IMG/VR virus record: IMGVR_UViG_3300049203_000146
Coordinates: 1 to 38,969 of that record
Direction: 5' to 3' (one strand)
Source of the DNA: a virus
DNA length: 38,969 bases
Part shown: positions 1 to 38,969 of the stretch, one piece after another
Position numbering within the stretch: the first letter of the stretch is position 1
Layout of the letters: every line of letters begins with the position of its first letter
Position numbers and translations under genes: made by a program
The notes under the pieces: model-generated
What the model was told of the DNA's origin: nothing
Databases searched by the model: none
The model's input: only the letters and a program-made list of their open reading frames with translations

Positions 1-87
1 GCCGCGCGCCAAGCGGAGCGGCAGGCACAGTGCGAGCTCATCCGTGGGCTCATCCCGGCACCCATCCTGCGCGGGTTCAACGACTGA
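1..87 (+). CDS. 3' end of an alanine-rich protein (partial)
   Basis: Frame 1 is open from the first base and ends in TGA at 85-87, giving 28 residues that begin AARQAERQAQC and end LRGFND. The composition (Ala, Arg, Gln) fits the C-terminus of the alanine-repeat protein that runs off the right edge of the window (38569 onward). Inference: these are two ends of one gene, split where the sequence was opened in a GCC repeat. The residual frame at the right edge does not match directly (two bases left over), so a few repeat bases would be missing. The stop overlaps the ATG of the next gene as TGATG. Confidence 0.6.
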   Translation, partial: AARQAERQAQCELIRGLIPAPILRGFND

Positions 88-179
88 TGAACTTCGCCAA
101 GGCCATCTTCATCGGGCTCCTCCTGGAGCTCCTCGTCATCCTCCCGGCCGCGCTGCTCTTGTCGCGAGTTTGCGGCTGA
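87..179 (+). CDS. 30-residue predicted membrane peptide
   Basis: An ATG overlaps the preceding TGA (TGATG) and opens a 30-codon frame ending in TGA at 177-179. The peptide is a short polar start (MNFAK) followed by a continuous hydrophobic stretch rich in Leu, Ile and Val, then SRVCG, so it looks like a single transmembrane helix. Stop-start overlap with the upstream gene supports translation by coupling. Its function is unknown; similar tiny membrane peptides occur at 14002, 36514 and 36777 in this phage. Confidence 0.5.
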   Translation: MNFAKAIFIGLLLELLVILPAALLLSRVCG

Positions 180-251
180 CGCACGAAAGGTTGTTCGGTT
201 ACCAACGGAAAACCTACTTTTAACCCGAACGCCATAGAAAGGACGGCCGTG

Positions 252-482
252 ATGGTTGGGACTGAGATACACGTCGAAAGCTTCTGCCGCCTGGCGACGG
301 GCACCGGGTTCCGGGTAACTCTCGGCGGCCGCGTCTTCGCGGTCTTCATGCACCGCTTCGGCAAGCAGGACGTCACGCCCCTGGACGGGAACCTCCCGCT
401 GGATGACGCGACGCGCGCGGAGATTGTCGCCGCGGTTCAGGCCGACCTGCGCGGGTACGACTGGCAGGGCGCCCGTGAATAG
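252..482 (+). CDS. small hypothetical protein (76 aa)
   Basis: The frame has high GC at third codon positions and ends in TAG at 480-482. AAAGGA at 238-243 serves as ribosome binding site; spacing favours ATG 252 (8 bases), though the in-frame GTG at 249 is possible. The protein has a likely beta-rich first half (FRVTLGGRVFAVFMHRFG) and an acidic helical C-terminus (DATRAEIVAAVQADLRGYDW). I recognise no domain. It is followed by an AT-richer gap of 73 bases that holds a promoter. Confidence 0.6.
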   Translation: MVGTEIHVESFCRLATGTGFRVTLGGRVFAVFMHRFGKQDVTPLDGNLPLDDATRAEIVAAVQADLRGYDWQGARE

Positions 483-543
483 CTGGAACTTAAAGTTTCA
501 CTTTTCTCGCGCCAAAGTTATGCCCGATAACCTAGCATTATGG

Positions 544-555
544 TATATTATAGAT
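544..555 (+). promoter_or_regulatory. -10 box of a leaderless promoter
   Basis: TATATT at 544-549, preceded by TGG (extended -10), is followed by ATAGAT and then the ATG at 556. The expected transcription start, about seven bases after the -10 box, is the ATG itself. No ribosome binding site lies between. The same TATATT-ATAGAT-ATG string occurs at 38140-38154. The sequence 18 bases upstream (520-525) does not match the GTGTAC element of the other promoters. Confidence 0.65.
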
Positions 556-780
556 ATGAGCAACACGACGACCACCAAGCACAGCGACACCTGCAAAATG
601 ACCTTCGGCCGCAAGGACCCGGCCTGCTCCCGCTGCCGGGAGCTGCTCGCCGGTGCCAAGCCGCGCGCCTGGGCGAACACCCGGAAGGCGCTAGATGACG
701 CCCGGCACCTGGCGGAGATTCGTGCCCACGACTGCACCAGGGCCGGCTGCGGGCCGGTCTGCACCTTTGGAGACTGGTAA
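556..780 (+). CDS. Cys-rich small protein, leaderless
   Basis: A 74-residue protein starting at ATG 556, which sits at the predicted +1 of the -10 box at 544. It has a Thr-rich start and then paired cysteines: DPACSRC near residues 21-27 and HDCTRAGCGPVC near residues 58-69, a spacing that could bind one zinc ion. The function is unknown; a small zinc-binding early protein is a guess from the cysteines only. The lack of a Shine-Dalgarno sequence and the perfect -10 spacing decide this start over longer in-frame extensions upstream. Confidence 0.7.
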   Translation: MSNTTTTKHSDTCKMTFGRKDPACSRCRELLAGAKPRAWANTRKALDDARHLAEIRAHDCTRAGCGPVCTFGDW

Positions 781-805
781 CATGAACACGAGCAAGGAGA
801 AAGCC

Positions 806-982
806 ATGACACAGAAACAAGTCGCGGCGGCTAAGGTCCGTGCGTTTGATACCTTGAAAACGGCCGCCTGGGCTATCAAGGACCTCGCCCGTCGCAGCGG
901 CGAGTCCGAGGAATTGGCGCGGATAACGGCCGCGATTTACCTTCGTAACCTGGCCGACCGAATTATTATGGAGGGCATGTGA
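806..982 (+). CDS. small hypothetical helical protein (58 aa)
   Basis: AAGGAG at 795-800 lies at good distance before ATG 806, giving a 58-residue protein beginning MTQKQVAAAKVRAFDTL. An in-frame ATG at 782, two bases after the previous stop, would add 8 residues. The sequence looks alpha-helical and mildly basic (DLARRSGESEELARITAAIY). No domain is recognised. It overlaps the next gene by the GTGA junction at 979-982, so the two are probably translationally coupled. Confidence 0.6.
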   Translation: MTQKQVAAAKVRAFDTLKTAAWAIKDLARRSGESEELARITAAIYLRNLADRIIMEGM

Positions 983-1203
983 AACGCTACTGCATCCTTG
1001 TCATCACCCGCAACGGGCTTGAGTTCTTCGTCGGCCCCCGGGCCCTGTCCAGTAAGCCCTACCGGGAGAACTCCTGGGAGACGCGCGAGATGGCGGAGTT
1101 CAAGCTCGCCGCCCTGCAGCGCGCGTACCAGCCCGACCTGGAATCCGAGCGCTACCGCATGGATGTTTACGAGTTCATTGACACCGACACCCCCACCCAC
1201 TAG
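979..1203 (+). CDS. small hypothetical protein (74 aa), GTG start
   Basis: GTG at 979 overlaps the preceding TGA (GTGA) and opens a 74-residue frame ending in TAG. The protein reads MKRYCILVITRNGLEFFVG and then a hydrophilic helical part (TREMAEFKLAALQRAYQPD) and an acidic end. This beta-beta-alpha appearance is common in small phage proteins, but I do not recognise a family. GC-rich third positions support coding. Confidence 0.6.
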   Translation: MKRYCILVITRNGLEFFVGPRALSSKPYRENSWETREMAEFKLAALQRAYQPDLESERYRMDVYEFIDTDTPTH

Positions 1204-1217
1204 CAAGGAGAATTGAC

Positions 1218-1868
1218 ATGCTGGCATTCATCGACGTCGAGACCTACGAGGTGCGTACCGCCCAGACGGGGCCGCGCCGGGACAAGCTCACCCTGGTCAC
1301 GGACCCCGCGGACCTGGCCAAGAAGTTCACCCTCGTGCAGCTCGCGGCCATCTCAAAGAAAATTGGCAGCACCCCGGTGCCCGCCAAGTCCGCCAAGTCC
1401 GCCAAGGACAAGGTCGTCCCGAAGCTCTGGCGGGACCTCATCATCGAGGCGGAGAAGCAGCTCCACGCGGCGCCCGAGGACCTCTCGGACCTGCCGCCCC
1501 GTGAGCCGAACCCCATGCTGGCACCGGACCTGGTGCCCGAGGCCGCGCCCGTAACCAGCCGTGAGGTCGTGACCCCGGACCGGCCGCGCCAGGAAAAGGC
1601 GGGCACCCGCCCGCGCCTGAAGGGCTTCCAGCTCCACAACGTCCAGGTCGACCTGTCGACGCTGCCGCCGCAGGCCGCGCTCATCGCCCAGGGGCTGCTG
1701 CGTGAGGCCGCCCTGGGGACCACCGCGCTGTCGGCGGACCAGGTGGAGGCCTTCCTGGTCAAGCTCAACCTGAAGACCAAGCAGGAGCCGTGGCGCATCT
1801 TCCGCTACTACCACCGCAACCTCGAGCTGCTGGGCGTCATCAGCCCGCTGGCGGGGGACGGCGAGTAA
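1218..1868 (+). CDS. hypothetical protein with winged-helix-like C-terminus (216 aa)
   Basis: AAGGAGAA at 1205-1212 precedes ATG 1218. The protein has an N-terminal domain (MLAFIDVETYEVR), a Lys/Ala linker with a triple AKSAKSAKD repeat near residue 55, a Pro-rich linker, and a C-terminal helical module ending WRIFRYYHRNLELLGVI. That last part resembles the C-terminus of the next gene product (EVIGFYMYGWKKSGLFTV): aromatic-rich helix, short turn, Leu-Gly-x-hydrophobic strand. Inference: the two share a small winged-helix-like or dimerisation module. No catalytic motif is visible. It is the last gene before the promoter at 1902. Confidence 0.65.
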   Translation: MLAFIDVETYEVRTAQTGPRRDKLTLVTDPADLAKKFTLVQLAAISKKIGSTPVPAKSAKSAKDKVVPKLWRDLIIEAEKQLHAAPEDLSDLPPREPNPMLAPDLVPEAAPVTSREVVTPDRPRQEKAGTRPRLKGFQLHNVQVDLSTLPPQAALIAQGLLREAALGTTALSADQVEAFLVKLNLKTKQEPWRIFRYYHRNLELLGVISPLAGDGE

Positions 1869-1901
1869 CCTGTCGCAATGGCACCTTACGACAAGATTTT
1901 C

Positions 1902-1931
1902 GTGTACTAATGGCCCGCGTGGTGTTATATT
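1902..1931 (+). promoter_or_regulatory. promoter GTGTAC-N18-TATATT
   Basis: GTGTAC at 1902-1907, an 18-base spacer, then TATATT at 1926-1931 preceded by TGT (extended -10). The same two elements with the same spacing occur at 38116-38145 and, on the minus strand, at 35228-35199; 5949-5978 has TAGAAT as -10. Upstream lie TGTCGCAA (1871-1878) and TTACGACA (1886-1893), an imperfect inverted pair. The predicted start near 1938 leaves a 45-base leader with a small hairpin (GCGGG/CCCGC) and an AAGGAG site before ATG 1983. Confidence 0.7.
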
Positions 1932-1982
1932 AGAAGAGCACCCGCGGGGTAACAACCCGCCCATCTCACCAAGGAGTATATC

Positions 1983-2324
1983 ATGAACGATGAAACCAGC
2001 ACCCAGGAAGCCGCGGCGCCCGTCGCCGAGAAGCCCAAGCGCGCGAAGAAGGCCAAGGTCCGCAAGGTGACCTACTTCAGCTTCGCCCGCGACCTCGCCG
2101 GCGACGAGAAGCTGAACCGCACCCAGCAGGCCATCATCGACGCCATCCGCGCCGAGGCCGACGCGAACGGCGGCAAGGCCGACCGCGCCAAGGTGCTCGC
2201 CCGCCTGTCGCCCGAGTCGCTGCTCACGAAGCAGACGCCCTCGGAGGTCATCGGCTTCTACATGTACGGTTGGAAGAAGTCCGGCCTGTTCACCGTGTCG
2301 AAGGTCGAGGAACCCGCCGCCTAA
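1983..2324 (+). CDS. small basic protein, possible DNA-binding (113 aa)
   Basis: AAGGAG at 1971-1976 precedes ATG 1983. The protein has a disordered acidic-Ala start, a lysine-rich stretch (KPKRAKKAKVRK, about residues 18-29), a helical core (RTQQAIIDAIRAEADANGG) and the C-terminal EVIGFYMYGWKKSGLFTV module seen in the preceding gene product. A lysine-rich tail plus a winged-helix-like core would fit a nucleoid- or DNA-binding role, but this is inference. It has its own promoter and is followed by a terminator-like structure, so it may be expressed as a single-gene transcript. Confidence 0.65.
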   Translation: MNDETSTQEAAAPVAEKPKRAKKAKVRKVTYFSFARDLAGDEKLNRTQQAIIDAIRAEADANGGKADRAKVLARLSPESLLTKQTPSEVIGFYMYGWKKSGLFTVSKVEEPAA

Positions 2325-2337
2325 CACGCGGCCAAGG

Positions 2338-2399
2338 GTCCCGCTTGCGGGGCCGCGGGACGTGGACGCCGGTGAGGCCGCCCGTCCCGCAAAATTTTT
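2338..2399 (+). terminator. intrinsic terminator with competing hairpin (attenuator-like)
   Basis: GTCCCGC (2338-2344), GCGGGAC (2355-2361) and GTCCCGC (2384-2390) are three mutually exclusive pairing partners. Pairing of the second and third (8 bp, GCGGGACG with CGTCCCGC) makes a hairpin directly followed by AAAATTTTT, a typical intrinsic terminator. Pairing of the first and second would prevent it. It lies 14 bases after the stop of the 1983 gene. Confidence 0.6.
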
Positions 2400-2699
2400 C
2401 GAGAATGCCCGTCCCTAACCCCCGGCTATCGACGCCAACCTTACGGTGGGGAACAGGCCGCGCGCCATTGAGCCACTCGCCGACGTCCATGGCGTCAGCC
2501 CGCTAGCGGGCAGGTAGGTGGCCTTGGTGTGATTGCTTGGGCGGGCATAATCCTGGGGTCGTGTGGGGCGTACAAACCATTCCCGCCCAGGTGCTGGTGG
2601 CCGACCAGAATAAACAAACGGCCGGGGGTACGGGGTCCCCCGCGAAGTGCCTGAAAGGCGCGCGGAAACAAAACCCCCGAACTTTTAAGGAGACGGGCC
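2400..2699 (+). other. 300-base stretch without a convincing gene
   Basis: No frame here has a good start and coding-like third positions. The stretch holds a perfect 14-bp palindrome (2498-2511), a CGGGGG/CCCCCG hairpin (2623-2642) and a 7-bp inverted pair GGGCGGG/CCCGCCC (about 2537-2587) enclosing 36 bases. The AAGGAG at 2687-2692 belongs to the next gene. It could be a long leader or a small RNA; I cannot decide from sequence alone. Confidence 0.4.
2498..2511. repeat. perfect 14-bp palindrome GCCCGCTAGCGGGC
   Basis: The 14 bases equal their own reverse complement. The element lies in a non-coding stretch, so it could be a protein-binding site or the stem of a small hairpin. No other copy was noticed in the window. 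Confidence 0.6.
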
Positions 2700-2870
2700 A
2701 TGCAGCTGAACATGAACAAGGTCGAGAAGCGCGGCGCCGAGTGGGCCGAGTACGAGAAGCTGGCCTCCTTCTTCAGCGACGCCGGCTCCCGCGTGTACAT
2801 CCCGCCGCGCGACCAGGCCCAGGCCTACGTGCGCTACACCCACCTTCACGCCTACTTTTTCACCCGGTAA
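2700..2870 (+). CDS. small hypothetical protein (56 aa)
   Basis: AAGGAG at 2687-2692 precedes ATG 2700; the 57-codon frame ends in TAA at 2868-2870. The protein begins MQLNMNKVEKRG, has an amphipathic helix (EWAEYEKLASFFSDAG) and then an aromatic, likely beta end (RVYIPPRD, YVRYTHLHAYFF). GC-rich third positions and the clear ribosome site support it. The function is unknown. Its downstream neighbour follows after 13 bases that include TTGCGACA. Confidence 0.6.
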   Translation: MQLNMNKVEKRGAEWAEYEKLASFFSDAGSRVYIPPRDQAQAYVRYTHLHAYFFTR

Positions 2871-2883
2871 GGAATTGCGACAA

Positions 2884-3123
2884 ATGTTCACCCGACTCCT
2901 CACCCAGCTCAAGCGCTGGTGGCTGACGCGCAGCTGCCCGCACGCGCCCGCCTTCCCGCCCGGGGCGTCCGCCATCATCAAGCAGACCAAGTGGGACGAT
3001 GACCTGGGAGATGTCAACCGCCGCGCGCTCTGCGCCATTTGCGGCGCGACCTGGGAACGCATCCCGGACTGGGCCACGTTCAGGCCATCCCCGGGCCGCC
3101 CCGTCAAGGGCCCCCGTGGGTAA
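2884..3123 (+). CDS. small Cys/Trp-containing protein (79 aa)
   Basis: AAGGAA at 2869-2874 precedes ATG 2884; a TTG at 2875 in frame is too close to it. The protein begins MFTRLLTQLKRWW, carries SCPHAP near residue 19 and CAICGATWERIPDW near residue 54, so it could bind zinc through CPH and CxxC. The C-terminal residues are basic and Pro-rich. No family is recognised. It overlaps the next gene's GTG by 8 bases. Confidence 0.55.
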   Translation: MFTRLLTQLKRWWLTRSCPHAPAFPPGASAIIKQTKWDDDLGDVNRRALCAICGATWERIPDWATFRPSPGRPVKGPRG

Positions 3124-3400
3124 GATACTCCAACGCGTGCCGGACCAGGTCCAGCTGGACGCCCGTCACGTCATGCACCTGCAGGGCATGGAGGTCGCCG
3201 AGGACCTCGTGGACCTGGGACAGGTGCAGCAGTGCCTGTTGGCGGCGCTGAACAAGCTGCTCGACACGCCCCTGGCCCTGGGGATGTTCTGCCGCAACCT
3301 CGAGGCCGCCTTCGCGACCCTGGAGAAGGAGCTCGCCGCCCGTGACCTACCCCCTGAACCTGCGACAAAGCCTGAGGAGGCCCCTGATGCGCCAGTATAA
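3116..3400 (+). CDS. hypothetical helical protein (94 aa), GTG start
   Basis: GTG 3116 lies inside the last codons of the preceding gene, with AAGGG nearby upstream. The protein (MGKILQRVPDQVQLDARHV onward) is predicted mostly helical with a Leu-rich middle (QQCLLAALNKLLDTPLAL) and an acidic, Pro-rich tail (PEPATKPEEAPDAPV). No domain is recognised. It overlaps the following nuclease gene by 14 bases, which suggests coupled expression and perhaps a shared role with it. Confidence 0.55.
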   Translation: MGKILQRVPDQVQLDARHVMHLQGMEVAEDLVDLGQVQQCLLAALNKLLDTPLALGMFCRNLEAAFATLEKELAARDLPPEPATKPEEAPDAPV

Positions 3401-4010
3401 CATCTACCCGACCCTGCTCGACTCCTTTACCTGGTGGAAGGACCGCGGCGGCGACAAGGCCCTCGGCGAGCTCATGGACAAGCTCAACAAGAAGCCCTTC
3501 AAAGGGACACCGGCCATGGAGCGGGGCACGGCTTTTAACGACGTCATAGACGACCTTTGTAAGATTCCTCAAAAGATGGCCATCGAGTCTTCGAATAACA
3601 AGGTTGCCCACAAGGGGTTCGAGTTTCCCTTGGACCTGTCCTTGGACATCGCCAACCGCGTGCGTGGCTCCCAGATGCAGAAGTACCTCCAGGCCCGCCT
3701 CCCGTTCGGCGCCTACGACGTGAAAGTCTACGGCTTCGCGGACTACGTCGCGCCCGACCGCATCTGGGAGCTGAAGACCGGGTCATACTACCCCGGCAAG
3801 TTCGCGCGGCGCTGGCAGCGGGCCACCTACCTGGCCTGCGCCCAGCACGCCAAGAAGTTCACCTACCTCGTCACGGACTTTGTTAACGTGTACGAGGAGA
3901 CCTACGAGGAGCCGGGCCGCGTCGAGCTGTACGAGGTCATCCGTGAGTTCGTCGACTTCATCGAGACCCGCCGCGACCAAATCAACAACCCCAAGCTGTT
4001 CGGAGGCTGA
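3387..4010 (+). CDS. PD-(D/E)XK nuclease, RecB/Cas4-like
   Basis: A 207-residue protein starting at ATG 3387 behind GAGGAG. It carries the RecB-type nuclease signature: GFADYV with Asp119, then WELKTG with Glu128 and Lys130, and downstream the Q-x-x-x-Y motif (QRATY, about residues 144-148). The family comprises metal-dependent exonucleases or endonucleases that process DNA ends during replication and recombination. Here it probably acts with the recombination genes further right or degrades host DNA. The four conserved cysteines of iron-sulphur Cas4 proteins are not seen. The stop precedes the amidase ATG by one base. Confidence 0.8.
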   Translation: MRQYNIYPTLLDSFTWWKDRGGDKALGELMDKLNKKPFKGTPAMERGTAFNDVIDDLCKIPQKMAIESSNNKVAHKGFEFPLDLSLDIANRVRGSQMQKYLQARLPFGAYDVKVYGFADYVAPDRIWELKTGSYYPGKFARRWQRATYLACAQHAKKFTYLVTDFVNVYEETYEEPGRVELYEVIREFVDFIETRRDQINNPKLFGG

Positions 4011-4011
4011 C

Positions 4012-4473
4012 ATGTCGCGCCTAACCAACATCATCGTCCACTGCTCCGACTCCCGGTGGGGCTGCGCCCGCGCCATCCGCCAGTGGCACCAGGCCAAGGG
4101 GTGGAAGGACATCGGCTACCACTTCGTCATTCTCAACGGACAGTTCGGCCCGGGCTTCTACGTCGAGGCCGCCAACGGCTCCATCGAGGCGGGGCGGTAC
4201 ATGGACCAGGACGACATGGTCGCCGAGAACGAGGTCGGCGCCCACTGCCTCGGGTACAACGAGAACTCCGTCGGCATTTGCCTGGTGGGCAAGGACACCT
4301 TCACGTCGGCCCAGCTGGAATCCCTGGCGTCGCTCGTCAAGGAGCTCCAGCGGGCGCACAACATCCCCACGACCAACGTCCTGGGGCACTGCGAGACCGC
4401 GTCCGGGAAGAAGGAGGGGAAGAGCTGCCCCAACTTCGACATGAAGAAGTTCCGTGAGGCGTGCCTGAAGTAA
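4012..4473 (+). CDS. N-acetylmuramoyl-L-alanine amidase (endolysin, T7 lysozyme type)
   Basis: A 153-residue protein, the same size as T7 lysozyme, starting at ATG 4012 after GGAGG. It has the PGRP/amidase_2 fold signature: IIVHCSD with zinc ligand His10, GYHFVI with Tyr36, GHCETA with His126, and a KSCPNFD segment with Lys137 and zinc ligand Cys139. The enzyme cleaves the amide bond between MurNAc and the stem peptide of peptidoglycan. No signal peptide is seen, so release would need a holin. It sits in the early region rather than beside the tail genes; T7 lysozyme also regulates RNA polymerase, but no phage RNA polymerase is present here. Confidence 0.92.
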   Translation: MSRLTNIIVHCSDSRWGCARAIRQWHQAKGWKDIGYHFVILNGQFGPGFYVEAANGSIEAGRYMDQDDMVAENEVGAHCLGYNENSVGICLVGKDTFTSAQLESLASLVKELQRAHNIPTTNVLGHCETASGKKEGKSCPNFDMKKFREACLK

Positions 4474-4475
4474 CA

Positions 4476-4510
4476 TTGCGACAACCTTTTGGCCCGCGCG
4501 AGGGTATATT
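4476..4510 (+). promoter_or_regulatory. promoter with TTGCGACA and TATATT
   Basis: TTGCGACA at 4476-4483, a TTTTGGCC tract, then TATATT at 4505-4510 preceded by GGG. The promoter at 35499-35533 has the same arrangement, with TTGCGACA starting 29 bases before TATATT in both. The predicted start near 4517 leaves about 45 bases of leader with a second motif copy (CTGCGACA, 4534-4541) and a strong AAAGGAG site before ATG 4562. Confidence 0.65.
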
Positions 4511-4561
4511 ACCTAAGTGCACGGCTAAAAGTCCTGCGACAACTTAAGAAAGGAGAGCAAG

Positions 4562-5422
4562 ATGGCCAACGAACGCGGCAAGCACCTCGACAACACCCAC
4601 CTCAGCATCGACCAGGCCGAGGCCCGGGGGTTCATCCACCGGGACTACATCGCCCACTGCCTCCGCTGGACGCACGTGGCCAAGCACCTCCAGGCCGGCC
4701 AGAAGTACAAGACCGCCCACATCCTCGACATCGGCTGTGGCAAGGAGGTCCCCCTCGCCAAGCTGATGTACTCCTCCCGCCTCATCCCGGAGACCGGGAG
4801 CTACACCGGGCTGGACTACAACAAGCTCGAGGTGCCGGCCATGTTCCACACCGGCAAGTTCCCCATCAAGCTGCACGGGGGCATGATGTTCCCGCAGGCC
4901 GCGCCGGAGGACGTGTACACCCGGAAGTTCGACGTCATCACCTGTTTCGAGGTCCTCGAGCACGTGGAGCCCGCGCAGGTTGTCATCATGCTGAAGGCCA
5001 TTTCGGGCCTGCTCGCCCCCGGCGGTCGCGCGTTCCTGTCCACCCCCTGCTATGACGCCAAGGTCGGTGCGGCGGCGAACCACGTCAACGAGATGAGCTA
5101 TGGCGCCTTCGGCGCGCTCATCGAGCACAGCGACCTGTGCATCCACGACCACTTCGGGACCTTCGCCTCCATCCGGGACTACCAAGGCCAGCTTGACGCC
5201 ATGTTGGGCGGCGCCTTCAACCGCCTGCGTGAGTACTACGACGTGAACTACCTGGCGACCATCCTGGCGCCCCTGTTCCCGGCGCAGTCCCGCAACTGCC
5301 TGTGGGTCGTGGGCTCGAACGCGGTGGCCAAGAGCCACTTCTTCGCGTCCCCGGCGTATTACACGGACGTGTCCCACTCCTCGTCGGCCATGTGGCCCGA
5401 GTTCGCACGGAGCCTGACATGA
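4562..5422 (+). CDS. class I SAM-dependent methyltransferase
   Basis: AAAGGAGAG precedes ATG 4562; the protein has 286 residues. Motif I (ILDIGCGKEVPLAKL, around residue 60) binds S-adenosylmethionine, and FDVITCFEVLEHVEP (around residue 125) is the usual motif IV region, followed by LLAPGGRAFLSTP. The N-terminal 50 residues and the long C-terminal part are not recognisable, so the substrate is unknown; it lacks the (D/N)PP(Y/F) motif of DNA adenine or N4-cytosine methyltransferases. It has its own promoter and overlaps the MazG-like gene as ATGA. A role in modifying a nucleotide, a glycan or a protein is open. Confidence 0.75.
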   Translation: MANERGKHLDNTHLSIDQAEARGFIHRDYIAHCLRWTHVAKHLQAGQKYKTAHILDIGCGKEVPLAKLMYSSRLIPETGSYTGLDYNKLEVPAMFHTGKFPIKLHGGMMFPQAAPEDVYTRKFDVITCFEVLEHVEPAQVVIMLKAISGLLAPGGRAFLSTPCYDAKVGAAANHVNEMSYGAFGALIEHSDLCIHDHFGTFASIRDYQGQLDAMLGGAFNRLREYYDVNYLATILAPLFPAQSRNCLWVVGSNAVAKSHFFASPAYYTDVSHSSSAMWPEFARSLT

Positions 5423-5925
5423 GCAGCATCCACGACGTCATGCAGTTCCAACGTAAGTTCGACATCCCGGAGAACCGGGAACCCGGGTTCCTGCCCGACA
5501 GCCGGATGGCCGAACGCCTCAACTTCCTGCTCGAGGAGCTCAAGGAGCTGGCGAACGCCTGCGGTTACTTTCTCGACGATGGCAAGGATGGGGCGCTGGA
5601 CATCAAGTTCAAAAAGTTCAGTAACCACCAAAGCGCGGAAGACCTCGAAAAGGCCATCGACGGCCTCGTCGACCTGGTCTACGTCGCCCTCGGCACGGCG
5701 GCCCAGATGGGCCTCGGGGGACTGACCCCGGTCAACGCCCGCGGCCGCTCTCCCATCATCTGGTGGGAGGCCTGGCGCCGCGTGCACGCGGCGAACATGC
5801 AGAAGGTCCGCGTGACCGACGTGTCGCAATCCAAGCGGGGCAGCCCCTACGATTGCGTCAAGCCGCCGGGTTGGGTCGCCCCGACCTTCGGGGACCTTCT
5901 AGGACCTAAAATTCCTACAAGGTGA
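5419..5925 (+). CDS. MazG-like / all-alpha NTP pyrophosphatase
   Basis: ATG 5419 overlaps the methyltransferase stop (ATGA). The 168-residue protein has the all-alpha NTP-pyrophosphatase pattern: LLEELKEL with Glu39, Glu40 and Glu43, and later AIDGLVDLVYVALGTAAQMG with Asp81 and Asp85, the metal-binding set. Members hydrolyse (d)NTPs to NMP and pyrophosphate. Its place before a dNMP kinase and a TS-family hydroxymethylase suggests it supplies or removes a particular nucleotide, possibly dCTP; this is inference from context. The C-terminal 60 residues (WEAWRRVHAANMQKVR, then a KPPGW segment) are typical of phage members. Confidence 0.75.
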   Translation: MSSIHDVMQFQRKFDIPENREPGFLPDSRMAERLNFLLEELKELANACGYFLDDGKDGALDIKFKKFSNHQSAEDLEKAIDGLVDLVYVALGTAAQMGLGGLTPVNARGRSPIIWWEAWRRVHAANMQKVRVTDVSQSKRGSPYDCVKPPGWVAPTFGDLLGPKIPTR

Positions 5926-5948
5926 CCCTGTCGCGACTGCAAAAAGGT

Positions 5949-5978
5949 GTGTACTTAGGGTTACCCTCGCATTAGAAT
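5949..5978 (+). promoter_or_regulatory. promoter GTGTAC-N18-TAGAAT
   Basis: GTGTAC at 5949-5954, 18 bases, then TAGAAT at 5973-5978. The -10 box is followed by ATAGATACG, nearly the ATAGATATG found at the leaderless promoters, but here there is no start codon. TGTCGCGA lies upstream at 5929-5936. The leader contains GAAAGGGG before ATG 6011. The promoter would drive the nucleotide-modification and replication genes. Confidence 0.65.
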
Positions 5979-6010
5979 ATAGATACGCGCAATCCAGAAA
6001 GGGGTCGGTT

Positions 6011-6244
6011 ATGTTGGTAAGGAAGTGTGACGGCTGCGGCCGTGAGCTCAAGGACGGCGAGAACATGGCGGGTCAGACCGTCAACATCCGCCGCCGGATG
6101 CGGGACGTGGAAATTGTGGTCCAGGTCCTGGTCGGCACCAAGGACATCATCAACCATGGTGAGGTTTGCCTCACCTGCGTCCAGAAGATGGTCAAAGAGC
6201 ACAAGATGGCGGCGCCAGTATTAGCACCAGAGGTGCTCGCATGA
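6011..6244 (+). CDS. small zinc-ribbon-like protein (77 aa)
   Basis: GAAAGGGG precedes ATG 6011 by about 9 bases. The protein has CDGCGRELK (CxxC near residue 6) and CLTCVQK (CxxC near residue 54), spaced as in small treble-clef or zinc-ribbon proteins, with a basic strand (VNIRRRMRDVEIVVQVLV) between. It is the first gene after the 5949 promoter and overlaps the kinase gene as ATGA. It could be a small regulator or adaptor; nothing specific is recognised. Confidence 0.65.
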   Translation: MLVRKCDGCGRELKDGENMAGQTVNIRRRMRDVEIVVQVLVGTKDIINHGEVCLTCVQKMVKEHKMAAPVLAPEVLA

Positions 6245-7269
6245 ACGGCCTCATCATCCTCGAGGGCGCCGACGGCACTGGCAAGACCACCCTGGCCGAG
6301 CACCTGAAGGCCAATTACAAGGCCCGGTACCTCCACGCCACCTACCGGTACAAGGACAAGATGTTCCTGTACCACACGGCCATCCTGAAGCACGCCATCG
6401 AGCTCTCCCGGGACCACCTGGTCGTGCTCGACCGCTGCTGGCTGTCGGACACCATCTACGGCGCCGAGTACCGGGGCGGCTCCAAGTGGCCCCTGGTCGG
6501 CCGGTTCCTGGAGCGGGTCGCCCGCAAGCACGCCGCCCTCACCGTCATGTGCCTGGCTGAGGACCTCGACGCCTACGCCAAGCGGTTCGCCCAGCTTCGC
6601 ACGGAGCGTGAGGAGATGTACGCCGACACGACCAACGTCGCCGGGCGGTACCACGACGCCTACCACGGCACCACGACCAAGACGGACCTCGGGGGCACGG
6701 ACGACTACGTCAAGCAACTCATCCGCCAGGGCGGGTTACTTGGCCGCCGTGACGTGCTGCCCTACCACCTCCACCAGGAGGGCACCGACCTGCCCGGGTT
6801 CGCCGCCCGCCTCCTCACCCGCCTCGAGTGGGAACGCGCGAACCAGGTCCCGATGGCCCTCGACACGAAGTTCCACAACTTCCTCGGGTACGCCCCCCGG
6901 GCCAAGTTCGTCATGGTCGGGGACCGGCCCTCGGACGCCAAGTACCGGGGCATCAGCTGGCCTTTCTTCGGCTACCGCAACTCCAGCCTGTACCTGACCG
7001 AGGCCCTCGGCCGCCTGAACGTCGACGAGACCCAGCTCTGCTGGGTCAACATCAACGACACCCACGGCTACCGTACCATCTGCCGCCTGGTCGACACGGA
7101 GGAGCTCATCCCCGTTGTCATGGGCGAGGAGGCGCGGGCTGCCTACATCCGCCTGGGCCTGCCGAGGCATTACCGCTTCATGCCGCACCCGCAGTACTTG
7201 CGCCGCTTCACCAAGAAGTCGGCCCACATCGACACCTGGCTCAAAACCGCCCTGTCGGAGGAGAAATAA
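6241..7269 (+). CDS. deoxynucleoside monophosphate kinase fused to a uracil-DNA-glycosylase-like domain
   Basis: A 342-residue two-domain protein. Residues 1-200 resemble thymidylate kinase: Walker A GADGTGKTT (9-17), a DR motif (64-65) in VVLDRCWLSD, and an Arg-rich lid (RFAQLRTEREEMY). Residues 221-325 resemble the uracil-DNA glycosylase superfamily: VGDRPSD (226-232), a GxxWPFFGYRNSSLYL segment, WVNIND, PVVMG, and PHPQYLRRF (315-323) in the position of the HPS loop. Whether the second domain cuts, binds or only flips a base is unclear, since catalytic residues vary. The kinase would phosphorylate a dNMP, probably the product of the next gene. It overlaps both neighbours (ATGA, TAATG). Confidence 0.72.
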   Translation: MNGLIILEGADGTGKTTLAEHLKANYKARYLHATYRYKDKMFLYHTAILKHAIELSRDHLVVLDRCWLSDTIYGAEYRGGSKWPLVGRFLERVARKHAALTVMCLAEDLDAYAKRFAQLRTEREEMYADTTNVAGRYHDAYHGTTTKTDLGGTDDYVKQLIRQGGLLGRRDVLPYHLHQEGTDLPGFAARLLTRLEWERANQVPMALDTKFHNFLGYAPRAKFVMVGDRPSDAKYRGISWPFFGYRNSSLYLTEALGRLNVDETQLCWVNINDTHGYRTICRLVDTEELIPVVMGEEARAAYIRLGLPRHYRFMPHPQYLRRFTKKSAHIDTWLKTALSEEK

Positions 7270-8090
7270 TGCGCCCCGGAATTCCCATCGCCCACTACGC
7301 CTGGCGTAACCTGCTCAATAAAATCATCGACAACGGGGACATCGTGGCGCCCCGCGGTAAGCTCACCAAGGAGCTGCTGGGCCACGTGACCAAGTTCGAC
7401 ATGGCCCGGCCCGTCGTGGTCGACGAGATGCGCAAGCTCGGCTACCGGTTCATGTGCGCCGAGGCCGCCTGGATTCTGTCCGGGGACAACCGCGTCGCGA
7501 CCATCGCCCCCTACAGCAAGGTCATCAGCCGGTTCAGCGACGACGGCGTGTTCTTCTTCGGCGCCTACGGCCCGCGCATCCGGGACCAGGTGCGGCACGT
7601 CGTCGCGGCCCTCGTGAACGACCCCGACACCCGCCAGGCGGTTATCGAGATTTGGCGTCCGAACCCGCCCATCACTAAGGACGTGCCCTGCACCCTGACC
7701 GTGCAGTTTATGCTGCGCGACGGGAAGCTCGACTGCTTCGTGAACATGCGGTCGTCGGACGTGTGGCTCGGGGTGCCCTACGACTGGTTCAACTTCAGCA
7801 TGCTGACGGGCTACGTGTGCCTGCTGCTTCGGGACAAGACCGGTGACGCCGTGCGGCCCGGGGTCATGCACTTCAACGCGGCCTCCCAGCACCTCTACGA
7901 GGAAAACCGGGAGCGGGCCGAGTACGGCCTGAATTTCATAAACCAGGTGTTCGATTCCCCGGAGTTCGACCCCATGCAGTTCGAGGACCACGAGGAGCTG
8001 GTGGCCCACCTGTGGCACCTGGCCAAGGGCGAGTTCGACGCCTGCCGGCTCAACTTCCTGGTCGACGAGCTCCGCGGGCTGGTGAAATAA
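7269..8090 (+). CDS. thymidylate-synthase-family pyrimidine (dCMP-type) hydroxymethylase
   Basis: A 273-residue member of the thymidylate synthase family. The nucleophile is Cys141 in DVPCTLTVQF, followed by GKLDCFVNMRSSDVWLG with Arg161, Ser162 and Asp164 for phosphate binding, and SQHLY (His208, Tyr210). Two features match T4 dCMP hydroxymethylase rather than thymidylate synthase: CTxTVQ instead of CHxxxQ, and Asp172 (PYDWF) where thymidylate synthases have the Asn that recognises uracil (PFNIA). Known: this Asn-to-Asp exchange gives dCMP preference. The likely product is 5-hydroxymethyl-dCMP; a dCMP methylase is an alternative. The start overlaps the kinase stop as TAATG. Confidence 0.8.
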   Translation: MRPGIPIAHYAWRNLLNKIIDNGDIVAPRGKLTKELLGHVTKFDMARPVVVDEMRKLGYRFMCAEAAWILSGDNRVATIAPYSKVISRFSDDGVFFFGAYGPRIRDQVRHVVAALVNDPDTRQAVIEIWRPNPPITKDVPCTLTVQFMLRDGKLDCFVNMRSSDVWLGVPYDWFNFSMLTGYVCLLLRDKTGDAVRPGVMHFNAASQHLYEENRERAEYGLNFINQVFDSPEFDPMQFEDHEELVAHLWHLAKGEFDACRLNFLVDELRGLVK

Positions 8091-9943
8091 TGAGCTGGAC
8101 CGCCCCCACCGAGTTCCCGGACCTGCGGTTGGCGCCCATCGTGGGCATTGACCTTGAGACCCGGGACCCCAACCTGCTGACCCTCGGACCTGGGGGCGTG
8201 AGAGGAGACGGCTATGTCATCGGCATCTCCGTGGCAACCGACGTTTTTCAAGGCTATTACCCAATTGGCCACGATGGGGGAGGCAACCTTGACCGTGCGC
8301 AGGTCCTGGCTTGGCTTCAGGACGTCCTTGGTGGTGACAACCCCAAGGTTGGGGCGAACATTCTCTATGACCTTGAGTGGCTCCGAGCCAGTGGCGTTGC
8401 TGTCCGTGGCCCGAAGTATGATGTGCAAATCGCCGAGGCCTTGCTCGATGAAAATCGACGGACCTACAAGCTGGACGCTCTCGGCCATGACTACCTAGGC
8501 CAGCGGAAGGCGGAGGACGGCCTCAACGAGTGGGCCGTCGAGCACGGCATCCCGGCCGCGAAGGTCAAGGCCAACCTGTGGCAGATGCCCGCCGAGGTCG
8601 TGGGCCCGTACGCCGAGATGGACGCGACCCTAGCGCTCAAGATTTTCGCCAAGCAGCTGCCGTTGCTGAAGGAGCAGGAGCTGTGGAAGGTGTTCGAGCT
8701 GGAGACGGCCCTCGTGGACCTGCTGCTGGACATGCGGTTCCAGGGCATCCCGGTCGACCTCGACCGCGCCGACGAGGTCCGCAAGCGGCTCGAGGCTGAG
8801 GAGGCGGCGGCCCAAAACCGGCTGGACTCCCTGGCCGGGCAGGCCGTGGACGTGTGGTCCGGGGACGACATCAAGAAGGCCTGCGACCGCCTGGGGCTCC
8901 AATACCCCATGACCGCCAAGGGCAACCCGTCGTTTGAGGCGGAGTGGCTCGAGGCCCAGGAGACGCCCTTCTTCCAGGGCGTCCTCCGCGTGCGGCGCCT
9001 GAACCGGGGCGGCGGCGTGTTCATCCAAAAGAAAATTCTCGAGATGCAGCACAGGGGCCGCGTTCACCCCTCCTTCATGCAGTCTCGTGACGACGACGGT
9101 GGCACGGTGTCCGGCCGCTTCGCGTCGAAGCTGCCGAACATGCAGCAGGTGCCTGCCCGGGACCCGGTGCTCGCGCCGCTCATCCGGAGCATCTACCGCC
9201 CGCTGCCCGGCGCCCTCTGGATGGTCGGCGACTACTCCCAGCAGGAGCCCCGCGTGACCGTGCATTACGCCTACCTCTCAGGCTTCCGTGGGTCCGACGA
9301 GGCACGCCGCCGGTACACCGAGAACCCCGACACCGACTACCACCAGATGGTCGCCGAGATGGCCCACATCCCCCGCAAGGACGCCAAGGCCATGAACCTG
9401 GGCTTGGCCTACGGCATGGGAAAGGCCAAGATGGCGCTTGACCTCGGCCGCTCCATGAAGGAGGTCACCGAGCTCTACGACCAGTACCACGCCAGCGTGC
9501 CCTTCGTGAAGCTGCTCGGGGACAAGTGCACCCGGGTTGCCCAGGACCGGGGCTACATCCGGACCCTGCTGGGCCGTCGCCGCCACTTCGAGCTCTGGGG
9601 CCCGACCAAGTACAGCTCCGGCGTACGCCCGCTGCCGCGGCTGGACGCCATCCAAGAATTTGGGTACCCGATTACCCGCTGGTTCGTGCACAAGGCCATG
9701 AACGCCCTCGTCCAGGGCAGCTCCGCCGACATGGTCAAGGCGGCCATGGTCGAGCTGCACAAGGCCGGGGACATCCCGCACATCACCATCCACGATGAGC
9801 TTGACCTGTCGGTGGCCGACGAGGCCCACGCCCGGCGCGTGCGGCAGGCCATGCTGGATTGCGTCAAGCTGGAGGTCCCCCTGAAGGTGGACGTGGAGCT
9901 GGGCCCCTCGTGGGGCGAGGCGAAGGAGGTGAACCTTGGATAA
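8090..9943 (+). CDS. polA-like: family A DNA polymerase with 3'-5' exonuclease
   Basis: 617 residues from ATG 8090 (TAATG overlap). The exonuclease domain has GIDLETRDP (Asp21, Glu23), NILYDLEWL and YAEMDATLAL. The polymerase domain has motif A VGDYSQQEPR (about 379-388), motif B RKDAKAMNLGLAYG (about 427-440) and motif C HITIHDELDL (about 564-573). The size and lack of a 5' nuclease are typical of phage replicative polymerases. The residue equivalent to E. coli Phe762 is Leu (in NLGLAYG), a variant known from many viral polymerases. The stop overlaps the next gene's TTG start. It is expected to be the phage replicase with the primase and helicases to the right. Confidence 0.95.
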   Translation: MSWTAPTEFPDLRLAPIVGIDLETRDPNLLTLGPGGVRGDGYVIGISVATDVFQGYYPIGHDGGGNLDRAQVLAWLQDVLGGDNPKVGANILYDLEWLRASGVAVRGPKYDVQIAEALLDENRRTYKLDALGHDYLGQRKAEDGLNEWAVEHGIPAAKVKANLWQMPAEVVGPYAEMDATLALKIFAKQLPLLKEQELWKVFELETALVDLLLDMRFQGIPVDLDRADEVRKRLEAEEAAAQNRLDSLAGQAVDVWSGDDIKKACDRLGLQYPMTAKGNPSFEAEWLEAQETPFFQGVLRVRRLNRGGGVFIQKKILEMQHRGRVHPSFMQSRDDDGGTVSGRFASKLPNMQQVPARDPVLAPLIRSIYRPLPGALWMVGDYSQQEPRVTVHYAYLSGFRGSDEARRRYTENPDTDYHQMVAEMAHIPRKDAKAMNLGLAYGMGKAKMALDLGRSMKEVTELYDQYHASVPFVKLLGDKCTRVAQDRGYIRTLLGRRRHFELWGPTKYSSGVRPLPRLDAIQEFGYPITRWFVHKAMNALVQGSSADMVKAAMVELHKAGDIPHITIHDELDLSVADEAHARRVRQAMLDCVKLEVPLKVDVELGPSWGEAKEVNLG

Positions 9944-10175
9944 CCAGGAGACATTGGCCTTTCACAACGAAATTCGCGCCATCTTTGACAAGTACGGCAT
10001 GGCCGACTACTTCTACGGGGCGGTAAATCTCATGGGCGACCCCCAGTACGGGGTGGCCGTGGGCGCCGAGGGCAACGACAACAACGCGCGCATCTTCCTG
10101 GTAAAGGGGATGCTAGTCGAAATCAGCCAGCACGTCCGTGGTTCGGACCCGCTGGAGTATGGGAGGTCACGGTGA
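9936..10175 (+). CDS. small hypothetical protein (79 aa), TTG start
   Basis: AAGGAGGT at 9923-9930, five bases before TTG 9936, decides this unusual start inside the polymerase gene's last codons. The protein begins MDNQETLAFHNEIRAIFDKY and continues with small, mixed residues (YFYGAVNLMGDPQYGVAVG). No domain is recognised. The stop overlaps the nuclease gene as GTGA. Confidence 0.65.
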   Translation: MDNQETLAFHNEIRAIFDKYGMADYFYGAVNLMGDPQYGVAVGAEGNDNNARIFLVKGMLVEISQHVRGSDPLEYGRSR

Positions 10176-10552
10176 AACCGGAGCAACTGTTGTGGCAGCT
10201 CGTGCGCCATAAGTTCCCAGGCGCCTTCATCGAGCGCGTCGAGAACGTGGCGGGCTCCGGCATGCCGGACGTCCACGCCCTGGACGTCTCGTGGGAATAT
10301 TGGGTCGAGCTCAAGGTCGCCCCCGAGGGCCGCGAGTGGAGCCCCCTGTCCCTGCTCCGCCCCGCCCAGCGCGCGTGGCACGCCAGCGCGGCCAAGGCCG
10401 GCGCCTACATCTTCATCCTGGTTCGCCAGGGCAACCAGGTCGTGCTGTTCAACTCCCGTGGCACGGCCGCCCACGAGCTGTGGCGAGGGACGCGTCCCTG
10501 GGACTGGGACGCGTTCGCGGCGGCCATCCGGGGGCTCAAATGGTCTACGTAG
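10172..10552 (+). CDS. VRR-NUC / Holliday-resolvase-like nuclease
   Basis: 126 residues from GTG 10172 (GTGA overlap). The core reads ENVAGSGMPDVHALD then YWVELKVAPEG: a PD (residues 32-33) followed by E-x-K (Glu46, Lys48), the PD-(D/E)XK arrangement of VRR-NUC nucleases. A C-terminal strand-helix with IFILVRQGNQVVLF supports the fold. Known members cut branched or flap DNA; here it lies directly behind the polymerase and probably processes replication or recombination intermediates. This is the second PD-(D/E)XK enzyme in the phage. Confidence 0.75.
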   Translation: MKPEQLLWQLVRHKFPGAFIERVENVAGSGMPDVHALDVSWEYWVELKVAPEGREWSPLSLLRPAQRAWHASAAKAGAYIFILVRQGNQVVLFNSRGTAAHELWRGTRPWDWDAFAAAIRGLKWST

Positions 10553-10845
10553 TCCAGGAGGTTCCGGGACGTAACTTGCTGCCCGCGGAGAAGTACGGGG
10601 AACTCACGGTGCTGCTGCCCGCGGGCCAAATTCAGCTTGACGCGGCCCTGGCCGTGGAGCTGCTGCACCGCCGGCTCATGCGCTTCGATGACCAGGACTA
10701 CCTCCTGTGCATCGGGGACCCCGTGGCCATCGGCCTGGCGACCGCCGTCGCGGCGTCACGAAACTACGGCCGCGTCAAGCTGCTGAAGTGGGACCGCCAG
10801 GAGCACCGTTACTACGTCGTCAAAGCCAACATCCAGGAGAACTAG
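10540..10845 (+). CDS. hypothetical protein (101 aa)
   Basis: ATG 10540 lies 13 bases inside the end of the nuclease gene behind a GGGGG stretch. The protein (MVYVVQEVPGRNLLPAEKYG) looks beta-rich at first, then helical (LDAALAVELLHRRLMRFDDQDYLL) and ends with a beta hairpin of basic and aromatic residues (VKLLKWDRQEHRYYVVKA). GC-rich third positions support coding in this frame. No domain is recognised. Context suggests a replication accessory, but nothing in the sequence proves it. Confidence 0.6.
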   Translation: MVYVVQEVPGRNLLPAEKYGELTVLLPAGQIQLDAALAVELLHRRLMRFDDQDYLLCIGDPVAIGLATAVAASRNYGRVKLLKWDRQEHRYYVVKANIQEN

Positions 10846-10846
10846 A

Positions 10847-11068
10847 ATGAAAACGCTCGAAGTGCAGTACACCGACATGGCCAAGAACACGCCCCGGGTG
10901 CCTGCCGGGTCCAACATCTTCCGCGAGGTGCGGACGACGGTCCGGGGGCTCAACCGCAACCCGCGCCGCACCGTCAACGTGCGCCTGGTGAACAAGCCGG
11001 GTGCCATCATCGAGAAGGACGGCCAGAAGTACCTCATCACCCGCCATGGCAAGCGCCTGGCCATCTAG
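10847..11068 (+). CDS. small basic protein (73 aa)
   Basis: CAGGAGAA before ATG 10847 is a good ribosome site. The protein is strongly basic (RTTVRGLNRNPRRTVNVRLVN and KYLITRHGKRLAI), with few acidic residues, so nucleic-acid binding is plausible. No known fold is recognised. It is followed after 9 bases by the coiled-coil protein gene. Confidence 0.6.
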   Translation: MKTLEVQYTDMAKNTPRVPAGSNIFREVRTTVRGLNRNPRRTVNVRLVNKPGAIIEKDGQKYLITRHGKRLAI

Positions 11069-11077
11069 AAAGGACCC

Positions 11078-11617
11078 ATGGAACCCATCAACTACGCGGC
11101 GGCCAGCGTGCCGCAGGACAAGGACCTCAGCAAGGTCGCCTCCCTCGTGGAGCTTCAGCTCGCCCTGGAACAGCAGGTCGAGGAAATCGAGGGCCGCCTG
11201 AAGGACAAGAAGGAGCAGCTCCGCAAGGTCCAGGAGTACGACCTGCCGGAGGCCATGGCCGAGGTCGGCCTCGCGTCCGTGACCACGAAGGATGGCGCCA
11301 AGGTTGTCGTCAAGCCGTTTTACAGCGGCAAGATTGACGCGGAGAATTGCGACGCCGCCCACGGTTGGCTGCGTGAGCACGGCCACGGCGACCTCATCAA
11401 GCATGAAATTACCGTCCCCATCGGCAAGGGCCAGGACCAGGTCGCCCAGGACCTCGTGGCCACCCTGACCCGGGAAGGCCTGTCCTACAAGGACAAGGAG
11501 GGGGTCCACCCCCAAACACTGTCCGCGTTCATCCGCGAGCAAGTCGAGAAGGGCCACGCCATCCCGCTCGAGACGTTCAAGGCGTTCATCGGCCACAAGG
11601 CCAAAATCACCCGTTGA
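11078..11617 (+). CDS. coiled-coil protein of the replication region (179 aa)
   Basis: AAAGGA precedes ATG 11078. Residues about 20-55 form a predicted coiled coil (VELQLALEQQVEEIEGRLKD and on), followed by LPEAMAEVGLASVTTKDG, VKPFYSGKID, and a C-terminal helical part (HPQTLSAFIREQVEKG) ending HKAKITR. This architecture is familiar from phages in which such a gene precedes a single-strand-binding-like protein, but its biochemical role is unknown to me. The gene just downstream encodes that kind of protein, so the two may act together in DNA replication or annealing. Confidence 0.65.
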   Translation: MEPINYAAASVPQDKDLSKVASLVELQLALEQQVEEIEGRLKDKKEQLRKVQEYDLPEAMAEVGLASVTTKDGAKVVVKPFYSGKIDAENCDAAHGWLREHGHGDLIKHEITVPIGKGQDQVAQDLVATLTREGLSYKDKEGVHPQTLSAFIREQVEKGHAIPLETFKAFIGHKAKITR

Positions 11618-11628
11618 AAGGAGAAACT

Positions 11629-12417
11629 ATGAGCAAGGAATTAGTCGAAAAGAAGGAGGCCGCCCCGCCGGCGGTCATGGCCGAGATGGCCAGCATGGCC
11701 AACGTCGGGTTCGACGGCATGTCCGTGCAGGACGCCGCCATCCCGTACCTGATGGTGCTGCAGTCGCAGTCCCCCCAGGTCAAGAAGGGCCCGGGCAAGG
11801 TCGAGGGCGCCGAGGAGGGCGACTTCTACAACAGCGTGACCCAGCGCGTCTACAAGGGTGACAAGGGCATCCGGGTCATCCCGTGCGCCTTCCGCAAGGC
11901 CTACGTCGAGTGGGTGCCCAAGACGGCCGGCGGCGGCTTCGTGGCCTCGTACGACGACGATGCCAAGCTGGCCGAGTGCCACAAGGACCCGGTCACGGGC
12001 CGCGACATGCTGCCCAACGGCAACCACCTGGTGGCCACGGCCTACCACTACGCCCTCATCGTCGAGGAAAGTGGCGCCTTCGAGCGTGTGGTCATCTCGA
12101 TGGCCAGCACTCAGCTGAAGGTCTCGCGCCGCTGGAACAGCCAGATGATGGCCCTGCAAATGGACGGGCCCGCGGGCAAGTTCACGCCGCCGCCGTTCTC
12201 GCACAGCTACCTGGCGACCACGAAGCTGGAGCAGAAGGACAGCAATACCTGGTACGGCTGGAACATCGGTGCCCCGACCATCGTGACCGAACCTGGCATC
12301 TTCGCCGCGGCGATGAAGTTCTGGGAAGATGTGCGGAAGGGCTTCGTGAAGGCGAAGGCCCCGGACGTCGACGCGGAGGCACCCGCGGCCCCGACCGGCG
12401 ACAGCAAGCACTTCTAA
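11629..12417 (+). CDS. candidate ssDNA-binding / recombination mediator protein (262 aa)
   Basis: AAAGGAGA precedes ATG 11629; an upstream in-frame TTG at 11614 is less likely. The protein has an Ala-rich N-terminus, a conserved-looking core (IPYLMVLQSQSPQVKKG, EGAEEGDFYNSVTQRVYKG, IRVIPCAFRKAYVEWVPK, STQLKVSRRWNS) and an acidic, Pro-Ala tail ending GDSKHF. An acidic tail ending in an aromatic residue is what phage ssDNA-binding proteins such as T7 gp2.5 use to contact the polymerase and helicase. I recognise the core as a widespread phage family next to replication genes, but the ssDNA-binding role is inference. The primase also ends in a similar tail (QDKEHF). Confidence 0.6.
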   Translation: MSKELVEKKEAAPPAVMAEMASMANVGFDGMSVQDAAIPYLMVLQSQSPQVKKGPGKVEGAEEGDFYNSVTQRVYKGDKGIRVIPCAFRKAYVEWVPKTAGGGFVASYDDDAKLAECHKDPVTGRDMLPNGNHLVATAYHYALIVEESGAFERVVISMASTQLKVSRRWNSQMMALQMDGPAGKFTPPPFSHSYLATTKLEQKDSNTWYGWNIGAPTIVTEPGIFAAAMKFWEDVRKGFVKAKAPDVDAEAPAAPTGDSKHF

Positions 12418-12438
12418 CCCGAAGCTCACAGAACCACG

Positions 12439-12462
12439 GGGACGGCCCAGCTGGGCCGTCCC
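12439..12462 (+). terminator. 24-base perfect palindrome, hairpin between replication genes
   Basis: GGGACGGCCC-AGCT-GGGCCGTCCC is a perfect 10-bp stem with a 4-base loop, 21 bases after the stop of the 11629 gene. Only two T residues follow, so it is at best a weak terminator; it could instead protect the 3' end of the upstream mRNA or mark an RNA processing site. It lies just before the primase gene. Confidence 0.55.
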
Positions 12463-12484
12463 TTAACCGCACGCCAGGGATGAC

Positions 12485-14002
12485 ATGGAACTCGCCGCAC
12501 GCTTCATGGCCCTCTTCGCCGGCTTAACCCGGGGCTACGGGACCTACGATGTTGAGGGGACCAAATACGATGGGCAGAAGCTCACCGGCAAGGCCACGAC
12601 CCACAACAAGCCCCTGACCCTCGAGCTGTGGCAGGGCCACCTCGACGGCACCCGCCGGGTCGGCATCATCCCCATCCGGGACGACGCGACCGTCATGTTC
12701 GGGGCCATCGACGTGGACATCTACGGCGGGCAGCTCAGCCACGCCGACGTCGCGCGCCGCCTGCGCGAGCTTGACCTGCCCCTGGTGGCCTGCAAGTCGA
12801 AGTCCGGGGGCCTGCACGCCTACCTGTTCCTCAAGGAGCCCGTGCCCGCCAAGCTGGCCATCGCCAAGCTCGGTGAGGTGTCGGCGACCCTGGGCTACGG
12901 CGGCTGCGAGGTCTTCCCCAAGCAGGCCCAGCTGACCGAGCACCGTGGGGACATCGGCAACTGGATTAACATGCCGTACTTCGGCGGCGCGGCCACGACG
13001 GCCATGGCCATCCGGGGTGACGGCTCGCCCATGTCGCCGACCGAGTTCCTCGACTACGCCGAGGGGCTCCGACAGACCGCCGAGCAGCTCACCAAGCTTA
13101 AGCTGCCGGTGGCCGAGGACTTCCGGGACGGGCCGCCCTGCCTGCAGGTCCTCGGAGCGCGCGGCTTCATCCCGGGCAGCCGGAACGAGGGCCTCTTTAA
13201 CCTGGCCGTGTTCGCCCGCAAGATGTTCCCCGACACGTGGGTCGACAAGGTGGCCGAGCTGAACCAGCGCTACATGACCCCGCCACTGCCCGACGTCGAG
13301 GTGGCCGGGGTGGTCAAGTCCGCCGGGCGCAAGGGCTACTGCTACAGCTGCTCGAAGCCACCCATCAAGCAGCACTGCAACATGAGCCTCTGCCGCACCA
13401 GGAAATACGGCATCGGCCCGATGACCGGGATGCCCCAGCTCACCAACCTCGTCAAGTATGACTCGACGCCCCCGGTCTGGTTCGTGGACATCGAGGGCGG
13501 CGGCCGCATGGAGCTGAAAACGGAGGACCTGCAGGCCCCCATGAACTTCCAGCGCCGGTGCATGGAGACCCTGAACAGCATGCCGCCGCTCCTGAAGCGG
13601 GAGCAGTGGCAGGAGCTCGTCAACGCCCTCATGTCCGGCGTGACCGTGGTACCGGCGCCGGCTGACGCGACCCCCGCCGGCCAGATGCTGGACCACCTCG
13701 AGCGCTTCTGCACCGGCAAGGCGCAGGCCAAGGCCAAGGAGGAGCTGCTGCTCCCCGAGAAGCCGTGGCATGACAGCGGCCGCCACTACTTCAAGCTCAA
13801 CGACTTCATGGCCTACCTGGAGCGCCAGCACTTCCGGGAATACAAGCCCGCGCAGGTCGCCTCCATCCTCCAGGACCGCGGCGGCGAGGCCCACACCTTC
13901 GCGCTCAAGAACAAGCAGGTCAAGTGCTGGTCATTCCCGGAGTTCTCGAAGCAGGACGGCGCCCACGAGCTGCCGCCCATCCAGGACAAGGAGCACTTCT
14001 AA
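12485..14002 (+). CDS. archaeo-eukaryotic-type primase
   Basis: A 505-residue protein from ATG 12485 with CCAGGGA as a weak ribosome site. The catalytic signature of the AEP superfamily is visible: FGAIDVDIY with Asp76 and Asp78, then KSKSGGLHAYLFL with Ser107 and His111. A Cys cluster (GYCYSCSKPP and QHCNMSLC, about residues 284-301) looks like a zinc-binding site. The N-terminal domain resembles the primase domain described in TOTE conflict systems and many phages. The C-terminal 180 residues look helical and may bind DNA. It would make primers for the family A polymerase. The protein ends QDKEHF, like the tail of the preceding gene product. Confidence 0.8.
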   Translation: MELAARFMALFAGLTRGYGTYDVEGTKYDGQKLTGKATTHNKPLTLELWQGHLDGTRRVGIIPIRDDATVMFGAIDVDIYGGQLSHADVARRLRELDLPLVACKSKSGGLHAYLFLKEPVPAKLAIAKLGEVSATLGYGGCEVFPKQAQLTEHRGDIGNWINMPYFGGAATTAMAIRGDGSPMSPTEFLDYAEGLRQTAEQLTKLKLPVAEDFRDGPPCLQVLGARGFIPGSRNEGLFNLAVFARKMFPDTWVDKVAELNQRYMTPPLPDVEVAGVVKSAGRKGYCYSCSKPPIKQHCNMSLCRTRKYGIGPMTGMPQLTNLVKYDSTPPVWFVDIEGGGRMELKTEDLQAPMNFQRRCMETLNSMPPLLKREQWQELVNALMSGVTVVPAPADATPAGQMLDHLERFCTGKAQAKAKEELLLPEKPWHDSGRHYFKLNDFMAYLERQHFREYKPAQVASILQDRGGEAHTFALKNKQVKCWSFPEFSKQDGAHELPPIQDKEHF

Positions 14003-14079
14003 TGGAGCTCATCGCCGCCTGCGCCCTGGTCTTCATCCTGTTCGCCTGGCTTAACCTGCCGGAGGATGACGGCCGGTGA
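14002..14079 (+). CDS. 25-residue predicted membrane peptide
   Basis: ATG 14002 overlaps the primase stop (TAATG); the frame ends in TGA at 14077-14079, overlapping the next gene's GTG. The peptide MELIAACALVFILFAWLN followed by LPEDDGR is one hydrophobic helix with an acidic tail. Tight coupling on both sides supports translation. The function is unknown; it could tether a partner to the membrane. Confidence 0.45.
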   Translation: MELIAACALVFILFAWLNLPEDDGR

Positions 14080-15311
14080 GCCAGACCACCATCATCCTGG
14101 GGCCGCCAGGCACCGGGAAGACTACCACCCTGCTGAACTACGTCGACCAGGCACTGGCGGCGGGCACGCCCCCGGGCCGCGTGGGCTTCGTGTCCTTCAC
14201 ACGGAAGGCGACCGAGGAGGCCCGTGACCGCGCCGCCCGCCGCTTCAAGTTCACCCGGGAGGACATGCCCTACTTCCGCACCATCCACTCGCTGGCGTTC
14301 CGGCAGGGTGGCATGTCCACCCAGGCCGTGATGAAGAAGGCGCACTACCAGGAGCTGGGCCACCTCGTGGGCCTCGCGCTGACCGGGGGCGCCAACCCGG
14401 AGGAGGGTGGCCAGCACGGCATGGCCAAGGGAGATCGGCTGCTGTTCCTGGAGGGCCTGTCCCGCGTGCGCTGTGAGCCGCTTGAGGTGACGTGGGAGAA
14501 GGACGGCGAGGACAGTGACTGGTGGGAGCTCGAGCAGCTGGCCCGCGCCCTGAAGAAGTACAAGAAGGCCCAGGGGCTGGTCGACTACACGGACATGCTG
14601 CACCGGTTCTGCGAGGAGGGGTATGCGCCCAAGCTGGACATTCTTTTCGTGGACGAGGCCCAGGACCTTTCCACCCTCCAGTGGCGGGTGGTTCACAAGC
14701 TTATGGCCCACGCCGCCCGCACCATCGTCGCCGGGGATGACGACCAGGCCATCTTCCGCTGGTCCGGCGCCGACGTTGACACCTTTGTTACGCTGCCCGG
14801 CACACCTCAGGTCCTCGGCCAAAGCTACAGAATCTCAGGTGCGGTCCATAATTTTGCGACTAATCTCATCGGGACGGTGGCGCAACGGCGCCCCAAGGCG
14901 TTTAGGCCTGCCACCCACGTGGGAAGCGTGAGCTACCGCACGGGCCTCGAGGACCTGCCCCTGGACCAGGGGGAGTGGCTTATCCTGGTCCGCAACGGGT
15001 ACATGGCGCGGCCGGTCGTGGAGTACTGCGAGCGCAACGGGTACCCCTGCGCCTGGCGGCAACCGGCTACCGAGGGCGACGCACCCGAGGCGCCGGCGCG
15101 CATCCGGGTCAGCACCATCCACGGCGCGAAGGGCGGCGAGGCGGACAACGTAGCCCTCTTCACGGACATGTCCCACCGCACCTACCTGTCCATGCAGAAG
15201 CACCCGGACGACGAGGCCCGCGTCTTCTACGTGGGGGCCACCCGCGCCCGCCACCACCTGCACGTCGTGAACCCGCAGACCGCCAAGCACTTCAACCCAG
15301 GGGGCGCCTGA
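14076..15311 (+). CDS. UvrD/Rep-like superfamily 1 helicase
   Basis: 411 residues from GTG 14076 (GTGA overlap). Helicase motifs are visible in order: I GPPGTGKTT (9-17), Ia VSFTRKATEEA, Ic region RTIHSLAF, II ILFVDEAQDLS, III IVAGDDDQAIFRWSGA, IV LGQSYR, V VSTIHGAKGGEADNV, and VI RVFYVGATRARHHLHV. This is a compact UvrD-type 3'-5' DNA helicase, shorter than UvrD because the 1B/2B subdomains are reduced. It probably unwinds the replication fork or recombination intermediates. It ends in TGA overlapping the ATG of the next helicase. Confidence 0.92.
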   Translation: MSQTTIILGPPGTGKTTTLLNYVDQALAAGTPPGRVGFVSFTRKATEEARDRAARRFKFTREDMPYFRTIHSLAFRQGGMSTQAVMKKAHYQELGHLVGLALTGGANPEEGGQHGMAKGDRLLFLEGLSRVRCEPLEVTWEKDGEDSDWWELEQLARALKKYKKAQGLVDYTDMLHRFCEEGYAPKLDILFVDEAQDLSTLQWRVVHKLMAHAARTIVAGDDDQAIFRWSGADVDTFVTLPGTPQVLGQSYRISGAVHNFATNLIGTVAQRRPKAFRPATHVGSVSYRTGLEDLPLDQGEWLILVRNGYMARPVVEYCERNGYPCAWRQPATEGDAPEAPARIRVSTIHGAKGGEADNVALFTDMSHRTYLSMQKHPDDEARVFYVGATRARHHLHVVNPQTAKHFNPGGA

Positions 15312-16744
15312 TGTACGCCATGAAAACCAAGCCGTTCCAGCACCAGCTCACCGCCTTCGAGCGCAGCAAGGACATGGCCGCCTTCGCCCTCTTCATGGAG
15401 ATGGGGACCGGCAAGACCAAGGTCGCCATCGACACGGCGGGGCACCTGTTCACCGAGCAAAAAATTGATGCCCTGCTTGTTATCGGCAACAAGGGCTCGT
15501 ACCGCAACTGGGTGGACAACGAGATACCCGCGCACCTGCCGGGTGACATCCCGCGTTACGTCACCTACTGGGACAGCGCCGCGTCGAAGCCGCTCCAGGA
15601 AACGTACGAGGACATCATGAGGCCCGGGGGTTACTTCCTGCGCGTGCTCGTCATGAACGTCGAGTCGCTGGCCTTCAAGCGGTCATTCGCGCTGGCCGAG
15701 AAGTTCTGCAAGGCGTTCGCGACCATGCTGGTGGTCGACGAGTCCACGACGGTGAAGAACCCCGGCGCGGCGCGGTCGAAGGTGGCGGCCAAGCTGGGCG
15801 CCCTGTGCCGCTACCGCCGCATCATGACCGGCGAGCCCATCACCAACAGCCCCCTGGACCTGTACGCCCAGTGCGAGGTCCTCGGCCAGGGGCTGTTGGG
15901 CTTCCGGAGCTACTACGCCTTCCGCGCCGTCTACGCGGACATGGTGCAAATTTCGGCCGGGCAGCGCGCCTTCAAGAAAATCGTGGGCTACAAGAACCTG
16001 GACAACCTGACCCGGTCCATCCAGGCCTGGAGCTACCGGGTCAAGAAGGAGGACTGCCTGGACCTGCCGCCGAAGGTGTACTTGACCCACACGGTCGAGC
16101 TGACCGACGAGCAGCGGGCCCTGTACGACCGACTGCGGGAGGACGCCCTGGCCGAGTTAAACGGCGAGTTGGTGACCGCGCCCCTGGTCATCACGAAGCT
16201 GTTGCGGCTGCACCAGGTGGTGTGCGGTCACCTGACCGACGACACCGGCACGGTCCACGATGTTAAGAACAACCGCTTGGACGCCCTCCTGGACGTGGTT
16301 GAGGAAACCGCCGGGAAGGTCATCATCTGGGCGACCTACCGGCGTGACATCACCGCGATTCATGACGCCCTCGCGAAGGCGTACGGGCTTGAGGCGGTGG
16401 TGGCCTACCACGGGGGCACTGACACCACGGACCGGCAAAATGCCGTCCAGCGGTTCCAGGACCCCCAAAGCGCCTGCCGGTTCTTCGTGGGCAACCAGGC
16501 GACCGGGGGCTTCGGCATCACCCTGACCCAGGCGACCACCGTCGTCTACTACTCGAACAACTACAACCTGGAGCTGCGCCTGCAGTCCGAGGACCGCGCG
16601 CACCGCATCGGGCAGACCAAGTCCGTGACCTACGTGGACCTGGTGTCACCGAAGACCGTGGACGAGAAGATTATCAAGGCCCTCCGGGCCAAGCGACAGA
16701 TTGCGACGAGCGTCCTGGGTGACGCCTGGCGCGAGTGGATTTAA
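15311..16744 (+). CDS. Snf2-like superfamily 2 helicase/ATPase
   Basis: 477 residues from ATG 15311 (TGATG overlap). Motif I is MEMGTGKTK (30-38), motif II VVDESTTVKN (DEST in place of DEAH), motif III MTGEPITNSPLDLY, and the C-terminal half has IIWATYRR, GGTDTTDRQNAVQRF, TGGFGITLTQATTVVYYSN and motif VI QSEDRAHRIGQTK. These are hallmarks of the Snf2 family, which translocates on duplex DNA. Phage members take part in replication or recombination, for example by remodelling forks. No nuclease or HNH domain is attached. Having both an SF1 and an SF2 helicase but no DnaB-type helicase is notable. Confidence 0.9.
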   Translation: MYAMKTKPFQHQLTAFERSKDMAAFALFMEMGTGKTKVAIDTAGHLFTEQKIDALLVIGNKGSYRNWVDNEIPAHLPGDIPRYVTYWDSAASKPLQETYEDIMRPGGYFLRVLVMNVESLAFKRSFALAEKFCKAFATMLVVDESTTVKNPGAARSKVAAKLGALCRYRRIMTGEPITNSPLDLYAQCEVLGQGLLGFRSYYAFRAVYADMVQISAGQRAFKKIVGYKNLDNLTRSIQAWSYRVKKEDCLDLPPKVYLTHTVELTDEQRALYDRLREDALAELNGELVTAPLVITKLLRLHQVVCGHLTDDTGTVHDVKNNRLDALLDVVEETAGKVIIWATYRRDITAIHDALAKAYGLEAVVAYHGGTDTTDRQNAVQRFQDPQSACRFFVGNQATGGFGITLTQATTVVYYSNNYNLELRLQSEDRAHRIGQTKSVTYVDLVSPKTVDEKIIKALRAKRQIATSVLGDAWREWI

Positions 16745-16764
16745 CACCTAGCAGGAGGATGACG

Positions 16765-17937
16765 ATGGCACAGCAACCAGTTACACCTAAACAGCAGCAG
16801 GAGGCCGTGGACGCGCTCAAGAAGCACGGCACCAAGAAGGCGGCGGCGCGGGCCCTGGGCCTGCCGGATGGCACCTTCCGGAACCGCCTGCTGGCGGCGG
16901 CCCGCCCCGTGGAAAAGCCCCAGGAAACCCTGGCCCAGCGCCGTGAGGTCAAGGCAGACTATAGCCGCGCGTCGAAGGCCGAGGCCCTCCTGAAGGAGTC
17001 CGAGAAGGAGCGTGACGAGCTGCGCACGGCCCTGGAGGTCGTGACCGTCCTCGACAAGCGGGCGCCCGCTGAGCGCCTCATCAAGAAGCAGCGCGACGGG
17101 GACCACGAGGCCGTGCCCCACCTCATGGCGTCGGACTGGCACTGTGAGGAGCGCGTCGACCCCGCCCAGCTGGGTGGCATTTACAACAAGTACGACCCGG
17201 ACATCTTCAAGGCTAGCGCCGAGGCCTTCTTCCAGAACGGCCTGACCCTCATCGAGCAGCAGGCGCCGTACATCAAAATCCACGACGCCGTGCTCATCTT
17301 CGGCGGGGACATGATTACAAACCACCTGCACGAGGAGAACAAGTCGACCAACTACATGGGCCCCGCGAAGGCGTGCGCCCTGGCGTTCGACGCGATGGCC
17401 GCCGGCCTCGACTTCCTGCTGGAGCACACCAAGTACCGGTGGACCGTCATCTGCAAGGTCGGCAACCATGGACGCAGCACCAAGGAAATGTTCTCGGCGA
17501 CGGCCAACGACCACTCGTGGGAATACCTGCTCTACAAGATGCTGGCCAAGCGGTACGAGGCGGCGGACAAGGTCAAGTTCATCATCGACGAGGCCTACCA
17601 CACCTACTTCACCTGCTACAAGTTCATCGAGCGCATCCACCACGGGGAGGGCGTCAAGTACGGCGGGGGTGTGGGCGGCATCACCATCCCCATCAACAAG
17701 GCGGTCTCCGCCTGGAACCAGGCGACACGGGCGGACCTGGACGTCATGGGGCATTTCCACCAGTACACGGACGGCGAGTCGTTCATCGTGAACGGGAGCC
17801 TCATCGGGGTGAACCCCTGGTCCCTGAAGATGAAGTTCAAGCCCGAGCCGCCCAAGCAGACGATGTACCTCATCGACAGCAAGTACGGCAAGACCGGGCG
17901 GTTCCCCATCTTCATCCGCGACACGGGGAGGTGGTGA
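16765..17937 (+). CDS. HTH plus calcineurin-like metallophosphoesterase
   Basis: AGGAGG at 16753-16758 places the start at ATG 16765 rather than ATG 16759. The 390-residue protein starts with a helix-turn-helix (KKAAARALGLPDGTFRNRL, about residues 24-42), then a charged linker, then a metallophosphoesterase: SDWHC (about 122-126), FGGDM, GNHGR, RIHHGEG, and GHFHQ. These are the metal-ligand motifs of the family that includes Mre11/SbcD. The HTH suggests binding of particular DNA. It could be a nuclease or phosphatase acting on DNA ends; the exact substrate is not evident. Confidence 0.8.
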   Translation: MAQQPVTPKQQQEAVDALKKHGTKKAAARALGLPDGTFRNRLLAAARPVEKPQETLAQRREVKADYSRASKAEALLKESEKERDELRTALEVVTVLDKRAPAERLIKKQRDGDHEAVPHLMASDWHCEERVDPAQLGGIYNKYDPDIFKASAEAFFQNGLTLIEQQAPYIKIHDAVLIFGGDMITNHLHEENKSTNYMGPAKACALAFDAMAAGLDFLLEHTKYRWTVICKVGNHGRSTKEMFSATANDHSWEYLLYKMLAKRYEAADKVKFIIDEAYHTYFTCYKFIERIHHGEGVKYGGGVGGITIPINKAVSAWNQATRADLDVMGHFHQYTDGESFIVNGSLIGVNPWSLKMKFKPEPPKQTMYLIDSKYGKTGRFPIFIRDTGRW

Positions 17938-17938
17938 G

Positions 17939-18241
17939 ATGCGCTACGCCTACGTCGAGTGGGTGGACTCGGTCCACATGGACGCGTGGAACCCGGCGGA
18001 CGAGCTGGAGGACGCGCGGCCCGAGGTCTCCTGTGGCATCCTCGTGAAGGAGACCCCTGACCTCATCACCCTGGCCCTGTCACACGCGCCGGCGACCGAT
18101 GAGTACGGGCAGGTCGTGTCCATCCCGAAGGTCGCCGTGAAGAAGCTGGTCGTGTTCAACCAGCCCAAGGTCAAGGGGCCTCGTGCACCTCGTCCTGCCC
18201 CTCCACGCGGCGGGACGTCGCCAGCCAGCCCGCCGCCCTGA
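17939..18241 (+). CDS. hypothetical protein (100 aa), last plus-strand gene of the left arm
   Basis: ATG 17939 follows the previous stop by one base. The protein begins MRYAYVEWVDSVHMDAWNP and has a conserved-looking strand set (CGILVKETPDLITLALSHAP, VVSIPKVAVKKLVVF), then a Pro-Ala-rich tail. The tail overlaps by 71 bases the 3' end of the convergent minus-strand gene, so one of the two C-termini may be unconstrained. No domain is recognised. No terminator is seen between the converging arms. Confidence 0.65.
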   Translation: MRYAYVEWVDSVHMDAWNPADELEDARPEVSCGILVKETPDLITLALSHAPATDEYGQVVSIPKVAVKKLVVFNQPKVKGPRAPRPAPPRGGTSPASPPP

Positions 18242-18590
18242 CGGCGGCGTAGACCCACCAGGCGCGGATGGCGGACATGCCGTCCTCCCGGCACAGTTGT
18301 CGCAGCAGCTGGTCAGCCGGCGCCCGGGCCTCAGCAGGCAGCGCCCCCTGGCGAATGAGCTGGTAGAGGGCGTCGTGAACCAGCGACCCACGCATGAAGT
18401 TCTTCGTGTCAACGGTCGGCCCCGAGGGGCCGTCCCACGCGTAGCCCACGTAGATGGTGAGCTTGCCGTTGGGCAACAGCTCCAGGTGGGATAGCCGACA
18501 GGCCACCTTCGGCCAGATGGTCGTGGCTAGCTCGTAGGTCTCCAACAGCTCGTACTTGTAGCCGCGGAGCGACCGGTAGATAATTCTCAC
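18171..18590 (-). CDS. DUF1353-like protein (139 aa), GTG start
   Basis: GTG at 18590 overlaps the upstream stop (GTGA). The sequence YAWDGPSGPTVDTKNFMRGS followed by VHDALYQLIRQG matches the core signature of DUF1353, a small family frequent in phage lysis or tail-end regions. The C-terminus is helical and basic. The function of the family is not established. It is the last gene of the minus-strand arm and overlaps the convergent plus-strand gene. Confidence 0.7.
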   Translation of the reverse strand: MRIIYRSLRGYKYELLETYELATTIWPKVACRLSHLELLPNGKLTIYVGYAWDGPSGPTVDTKNFMRGSLVHDALYQLIRQGALPAEARAPADQLLRQLCREDGMSAIRAWWVYAAVRAAGWLATSRRVEGQDEVHEAP

Positions 18591-18790
18591 CGCACGCGCT
18601 CCTGGATGAGGGTCTTCATCTCCCGGCTCACCATGATGAGCTCAATCATCGTCTTGTTCACGCAGAACAAGGTGTAGCCGTGCATCAGGAACAACGCCCC
18701 GATAACCAGGCCAGCCAGCCCATGCCGGCTGAAGAGGTTGAGCACCCCCCCGGCCTTCTCGACCGTCGCGACCTTTTCTTCCGTAAGCAT
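18587..18790 (-). CDS. one-TM small protein, candidate holin
   Basis: AAGGAGG lies before ATG 18790. The 67-residue protein has a charged N-terminus (MLTEEKVATVEKAGG), one hydrophobic segment (GLAGLVIGALFLMHGYTLF, about residues 25-43) and a charged helical C-terminus (REMKTLIQERVR). Size, topology and position after the tailspike suit a small phage holin or another lysis protein; this is inference from context, since holins share little sequence. The matching endolysin candidate lies far away at 4012. Confidence 0.55.
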   Translation of the reverse strand: MLTEEKVATVEKAGGVLNLFSRHGLAGLVIGALFLMHGYTLFCVNKTMIELIMVSREMKTLIQERVR

Positions 18791-18801
18791 CTGGGGCCTC
18801 C

Positions 18802-21800
18802 TTATCTAACCATTTTGCTGGTTTCATTCCAGTTCGTGCCGTCGAACAGGAAGGTATACACGCTGCCCGCGGTCGGCGAACCGTTCGCCGAGCCGTTGAG
18901 CAGTAGCTTGCCGAACCCCGCGGACGGGGCCCCGTTGTGGGTCAGGGTCAGGGCCCCGTTGAACTTGAGCCGGATGACCGCGCCCGACTGCCAGTTGGCG
19001 ATGGCGATGCCGTTGATGGTCGTGGTTCCCGTGATGGTGAAGAAGTTACCCGCCGTCCCCAGTGTAAGGTCCCCGGCGCTCGCGACGTTGGCGCCTTCCT
19101 TCGTCTGAAGCCGCACGTTAGCCAGGAGGCCACCGTTCGCCGCGGGGTAGAGGTACATGAGCTGCCCGGACGTTAGGATGCCCGCGTAGGCCAAGACCCC
19201 CGGGTTGTTCGCCAGGGCGTTGTCGATGCCCAGCGAGATGGAACCGAACCCCGGGACTTCCAGGTGGACGGACGGGTTGCCGCCCCCGTCCCCCGTCGTC
19301 TTGGCGTGGAGCTTCGCGTGGGCCGTCGCCGTGCCGTCGGTGTTCTCGCAGATGACCTCGTTGGTTCCCGCGGCCTGCGCGTAGGACACGGAGAAATCCT
19401 TGTCCAGGGTGCGGCCGTATCGCTCGAAGAGCGGGGTGCTGTGCGCGGCCGTTACCCCACCCACGCTGCTGGTCGCCGCGGTGTCGAGGGTGATGGTCGC
19501 GAAGGTGGCGTCGTAGCTCAACACCTGGGGGTAGGTGCCCGCCGGGAAGCCACCGGACACGCTGATGAAGTCACCCCGCTTCAGGTTCGTGAGGGTCGGC
19601 ACGGACGTCAGCACCGGGGACCCGTTGGTCGTGTTGGCCAGGGAGCTGAAGCTGCCGAAGGTCCCGGACTGCGTGCAGCGCCAGCCGTGGATGCCGTTGG
19701 TCGTCGTGATGGCGTTGTTGTCCTGGAGGTCACCCTTTTTCCAGGTCCCGCTGACCGGCACGCTGGAGCCCGAGCGATGGCGGAGGCCCTCCACGTCGAC
19801 GGGGCGGGAGCCGAACTTGTTCCAGCCGGTGTCCGACAGGACAATCCACCCGTAGTCCCCGTCGTACTCGAGGGCGACGATGGTGTTCAGGTCGGCGCCC
19901 GACCCGAGCATGTTGATGTCGTATTCCGAGCCAGACGCGCCAATCTTCACCGAGGGGGCGCGGGTCCCCATGTCCGACGCCCCGCGGAGGATGAAGTACA
20001 TGACCTGCCCGTCTTCCGGGTTCGTCAGGTTGATGATTTCCCCGCCGCGCACGGCCTTCCGCTGCACGTCATAGGCCGTGCGGCAGTCCACCGTGTAGGG
20101 GCTCGCGGACCCCTGGACGTCGTTCTTGTCAAAGCGGTTGTTGGTCAGGCTGTGCCAGTGGCGCGACGCACTCGAGGAGGTGTCGATGACCCCGTAGATT
20201 TTCGTCGTGCCGTGGCCGATGTTGCCGAGGCGCGTGGACCCGTTGAGGTTCTCCTGCAGGTGCATGCCCGTGATGGTGCCCGACAGCAGGTTGTTGGAGG
20301 CGGACCGCAGCAGGAAGCCATTGACGTGTACGTTGGACGAGTCGACGTCGAAGGTCCACGTGGTCGTCGTGATGGTGGCCGTGCCGTTGACGGACGAGTT
20401 GCCGTCCAGGGTGATGGTCGTGCTGGTCCGGGCGATGACGCTCCGGGTGCCGGCGAACCCGGAGATGGTCAGGGCCCCCAGGCCGACCGGGAAGCCCGAG
20501 GTGTCGCTCATGCCCGTGAGGGTGGGGCTGCCGATGGTGGCCGTGCCGGTGAGCTGGCAGGTACGCACGCCCGGGCAGCAGACGTTGTTGAGGTTCGCGC
20601 CATCGCAAGAGCGCAGCCGGAGGTGGGTCTTGCCAAAGTTGGAGCCGCCGTAGTGGCCGTCCATGTGCAGGGCCTGGCAGGAAAGGGCGTAGACGTCCGC
20701 CTCGCTGTTGGCCTCCGAGTACCCGCCGATGATGCTGGGGTAGCCGCAGGTCTTAAGGTAGAACCCGTACAGGTCGTTACCCTGGGACAGGCAGGCGATG
20801 AACTGTGTCTTAAACAACACCGGCTCGATGTCCGTGACCTCCGCATGGGCGTAGAAGCCGTATTGCGTGCAGTCGTAGGCCGTGCAGCGGTCGAAGACGA
20901 AGTTGTGCGAGCTGTTGCCCACCTCGAAACCGATGCGGCAGCCATAGACGTAGCACTCACGGGCGGTGGTCATCCAACAGAGGTTGGTGAACACCATCCC
21001 CTGGTCGAGGGAGTCAATGAACAGGTTCTCGAAGACCACGTTGTGGCGCGCCTGCTCGGCGTAAACCCCGATTACCCCGGTCTTAGCCAGGGGATTCTGA
21101 ATTTCAATGTTGCGAAACTTGAAGTCGTCGTTGATGGTCGCGCCGTCCGTGTCGAACATCTTGATGTTGTTCGTGGTCGGGTAGAAGTAGGCGCGGCTGT
21201 CCCCGAGGATGTCCACCCGGCGCCGGAGGCGGACGTTGGCCGAGAGCCGGTATTCGCCCGACGGGACCCGGAGCTGGCCGCCGCCGGAGGTGTAGATGCT
21301 GAGGATGGCCGCGTTGAACGCCGCGGCGCAGTCGGTCGAATTGTCGCCCACGGCGCCCCACCACTGCGGGTAGTACTCGGCCGCCGCGCCGCGCGCGAAC
21401 ACGACCGTGCCGAGGCCGGTGAAGTGCTGGTTGAGGTCCAGCTGGAGAGTGCCGCGTAATGTAAGGGTAACCCCTACCTTGGGGGAAAGCATGGCATCCG
21501 CGTTCATGATAATCTTGGTGCCGGCCAGGACCGTCAGGTTGGTGCCGATGACGTAGGTCCCCTTCGAGAAGTACAGGTCGTTGCCCGCGGCGCCGGCGAA
21601 GTTGACCGCCCGGCCCACGGCCGTGTAGTCATCCGTCACACCGTCACCCTTGGCGCCGAAGTACTTGACACTTACCTCCTTGTCGAGGATGCGCTTCCAA
21701 CGGCCCAGGACGGGGGCGCTGGTGGGCAGGATGGTGACGCCAAAGTCCTCCGCGTCCGCGGAGGCGGGGTCAAAGTAGAACGTGCCACCGCCCTCGTCCC

Positions 21801-22173
21801 CGGCCGCGTAGTAGCCGAGCACGTTGGCGACCATCCGGGCGCCCGGGGACAGGGTCCGGAGTTCCGCGATGGAGTCCACAGAATCCAGGGTCACCCCCTG
21901 TCCCTGGATGGGGTCGAAGGTCCACACCAGGCCCCCGGCCGGCGTCTTCAGGTCGAAGCGGTAGGCCCCGGACTCCAGGAAGATGTTGGCCTCCCCGTTG
22001 GCGTCGAGGACGATGGGGTTGGCGTGGGGGTTGCTCAAGCCGACGTCGTTGTAGGTCGCCTTGGGGGTCGTGGTGCCCGAGTCGTAGGTGTACAGGAGGT
22101 AGCCGGCGGCCGGGGCCGAGCCGTTGGCCTTCCAGGCTTTAAATTTCGGGTACGTCGCGTTCAAGGTCGACAT
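18802..22173 (-). CDS. tailspike / receptor-binding protein with beta-helix
   Basis: A 1123-residue protein. Residues 1-90 are a podovirus head-binding type domain (AGYLLYTYDSGTTTPKATY, then NPIVLDANGEA and FLESGAYRFDL). Residues about 167-186 (SVKYFGAKGDGVTDDYTAVG) start a pectate-lyase-like beta-helix, and a second such entry occurs at 269-290 (PQWWGAVGDNSTDCAAAF). Two copies of a GSP-x-LT beta-sandwich-like module lie near 545-605 and 846-910. The C-terminus (LLLNGSANGSP, then FDGTNWNETSKMVR) is a common tail-fibre ending. It should bind and possibly cleave a surface glycan of the host; no catalytic residues are assignable by eye. Confidence 0.88.
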   Translation of the reverse strand: MSTLNATYPKFKAWKANGSAPAAGYLLYTYDSGTTTPKATYNDVGLSNPHANPIVLDANGEANIFLESGAYRFDLKTPAGGLVWTFDPIQGQGVTLDSVDSIAELRTLSPGARMVANVLGYYAAGDEGGGTFYFDPASADAEDFGVTILPTSAPVLGRWKRILDKEVSVKYFGAKGDGVTDDYTAVGRAVNFAGAAGNDLYFSKGTYVIGTNLTVLAGTKIIMNADAMLSPKVGVTLTLRGTLQLDLNQHFTGLGTVVFARGAAAEYYPQWWGAVGDNSTDCAAAFNAAILSIYTSGGGQLRVPSGEYRLSANVRLRRRVDILGDSRAYFYPTTNNIKMFDTDGATINDDFKFRNIEIQNPLAKTGVIGVYAEQARHNVVFENLFIDSLDQGMVFTNLCWMTTARECYVYGCRIGFEVGNSSHNFVFDRCTAYDCTQYGFYAHAEVTDIEPVLFKTQFIACLSQGNDLYGFYLKTCGYPSIIGGYSEANSEADVYALSCQALHMDGHYGGSNFGKTHLRLRSCDGANLNNVCCPGVRTCQLTGTATIGSPTLTGMSDTSGFPVGLGALTISGFAGTRSVIARTSTTITLDGNSSVNGTATITTTTWTFDVDSSNVHVNGFLLRSASNNLLSGTITGMHLQENLNGSTRLGNIGHGTTKIYGVIDTSSSASRHWHSLTNNRFDKNDVQGSASPYTVDCRTAYDVQRKAVRGGEIINLTNPEDGQVMYFILRGASDMGTRAPSVKIGASGSEYDINMLGSGADLNTIVALEYDGDYGWIVLSDTGWNKFGSRPVDVEGLRHRSGSSVPVSGTWKKGDLQDNNAITTTNGIHGWRCTQSGTFGSFSSLANTTNGSPVLTSVPTLTNLKRGDFISVSGGFPAGTYPQVLSYDATFATITLDTAATSSVGGVTAAHSTPLFERYGRTLDKDFSVSYAQAAGTNEVICENTDGTATAHAKLHAKTTGDGGGNPSVHLEVPGFGSISLGIDNALANNPGVLAYAGILTSGQLMYLYPAANGGLLANVRLQTKEGANVASAGDLTLGTAGNFFTITGTTTINGIAIANWQSGAVIRLKFNGALTLTHNGAPSAGFGKLLLNGSANGSPTAGSVYTFLFDGTNWNETSKMVR

Positions 22174-22174
22174 C

Positions 22175-23674
22175 TTAGCGCTTTCCTTTGTGGTAGGTGG
22201 ACCGGGCCAACTGGGCCAAGGTGTTGCGGGTGGCCGACGCGTCGGCGAGCGAGCGGCCGGCGTCGTACATCATGGCCGCGCCGCCGGGGGTGGAGGTGAG
22301 CTTGCGGCCGGCCAGGGCCGACATGGCCAGGGCGGGGACCGCGATGGAGGGGTTGGAGGCGGCCATGCCCAGGGCGCCGCCGCTAGCGAGGGACGACAGG
22401 TCCAGCAGGCCGACCTTGTAGTTGTTGCCGGCCTGGAGGTTCCGGCGGCCCAGCGCTTTCGCGAACGGGACGACCTTCGCCATCTCATCGGTCAGCTCCG
22501 CCGTTCTGGGTGACTCCTTGCGGATGACGTCGTTCAGCTTGGTGCGCAGCAGCTCACTGGCCTTGTTGAAGCCGTCCGTCAGGGTCTTGTTGCTCTCGCG
22601 GAAGGTCACCTCCCGGTCAATCATCTGCCGGGCGTGGAGGGCGTCCTCCACGGACATCTTCCCGAGGTTGTCAGCCGTGGGCCGGAAGCCAAGCTGCTTG
22701 TCCCAGTGAGACAGAGCTTGTTGGGCCTCGTCCAACACCTCCTTGCTCATCTTCCCCTTCGTACTATTGAACTCCTTGGCCAGGGCATCGCCGGCAGCCT
22801 CCACAGCCGAGCCAGAGCCTGGGCCCATAACCTGCCGTGCCGGTACTGGGTTGGTGGCGCCCGCGGCGGCGAGGTCACGAAGCTGTCCCAGACGACCGAC
22901 CTCCTTCGTGGCACGTTTTTCCGCGCCTTCGAGGCCGCCCATGTAGGGCACCAGGTTCTTCTCGAGGGCGACCTCGAAGTCGGGCGGGTTGGGCACGTCC
23001 ATGGAGTTGAGGACCGGCTTGGTCGCCGACCGCAACACCTGCGGCGCGACCTTCTTGAGCTTCTCGGCCAACTTGGCGCCGCCGCCCGCGAGCAGGGCGG
23101 AGAGGGCGACCTCCGTCGCGGCCTGACCCGGCTTGAAGCCCGCGCCGCTGCCGACGTTCTGGAGCTGGTGGATGCCGGCCGAGGCCAACCCCTGGGCACC
23201 GCCCGTGAGGAGAGCCTTCTTGGTCGCCGAAATGGCTAGGTTACCAAGCTTGAGCCCCTTGGTCGCGGCACCGCCGCCCGCCAGGGTCATGGCGATGTCC
23301 GGGGCTAGTTCCCCGAGGTCCTCGACCCCGGCACCCTTGGAGGCGTCGTCGTAGACCTTCAGCTCCGCCTTGGCGTCGCCGCTGCCCTGCCCGGCCAGCT
23401 GGGACAGCTTGGCCATGCCCGGGAAGCGGTAGGCGAATGACCCCACGCCCGCGAGGAACTGGTCCATCTTGGGCTGGTCGCGGAACGCGGCGCGCTGGCC
23501 GGCCTGGACGTTCTCGGCCTGCTGCTCCGGGGAAAGCGGGGGCACGTAACCAGACTTTTGCGGTGCGATGGCCGCCCCGGCGGCGTCCGCCGGCTCCCAG
23601 CTTTTCTCATCGTTCGGGTCCCCGCCCTTGAAGCGGTGGCCGTCGTAGATTTCACCAACCTTGGGGGCTGCCAT
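22175..23674 (-). CDS. probable ejection / internal virion protein (499 aa)
   Basis: GAGGAG lies six bases before ATG 23674, which overlaps the upstream stop (TAATG); the ATG at 23680 touches the ribosome site and is unlikely. The protein starts MAAPKVGEIYDGHRFKGGDP, has Gly-Ala-rich hydrophobic stretches (APDIAMTLAGGGAATKGL, ALLAGGGAKLAEKLKK), a helical middle with heptad-like Leu, and another hydrophobic part (SSLASGGALGMAASNPSIAV). Such proteins in P22-like phages (gp7, gp16, gp20 position) leave the virion with DNA and help it cross the envelope. Direct similarity to P22 proteins is not claimed. Confidence 0.7.
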   Translation of the reverse strand: MAAPKVGEIYDGHRFKGGDPNDEKSWEPADAAGAAIAPQKSGYVPPLSPEQQAENVQAGQRAAFRDQPKMDQFLAGVGSFAYRFPGMAKLSQLAGQGSGDAKAELKVYDDASKGAGVEDLGELAPDIAMTLAGGGAATKGLKLGNLAISATKKALLTGGAQGLASAGIHQLQNVGSGAGFKPGQAATEVALSALLAGGGAKLAEKLKKVAPQVLRSATKPVLNSMDVPNPPDFEVALEKNLVPYMGGLEGAEKRATKEVGRLGQLRDLAAAGATNPVPARQVMGPGSGSAVEAAGDALAKEFNSTKGKMSKEVLDEAQQALSHWDKQLGFRPTADNLGKMSVEDALHARQMIDREVTFRESNKTLTDGFNKASELLRTKLNDVIRKESPRTAELTDEMAKVVPFAKALGRRNLQAGNNYKVGLLDLSSLASGGALGMAASNPSIAVPALAMSALAGRKLTSTPGGAAMMYDAGRSLADASATRNTLAQLARSTYHKGKR

Positions 23675-24867
23675 TACCATCTCCTCTGCCAGGGCTTCGT
23701 GCCGCTGGTCGGTTGTTCGCGGCTCAGGATGGGGTCCGGGCGGTACCCGGAGCCCTGACCGTACTGCTGGCCCATCTCACTGTTGATGGCGTCGAGTTCG
23801 CGCTGGAAGTTCTGGAGCTTCGAGGTGAGCTGCTCTTTGGTGTCGCCGACCTGCGGAATCCACTGGGCCAGGCGCGGGAACTCCGACGCGGTCACCGCAG
23901 CGCCACTCACGTCCTTGATTTTTAGCGAGCTCAACTGCCCGATAAGCTGCCGCACGTTCATGCCCTGGGGGTCCGCGGCGTCGACGATGGCGTTGCCAAA
24001 GGGCAGGTACTCGCGCGCAGCCTGCTTACCAGGGCTCGTGGGGCTGTAGTCCTTGGGCAATTTGGCCAGCTGGCCCATGATGTTCATAACGACGCGCTTC
24101 TGCGACTCGTTGGTCCGCACGGCTTCCTTCACGGAGTCCGGGATGGGCTTTTGCTCCGGCGCCAGCTGCTTCCCGCCCGGGCCGATTGGAACTGGGGTCG
24201 CCGTGCCGGTGCCGCCGCGGGGGACGGTGACCGTGTAGAACCCACCCTCACCCGGGGCCATGAAGGTCTGGGGCGCGGCCTTAACCGGCTGACCCGTAAC
24301 CGCGTTCAGGCCGGTCTTGGGGTTAACGGGGACGTAGCTGCCGTGCTCATCGACCTTCAGCTGCGGGTCGACCTTGTTCGCGGCAGCGTCGGCCTTCACG
24401 CCGGCGATGCGCTCCGTGGACCGTTGGTCGGGGGTCATGGCCAGCTGGCGCCAGTGATTGATGACGCTGTCGTCATACTCCCCCATGTCCGCGACGTCGA
24501 AGCCCTCATCCTTAAGGCCCGGCAGCAGGTGCTTCTTGTAGTAGGTCGCCCGCTTCTCAGGGGGTAGGCTGGACAGCGCCTCGGCCTCGCCACCTAATAG
24601 CCCATGCAGGGTCGCCCGCCGCTTTTCCTTGCGCTGGGTCGCGAGGTCCGTCAGCTGCTGGTCGAAGGTTGACTGGGCGCGGGCCTCGCCGCGCTTCGCC
24701 CGGTCCTCCTGGGCCAGGTTGAAGCCCATGTCCATCGACTTGGCCTTGCGGTCCAGGGCGACGCTTTCCTGGTCGGACTTGAACTTCTTGGCCATCATGA
24801 AGGCGTCCGCCAACTCCGCCAGGTTGGGGGCGCGAACACTCATCGGGATGGAGGCATCAATTCCCAT
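23674..24867 (-). CDS. probable ejection / DNA-transfer protein (397 aa)
   Basis: ATG 24867 overlaps the upstream stop as TGATG; a GTG at 24870 is possible. The N-terminal third is a charged, probably coiled-coil helix (AELADAFMMAKKFKSDQESV and on), the middle is Pro-Gly-rich, and the C-terminal part (SSLKIKDVSGAAVTASEFPR, then GDTKEQLTSKLQNFQRELDA) matches a segment I know from phage DNA-transfer proteins. It sits second in a block of three genes in the position of the P22 ejection proteins. It likely forms part of the ejected channel. Confidence 0.7.
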   Translation of the reverse strand: MGIDASIPMSVRAPNLAELADAFMMAKKFKSDQESVALDRKAKSMDMGFNLAQEDRAKRGEARAQSTFDQQLTDLATQRKEKRRATLHGLLGGEAEALSSLPPEKRATYYKKHLLPGLKDEGFDVADMGEYDDSVINHWRQLAMTPDQRSTERIAGVKADAAANKVDPQLKVDEHGSYVPVNPKTGLNAVTGQPVKAAPQTFMAPGEGGFYTVTVPRGGTGTATPVPIGPGGKQLAPEQKPIPDSVKEAVRTNESQKRVVMNIMGQLAKLPKDYSPTSPGKQAAREYLPFGNAIVDAADPQGMNVRQLIGQLSSLKIKDVSGAAVTASEFPRLAQWIPQVGDTKEQLTSKLQNFQRELDAINSEMGQQYGQGSGYRPDPILSREQPTSGTKPWQRRW

Positions 24868-25793
24868 CACTTACCCCCGTAGTACTTGGCCACGAGGCCC
24901 GCGATTCCCATGGCCGTGTCACGCTGCGAGTTGTAGCCGCCGACGATGCCGGCCGCCTGGGCGTTGCCGCCGCTTTGGATGCTTTGGGAAATGCTGTCCC
25001 CGAGGCCGCGCGCGCCCGTGACGTCACGGCCCGTCGCCGCGTCACCGAGGCCAGCCAGGGAGGACAGGCGGCTAAAGCGGTCGTTCAACGACGACCGCTT
25101 GCGGCCCTGCGCGTCGTTGAACGACCCGTAGGCGAAGTTGCGGCGGTCGATGCTATCCGCGCCGCGGTCGCGGAAGGCCCCGTAGGCGAAGTTCCGCTGG
25201 TCCACGTTGTCGGCGCGCTTGTCACGGAAGGCGTTGTAGCCGAAGCCCCGGTCCGCGTCGTAACGCTCATAGGCGTTGCCGTACTCCTGGGACGCCATCT
25301 CACCGCTACGCTTGGCGAGGTCGGAGAGGGTCGCGCCGGCAAAGAGCCCGCCGCCCGCGGCTGCCGAGCGTTCGATGGCCTTTTGCTGCTCGGCCTGGCG
25401 GAACTGGTACCCGGGGTCGGCCTTAAAGTCGAACTTGGGGGCCGTGTAGGCCTCCTCAGGCATCTGGTAGTTGAACTTCTCCTCAGGCATCTGGTAGTTG
25501 AACTTCTCATCCGGCGCGTCGAAGGCCCCAGACTTCAAGCCACCGGCCAGGTCGGAGAGGGCCGTGATGCCCGCCTCGCGCCAGGGGCGGTTGAGCTCCT
25601 GGGACTTGTCGAACATCTCGCGCTGAAACCCGATGGACTTGTCCGTCGCGTCCATCTGCGCCTTGGCGGCTTCCTTCGCCGCCGTTTTTCCGGATAGGTC
25701 GTCGAAGCGCCGGTTGACGTGGTCGTAAACATCCCCGCTCCCCTTGTAGATTTGACGCCCACCGTGCCTGTAAAGAAAACCGCCAAGTCCCAT
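24867..25793 (-). CDS. probable ejection protein with internal repeats (308 aa)
   Basis: ATG 25793 overlaps the upstream stop (TAATG). The protein begins MGLGGFLYRHGGRQIYKG, has a helical charged region, two exact copies of KFNYQMPEE (a 27-bp DNA repeat), and then three degenerate units of about 18 residues built on NFAYGAFRDRGADSIDRR. The C-terminus is Gly/Ser-rich (QSGGNAQAAGIVGGYNSQRD). The region PGYQFRQAEQQKAIERSAAA is typical of podovirus DNA-transfer proteins. It is the first of three presumed ejection protein genes after the tail hub gene. Confidence 0.72.
   Translation of the reverse strand: MGLGGFLYRHGGRQIYKGSGDVYDHVNRRFDDLSGKTAAKEAAKAQMDATDKSIGFQREMFDKSQELNRPWREAGITALSDLAGGLKSGAFDAPDEKFNYQMPEEKFNYQMPEEAYTAPKFDFKADPGYQFRQAEQQKAIERSAAAGGGLFAGATLSDLAKRSGEMASQEYGNAYERYDADRGFGYNAFRDKRADNVDQRNFAYGAFRDRGADSIDRRNFAYGSFNDAQGRKRSSLNDRFSRLSSLAGLGDAATGRDVTGARGLGDSISQSIQSGGNAQAAGIVGGYNSQRDTAMGIAGLVAKYYGGK
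25452..25505. repeat. tandem repeat, 2 x 27 bp, coding
   Basis: Two adjacent copies of a 27-bp unit (25452-25478 and 25479-25505) are identical base for base. On the minus strand each encodes KFNYQMPEE in the ejection protein gene. Identity at third positions points to a recent duplication. Confidence 0.85.
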
Positions 25794-26146
25794 TAGAACG
25801 CCTCCACAAGTTCGTAGAACACCTGGCGGGTATCGGCCCCGCTGGTGCTGGTGATGGTGAACCCGGTGCCGGGGTTCAAGGTAATTGAGAGGTGACCGGG
25901 CGTGCCCGCGGCACTCTGCGGGGTAAGCCGTACCAGGGTGGCCGCCGTGACCACCGTGTTCGCCACAACCGCCGTGCCGGCCACCAGGGTGGCCACGCCG
26001 GACCGGTCCGCGTCGTACCGGTTTATCAGCCGGTCGACGATGTAGTACAGGTCCTGGAACCACCGCAGCCAGTCCACCCCGACGGCGCCGGCCTTGTCGG
26101 ACAGCGGGCTGCGGGTAGGAATCATGGAGAGCTTTTTCGCCGGCAT
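25793..26146 (-). CDS. small virion-region protein (117 aa)
   Basis: ATG 26146 overlaps the gp10-like stop (TGATG). The protein begins MPAKKLSMIPTRSPLSDKAG, has an aromatic helix (VDWLRWFQDLYYIVDRLINR) and a Thr/Val-rich beta part (GTAVVANTVVTAATLVRLTP, then LNPGTGFTITSTSGAD) ending YELVEAF. Small proteins of this make-up sit beside the tail hub in many podoviruses. A structural role is likely from position and composition; the exact role is unknown. Confidence 0.65.
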   Translation of the reverse strand: MPAKKLSMIPTRSPLSDKAGAVGVDWLRWFQDLYYIVDRLINRYDADRSGVATLVAGTAVVANTVVTAATLVRLTPQSAAGTPGHLSITLNPGTGFTITSTSGADTRQVFYELVEAF

Positions 26147-27594
26147 CAGCCTGCCCCATCGGTTAGGCCCAGGTTGGCGCCCATGATGCGAAACGGCACG
26201 GGGTCCGTCACGGTAATTTCGTACACCCGGTCGTAGGACGAGCCTAGCCGCGTCCAACGGACCCGCGTCTTATACTTCCCAAGGGCCCCGAGGGACTTGG
26301 TGTGGTAGCTGCCCCAGGTGCGGGCACCGTCGTCGGAGAATCTCAGCGAAATCAGGGGGTTACTTCCCTGCCCGCTCACGAGGCCCACGCCGACCTCCGC
26401 GTCCAGGTCGAGGTAGTGGTAGAAGACCTTCTGGGCCTTCTTCTGGATGTGCGGCGCGCGGCGGTACCGCACGATGGGGTCGCCGTTGTCGGTGTACACG
26501 TCGGAGGAAAGCTCGTAAACGTTGCCGTTGGCAAAGTCCCCGACCAGGTTCCGGTTAAAGGCGAAGGTGTGGCACGACGCGCGGTGTTGCGTGCGGTTGT
26601 TGGACGACGGCACGCGATACTCCATCTCATGCCAGAGGTCCTCCTTGAGGTCGTAGACCAGGGTGCGGCCGGCACGCGGGAAGTTGAGGGCGTACATGAA
26701 GTGGCCCGCGCGTTGGTAGGTCCAGGCCTCCGCGTCGTCGATGTACTCGAAGGAGTCGATGAGCTGCTCGACGCCGTAGTCACTGACCCGGACGGGCTGG
26801 TAGCCGCTGGAGCCCCAGACGATGCCGTGACCCTCCTTGGACCCGCCCAGCCAGAACACGCGGCCCTGCAGGGAGAGCACCGAGTAGGGGGCGACCGTGC
26901 CGATGTTGAACGCGGCGTCGCGGATGCGCTGGAAGGTGCGCAGGGAGTCGCCCGTGTTCCACCAAACTTCGTAGCTTTCCGGGCCGAACAGCCAAAGCTC
27001 GCGGCCGTTCACGACCAGGGAGGTGACGTAGTCTGGGCTGCTTTCCGCGGTGAACACGTCCGCCGCGACCATGGGCTGGCTGCCGTCGTAGGCCAGCGGC
27101 AGCAGCTGGAACTGCTGGCTGTCCGGGCGGTTCACGATGAGGAACTGGTCCAGGAACTCGACGCAGCTGCCACCCAGGTAGTTCACGTCCGTGACCTCGT
27201 GAAAGGTGTCGTCGCCGTACTTGAGGTAGTACGCCAGGGTCGACCCGACCGCGATGAAGAGCACCAGGCCGTTGTCCGCCATGCGCACGCGCTCCTCATT
27301 CACGACCATGGTGCCCCGGAGGGTGTAGGTCCCGTCAGCGACCAGCTCATAAAGGAACCGGTTGGCGACGGCGAAGACCCGGCCGTTGGCCGCCTTCAGC
27401 AGGCGCCGCACGGGGCCCGTGGGCAGGGCGCAGAACAGCTCGAGGCCCGGGGTCGGCTTCAGCCAGAAGGCGTCCTTGCCGTTGCTGGATTCGACGCGTT
27501 CGGGCAGCATGTTCACGCACCGCTGGCACTCGGCGTTTAAGCTCTCGAGGGTATAGGTCGGCCCCAGGATGCCGCTGAAGGGAACGCGGTTCAT
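26146..27594 (-). CDS. P22 gp10-like tail hub / packaged-DNA stabilisation protein
   Basis: 482 residues from ATG 27594 (ATGA overlap). It reads MNRVPFSGILGPTYTLESLN, CVNMLPERVESSNGKDAFWL, then many beta-strand repeats such as GRVFAVANRFLYELVADG, GGSKEGHGIVWGSSGYQPVR and RTLVYDLKEDLWHEMEYR, ending in a jelly-roll-like part. This is the pattern of P22 gp10, which forms the hexameric hub closing the portal after DNA packaging and carrying the tailspikes. Gene order (gp4-like, gp10-like, ejection proteins) agrees with P22. Confidence 0.85.
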   Translation of the reverse strand: MNRVPFSGILGPTYTLESLNAECQRCVNMLPERVESSNGKDAFWLKPTPGLELFCALPTGPVRRLLKAANGRVFAVANRFLYELVADGTYTLRGTMVVNEERVRMADNGLVLFIAVGSTLAYYLKYGDDTFHEVTDVNYLGGSCVEFLDQFLIVNRPDSQQFQLLPLAYDGSQPMVAADVFTAESSPDYVTSLVVNGRELWLFGPESYEVWWNTGDSLRTFQRIRDAAFNIGTVAPYSVLSLQGRVFWLGGSKEGHGIVWGSSGYQPVRVSDYGVEQLIDSFEYIDDAEAWTYQRAGHFMYALNFPRAGRTLVYDLKEDLWHEMEYRVPSSNNRTQHRASCHTFAFNRNLVGDFANGNVYELSSDVYTDNGDPIVRYRRAPHIQKKAQKVFYHYLDLDAEVGVGLVSGQGSNPLISLRFSDDGARTWGSYHTKSLGALGKYKTRVRWTRLGSSYDRVYEITVTDPVPFRIMGANLGLTDGAG

Positions 27595-28301
27595 TGGTCG
27601 TTGTAGGGGTTGTAGGAACCGCGCGCGCCGCCCGGAAGGAGGCCGTCGAAGTCCATCAGGTCCTGGTTGACGTTCTTGCGCTTGACGTTGGCCTTGGCGT
27701 CCTCGAACTTCCCGCTGACGTAGGGCACCAGGTCCAGGCGGCCGGCGGGCAGGCACAGGCGGTCGGCGAGGCCGTACACGAGCACCTCCTTCATTCCGTT
27801 CGGGAGGGTCACCACGTCGGAGAGGTCCGCGAAGGACGTAAGCAGCTGGCGGCTGGAGAGGCGTACCTTCAACCCGGCGGCGGGCGTCGGCCAGAAGGTC
27901 AGCTTGCCCAGCGGGTAGTCGGGGTTGTAGCACACCTTGGTCGGGAGCGTCGGGGATGTCTCCTTTTGGGTTAGCCGCTGGTAGGTGTCGTTGGAGATGA
28001 GGTCGAGCGAGGTGTCAAGGCTGTTGGCGTCGCGAAGCTGGGCCGACAGAATCTCGGTCGGGCGGACGGTGTTGAAGTCGCCGCTGTCACCGATGGTGTA
28101 GGCCTCCTGGCCGTTGACCAGGTCGAACTCCTCAGTCTTCTCATAGTTCAGCAGCAGGTCCTCGAGGGTCAGCTGCTCGATGAGCGCGTTCAGCGTCTCG
28201 AGGCAGTCGTCCGCGTAGTCACCGTCCACCGTCTCGCCGGCGGGGAGCTCACCAATTTCCCGCAACGCGCGGGAGACCAGGTCGGACACCGTGTAGGCCA
28301 T
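27591..28301 (-). CDS. P22 gp4-like tail accessory factor (head-tail adaptor)
   Basis: 236 residues from ATG 28301 (TAATG overlap). The N-terminal helical part MAYTVSDLVSRALREIGELP, the pattern DYADDCLETLNALIEQLTLE, then EEFDLVNGQEAYTIGDSGDF, RPTEILSAQLRD and PLGKLTFWPTPAAG match the P22 gp4 family. Gp4 binds below the portal ring and connects it to the gp10 hub. The position directly before the gp10-like gene agrees. The C-terminal tail is basic and then Gly/Asn-rich. Confidence 0.85.
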   Translation of the reverse strand: MAYTVSDLVSRALREIGELPAGETVDGDYADDCLETLNALIEQLTLEDLLLNYEKTEEFDLVNGQEAYTIGDSGDFNTVRPTEILSAQLRDANSLDTSLDLISNDTYQRLTQKETSPTLPTKVCYNPDYPLGKLTFWPTPAAGLKVRLSSRQLLTSFADLSDVVTLPNGMKEVLVYGLADRLCLPAGRLDLVPYVSGKFEDAKANVKRKNVNQDLMDFDGLLPGGARGSYNPYNDQ

Positions 28302-28600
28302 TAGGCCACGTCCCCGGAGGTTACGAGCAAGGTCGTGCTGGTGCCGGAGATGGCCGCGATGTACTCGCCGCACTCGGGCTTGCGGATGATTTTTTCCGTG
28401 CCGGCCGGAATGGCGATGGCGGTCGTGGTGGCGGCGCAGTTCTTGTTGCCAAAGCTCACGAAGCAGGTGCCGGTGCCGACGTTCTGGAGCAGCAGGCCGC
28501 CGCCCTTTCCGGTCAGCTGCGTTGGCGCGGAAGTGTTGGTAACGCTAATCGACTGCGTGTCGACGTTGTTGCTGGCGAGGCGGGGGCGAAAGAGCTGCAT
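28301..28600 (-). CDS. small probable virion protein (99 aa)
   Basis: ATG 28600 is preceded by CCAGGAA and, directly before the ATG, by ACGCGACAC, a variant of the recurrent TTGCGACA motif. The protein (MQLFRPRLASNNVDTQSISV onward) is Ser/Thr/Gly-rich and beta-like (GGGLLLQNVGTGTCFVSFGN, ISGTSTTLLVTSGD), suggesting a head-decoration or head-tail component. It lies between the coat and adaptor genes. No family is recognised with certainty. Confidence 0.65.
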   Translation of the reverse strand: MQLFRPRLASNNVDTQSISVTNTSAPTQLTGKGGGLLLQNVGTGTCFVSFGNKNCAATTTAIAIPAGTEKIIRKPECGEYIAAISGTSTTLLVTSGDVA

Positions 28601-28638
28601 GTGTCGCGTTCCTGGTTAAGGTGATTGAAGAGAAGGAA

Positions 28639-28662
28639 GGTGACCCCGGTTAGGGGGTCACC
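28639..28662 (-). terminator. intrinsic terminator-like hairpin after the 28669 gene
   Basis: Read on the minus strand, GGTGACCCC-CTAACC-GGGGTCACC is a perfect 9-bp stem with a 6-base loop, followed by the pyrimidine run TTCCTTCTCTTC. It begins 6 bases after the stop of the 28669 gene and precedes the 28301 gene. With few consecutive T residues it is probably a partial terminator. Confidence 0.6.
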
Positions 28663-28668
28663 CCAGGC

Positions 28669-28881
28669 TTACGCCTCGTTGATGATGCCCTTGGCTGCGC
28701 AGGCGGTGATGAGCGTCCGCACGGCCAGGATGAGGGCGTCCATTTGCGCGGCGCCCGCCGTCCCATACGGGGACGTGTTCGTCGCGGCGGTGGAGGCCGG
28801 CTTGGTGACCGTGGTCAGGGCGTCGTCGCCGCCGAGGCGGGAGAGCAGCTGGGTGACGGTGGGAGTGGAGGAGGAACCCAT
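28669..28881 (-). CDS. small hypothetical protein after coat gene (70 aa)
   Basis: AAGGAAA lies before ATG 28881. The protein starts MGSSSTPTVTQLLSRLGGDD, is Thr/Ala-rich in the middle and ends in a hydrophobic helix (MDALILAVRTLITACAAKG). It is bounded by terminator-like hairpins on both sides, so its level may be set separately. Position between coat and adaptor genes suggests a minor head protein, but no family is recognised. Confidence 0.6.
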   Translation of the reverse strand: MGSSSTPTVTQLLSRLGGDDALTTVTKPASTAATNTSPYGTAGAAQMDALILAVRTLITACAAKGIINEA

Positions 28882-28916
28882 GATGTTATTTCCTTGAAAA
28901 GGTGGTTGGTTGAGGT

Positions 28917-28951
28917 GAAAAAGGCGGGCCTGGGGATGGCTACACAGGCCC
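28917..28951 (-). terminator. intrinsic terminator after the coat gene
   Basis: Read on the minus strand, GGGCCTG and CAGGCCC (7-bp stem, 12-base loop) are followed by GCCTTTTTC. The hairpin starts 7 bases after the coat gene stop. This is a standard Rho-independent arrangement and would reduce read-through into the downstream tail genes. Confidence 0.75.
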
Positions 28952-28957
28952 TAAGGG

Positions 28958-30166
28958 TCAGGCACCGGCCACGCGGCAGGCCCACTCGGGACGGAGCAGG
29001 CTCCAGCCGAACAGGATGTCGATGCGGAAGATTTCCTGGTCATTGATGACGTCGTACGTCTGGATGAGACGCATCGAGATGCCTTCCATGGTCTTGCGCG
29101 AGATTTTCGGCGCGGAGACCATGGGCATGTCGACGGTCACCAGGGTGGCGAACGCGGGATGGAACACCAGGTTCTGGGCGTACTGGGTCGACGCCGTGGT
29201 ACCGGACACGAAGGACACGGCCTGGCCGGACACGGCCCCCGCGCTCGTCATGTTTTGGTAGTTGCCACTGGTGATGATTTCCGGGGACACGGTCAGGGTG
29301 CCGGCGCCGGAGCCGTTCAGGGTCACGTCCGCGGTGACCACGAACTGCTGGAGCTTGCCGGTCGAGGTCCGGGTTTCCAGGTTGAACGCGTAGCAGCTCG
29401 CGACGGTGACGACCGCGCCGGCCTTGACGGTGCCGCCGGCGGTGCCACCGGTGATGGCCAGGCTGCTGCCCGAGGTTGCCGTGGCGCTCAGGGTGCCGAG
29501 GGCGGTGGCCGTGCCGTTCGTGAACCGGGGCACGTTCTGGGACATGTTGAAGTCCAGGCCCATCGCGTGGCCCATGGTGCCGTTCTTGTACTGCTTGTCG
29601 ATTTCCGACGAGGCGTTGAACAGGCCCTTGAGCGCGTCGACGGTTTCCACCTCGGCGTCCTCGTTCATGATGGCGACCAGCTTATCCCCCTTCGGGACGC
29701 TGTACTGGTTCAGCTTGGCCTTGGCCTGCAGCCACACCTTGTGGGTGTTCGGGTCGGTGCCCGGGGTGCCCACGTGGTTGTAGATGCCGGGAAAGGCGGT
29801 CGCGTAGCCCGCGAGGTCGACCTGGCTGGCGAGCTCCGCCATGGCGGGCTTGATGTACCGCTTGGAGTACTCGTCCAGGCTGAGGGCCATGTCGGACGAG
29901 TTGAAGGGCCACGCCACGTGCCGCTGGGTCGCGACCAGGATGTCCTTCTTTTTCTCGGTGATGGTGTTCACGGAGAGGGTGCGGCCCGAGGCCGACGTCA
30001 TCCGCACGGGCTCGCGCACGCGCAGGGTGTCGCCGATTTTGGCGCCGCTCTTGGCGAAGTAGTCGTCGTACTGGCGGTCGACCGAGCGGCCGAGCACCAG
30101 GTTATTGTGGAACTCCATCAGCGACTCGTTGGTCAGCTGGTCGGTGTTGAGAAGGGTCTGGGACAT
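28958..30166 (-). CDS. major capsid (coat) protein, P22 gp5-like
   Basis: 402 residues from ATG 30166, AAGGA before it. The N-terminal arm (SQTLLNTDQLTNESLMEFHN), the segment VRMTSASGRTLSVNTITEKK, AWPFNSSDMALSLDEYSKRY and the C-terminal part LVFHPAFATLVTVDMPMVSA, then YDVINDQEIFRIDILFGW are typical of the P22 coat family with the HK97 fold. The Gly/Thr/Ser-rich stretch at about residues 230-340 corresponds to the inserted I-domain. The scaffold gene lies directly upstream and a strong terminator follows. Confidence 0.92.
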   Translation of the reverse strand: MSQTLLNTDQLTNESLMEFHNNLVLGRSVDRQYDDYFAKSGAKIGDTLRVREPVRMTSASGRTLSVNTITEKKKDILVATQRHVAWPFNSSDMALSLDEYSKRYIKPAMAELASQVDLAGYATAFPGIYNHVGTPGTDPNTHKVWLQAKAKLNQYSVPKGDKLVAIMNEDAEVETVDALKGLFNASSEIDKQYKNGTMGHAMGLDFNMSQNVPRFTNGTATALGTLSATATSGSSLAITGGTAGGTVKAGAVVTVASCYAFNLETRTSTGKLQQFVVTADVTLNGSGAGTLTVSPEIITSGNYQNMTSAGAVSGQAVSFVSGTTASTQYAQNLVFHPAFATLVTVDMPMVSAPKISRKTMEGISMRLIQTYDVINDQEIFRIDILFGWSLLRPEWACRVAGA

Positions 30167-30175
30167 GATAAATCC

Positions 30176-31003
30176 TTACTTGATGAGGCCGCGGGCGCGC
30201 CGGTACTCTTCCAGCGACATGTTTGCACCGAGGTCGGGTTTCGACTTGGCCCCGTCACCCTTGACCGGCGCCACGGGGGGCTTGGCCTTGGACACGGGAA
30301 CTTCCGGGGGTTTAATCCCCCCCGTGAGGATTTTGGACTCCAGCTGCCCGATCCGCCGTGCTTGGCCGATGGGGGAGAGCGACGCGATTTCATGCGCCTC
30401 GTCGGGGTTCTTGGCAAGGTGGTAGGCGATTTGGGGGCCCACGTCGCTCTCCATGATGGCCATGGTAAGCTCGGGGGTGAGGTCCACCTTGGCGGCCGAA
30501 ACGACGGCCTGCCAGTCGGTGAACTCCTTGGTGACCTCCGCGACACGCGTGCTCCAGGCGTCGGTCAGGGTATTCATGTACTCCTGGTCCAGCTTGGACA
30601 GCGTGCGGGTGGTCTTGTCCTCCATCGCCTTGTACGGGGCCAGCTTCTGGCGGAGTTCCGCCATGGCCGCCCGGTACTCGTCCTCGGTTTTGAAGTCCGA
30701 GGGCTTCGGGGGTTCCTCGCCGGTAATTTCGCGGATTAGTTCGCGCGTACCGCTGGCGTCCTTCTCGGCGTGCCGGCGCTGGGCCGTAATTTCGCTGAGA
30801 CGCTCCTGGTAGCGGTTGCGCTTGGGACGCGCCGGCTCCTCGGGCTTCTTTTCCCCGTCGTTTTCCTTGCCTTTTTCCCCCTCCGCGGGGGCCGACTTGT
30901 TCTCCTTCTCGGGTTGTTCGTTGACCTTTTCCGCGGCTTCCTTCTCAGGGGCCGGGGTTTCGGGGAGCACGGGCTGCTGATTATCCTGATTTTCACTGGA
31001 CAT
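30176..31003 (-). CDS. scaffolding protein, P22 gp8-like
   Basis: 275 residues from ATG 31003, inside the last bases of the portal gene. The first 90 residues are highly charged and disordered (Glu, Lys, Pro), followed by helical segments (RNRYQERLSEITAQRRHAEK, DEYRAAMAELRQKLAPYK) and a basic C-terminus (SLEEYRRARGLIK) where P22 scaffold carries its coat-binding helix-turn-helix. Position between portal and coat is standard. Sequence similarity to gp8 is low, so the call rests on composition and order. Confidence 0.8.
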   Translation of the reverse strand: MSSENQDNQQPVLPETPAPEKEAAEKVNEQPEKENKSAPAEGEKGKENDGEKKPEEPARPKRNRYQERLSEITAQRRHAEKDASGTRELIREITGEEPPKPSDFKTEDEYRAAMAELRQKLAPYKAMEDKTTRTLSKLDQEYMNTLTDAWSTRVAEVTKEFTDWQAVVSAAKVDLTPELTMAIMESDVGPQIAYHLAKNPDEAHEIASLSPIGQARRIGQLESKILTGGIKPPEVPVSKAKPPVAPVKGDGAKSKPDLGANMSLEEYRRARGLIK

Positions 31004-33209
31004 TGGGGTCTCCAACGGATTGTGCCGATGCATCGGGCATCGTACCGGCCCCCGGGTCATTCGCGGGTCCCGGCGGGGGTAAATCCGGGGTCGCGGGTTC
31101 ATTTCCGGACGGCGGCAGGGCCATCTCGGCAAGTTGGTTGACGGCGTCAATCAGGTGCATGACCTGCTGCTTTGTCGCCTGAATTTCCTGGGTCAGGGCG
31201 TCCACGACGCTGCCCTCGGCCTTCTCGGCGTTGAGGCCTTGCGCCTCCGCCTTGGCAATTTCAAGCTCGACCTTGGCGCGGGATTCCTGCTCCTTGATGT
31301 CCAGCTCACGGGACTTGAGCTGGAGCTCGCCGTCCTTGTTCTTCTGGGCTATTTCGAGCTCCTTGGCCTTGGCGGACACCTCGTCCAGCTGGGCCTTGAG
31401 CTCGTTGATGATGCCCTCGGCGTGCTTCTCGAACGCGTCGAGCTCGGGGTTGTCCTTCTCCTCGCCCTCCTCGGCGGCGATGACCTCGGGGGGCAGGGTG
31501 GCCTTGAACCGCTTGGCAACCTTGTCGCGGTTCTTGATGTCCATGTTCTCGACCAGCACGTCCATGAGGAGCGCGCCGGCCTGCGGGTTGGCCCCGATGA
31601 TGTTCGAGAGCTTCTCGACGGCCTGCTCTCGGCGGGTCTGGTCGCCGGCGCCCACGTCCACCTCGATGCCATACTTGCCGGTGTTGAGGTCGAGGAACTT
31701 GGTCTCCCCGCTCTTTTCGTCCTTAAATTCCTGGTTGATTTTGATGACCTTGGCCACGCCGTCCTCGCCCAGGACCCGGAGGGCGTAGGGGGTGTCGATG
31801 ATGTGGCAGTGCAGGTCGACCAGGATGCGGCCGGCGTGCTTCAGGGACATGGAGGCGTTGTCGATGAAGTCGTAGGTGGCGATGTTGCCCTGGGCCTGGC
31901 GGGCCAGGATGGCCTTGCCGCTGGTCTCGTTCGACTGCGCGCCCAGGGAGGGGTCGTAGAGGCTGGAGGTGGTCTTGACGTCCTCGGACGCGACCATCAT
32001 GTAGCGCTCGATGGTCGGGTCGCCGGAGGAGTGGTCCGCGCGCTGGGGCGGCGGGAGCAGCTGGCCGCCCAGGGTCTTGGGCTTGTACAGCAGGACCGGG
32101 ATGTTCTTGACGTTGGCTTCCTTCCAGAACTTCTGGTAGGGCTCCGTCTGGCCCTCGGCCGCGACCCAGGGGGCGATGGGTGCCAGGGCGATGCGCTCCA
32201 CCATCTTGGACGACATGTAGTTGTACATGCGGTTGGCGTCCTTGGAGTTGCGCGTGATGCCGCGGAAGTCGAGCTTGCCGTCCACGAAGGACTCACGGCC
32301 CCAGATGGGGACGACGGGGATGAAGCGGGTGTTCAGCTCCTGGATGGGCTGGTCGCTGTACTCGCCCTGGATGAGCTTGCCGGCGCAGAGCTTGGCCCAC
32401 TTGGCCACCGGCCGGCAGGTCTTGCGGTCCGCCTTGATGAGGCCGGACGCCTTGAGGTTCGCCAGAATCATCTGGTCAACGCTGGAGCCGAGGAACTTCT
32501 TGCCGTCGGCCAGCTGGTAGAGGCGGTCGTCGACGTCCTCAATCCAGAACAGCTCACCGACCCGGATGCCGTCGCCGTTCCGCCAGACCTTCATGCGCTC
32601 GCCCTGGGGCAGGGAGTCCTTGGGCCGGACCCCCAGGCGCTCGGCGGCGGCCTCGGAGATTTCGTCCACGATGGACACGATGCGGGCGTCGCTGCCGTCC
32701 ACCTCGTGGGAGTCGGGGTCCCACATCACGGACAGGGGGTTGCGGATGCGGCGGACGCGGGCGACCTGCTGGAAGGAGTCGAAGTCCTCGTACTCGGTGT
32801 CGACGCGGAAGAAGCCGAAGCCCGCGCGGACGGCGCACTCGAACGCCCACATGTAGGCGAAGCGGGCGTTGGACTGGTACTCGACGTCGCGGATGAGGTG
32901 CAGGTGGGCCTCGGCCACGTCCGGGTCACCGTCGTCCCCGACCGGCTTGACGTTGATGGCCAGCTTCTGCTGCTTGGCCTCGTTGACGATGCGGCGCACG
33001 TTCGGGTCAATCTTGTTCACGACGAGCATGGGGCGCTTGCTGTCCGCGGCCCGCTCGTTCTTAACGTCGGTGGGCCACATGTCACCGTGCGAGAACGAGT
33101 TGTCGTCCTCGTAGTTCTTGCGGATGTCGCTGAAGAAGTCCTCCGACTTCTTGAAGGCGTCCTCGAACAGCGCGACGGCGTCCTTCTCGTCACGAACCTG
33201 GTTGCTCAC
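30993..33209 (-). CDS. portal protein, P22 gp1-like
   Basis: 738 residues from GTG 33209 (GTGA overlap with the terminase C-terminal frame). The start VALFEDAFKKSEDFFSDIRK, the segment RPMLVVNKIDPNVRRIVNEA, then FAYMWAFECAVRAGFGFFRV and RNPLSVMWDPDSHEVDGSDA match the P22 portal family. The C-terminal 200 residues are a long charged coiled coil (AKELEIAQKNKDGELQLKSR), like the P22 barrel, ending in a Pro-rich tail. It forms the dodecameric DNA channel and docks the terminase. Confidence 0.9.
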   Translation of the reverse strand: MSNQVRDEKDAVALFEDAFKKSEDFFSDIRKNYEDDNSFSHGDMWPTDVKNERAADSKRPMLVVNKIDPNVRRIVNEAKQQKLAINVKPVGDDGDPDVAEAHLHLIRDVEYQSNARFAYMWAFECAVRAGFGFFRVDTEYEDFDSFQQVARVRRIRNPLSVMWDPDSHEVDGSDARIVSIVDEISEAAAERLGVRPKDSLPQGERMKVWRNGDGIRVGELFWIEDVDDRLYQLADGKKFLGSSVDQMILANLKASGLIKADRKTCRPVAKWAKLCAGKLIQGEYSDQPIQELNTRFIPVVPIWGRESFVDGKLDFRGITRNSKDANRMYNYMSSKMVERIALAPIAPWVAAEGQTEPYQKFWKEANVKNIPVLLYKPKTLGGQLLPPPQRADHSSGDPTIERYMMVASEDVKTTSSLYDPSLGAQSNETSGKAILARQAQGNIATYDFIDNASMSLKHAGRILVDLHCHIIDTPYALRVLGEDGVAKVIKINQEFKDEKSGETKFLDLNTGKYGIEVDVGAGDQTRREQAVEKLSNIIGANPQAGALLMDVLVENMDIKNRDKVAKRFKATLPPEVIAAEEGEEKDNPELDAFEKHAEGIINELKAQLDEVSAKAKELEIAQKNKDGELQLKSRELDIKEQESRAKVELEIAKAEAQGLNAEKAEGSVVDALTQEIQATKQQVMHLIDAVNQLAEMALPPSGNEPATPDLPPPGPANDPGAGTMPDASAQSVGDPNVQ

Positions 33210-34201
33210 GCGCCCATCCAGCTGTTGGAGGACGGCATGTACAGGCCCGGGGTGCCGTCGTCATCGTTGTCCTTGACCGGGGCCAGGTTCGTCGCAATTT
33301 CCAAGGCGCCCATGATGGCGTAGCGGGTGGCGTCCATCAGATGGTCGTTCTTCTTGACAACCTTGCCCTTCTCGTCGCGGCGGTAGAGGCGCGCCTCGGC
33401 GAACCAGTCGCTGCAGGACGCGAACACCTTCAGGCGGCCGGTCGCGAGCCGCTGCCACATCTCGAGCAGGCCCGCCTCGACGGCGTTGTTGGCGTTCACC
33501 AGGTTCAGGCCCTCGTCGAGGTAGATGTCGATGACCTTCTTGCCGTCCACCTGGCTGCGGCCGTTGGCGGCGGGGTCGATGGCGCCCGGAATCCAGTCGC
33601 CCGGGGCCTTGATGGCCTTGGCGTGGACCGTGGGCTCCACCTCACCGCGCTTGTAGGTGCGGTAGACGTACATGACGTCCGTGTCGCGGTCATGGGCAAT
33701 GTGCGCCGCGGCGGTCCAGTTCCAGCCCACGTCCATGCCGAAGTTCTTGAACCAGTGCGCGGGCACCGGAAAGTCCAGGACCTTGTAGTCGTCCTCGGGG
33801 ATGGGGAGGATGGCGCCGGCGCCGAGCTGCGGGATGCCCTTGGAGCGGGCGTCGCGCTGGAACGGCGGGATGCTGGCGAGCAGCTCCGCCTTCTGCTTGG
33901 CGGACAGGTGGGGGACGTCGTCCCAGGTCGCCATGACCACGAACTTGTTCATCGGGTGGACCTCGGCCAGGTAGCAGTCGTAATAGTCGCACTCCTCGAG
34001 GCCGACGTACAGGCTCGGCGCGACCCAGGGGCGTTCCCACGCGGGGCCACCGTCGCGGGAGGTGTCGGGGTCGACGTGGACCGGGGGCAGGTGGAAGACG
34101 GGTTGGAAGGCCTCATGCCGGGTCCCCGTGGGCGCGCACGCCAGGGTCCAGGTCAACGCGACCAGGCAGCCGGCCGTCCTCCAAAAACGACATAACGACA
34201 T
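33206..34201 (-). CDS. terminase large subunit, C-terminal nuclease part (second reading frame)
   Basis: This frame carries the terminase nuclease half: FVVMATWDDVPHLSAKQKAE, PPFQRDARSKGIPQLGAGAI, GMDVGWN, GAIDPAANGRSQ and KNDHLMDATRYA, with acidic residues in the usual metal-binding places. The ATG at 34201 is only the first in this frame; residues encoded upstream of about 34112 overlap the other frame and look non-native. About 60 residues (from EAFQPVFHLPP to EVHPM) separate the frame junction from the conserved domain, longer than usual, yet with strong third-position GC. Expression needs a +1 shift from the ATPase frame, an independent start, or the sequence has an indel. Confidence 0.75.
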   Translation of the reverse strand: MSLCRFWRTAGCLVALTWTLACAPTGTRHEAFQPVFHLPPVHVDPDTSRDGGPAWERPWVAPSLYVGLEECDYYDCYLAEVHPMNKFVVMATWDDVPHLSAKQKAELLASIPPFQRDARSKGIPQLGAGAILPIPEDDYKVLDFPVPAHWFKNFGMDVGWNWTAAAHIAHDRDTDVMYVYRTYKRGEVEPTVHAKAIKAPGDWIPGAIDPAANGRSQVDGKKVIDIYLDEGLNLVNANNAVEAGLLEMWQRLATGRLKVFASCSDWFAEARLYRRDEKGKVVKKNDHLMDATRYAIMGALEIATNLAPVKDNDDDGTPGLYMPSSNSWMGA

Positions 34202-34871
34202 CAGACATCCCCATGAGCGGCGTGAAGGTGAGCACGACGAGCCCGTCGGTCGTCATGGTGCGGAGCAGGCACTCCGTGTAGATGTCGAGCGGCGGCTCCT
34301 CGTCTAGCCATACGTAGTCCATCTCATCGCCCTGAAACGCCTGCCGGCGCTGGTCGTAGGACTTGAGGAAGAGGGTTGAGACGCCGCCGGCGACGTGCTG
34401 GACGTAGACGACCTCGAAGGCGTCGGGCACGCCGGTCTTGGGGCGCTTGTCCACGATGGCGCCGCCGGGGACCAGGCCGGTGCCGAGGTCATGGACGGGG
34501 CCGAGAAGCTTCCCCTGAATGATGTCGCGGGTGGTCTTGGCCGTGTCGCCCGCGGCGGTCGCGACGACGGGCTTGTCGAAGCGGCGGCCGGCCCACCAGT
34601 GGGGGTAGTTGCCGGTGAGGTGGCAGACGAGCTCGTAGCCGCCGGCCACGGTCTTCCCGACGCGGTTGCCCGCCATGAAGCACCGCTCACGGTATTGGGT
34701 GCCGGCGGCAAAGAACTCGAGGTGGCGCGGGTAGAGCTCACGGCGCAGGCTCCCCGTGTCCGGGAACATCCTGTTGTGCAGGTTCTTCCGGCGCCGTTCC
34801 CTCTCCGCCAGGAGTTCCTCCATCGTCGGAAAGTTCGCCAGCAATTGCGATAAGCTGCTCGAGCTTGTCAT
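34113..34871 (-). CDS. terminase large subunit, N-terminal ATPase part (first reading frame)
   Basis: 252 residues from ATG 34871, overlapping the small-subunit gene by 134 bases. The packaging ATPase motifs are Walker A AGNRVGKT (67-74) and Walker B MDYVWLDEE (184-192), followed by the coupling segment LVVLTFTPLMGMSDVV. The frame stops at TGA 34115-34113, just where the nuclease half should continue; that half lies in the +1 frame. A GGGG run (plus-strand 34124-34127, CCCC) a few codons before the stop would let tRNA-Gly re-pair after a +1 slip. A later start at the in-frame ATG of MEELLAERERR is also possible. Confidence 0.8.
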   Translation of the reverse strand: MTSSSSLSQLLANFPTMEELLAERERRRKNLHNRMFPDTGSLRRELYPRHLEFFAAGTQYRERCFMAGNRVGKTVAGGYELVCHLTGNYPHWWAGRRFDKPVVATAAGDTAKTTRDIIQGKLLGPVHDLGTGLVPGGAIVDKRPKTGVPDAFEVVYVQHVAGGVSTLFLKSYDQRRQAFQGDEMDYVWLDEEPPLDIYTECLLRTMTTDGLVVLTFTPLMGMSDVVMSFLEDGRLPGRVDLDPGVRAHGDPA

Positions 34872-35178
34872 CGGGGAGCTCCGGCAGCTTGCTGAAGTTG
34901 ATGGGCTTTGACGTGCCGTTCGCGGTCTCCCCGCCGTCGATGGCCTGGGGTTGCTTCCGGTGCAGGTACGGGGCGGCGGCCTTGGCGCAATCCGACCGAA
35001 GCATCTTCGGGTTTTCCTTGTCGAGCATCTCCCGCACGAGCCACTCGAGGGGCGTCGGGTCGCCCGATTCCTCGAGCTTGCGCAACAGCTCGTCCGCCAC
35101 GTTCCGCGACACGCGGTTCGTCTTGTTGAGGGCTCCCTTTGGGCGGCCGGCGGGACGGTGGCCAGGTTGAAAAGGCAA
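34738..35178 (-). CDS. terminase small subunit (probable), TTG start
   Basis: Proposed start TTG at 35178 with AGG ten bases upstream and the promoter at 35228-35199 just before; an in-frame ATG at 35313 lies upstream of that promoter and would add an atypical N-terminus. The 146-residue protein begins MPFQPGHRPAGRPKGALNKT, the basic start common in phage small terminases, then has a helical core (NVADELLRKLEESGDPTPLE, MLRSDCAKAAAPYLHRKQPQ) and an acidic Gly/Pro tail. It lies directly upstream of the large subunit. Small terminases recognise the packaging site on phage DNA. Confidence 0.75.
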   Translation of the reverse strand: MPFQPGHRPAGRPKGALNKTNRVSRNVADELLRKLEESGDPTPLEWLVREMLDKENPKMLRSDCAKAAAPYLHRKQPQAIDGGETANGTSKPINFSKLPELPDDKLEQLIAIAGELSDDGGTPGGEGTAPEEPAQQDVPGHGEPAP

Positions 35179-35198
35179 TGAGAATCGACCTATTAATA

Positions 35199-35228
35199 AA
35201 TATACGCACTTTGCGCGCAAAAGTACAC
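35199..35228 (-). promoter_or_regulatory. promoter of the structural arm, GTGTAC-N18-TATATT (minus strand)
   Basis: On the minus strand GTGTAC (35228-35223) is followed after exactly 18 bases by TATATT (35204-35199), identical in both elements and spacing to the plus-strand promoters at 1902 and 38116. Upstream are TGTCGTGA (35247-35240) and TGTCGCAA (35259-35252). The predicted start near 35192 leaves about 14 bases of leader before TTG 35178. No comparable promoter was seen inside the structural arm, so it may drive all minus-strand genes. Confidence 0.7.
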
Positions 35229-35313
35229 ACAAAAGCGCGTCACGACAAAACTTGCGACAAAAGGGAAACCGGGGTTCGCCCTCACGCCGCTTGTCGCGAA
35301 AGTACTTGTTCAA

Positions 35314-35482
35314 ACAACCAATGTAGGGCCCCTATGCCCTTTCCTATATAGGAAGATATTAAATTATAACTTTAAGTATAAGTAGATTTAAAATAATGAT
35401 TTAATAAGTCCCTATATAGCTTTAAAAATGAGGGGGCCCTATATGCCTTTTTGACAAATAAGGGTCAAATGTCCGCCGTGCA
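35314..35482. other. AT-rich control region, candidate origin
   Basis: Bases 35341-35430 contain only 17 G or C in 90, against a window that is strongly GC-rich. They include a perfect 14-bp palindrome TTCCTATATAGGAA (35341-35354) and a second CCTATATAG (35410-35418), and are flanked by similar elements GGGCCCCTATGCC (35326-35338) and GGGCCCTATATGCC (35434-35447). TTTGAC (35450-35455) and GTCAAA (35464-35469) form a further inverted pair. Easily melted DNA between divergent arms with repeats suits a replication origin or an UP-element-rich promoter region. No gene is visible. Confidence 0.55.
35341..35354. repeat. perfect 14-bp palindrome TTCCTATATAGGAA
   Basis: The 14 bases are identical to their reverse complement and sit at the left edge of the AT-rich stretch. 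A partial copy (CCTATATAG) occurs about 67 bases to the right. Such paired sites are typical of a dimeric DNA-binding protein. Confidence 0.6.
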
Positions 35483-35506
35483 TGTCGCAATGACCACGTT
35501 GCGACA
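35483..35506. promoter_or_regulatory. operator-like inverted repeat TGTCGCAA-N8-TTGCGACA
   Basis: TGTCGCAA (35483-35490) and TTGCGACA (35499-35506) are exact reverse complements with an 8-base spacer. The right arm overlaps the -35 area of the leaderless promoter at 35528. Single copies or near copies of the 8-mer recur at 1871, 1886, 2875, 4476, 4534, 5929, 35252, 35292 and 38047, mostly next to promoters. This suggests a binding site for one regulator acting at several promoters. Confidence 0.6.
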
Positions 35507-35527
35507 CCTTTTGGCCACACCTTGTGG

Positions 35528-35533
35528 TATATT
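35528..35533 (+). promoter_or_regulatory. -10 box of a leaderless promoter
   Basis: TATATT at 35528-35533, preceded by TGG, is followed by six bases (ATCTAC) and then ATG 35540. The expected transcription start is the ATG. TTGCGACA begins 29 bases before TATATT, as at the 4505 promoter. Confidence 0.65.
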
Positions 35534-35539
35534 ATCTAC

Positions 35540-35971
35540 ATGCGAACGCCCATCCGTAAAACCTACCTGTCCCTCGACACCGTCGCGCACATCAAGCGCC
35601 TCTTCCCCCGGCTCCAGGACTTCTGGCGCCAGCACGTCGACCGCCAGGACATGTCCATGCCCACCTTCTACAGCATCATGCGCGGCGAGCCGGGTAGCGA
35701 CGAGCACCTCGAGGTCATCGAGCGCGCCTTCTCCGACTGCCTGGCCAGCGACGTGACCCTGGCCCCCGACTCGCGCGCCGTGGCCGACCTGCGCCGCTGC
35801 GTGACGCCCTGGTGGCTGCGCGCCTCCCAGGACGACTGGGATAAGGAGGCGGGCCACGCCACCCGCGTCGCCACGTCCGCCCAGTTCGACACCATCCGCG
35901 CCGAGCTCATCCGCCTCGGCATCCTCGACGCGCACGGCTACCCCATCAAACGCCAGGAGGTCCCCCGGTGA
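35540..35971 (+). CDS. leaderless candidate transcription regulator (143 aa)
   Basis: Start ATG 35540 lies at the predicted +1 with no ribosome site. The segment DMSMPTFYSIMRGEPGSDEH followed by LEVIERAFSD resembles a helix-turn-helix of the Cro/repressor type (helix, turn at RGEPGS, helix), about residues 37-66. The rest is helical with Trp-rich (CVTPWWLRASQDDWDKEAG) and a C-terminal helix (AQFDTIRAELIRLGILDAHG) that could dimerise. Position beside the divergent promoters and the TGTCGCAA palindrome makes it the best candidate for their regulator; this is inference. It overlaps the next gene as GTGA. Confidence 0.65.
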   Translation: MRTPIRKTYLSLDTVAHIKRLFPRLQDFWRQHVDRQDMSMPTFYSIMRGEPGSDEHLEVIERAFSDCLASDVTLAPDSRAVADLRRCVTPWWLRASQDDWDKEAGHATRVATSAQFDTIRAELIRLGILDAHGYPIKRQEVPR

Positions 35972-36510
35972 ACCCGCACAACTACCAGATGCCCCTCGAC
36001 TACTACCAGAACCTCATGGAGGTCGCCGGCCTCGCCGCCCTGGCCTTCCGGGGCATCACCCTCCGCTGCCACGGGGTCGACGTCACGCCCAACGAGGCCC
36101 TGCTCCTCGCGCTCGGCGGCCACGTGGCCCGCTACAACGCGCCCGCTGACACCCACGACCTCGACCCGGACTGCGTGCCCGGCTGGGCCCTGCACGTCCA
36201 GGCCGTCATCCCGCCCGGCATGGCCACGTCCCTCGCCGTCCTGCTAAGAAGCCTCCAGCAGCGCCACATGGCCAACAAGCTGGCAAGCGCGGGACTTCGC
36301 GCGGCCCCCACGCCGCCGTCGACGTTCCCGCCCAACAACCCGGGCCCCGGGCAGACGACGGTCCACATCACAGACCCGTGCGACCCCCACTGGACCCCGG
36401 CCCAAATCTCCGAGGCCCTCGGCCAGCCCCCGCGGGGTTGCACCTGCGCCGCGCACTGGAAGGCGTTCAAGACGCACGCCACGCGCTGCCCGCTGAACGG
36501 GAGGGCCTGA
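35968..36510 (+). CDS. hypothetical protein (180 aa), GTG start
   Basis: GTG 35968 overlaps the upstream stop, with CAGGAGG just before. The protein begins MNPHNYQMPLDYYQNLMEVA, has a helical Ala/Leu-rich middle (NEALLLALGGHVARYN, SLAVLLRSLQQRHMANKLA), a Pro-rich linker and a C-terminal Cys/His cluster (DPCDPHWTPAQI, PRGCTCAAHWKAF, HATRCPLNGRA) that may bind zinc. No family is recognised. It is probably translated with the candidate regulator. Confidence 0.6.
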   Translation: MNPHNYQMPLDYYQNLMEVAGLAALAFRGITLRCHGVDVTPNEALLLALGGHVARYNAPADTHDLDPDCVPGWALHVQAVIPPGMATSLAVLLRSLQQRHMANKLASAGLRAAPTPPSTFPPNNPGPGQTTVHITDPCDPHWTPAQISEALGQPPRGCTCAAHWKAFKTHATRCPLNGRA

Positions 36511-36513
36511 CCC

Positions 36514-36624
36514 ATGCGTCGCAACCTGCCTCTCGCCGTCGGCGCCGCGCTCACCCTCATCGGGATGTTCGGCCTCGCGTTTTGCGTCGTGCTCGCCCTC
36601 TCGCTCCGGTGGGGGCTGTCGTGA
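36514..36624 (+). CDS. 36-residue predicted membrane peptide
   Basis: ATG 36514 lies three bases after the previous stop, with GGGAGGG upstream. The peptide starts MRRNLPLAVGAALTLIG and continues hydrophobic (LAFCVVLALSL) to RWGLS: two basic residues, then one long or two short membrane segments. It overlaps the next gene as GTGA. It is the first of four consecutive tiny genes. The function is unknown. Confidence 0.5.
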   Translation: MRRNLPLAVGAALTLIGMFGLAFCVVLALSLRWGLS

Positions 36625-36773
36625 GCGCCGTCTTCGCCTTTAAGCTCGGCGCCTTTGCCTGGCTGCTCATCGCCATAATTTACGCCGCGCGCAACGACGT
36701 CGACCACCTGATGTCGGCCCTGTCCCTCAGCCTCGAGTTCTACTTCGTCGCCCTCTTCGTCAGAAAGGACTGA
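36621..36773 (+). CDS. 50-residue predicted membrane protein
   Basis: GTG 36621 overlaps the preceding TGA (GTGA). The protein has two hydrophobic segments (FKLGAFAWLLIAIIYA and LSLEFYFVALFV) separated by a polar loop (RNDVDHLMS), so it may cross the membrane twice. Its stop is followed after three bases by the next ATG. The function is unknown; it may alter the host envelope early in infection. Confidence 0.5.
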   Translation: MSAVFAFKLGAFAWLLIAIIYAARNDVDHLMSALSLSLEFYFVALFVRKD

Positions 36774-36776
36774 CCC

Positions 36777-36863
36777 ATGTTCGCCACCACCAAGCTCATC
36801 CTCATCCTGGCCGTGGTCATCGTCGTCGGCCACCTCATCCAACACCGTGAGGCCGCGCCGTGA
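36777..36863 (+). CDS. 28-residue predicted membrane peptide
   Basis: ATG 36777 follows the previous stop by three bases, with AGAAAGGA as ribosome site. The peptide MFATTKLILILAVVIVVGHL with a short basic end (IQHREAAP) is a single membrane helix. Its stop overlaps the GTG of the next gene. The function is unknown. Confidence 0.5.
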   Translation: MFATTKLILILAVVIVVGHLIQHREAAP

Positions 36864-37003
36864 TAACCAACTGGCTCCTCCTCAACCAGGGCACCTTCAA
36901 CCGCCTGCTGTCCGCGCACATCGAGTTCCTGGTGTCCTACCGGGCGCCCACCCCGGTCTCGACCTTCCTGGTCTACCACAAGCTCGAGCGGTGGGGCGCG
37001 TGA
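36860..37003 (+). CDS. small hypothetical protein (47 aa), GTG start
   Basis: GTG 36860 overlaps the preceding TGA (GTGA). The protein (MITNWLLLNQGTFNRLLSAH and on) is mixed hydrophobic and basic and ends KLERWGA; it looks helical, perhaps amphipathic at a membrane. It overlaps the following gene as GTGA. Coding is supported by GC-rich third positions and unbroken overlaps; no function is assignable. Confidence 0.5.
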   Translation: MITNWLLLNQGTFNRLLSAHIEFLVSYRAPTPVSTFLVYHKLERWGA

Positions 37004-37248
37004 ACTGCCACGTCAGCCGGTCCTACCACGTGAACGACGTGTGCCTGTACCTGAGCCACCAGGGCGCGCCGACCGGCCTGTGTGCCGTCTGCGGGAAGCT
37101 GAAGCTCCTGCCCTGGAAGCACAACGTCGCCTTCCGCGTCTACCAGAAGGCCAACCAGGAAAGGTGCTACATCGAGGTCACGCCGCGTTCCTGGCTGCAC
37201 GGCGGCCACCAGGCCATCAACATCTCATACCCGGAGCCCATCAAATGA
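37000..37248 (+). CDS. small zinc-ribbon-like protein (82 aa), GTG start
   Basis: GTG 37000 overlaps the preceding TGA. The protein has C3 and, further on, CAVCGKLK (CxxC near residue 31), with aromatic and basic residues around (YQKANQERCYIEV). The CxxC with nearby His and Cys could bind zinc. The C-terminus (HQAINISYPEPIK) looks beta. No family is recognised. The stop overlaps the HD-domain gene as ATGA. Confidence 0.55.
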   Translation: MNCHVSRSYHVNDVCLYLSHQGAPTGLCAVCGKLKLLPWKHNVAFRVYQKANQERCYIEVTPRSWLHGGHQAINISYPEPIK

Positions 37249-37787
37249 CCGTCCAAACCACCTGGCCCTGGCAGCAGACCTACCGCGGCCACCGCTTCGA
37301 GTTCCACAACCCCAAGGCGCGGATGGTCGACGTCGGCGACATCGCCCACGCGCTCAGCCTCCAGTGCCGCTTCAACGGCCACGTCCGGGAGTTCTACTCC
37401 GTCGCGCAGCACTGCGTCCACGTGTCGGGCATGCTGCCGGACCACCTGGCCCTGGTCGGCCTGCTCCACGACGCGTCGGAGGCCTACCTCGGGGACCTCA
37501 TCACCCCGGTCAAGGCCATGGTGCCGCAGTTCAAGGTCCTCGAGATGAAGGTCGAGCAGGCCGTCGCCGACCGCTTCGGCTTCGACTCGGACCTGCTTGA
37601 CCACCCGCTGGTCAAGCACGCGGACCACGTCATGCTCGCGACCGAGGCCAGCCAGCTGCTCGACTGCCCGCCCCGCGGCTGGGACCTCCACGTCGCGCCG
37701 GCCAACTTTACCCTCGCCCCGCTTGGCCCGGCCGAGGCCAAGAAGCTCTTCCTCACCCGCTTCCAGGAGCTGTACCATGGCACCTAG
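37245..37787 (+). CDS. HD-domain phosphohydrolase (YfbR/DatZ-like)
   Basis: 180 residues from ATG 37245 (ATGA overlap). HD-domain ligands are visible: His in YSVAQHCVHV, the HD pair in LVGLLHDASEAYLGD (His75-Asp76), and Asp126 in KHADHVMLATEA. Relatives include 5'-deoxynucleotidases and dNTP phosphohydrolases of phages. In 2-aminoadenine phages such an enzyme (DatZ) removes dATP, but the PurZ partner is absent here. A role in shaping the nucleotide pool together with the 5419-8090 enzymes is plausible; the substrate is not predictable from the sequence alone. Confidence 0.85.
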   Translation: MTVQTTWPWQQTYRGHRFEFHNPKARMVDVGDIAHALSLQCRFNGHVREFYSVAQHCVHVSGMLPDHLALVGLLHDASEAYLGDLITPVKAMVPQFKVLEMKVEQAVADRFGFDSDLLDHPLVKHADHVMLATEASQLLDCPPRGWDLHVAPANFTLAPLGPAEAKKLFLTRFQELYHGT

Positions 37788-38022
37788 CGCCTACATGAGC
37801 ATCCCCCACCCCAGCGAACCGGGCGTCCGGAAGGCCCACCCGGGGCTCAAGGACTACCCCAAACTCACGGTGACCGTGCGCCCGGGAACCGGGCCCAACC
37901 TGGCCATCCTGGAGGCCTGCGCCGTCGGCGACCGGAAGTCCGTGGCCGTCGTGTACAACGTCGAGTTCGACAGCTACACCGTCTGGTGCCTGCCGCGCGA
38001 CCGCGAGCCTAAAGAAGCTTAG
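37777..38022 (+). CDS. small hypothetical protein (81 aa)
   Basis: AGGAG at 37765-37769 precedes ATG 37777, which lies inside the last codons of the HD gene. The protein starts MAPSAYMSIPHPSEPGVRKA and then is beta-like (KLTVTVRPGTGPNLAILEAC, SVAVVYNVEFDSYTVWCLP), ending KEA. No family is recognised. It is the last gene before the 38116 promoter. Confidence 0.6.
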   Translation: MAPSAYMSIPHPSEPGVRKAHPGLKDYPKLTVTVRPGTGPNLAILEACAVGDRKSVAVVYNVEFDSYTVWCLPRDREPKEA

Positions 38023-38065
38023 GCTATTAACTAAAAATTCCCAACTTGTCGCGTTGTTTTGCCGT

Positions 38066-38116
38066 AAGTGGAACTATTAGTTCCACTTATTGCGCCACTT
38101 CTTTTCCAAAAAGTGG
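38066..38116. promoter_or_regulatory. alternative hairpins / operator overlapping a -35 element
   Basis: AAGTGGAACT-ATT-AGTTCCACTT (38066-38088) is a perfect 10-bp inverted repeat. The CCACTT/AAGTGG pair is repeated at 38095-38100 and 38111-38116, the last overlapping the GTGTAC element. In RNA from upstream genes these would form competing hairpins, the first a possible terminator; as DNA they could be operator sites. TGTCGCGT lies just before (38047-38054). Confidence 0.5.
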
Positions 38117-38145
38117 TGTACGCGGGACCGGAATCGGGGTATATT
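38116..38145 (+). promoter_or_regulatory. promoter GTGTAC-N18-TATATT, leaderless
   Basis: GTGTAC at 38116-38121, 18 bases, TATATT at 38140-38145, then ATAGAT and ATG 38152. It combines the two-element promoter seen at 1902 with the leaderless arrangement seen at 544. The predicted transcription start is the ATG. Confidence 0.7.
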
Positions 38146-38151
38146 ATAGAT

Positions 38152-38310
38152 ATGAATAACGAACGCGTCAACCTGAACAACTACAAAGACCAGACCATCG
38201 CGACCCTTAGCGCCCTGGTCCCGAATATCTACAAGTCCCACCCGCTCTGCATCCAGAAGGACCTGCTTATCCGCGCGGCCATCCGTGCCGGCAAGCTGGA
38301 GGTACGTTAA
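38152..38310 (+). CDS. leaderless small protein (52 aa)
   Basis: ATG 38152 sits at the predicted +1 of the 38116 promoter; no ribosome site precedes it. The protein MNNERVNLNNYKDQTIATLS, then ALVPNIYKSHPLCIQKDLLI and RAAIRAGKLEVR, is helical with a basic end and could bind nucleic acid, but no domain is recognised. It uses more AT-rich codons at the start than its neighbours. The next gene follows after one base. Confidence 0.65.
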   Translation: MNNERVNLNNYKDQTIATLSALVPNIYKSHPLCIQKDLLIRAAIRAGKLEVR

Positions 38311-38311
38311 C

Positions 38312-38533
38312 ATGGACACCAACTTCCAGGCCCTCGTCCGCGTCATGAACAACCTGCCCCCGGTCCACCCCGCCCCGACCTACGCCGTCTTCACCGTGCC
38401 CGGCGGCTACCGCGTCATGTCGGCCATCCAGCTGGCCAAGGGCCTGAAGACCACGACCCACCACGCGCGGACCGCCGCGCAGCTGGCCCTCATCGTCGCC
38501 AACCTCGAGGCCGCCGGCTACGCCCGGGCCTGA
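38312..38533 (+). CDS. small hypothetical protein (73 aa)
   Basis: GGAGG at about 38299-38303 precedes ATG 38312. The protein has a helical start (MDTNFQALVRVMNNLPPVHP), a beta part (TYAVFTVPGGYRVMSAIQLA) and a helical end (ARTAAQLALIVANLEAAGYA). High GC at third positions supports coding. No family is recognised. Confidence 0.6.
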   Translation: MDTNFQALVRVMNNLPPVHPAPTYAVFTVPGGYRVMSAIQLAKGLKTTTHHARTAAQLALIVANLEAAGYARA

Positions 38534-38568
38534 GCTCACCGTCACCCACCCATAAAGGAGAATTTGCC

Positions 38569-38969
38569 ATGAACACGACCACCAAGACCTTCAAGGAATA
38601 CTGCGCCGAGCTCGACGCCTGCGGCGATGCCATGGCCTTCATCGGCGACCAGGACCTCGCGACCGCCTGGGCCCGCTGCACGCGCCCGGACTGGATGCTC
38701 TGGCTGCTCCGCCGTGCGGGCGCCATCGACCGGGTGACCAGCGTCAAGCTGGCGGTCAGCTTCGTCGCGCGTGTGGCCAAGCACAACCCGGGGGCTGTCC
38801 AGCCGGTCCTCGACGCCCTGCAGGCGTGGCTGGTTGACCCTTCCGACGTTAATTTGGCGCTGGTCCGCGAGGCGGGTCGAAAGGCCCGGACCGCCGACGC
38901 CGACGCCGCCGCCGCCGCCGCCGCCGACGCCGCCGCCTACGCCGCCGCCGCCGCCGCCTACGCCGCCGC
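38569..38969 (+). CDS. alanine-repeat protein (5' part, runs off the window)
   Basis: AAAGGAGAA precedes ATG 38569; the frame is open to the window edge (133 codons). The N-terminal domain (FKEYCAELDACGDAMAFIGD, RCTRPDWMLWLLRRAG) resembles a widespread phage and bacterial family of unknown function whose C-termini consist of Ala/Tyr/Asp repeats. Here residues from about 108 read DADAAAAAAADAAAYAAAAA and on. The residual frame at the edge and the 28 Ala/Arg/Gln-rich residues at 1-87 suggest that the gene continues at the left end of the window. Confidence 0.75.
   Translation, partial: MNTTTKTFKEYCAELDACGDAMAFIGDQDLATAWARCTRPDWMLWLLRRAGAIDRVTSVKLAVSFVARVAKHNPGAVQPVLDALQAWLVDPSDVNLALVREAGRKARTADADAAAAAAADAAAYAAAAAAYAA
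38891..38969 (+). repeat. GCC/GAC/TAC triplet repeat tract
   Basis: A run of GCC codons interrupted by GAC and TAC extends to the window edge inside the alanine-repeat gene. Such low-complexity sequence commonly breaks assemblies and is prone to slippage. The window begins with GCCGCG, consistent with the other side of the same tract. Confidence 0.8.

Follow-up and report, generated by a model that had tools for sequence, protein, structure and literature searches.

Three phage genes with a -10 box six bases before the ATG are probably transcribed as leaderless mRNAs

Three genes of a phage carry TATATT exactly six bases before their ATG (TATATTNNNNNNATG) and lack a Shine–Dalgarno (SD) sequence, and we consider it probable (about 0.85) that these sites are -10 promoter elements giving leaderless mRNAs. 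The DNA analysed, here called the window, is virus record IMGVR_UViG_3300049203_000146 (38,969 bases, 65% G+C). If the sites are promoters read by a host RNA polymerase of the sigma-70 type, a -10 box at -12 to -7 would put +1 on the A of the start codon, the resulting mRNAs would have no 5' leader, and ribosomes would recognize the 5'-terminal AUG. The best reading is that the mRNAs begin with the A of the ATG or within one or two bases of it, and a shift of that size would give a very short leader. These promoters would belong to a small set; the others carry an identical or similar -10 box and would fire 26–45 nt upstream of SD-led genes. Leaderless arrangements are less common in bacteria and well known there, and the three genes are a further example; the promoter set (GTGTACN-N17-TATATT together with TTGCGACA sites in helical phase) is more unusual than the genes themselves. 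Features are listed in table 1.

Table 1. Predicted leaderless genes, promoters and upstream elements in the window.
Feature	Position	Strand	Remarks
Predicted leaderless gene	556..780	+	74 aa, Cys-rich (CKMTFGRKDPACSRC...CGPVCTFGDW); mRNA predicted to begin with the A of its ATG
Predicted leaderless gene	35540..35971	+	143 aa; opens the rightward arm; no match to any family
Predicted leaderless gene	38152..38310	+	52 aa; no further ATG in frame downstream of the start
Extended -10 box TGG-TATATT of the 556 gene	541..549	+	
Extended -10 box TGG-TATATT of the 35540 gene	35525..35533	+	
Promoter GTGTACG-N17-TATATT of the 38152 gene	38116..38145	+	
Leadered promoter GTGTACT-N17-TATATT	1902..1931	+	predicted start 1938, leader 45 nt; SD AAGGAG; gene 1983
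Leadered promoter TTGCGACAACCTTTTGGCC...TATATT	4476..4510	+	predicted leader 45 nt; SD AAGGAG; gene 4562
Promoter GTGTACT-N17-TAGAAT, then ATAGATA	5949..5978	+	predicted leader about 26 nt; SD AAGG; gene 6011
Leftward promoter GTGTACT-N17-TATATT	35199..35228	-	precedes packaging/structural arm
Inverted repeat TGTCGCAA-N7-TTACGACA	1871..1893		upstream of leadered promoter 1926
Inverted repeat TGTCGCAATGACCACGTTGCGACA	35483..35506		-57 to -34 from predicted 35540 mRNA start
Perfect palindrome TAAGTGGAACTA-T-TAGTTCCACTTA (TAAGTGGAACTATTAGTTCCACTTA)	38065..38089		12-base arms; upstream of the 38152 gene
TGGAACTTAAAGTTTCACTT block	484..503	+	weakly supported resemblance to the palindrome upstream of 38140

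The window contains exactly three copies of TATATT-N6-ATG, with boxes at +544, +35528 and +38140 as originally described, and 100 dinucleotide shuffles of its full length produced no TATATTNNNNNNATG. Under a stricter null, in which only the AT-richer gaps before genes were shuffled (n = 20,000), 146 shuffles put one TATATT at -12 and none put two or more there. The sites at 544 and 38140 had been described as identical over 15 bases; the identity is real and extends over 18 (GGTATATTATAGATATGA, 542–559 and 38138–38155). The site at 35528 diverges from both downstream of TATATTAT, and its upstream elements also differ. TATATT itself has seven copies on the two strands, all of them intergenic, while non-coding gaps make up 4.3% of the window; five copies are on the + strand, and those at 1926 and 4505 head genes with an SD and a predicted leader. 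The broader TANNNT-N6-ATG is only mildly enriched (8 observed versus 2.7 expected). Scanning IMG/VR for exact GTATATTATAGATATG returned more than 100 matches, nearly all in AT-rich phages, in which such a string arises easily; the sole GC-rich match beyond the window was a near-identical contig of the same phage. Near-identical contigs of this phage show no variation at the three sites.

The absence of an SD from these genes, against its frequent presence elsewhere, was likewise borne out: an SD-complementary run of at least four bases precedes none of the three and 44 of the 56 other called genes, and most of the 12 others without such a run abut or overlap the preceding gene. Thirteen genes follow a non-coding gap; eight have an SD, the three genes with the box have none, and in the remaining two, 12485 and the terminase small subunit, it is weak or absent. 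The three ATGs are the best-supported gene starts. Scores of the 12 in-frame codons before them (-2.4, 0.0 and -0.6) look non-coding, and those of the first 20 codons from the ATG (13.0, 10.4 and 16.7) look coding. For 556, the N-termini of divergent homologues (25 in IMG/VR and five in actinobacterial genomes) add to the coding signal and confirm the predicted start codon, since homologues with clear starts begin 2–5 residues ahead of a conserved KH and the window gene is similar. For 35540 and 38152 the start is supported by the coding signal, and no homologues of either were found beyond near-identical contigs; the 38152 protein has no methionine besides the start.

Leaderless translation is enhanced by CA repeats after the start and reduced by structure around it (PMC9031893). 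Predicted structure in positions +1 to +40 of the mRNA is equally weak in just 2, 7 and 0 of 56 genes for 556, 35540 and 38152, respectively, and in A+C content of the 30 bases after the ATG the three rank 1, 4 and 6 of 58, both measures having been picked after the sequences were seen and being supportive rather than decisive. The weak structure and A+C richness of these 5' ends fit leaderless translation.

None of the five + strand TATATT boxes has a canonical TTGACA -35. A TGTACN hexamer lies 17 bp before the -10 at four promoters (TGTACG at 38140; TGTACT at 1926, 5973 and, on the - strand, 35204), and this combination was observed four times versus 0.007 expected; at other spacings between 10 and 25 there is only one case, at 19. 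All four intergenic copies of GTGTAC sit in GTGTACN-N17 promoters, and none of the 15 intragenic copies has a -10 box at that distance. GTGTACN is a putative -35-like element, non-canonical and unlike TTGACA. Seven related phage records contained no clear case of GTGTACN-N17, and the literature yielded nothing relevant on GTGTAC as a phage promoter element.

A second element, TTGCGACA(A)CCTTTTGGCC, is common to 35528 and 4505 at the same distance, -41 from the predicted start, which suggests a single promoter module that at 35528 is set against the ATG. The inverted repeat TGTCGCAA...TTGCGACA is common to 35528 and 1926; at 1926 it lies 10–11 bp further upstream, a shift of about one helical turn. 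The window contains seven copies of TTGCGACA or its complement versus 1.2 expected, six of them intergenic. Sites of the TTGCGACA/TGTCGCAA type at 1871–1893, 4476–4483, 35252–35259 and 35483–35506 stand at helically phased distances from promoters; they are likely candidates for binding sites of a regulator. The palindrome upstream of 38152 could be an operator or a terminator. Local alignment of the regions upstream of 544 and 38140 scores 23, a value reached by 6 of 300 shuffles. The leaderless promoters thus have three upstream architectures: GTGTACN at 38140; TTGCGACA with an extended -10 at 35528; and, at 544, just an extended -10 with a weakly supported block (TGGAACT...AGTTTCACTT) resembling the palindrome of 38140. 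Through these shared elements the leaderless boxes are linked to promoters that would fire upstream of SD-led genes, and whether an mRNA is leaderless or leadered would then depend on where the ATG lies relative to a similar -10 box.

Transcription might also start further upstream, giving leadered mRNAs without an SD in which the AT-rich boxes would serve as unpaired sequence aiding ribosome binding. We consider this unlikely. The gaps before the genes are long (73, 129 and more than 300 bases) and AT-rich, the 544 box has a weaker TAACCT 16 bases ahead of it, and the -35 regions of the 544 and 35528 boxes are poor, so that a more distant start is formally possible. It would, however, leave unexplained the exact spacing and the association of the boxes with TGTACN-N17 and TTGCGACA, as well as the lack of an SD that is present in eight of the ten other gapped genes.

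Just as doubtful is the proposal that the mRNAs are leaderless and that leaderlessness is, moreover, the phage's signal for immediate-early genes, as a temporal or stress-proof class. All three genes do lie in the rightward arm with the replication genes, 35540 being the first gene of the arm. The same arm, however, has promoters at 1926, 4505 and 5973 whose -10 box is identical or similar and which head SD-led genes (predicted leaders of 45, 45 and 26 nt); the leaderless promoters differ among themselves in upstream architecture, and homologues of 556 are mostly SD-led. No promoter type was found that is common to the leaderless genes and distinct from the leadered genes of this arm. Leaderlessness thus appears independent of promoter class, which argues against a single regulatory group such as immediate-early genes. 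The original prediction of leaderless mRNAs is well supported by the spacing, upstream elements, coding signal and 5' ends, and the proposal of immediate-early marking is not supported.

Slightly less probable again is that a phage factor reprogrammes or assists the host RNA polymerase to read GTGTACN-N17-TATATT promoters and promoters that depend on TTGCGACA, some of them placed directly against an ATG, and so gives leaderless mRNAs translatable when normal initiation is impaired in infection. Coincidence in AT-rich spacers, or a functionless recent duplication of one AT-rich segment, is the least credible: 544 and 38140 share the 18 bases and the weak upstream block and may be non-independent, but two boxes never arise when spacers alone are shuffled, 35528 differs on both sides of the box, and even a duplication would have carried a functional promoter with it.

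The cI gene of phage lambda encodes its repressor. As predicted for the window genes, the cI mRNA begins at the AUG (PMC9031893), and lambda provided the first case of a leaderless mRNA (PMC3160421); unlike cI, the three window genes carry no functional assignment, and no repressor was recognized. Phage transcripts are often leaderless according to one transcriptome paper (PMC5312081). In bacteria, leaderless genes have an accepted mark, a TANNNT lying about 12 bp ahead of the start (PMC3160421), and all three window genes have a -10-like box at this distance. Such TA-led genes are common in Actinobacteria and Deinococcus-Thermus and, within the gamma-proteobacteria, occur mostly in Xanthomonadales and Legionellales (PMC3160421); compared with these bacterial genes (Zheng et al. 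2011, PMC3160421), the present case is in a phage, involves just three genes and has an unusually uniform TATATT. In Deinococcus the motif has been shown to act as a -10 region adjoining the ORF, and across Deinococcus-Thermus the TANNNT adjoins the ORF as it does here, mostly without a classical -35, while a -35 set 17 bp upstream raises expression (PMC12340547). About a third of the genes of Deinococcus radiodurans are of this kind (PMC12340547), as against 3 of about 59 here, where the host probably belongs to another phylum.

Among the homologues of 556, most are SD-led, and together they indicate that leaderlessness is not conserved. One IMG/VR homologue (L135) has TTGACA-N17-TGTAAT-N6-ATG and no SD, and looks leaderless with a different promoter. 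Similar arrangements precede gene 7042 of phage MW202510 (TTTACA-N17-TAAAAT-N6-ATG, no SD) and gene 13000 of MW202483 (TTTACT-N17-TATACT-N6-ATG). The L135 and MW202510 cases have a consensus-like -35, whereas the window genes have TGTACN, an extended -10 or TTGCGACA. Leaderless starts would on this evidence be sporadic in such phages, with differing promoters. The window offers, in one phage, the same -10 box for predicted leaderless and SD-led genes, so that both translation modes could be compared directly in infection. It also carries a warning for annotation, as gene callers that require an SD would shift or miss these starts, and GTGTACN, with its strict spacing of 17 bp, offers a testable lead on how the phage uses the host polymerase.

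Rightward genes occupy the first 18 kb and everything from 35.5 kb to the right end; packaging and structural genes read leftward over 18–35 kb. Predicted P22-like portal, coat and head-closure proteins, with a DNA polymerase, primase and helicases, identify the phage as tailed; no phage RNA polymerase gene was recognized among the proteins scanned. The nearest relatives of portal, coat and primase are phages of Pseudomonadota, at 31–45% identity, including Rhodoferax phage P26218, Xanthomonas phage PBR31, Pseudomonas phage PAE2 and Acinetobacter phages. These core genes point tentatively to a host in Pseudomonadota rather than a Deinococcus or actinomycete. The earlier pointer to Deinococcus and actinobacteria is weak in this light, although five 556 homologues do occur in actinobacterial genomes. 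A prophage search with the portal protein gave no match. The 556 family with its CGPVCTFG[DE]W C-terminus is widespread, spanning the 25 IMG/VR loci and genomes of Streptomyces, Frankia and Nonomuraea. Structure prediction of the 35540 protein from its single sequence was mostly helical with a mean pLDDT of 46, which is not interpretable, and we do not claim the protein as a helix-turn-helix regulator.

The replication arm (4562–16744) has the same gene order as phage MW202510: methyltransferase, NTP-pyrophosphohydrolase, thymidylate kinase, pyrimidine hydroxymethylase-like gene, polymerase, primase and helicases. Base modification is possible. The right end of the window (38880–38969) is an Ala-rich GCC repeat and the left end (1–90) an Ala-containing frame, which suggests, without proving it, that the contig is broken inside one repetitive gene. 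A near-identical contig (L027) is missing 14 bases at 37253–37266, just within the start of a YfbR-like gene. The divergent gap contains an AT-rich imperfect inverted repeat (35344–35419) with 37-base arms and CTATATAG at both ends, which is possibly a replication origin.

Follow-up and report, generated by a model that had tools for sequence, protein, structure and literature searches.

A compact phage operon predicted to make a 5-substituted dCTP and to modify cytosine in phage DNA

The window analysed here is the whole 38,969-nt stretch of DNA, from an uncultured phage, in IMG/VR record IMGVR_UViG_3300049203_000146. Positions 4562-9943 hold an operon in which methyltransferase, MazG-like, kinase-UDG, hydroxymethylase and DNA polymerase genes lie in tight tandem.

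4562..5422, plus strand: SAM-dependent methyltransferase, Class I (Methyltransf_23; Pfam E 2e-14)
5419..5925, plus strand: MazG/PRA-PH-like NTP pyrophosphatase (PRA-PH E 1.8e-8; phrog_671 E 1e-17)
6011..6244, plus strand: 77-aa ORF with two CxxC pairs, zinc-ribbon-like (from the ORF list; overlaps the kinase start)
6241..7269, plus strand: dNMP kinase (P-loop, SPbeta YorR-like; phrog_761 E 2e-12) with a putative C-terminal UDG-superfamily domain at about 6847-7266
7269..8090, plus strand: predicted TS-family deoxycytidylate hydroxymethylase (Thymidylat_synt E 1.8e-22)
8090..9943, plus strand: family A DNA polymerase, PolA, downstream of the cassette (DNA_pol_A E 8e-51)

The methyltransferase stop and the MazG-like start overlap in ATGA, and TAATG junctions join the kinase to the TS homologue and the TS homologue to the polymerase, whose start overlaps the TS stop. 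A sequence-only reading of this DNA had proposed a cytosine-modification cassette with a TS gene coupled to a dNMP kinase gene and lying near a MazG-like pyrophosphatase gene. The profile matches and the kinase/TS junction bear this out, and the genes it listed all stand, but its boundary was drawn too short, as the methyltransferase gene at 4562-5422 also belongs to the cassette. For the 77-aa ORF, profile searches gave no clear family, and no homologue was seen in relatives.

The residues of the TS homologue carry most of the argument. Positions 177 and 147, given here in E. coli TS numbering, correspond to D172 and T142 of the 7269 product, and mark cytosine-modified contigs in MetaGPA (PMC8670742). 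An alignment with E. coli ThyA and with T4 gp42 verified Cys141, NMRSSD, CTLTVQ and Asp172, as first read from the ORF, and places the key residues at R122, D138, C141, T142, S162, D164, D172, H208 and Y210. The cytosine-recognition Asp at 177 is thus present, and together with Thr at 147 it forms the same pair as in T4 gp42. Thymidylate synthases of the E. coli ThyA type have Asn177 and His147, whereas both positions are Asn in the hmU makers SPO1, M6, ViI and PhiW-14. A hydroxymethylation signature associated with water activation, an Asp placed three residues ahead of the catalytic Cys (PMC6400193), is present in the 7269 product as D138-x-x-C141. The C-terminal seal of TS is absent, with nothing aligned to E. 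coli 263-264 in 43/43 homologues. In the deoxyribose pocket, S162 and R122 are of the type found in deoxy-specific enzymes and do not match the A176 and K133' of the ribo-specific CMP hydroxymethylase MilA. The second phosphate Arg is replaced by Q123, and Gln also occurs here in SPO1 and ViI. One determinant differs: T4 has S94/Y96, with Ser94 counted as part of the hydroxymethylation signature (PMC6400193), and the 7269 product has G98/Y100. Since the hmU hydroxymethylases of SPO1 and M6 also lack this Ser, having Gly or Ala instead, Ser94 does not define the reaction across the family.

Asp at 177 is invariant in the 43 sequences of the first comparison and in 65/65 TS genes reached independently by way of the methyltransferase; some 39 of these lie in contigs missed by the TS scan. 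No bacterial or prophage copy was found when genome contigs were scanned for the TS. As almost all the determinants tested for a deoxycytidylate hydroxymethylase are present, the 7269 product very probably converts dCMP to hm-dCMP, as predicted from these residues.

About 30 IMG/VR contigs and four phage records repeat the cassette order, among them the records of two cultured siphoviruses, Stenotrophomonas phage AXL3 (gp27-gp31) and Pseudoxanthomonas phage PW916, and recurrence across dozens of independent contigs is far beyond chance. Both cultured phages carry orthologous methyltransferase, NTP-PPase, kinase-UDG and TS genes with matching residues, the AXL3 TS being 46% identical to that of the window; unlike the window, they also encode a dCMP deaminase and ThyX, and their genes are annotated as thymidylate synthesis. 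The window and AXL3 have in common only the cassette, PolA and a helicase. Restriction data exist for AXL3 and not for PW916. AXL3 virion DNA resisted 35/37 restriction enzymes and was cut only at AATT and TTAA, every tested enzyme with G/C in its site failing (PMC7504290). T4 DNA is likewise cut by MluCI and MseI (PMC7653180). The shared cassette is our explanation for the AXL3 resistance. Modification of G could in principle account for it instead; the AXL3 gene table lists no deazaguanine genes.

These data bear on three other readings of the TS homologue. It might be a dCMP methylase of the Xp12 kind, a TS-family enzyme that likewise acts on dCMP, in which case phage DNA would hold plain 5-methylcytosine. 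D177 alone is stated to give an E. coli-type TS the activity of a dCMP methylase (PMC8670742), and the comparison with Xp12 was made by residue traits and digestion data. Both lines lean the other way: D138 ahead of the Cys and the absent C-terminal seal are characteristic of hydroxymethylases, and KpnI and AhdI fully cut Xp12 5mC DNA, whereas KpnI and the AhdI isoschizomer Eam1105I fail on AXL3 DNA (PMC7504290) despite 13 and 14 sites in its genome. Plain 5mC is therefore unlikely.

Ordinary thymidylate synthesis, the interpretation of the AXL3 and PW916 authors, would have a dCMP deaminase supply dUMP and the TS convert it to dTMP. A dCMP deaminase gene does adjoin the TS in most relatives, and a thymidylate-kinase-like gene is present. 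This reading is nevertheless very unlikely given Asp at 177 in every homologue, the restriction resistance of AXL3 DNA, a window with no dCMP deaminase, and the ThyX of AXL3. As ThyX is encoded by two contigs as well, dTMP supply need not depend on the cassette TS.

In the TS tree, the cassette clade lies nearer to SPO1-type enzymes, the nearest proven enzymes by sequence (SPO1 gp29 is 32% identical), than to T4 gp42. This placement, and an SDDG...GAYG segment common to both groups, would suit a dUMP hydroxymethylase, with thymine being modified as it is in SPO1 and M6. The SPO1-type enzymes also agree with the cassette enzyme in fold, in the Asp that precedes the Cys and in having no C-terminal seal, but all the proven hmU enzymes compared have Asn177 and Asn147 against Asp and Thr in the cassette, and it is thymine and not cytosine that they replace. 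In addition, AXL3 DNA is cut at AATT/TTAA and at no site with G/C, and SP8 hmU DNA resists only about 8% of enzymes (PMC7653180). Modified thymine thus appears very improbable. The tree also hints that the Asp/Thr pair arose separately from that of T4 gp42; a convergent origin is not claimed, because a single origin was not rejected (AU p 0.157).

The neighboring genes are consistent with a deoxycytidylate hydroxymethylase. The MazG-like protein keeps its acidic motif, E39/E40/E43 ... D81/D85, in at least 37/38 relatives, and we infer that it acts as a dCTPase, converting dCTP to dCMP. Profile searches describe the N-terminus of the 6241-7269 product as thymidylate-kinase-like, and its AlphaFold model (pLDDT 90.8) has 2axp and YorR 3kb2 as best folds; this domain would serve as an hm-dCMP kinase. 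The dNMP kinase-UDG fusion seen in the sequence-only reading is kept with a UDG-like second domain, assigned through a homologue (L040) that passes the Pfam UDG cut-off, with the UDG profile matching 3/20 members and the window copy falling below. Since a fold search with the whole model ranked only kinases, the UDG-like domain rests on sequence. A dCMP deaminase gene is present in 19/20 compared records and found nowhere in the window, an absence that the first reading had missed.

From homology, residues, conservation and linkage, we infer the following reactions, their order, and what the methyltransferase and UDG-like domain do. The MazG-like enzyme would remove dCTP, giving dCMP, to whose C5 the TS homologue would transfer a hydroxymethyl group from methylene-tetrahydrofolate. 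The kinase would take hm-dCMP to the diphosphate, the host would make the triphosphate, and PolA would incorporate the modified dCTP. The methyltransferase would probably modify hmC further, at the nucleotide or DNA level, and the UDG-like domain may guard against incorrect bases (uracil or hmU). With a probability of about 0.78, the operon makes a 5-substituted dCTP that the phage polymerase places in the genome instead of cytosine, so that the DNA is shielded against host nucleases. The earlier "may" for modified cytosine in this phage can be strengthened to "very probably", on nearly all available sequence tests and the AXL3 resistance, the predicted base in place of cytosine being 5-hydroxymethylcytosine. 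Shewanella phage Thanatos carries a similar trio of dCTP pyrophosphatase, dCMP deaminase and dCMP hydroxymethyltransferase/TS and has modified cytosine by MS (PMC12838424), and this likeness therefore counts as support for modified cytosine from the cassette.

The outline of such a pathway is already known from T4 and MetaGPA; what is new is the methyltransferase, the kinase-UDG fusion and the link to AXL3. The hm-dCTP pathway of T4 (gp42, gp56 dCTPase, gp1 dNMP kinase and cd dCMP deaminase) has the same predicted set of activities, and gp42 resembles the cassette TS in carrying D177/T147 and an Asp ahead of the Cys, and in ending without the C-terminal tail. Unlike in T4, the TS is only 23% identical to gp42, the pyrophosphatase is MazG-type, the kinase has a UDG-like domain, and the genes form one compact operon with a linked methyltransferase, no glucosyltransferase found and no deaminase in the window. 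The T4-like route proposed for this podovirus thus stands on substrate and reaction residues, conservation, linkage to dCTPase-type and kinase genes, and AXL3, but was incomplete in leaving out the methyltransferase. The MetaGPA contigs, which combine TS, PRA-PH, dCMP deaminase and carbamoyltransferase genes and have 5-carbamoyloxymethylcytosine, are alike in the Asp177 TS, the PRA-PH and the deaminase of the relatives, and differ in that the methyltransferase stands where the carbamoyltransferase would be. Dozens of unrelated environmental phages, along with two cultured ones, are predicted to contain modified cytosine. The hitherto unexplained resistance of AXL3 DNA to restriction enzymes would thereby gain a genetic basis, in a gene that had been read as a thymidylate synthase.

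Several candidates for decorating hmC were considered. Neither a known hmC glycosyltransferase nor a known hmC carbamoyltransferase was found, in agreement with the earlier remark that no glycosyltransferase was seen, and no carbamoyltransferase occurs in the 12 records comprising the window and 11 related ones. CmoX-type carboxymethylation was set aside, the cassette enzyme being no C5-methyltransferase homologue. The 4562-5422 methyltransferase is the best candidate for this missing decorating enzyme. It might instead have an RNA, protein or small-molecule target unrelated to the modified cytosine, a substantial possibility that we place somewhat below even odds. By eye, its alignment lacks the PCQ (C5) and (D/N/S)PP(Y/F) (N4/N6) motifs of DNA methyltransferases and has STPCYD, fold searches gave no specific subtype, with diverse nearest solved folds (small-molecule, Hen1-like and cap methyltransferases), and HTVC200P/119P and L042/L043 carry the TS without it. 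Against an unrelated target, homologues occur in only 5 of 50,697 phage records, all with a D177-type TS; MazG is paired with the methyltransferase in 75/80 IMG/VR loci; and the IMG/VR methyltransferase records also hold the TS, except for a few longer contigs such as the 34-kb L087, which has methyltransferase and MazG genes and no TS. The methyltransferase is also among the most conserved cassette proteins, with 50-63% identity to most relatives. A more specific and tentative proposal, to which we give appreciably less weight, is that it acts on hm-dCMP or on hmC within DNA, perhaps by O-methylation to 5-methoxymethyl-deoxycytidine, giving phages such as AXL3 an as yet undescribed DNA base, and that the kinase-UDG fusion links the loading of modified nucleotides with the clearing of incorrect bases. 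The uncharacterised methyltransferase, always accompanied by the cassette in phage isolates, is a likely candidate for the enzyme behind a new DNA base.

The window spans all 38,969 bases of one IMG/VR virus record. Its G+C content is 65%, and its structural genes, among them those for major head protein, portal, head closure, and tail spike, are of the podovirus type. Six tightly spaced genes run in the same direction across 4562-9943, with four of the five junctions joined by ATGA or TAATG overlaps:

4562-5422, methyltransferase
5419-5925, MazG-like pyrophosphatase
6011-6244, zinc-ribbon-like ORF of 77 aa
6241-7269, kinase with an additional C-terminal domain
7269-8090, thymidylate synthase (TS) homologue
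8090-9943, family A DNA polymerase (PolA)

The sequence-only reading had assigned a dCMP hydroxymethylase-type active site to the TS homologue, and its residues and coordinates were found to be correct when profile matches and the alignment were checked. No paper describing the cassette as a modification operon was found in the open-access PMC literature searched.

E. coli ThyA, T4 gp42, and the 5-hydroxymethyluracil (hmU)-type enzymes of SPO1, M6, ViI, and PhiW-14 served as alignment references for the TS homologue. At position 177 (E. coli numbering), Asp is shared with T4, while ThyA and the hmU enzymes have Asn; at position 147, Thr is again shared with T4, with His in ThyA and Asn in the hmU enzymes. 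These are exactly the positions that distinguish the TS genes of cytosine-modified contigs from others in the MetaGPA study (PMC8670742). In the T4 ternary-complex paper, an Asp that precedes the catalytic Cys by three residues is given as a signature of hydroxymethylation, and the absent C-terminal tail is discussed (PMC6400193); the window protein shows both traits, with D138 three residues before C141 and no tail. The same paper also counts Ser94 in the signature (PMC6400193). This residue aligns with Gly98 in the window and is likewise missing from the hmU-making enzymes of SPO1 and M6. Ser162 and Arg122 match deoxyribose-specific enzymes and not the ribo-specific MilA (criterion from PMC5175136).

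An IMG/VR scan with the TS returned 36 loci. Adding the window and six related phage records brings the set to 43 sequences, with Asp177 in 43/43 and Thr147 in 42/43. Because one of the six search peptides itself held the Asp, a second scan was seeded from the methyltransferase. It gave 80 loci, 65 with a TS (about 39 of these, by count, on contigs new relative to the TS scan), and the residues recurred (Asp177 in 65/65, Thr147 in 64/65). Loci lacking a TS were mostly interrupted by the contig end. In six further records the TS is located elsewhere, again with Asp and Thr, one being a more distant, T4-like protein. Trees of the TS family are compatible with either one or two origins of the Asp/Thr pair. 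At three loci (L081, L087, and L090, with L087 from a 34-kb contig), a DNA polymerase comes after the methyltransferase-MazG pair, and no TS could be located. Asp177, Thr147, and the Asp ahead of the Cys also occur in the TS homologue of Xanthomonas phage Xp15, which suggests that this phage may have modified cytosine too.

The siphovirus AXL3, a cultured Stenotrophomonas phage, has only the methyltransferase, MazG, kinase, TS, PolA, and helicase genes in common with the window. Its DNA resists 35 of 37 restriction enzymes, being cut only by TasI (AATT) and Tru1I (TTAA); the authors annotated gp28, its TS homologue, as thymidylate synthase and gave no explanation for the resistance (PMC7504290). 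MluCI and MseI, whose sites are identical to those of TasI and Tru1I, cut T4 DNA (PMC7653180). KpnI and AhdI completely cut Xp12 DNA, which contains 5-methylcytosine, whereas KpnI and Eam1105I (AhdI site) had no effect on AXL3 DNA (PMC7504290), in which we counted 13 and 14 sites, respectively. AXL3 cytosine therefore probably bears more than a methyl group, although the sites hold both C and G and the digests alone would also fit a modified G.

The methyltransferase at 4562-5422 (METHYLTRANSFERASE) is a class I SAM enzyme, highly conserved among relatives. Among 50,697 phage isolate records, only five match it (E 1e-12), all of which also hold the cassette TS, as opposed to 3,035 with TS homologues. 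No DNA-methyltransferase motifs were found in its sequence or alignment, and comparison with solved structures gave no specific relative. Since a carbamoyltransferase was looked for in the window and 11 related records and not found, and no glycosyltransferase was seen, this enzyme would be the best candidate for an additional step on 5-hydroxymethylcytosine. At two loci (L043:3973-5490 and L062:9078-10181), a DNA cytosine-5-methyltransferase-like gene with a PPC motif lies near the cassette.

The AlphaFold model of the kinase fusion is confident (pLDDT 90.8), and its N-terminal part is SPbeta YorR-like. The C-terminal domain is, by homology, a putative member of the uracil-DNA glycosylase (UDG) superfamily; the L040 locus copy scores above the Pfam UDG cut-off, and VG(D/E) and HP...RF segments are kept in the alignment.

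Most contigs have the order methyltransferase, MazG, kinase-UDG, TS, and dCMP deaminase, usually with PolA last; the kinase is missing from some loci. Among 20 records tested, the deaminase occurs in 19, the window being the sole exception, and a phrog_318 5'-deoxynucleotidase (YfbR-like; 37245-37787, + strand), likewise checked in 20 records, occurs in the window and in none of 19 relatives. ThyX was found in AXL3 and two contigs, and thus these phages have a second dTMP source.

Elsewhere in the window, the large terminase (33206-34871, - strand) appears to be divided between two ORFs, 34113-34871 and 33206-34201, that overlap in different frames and each match phrog_2; the cause would be a frameshift, an error in sequencing, or a programmed event. 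A 400-aa protein (16735-17937, + strand) without a Pfam match resembles, by eye, a metallophosphoesterase that carries a helix-turn-helix at its N-terminus. In the replication region (10549-12417, + strand), homologues of gp32, gp33, and gp34 of phage Pam3 are found with their order kept.
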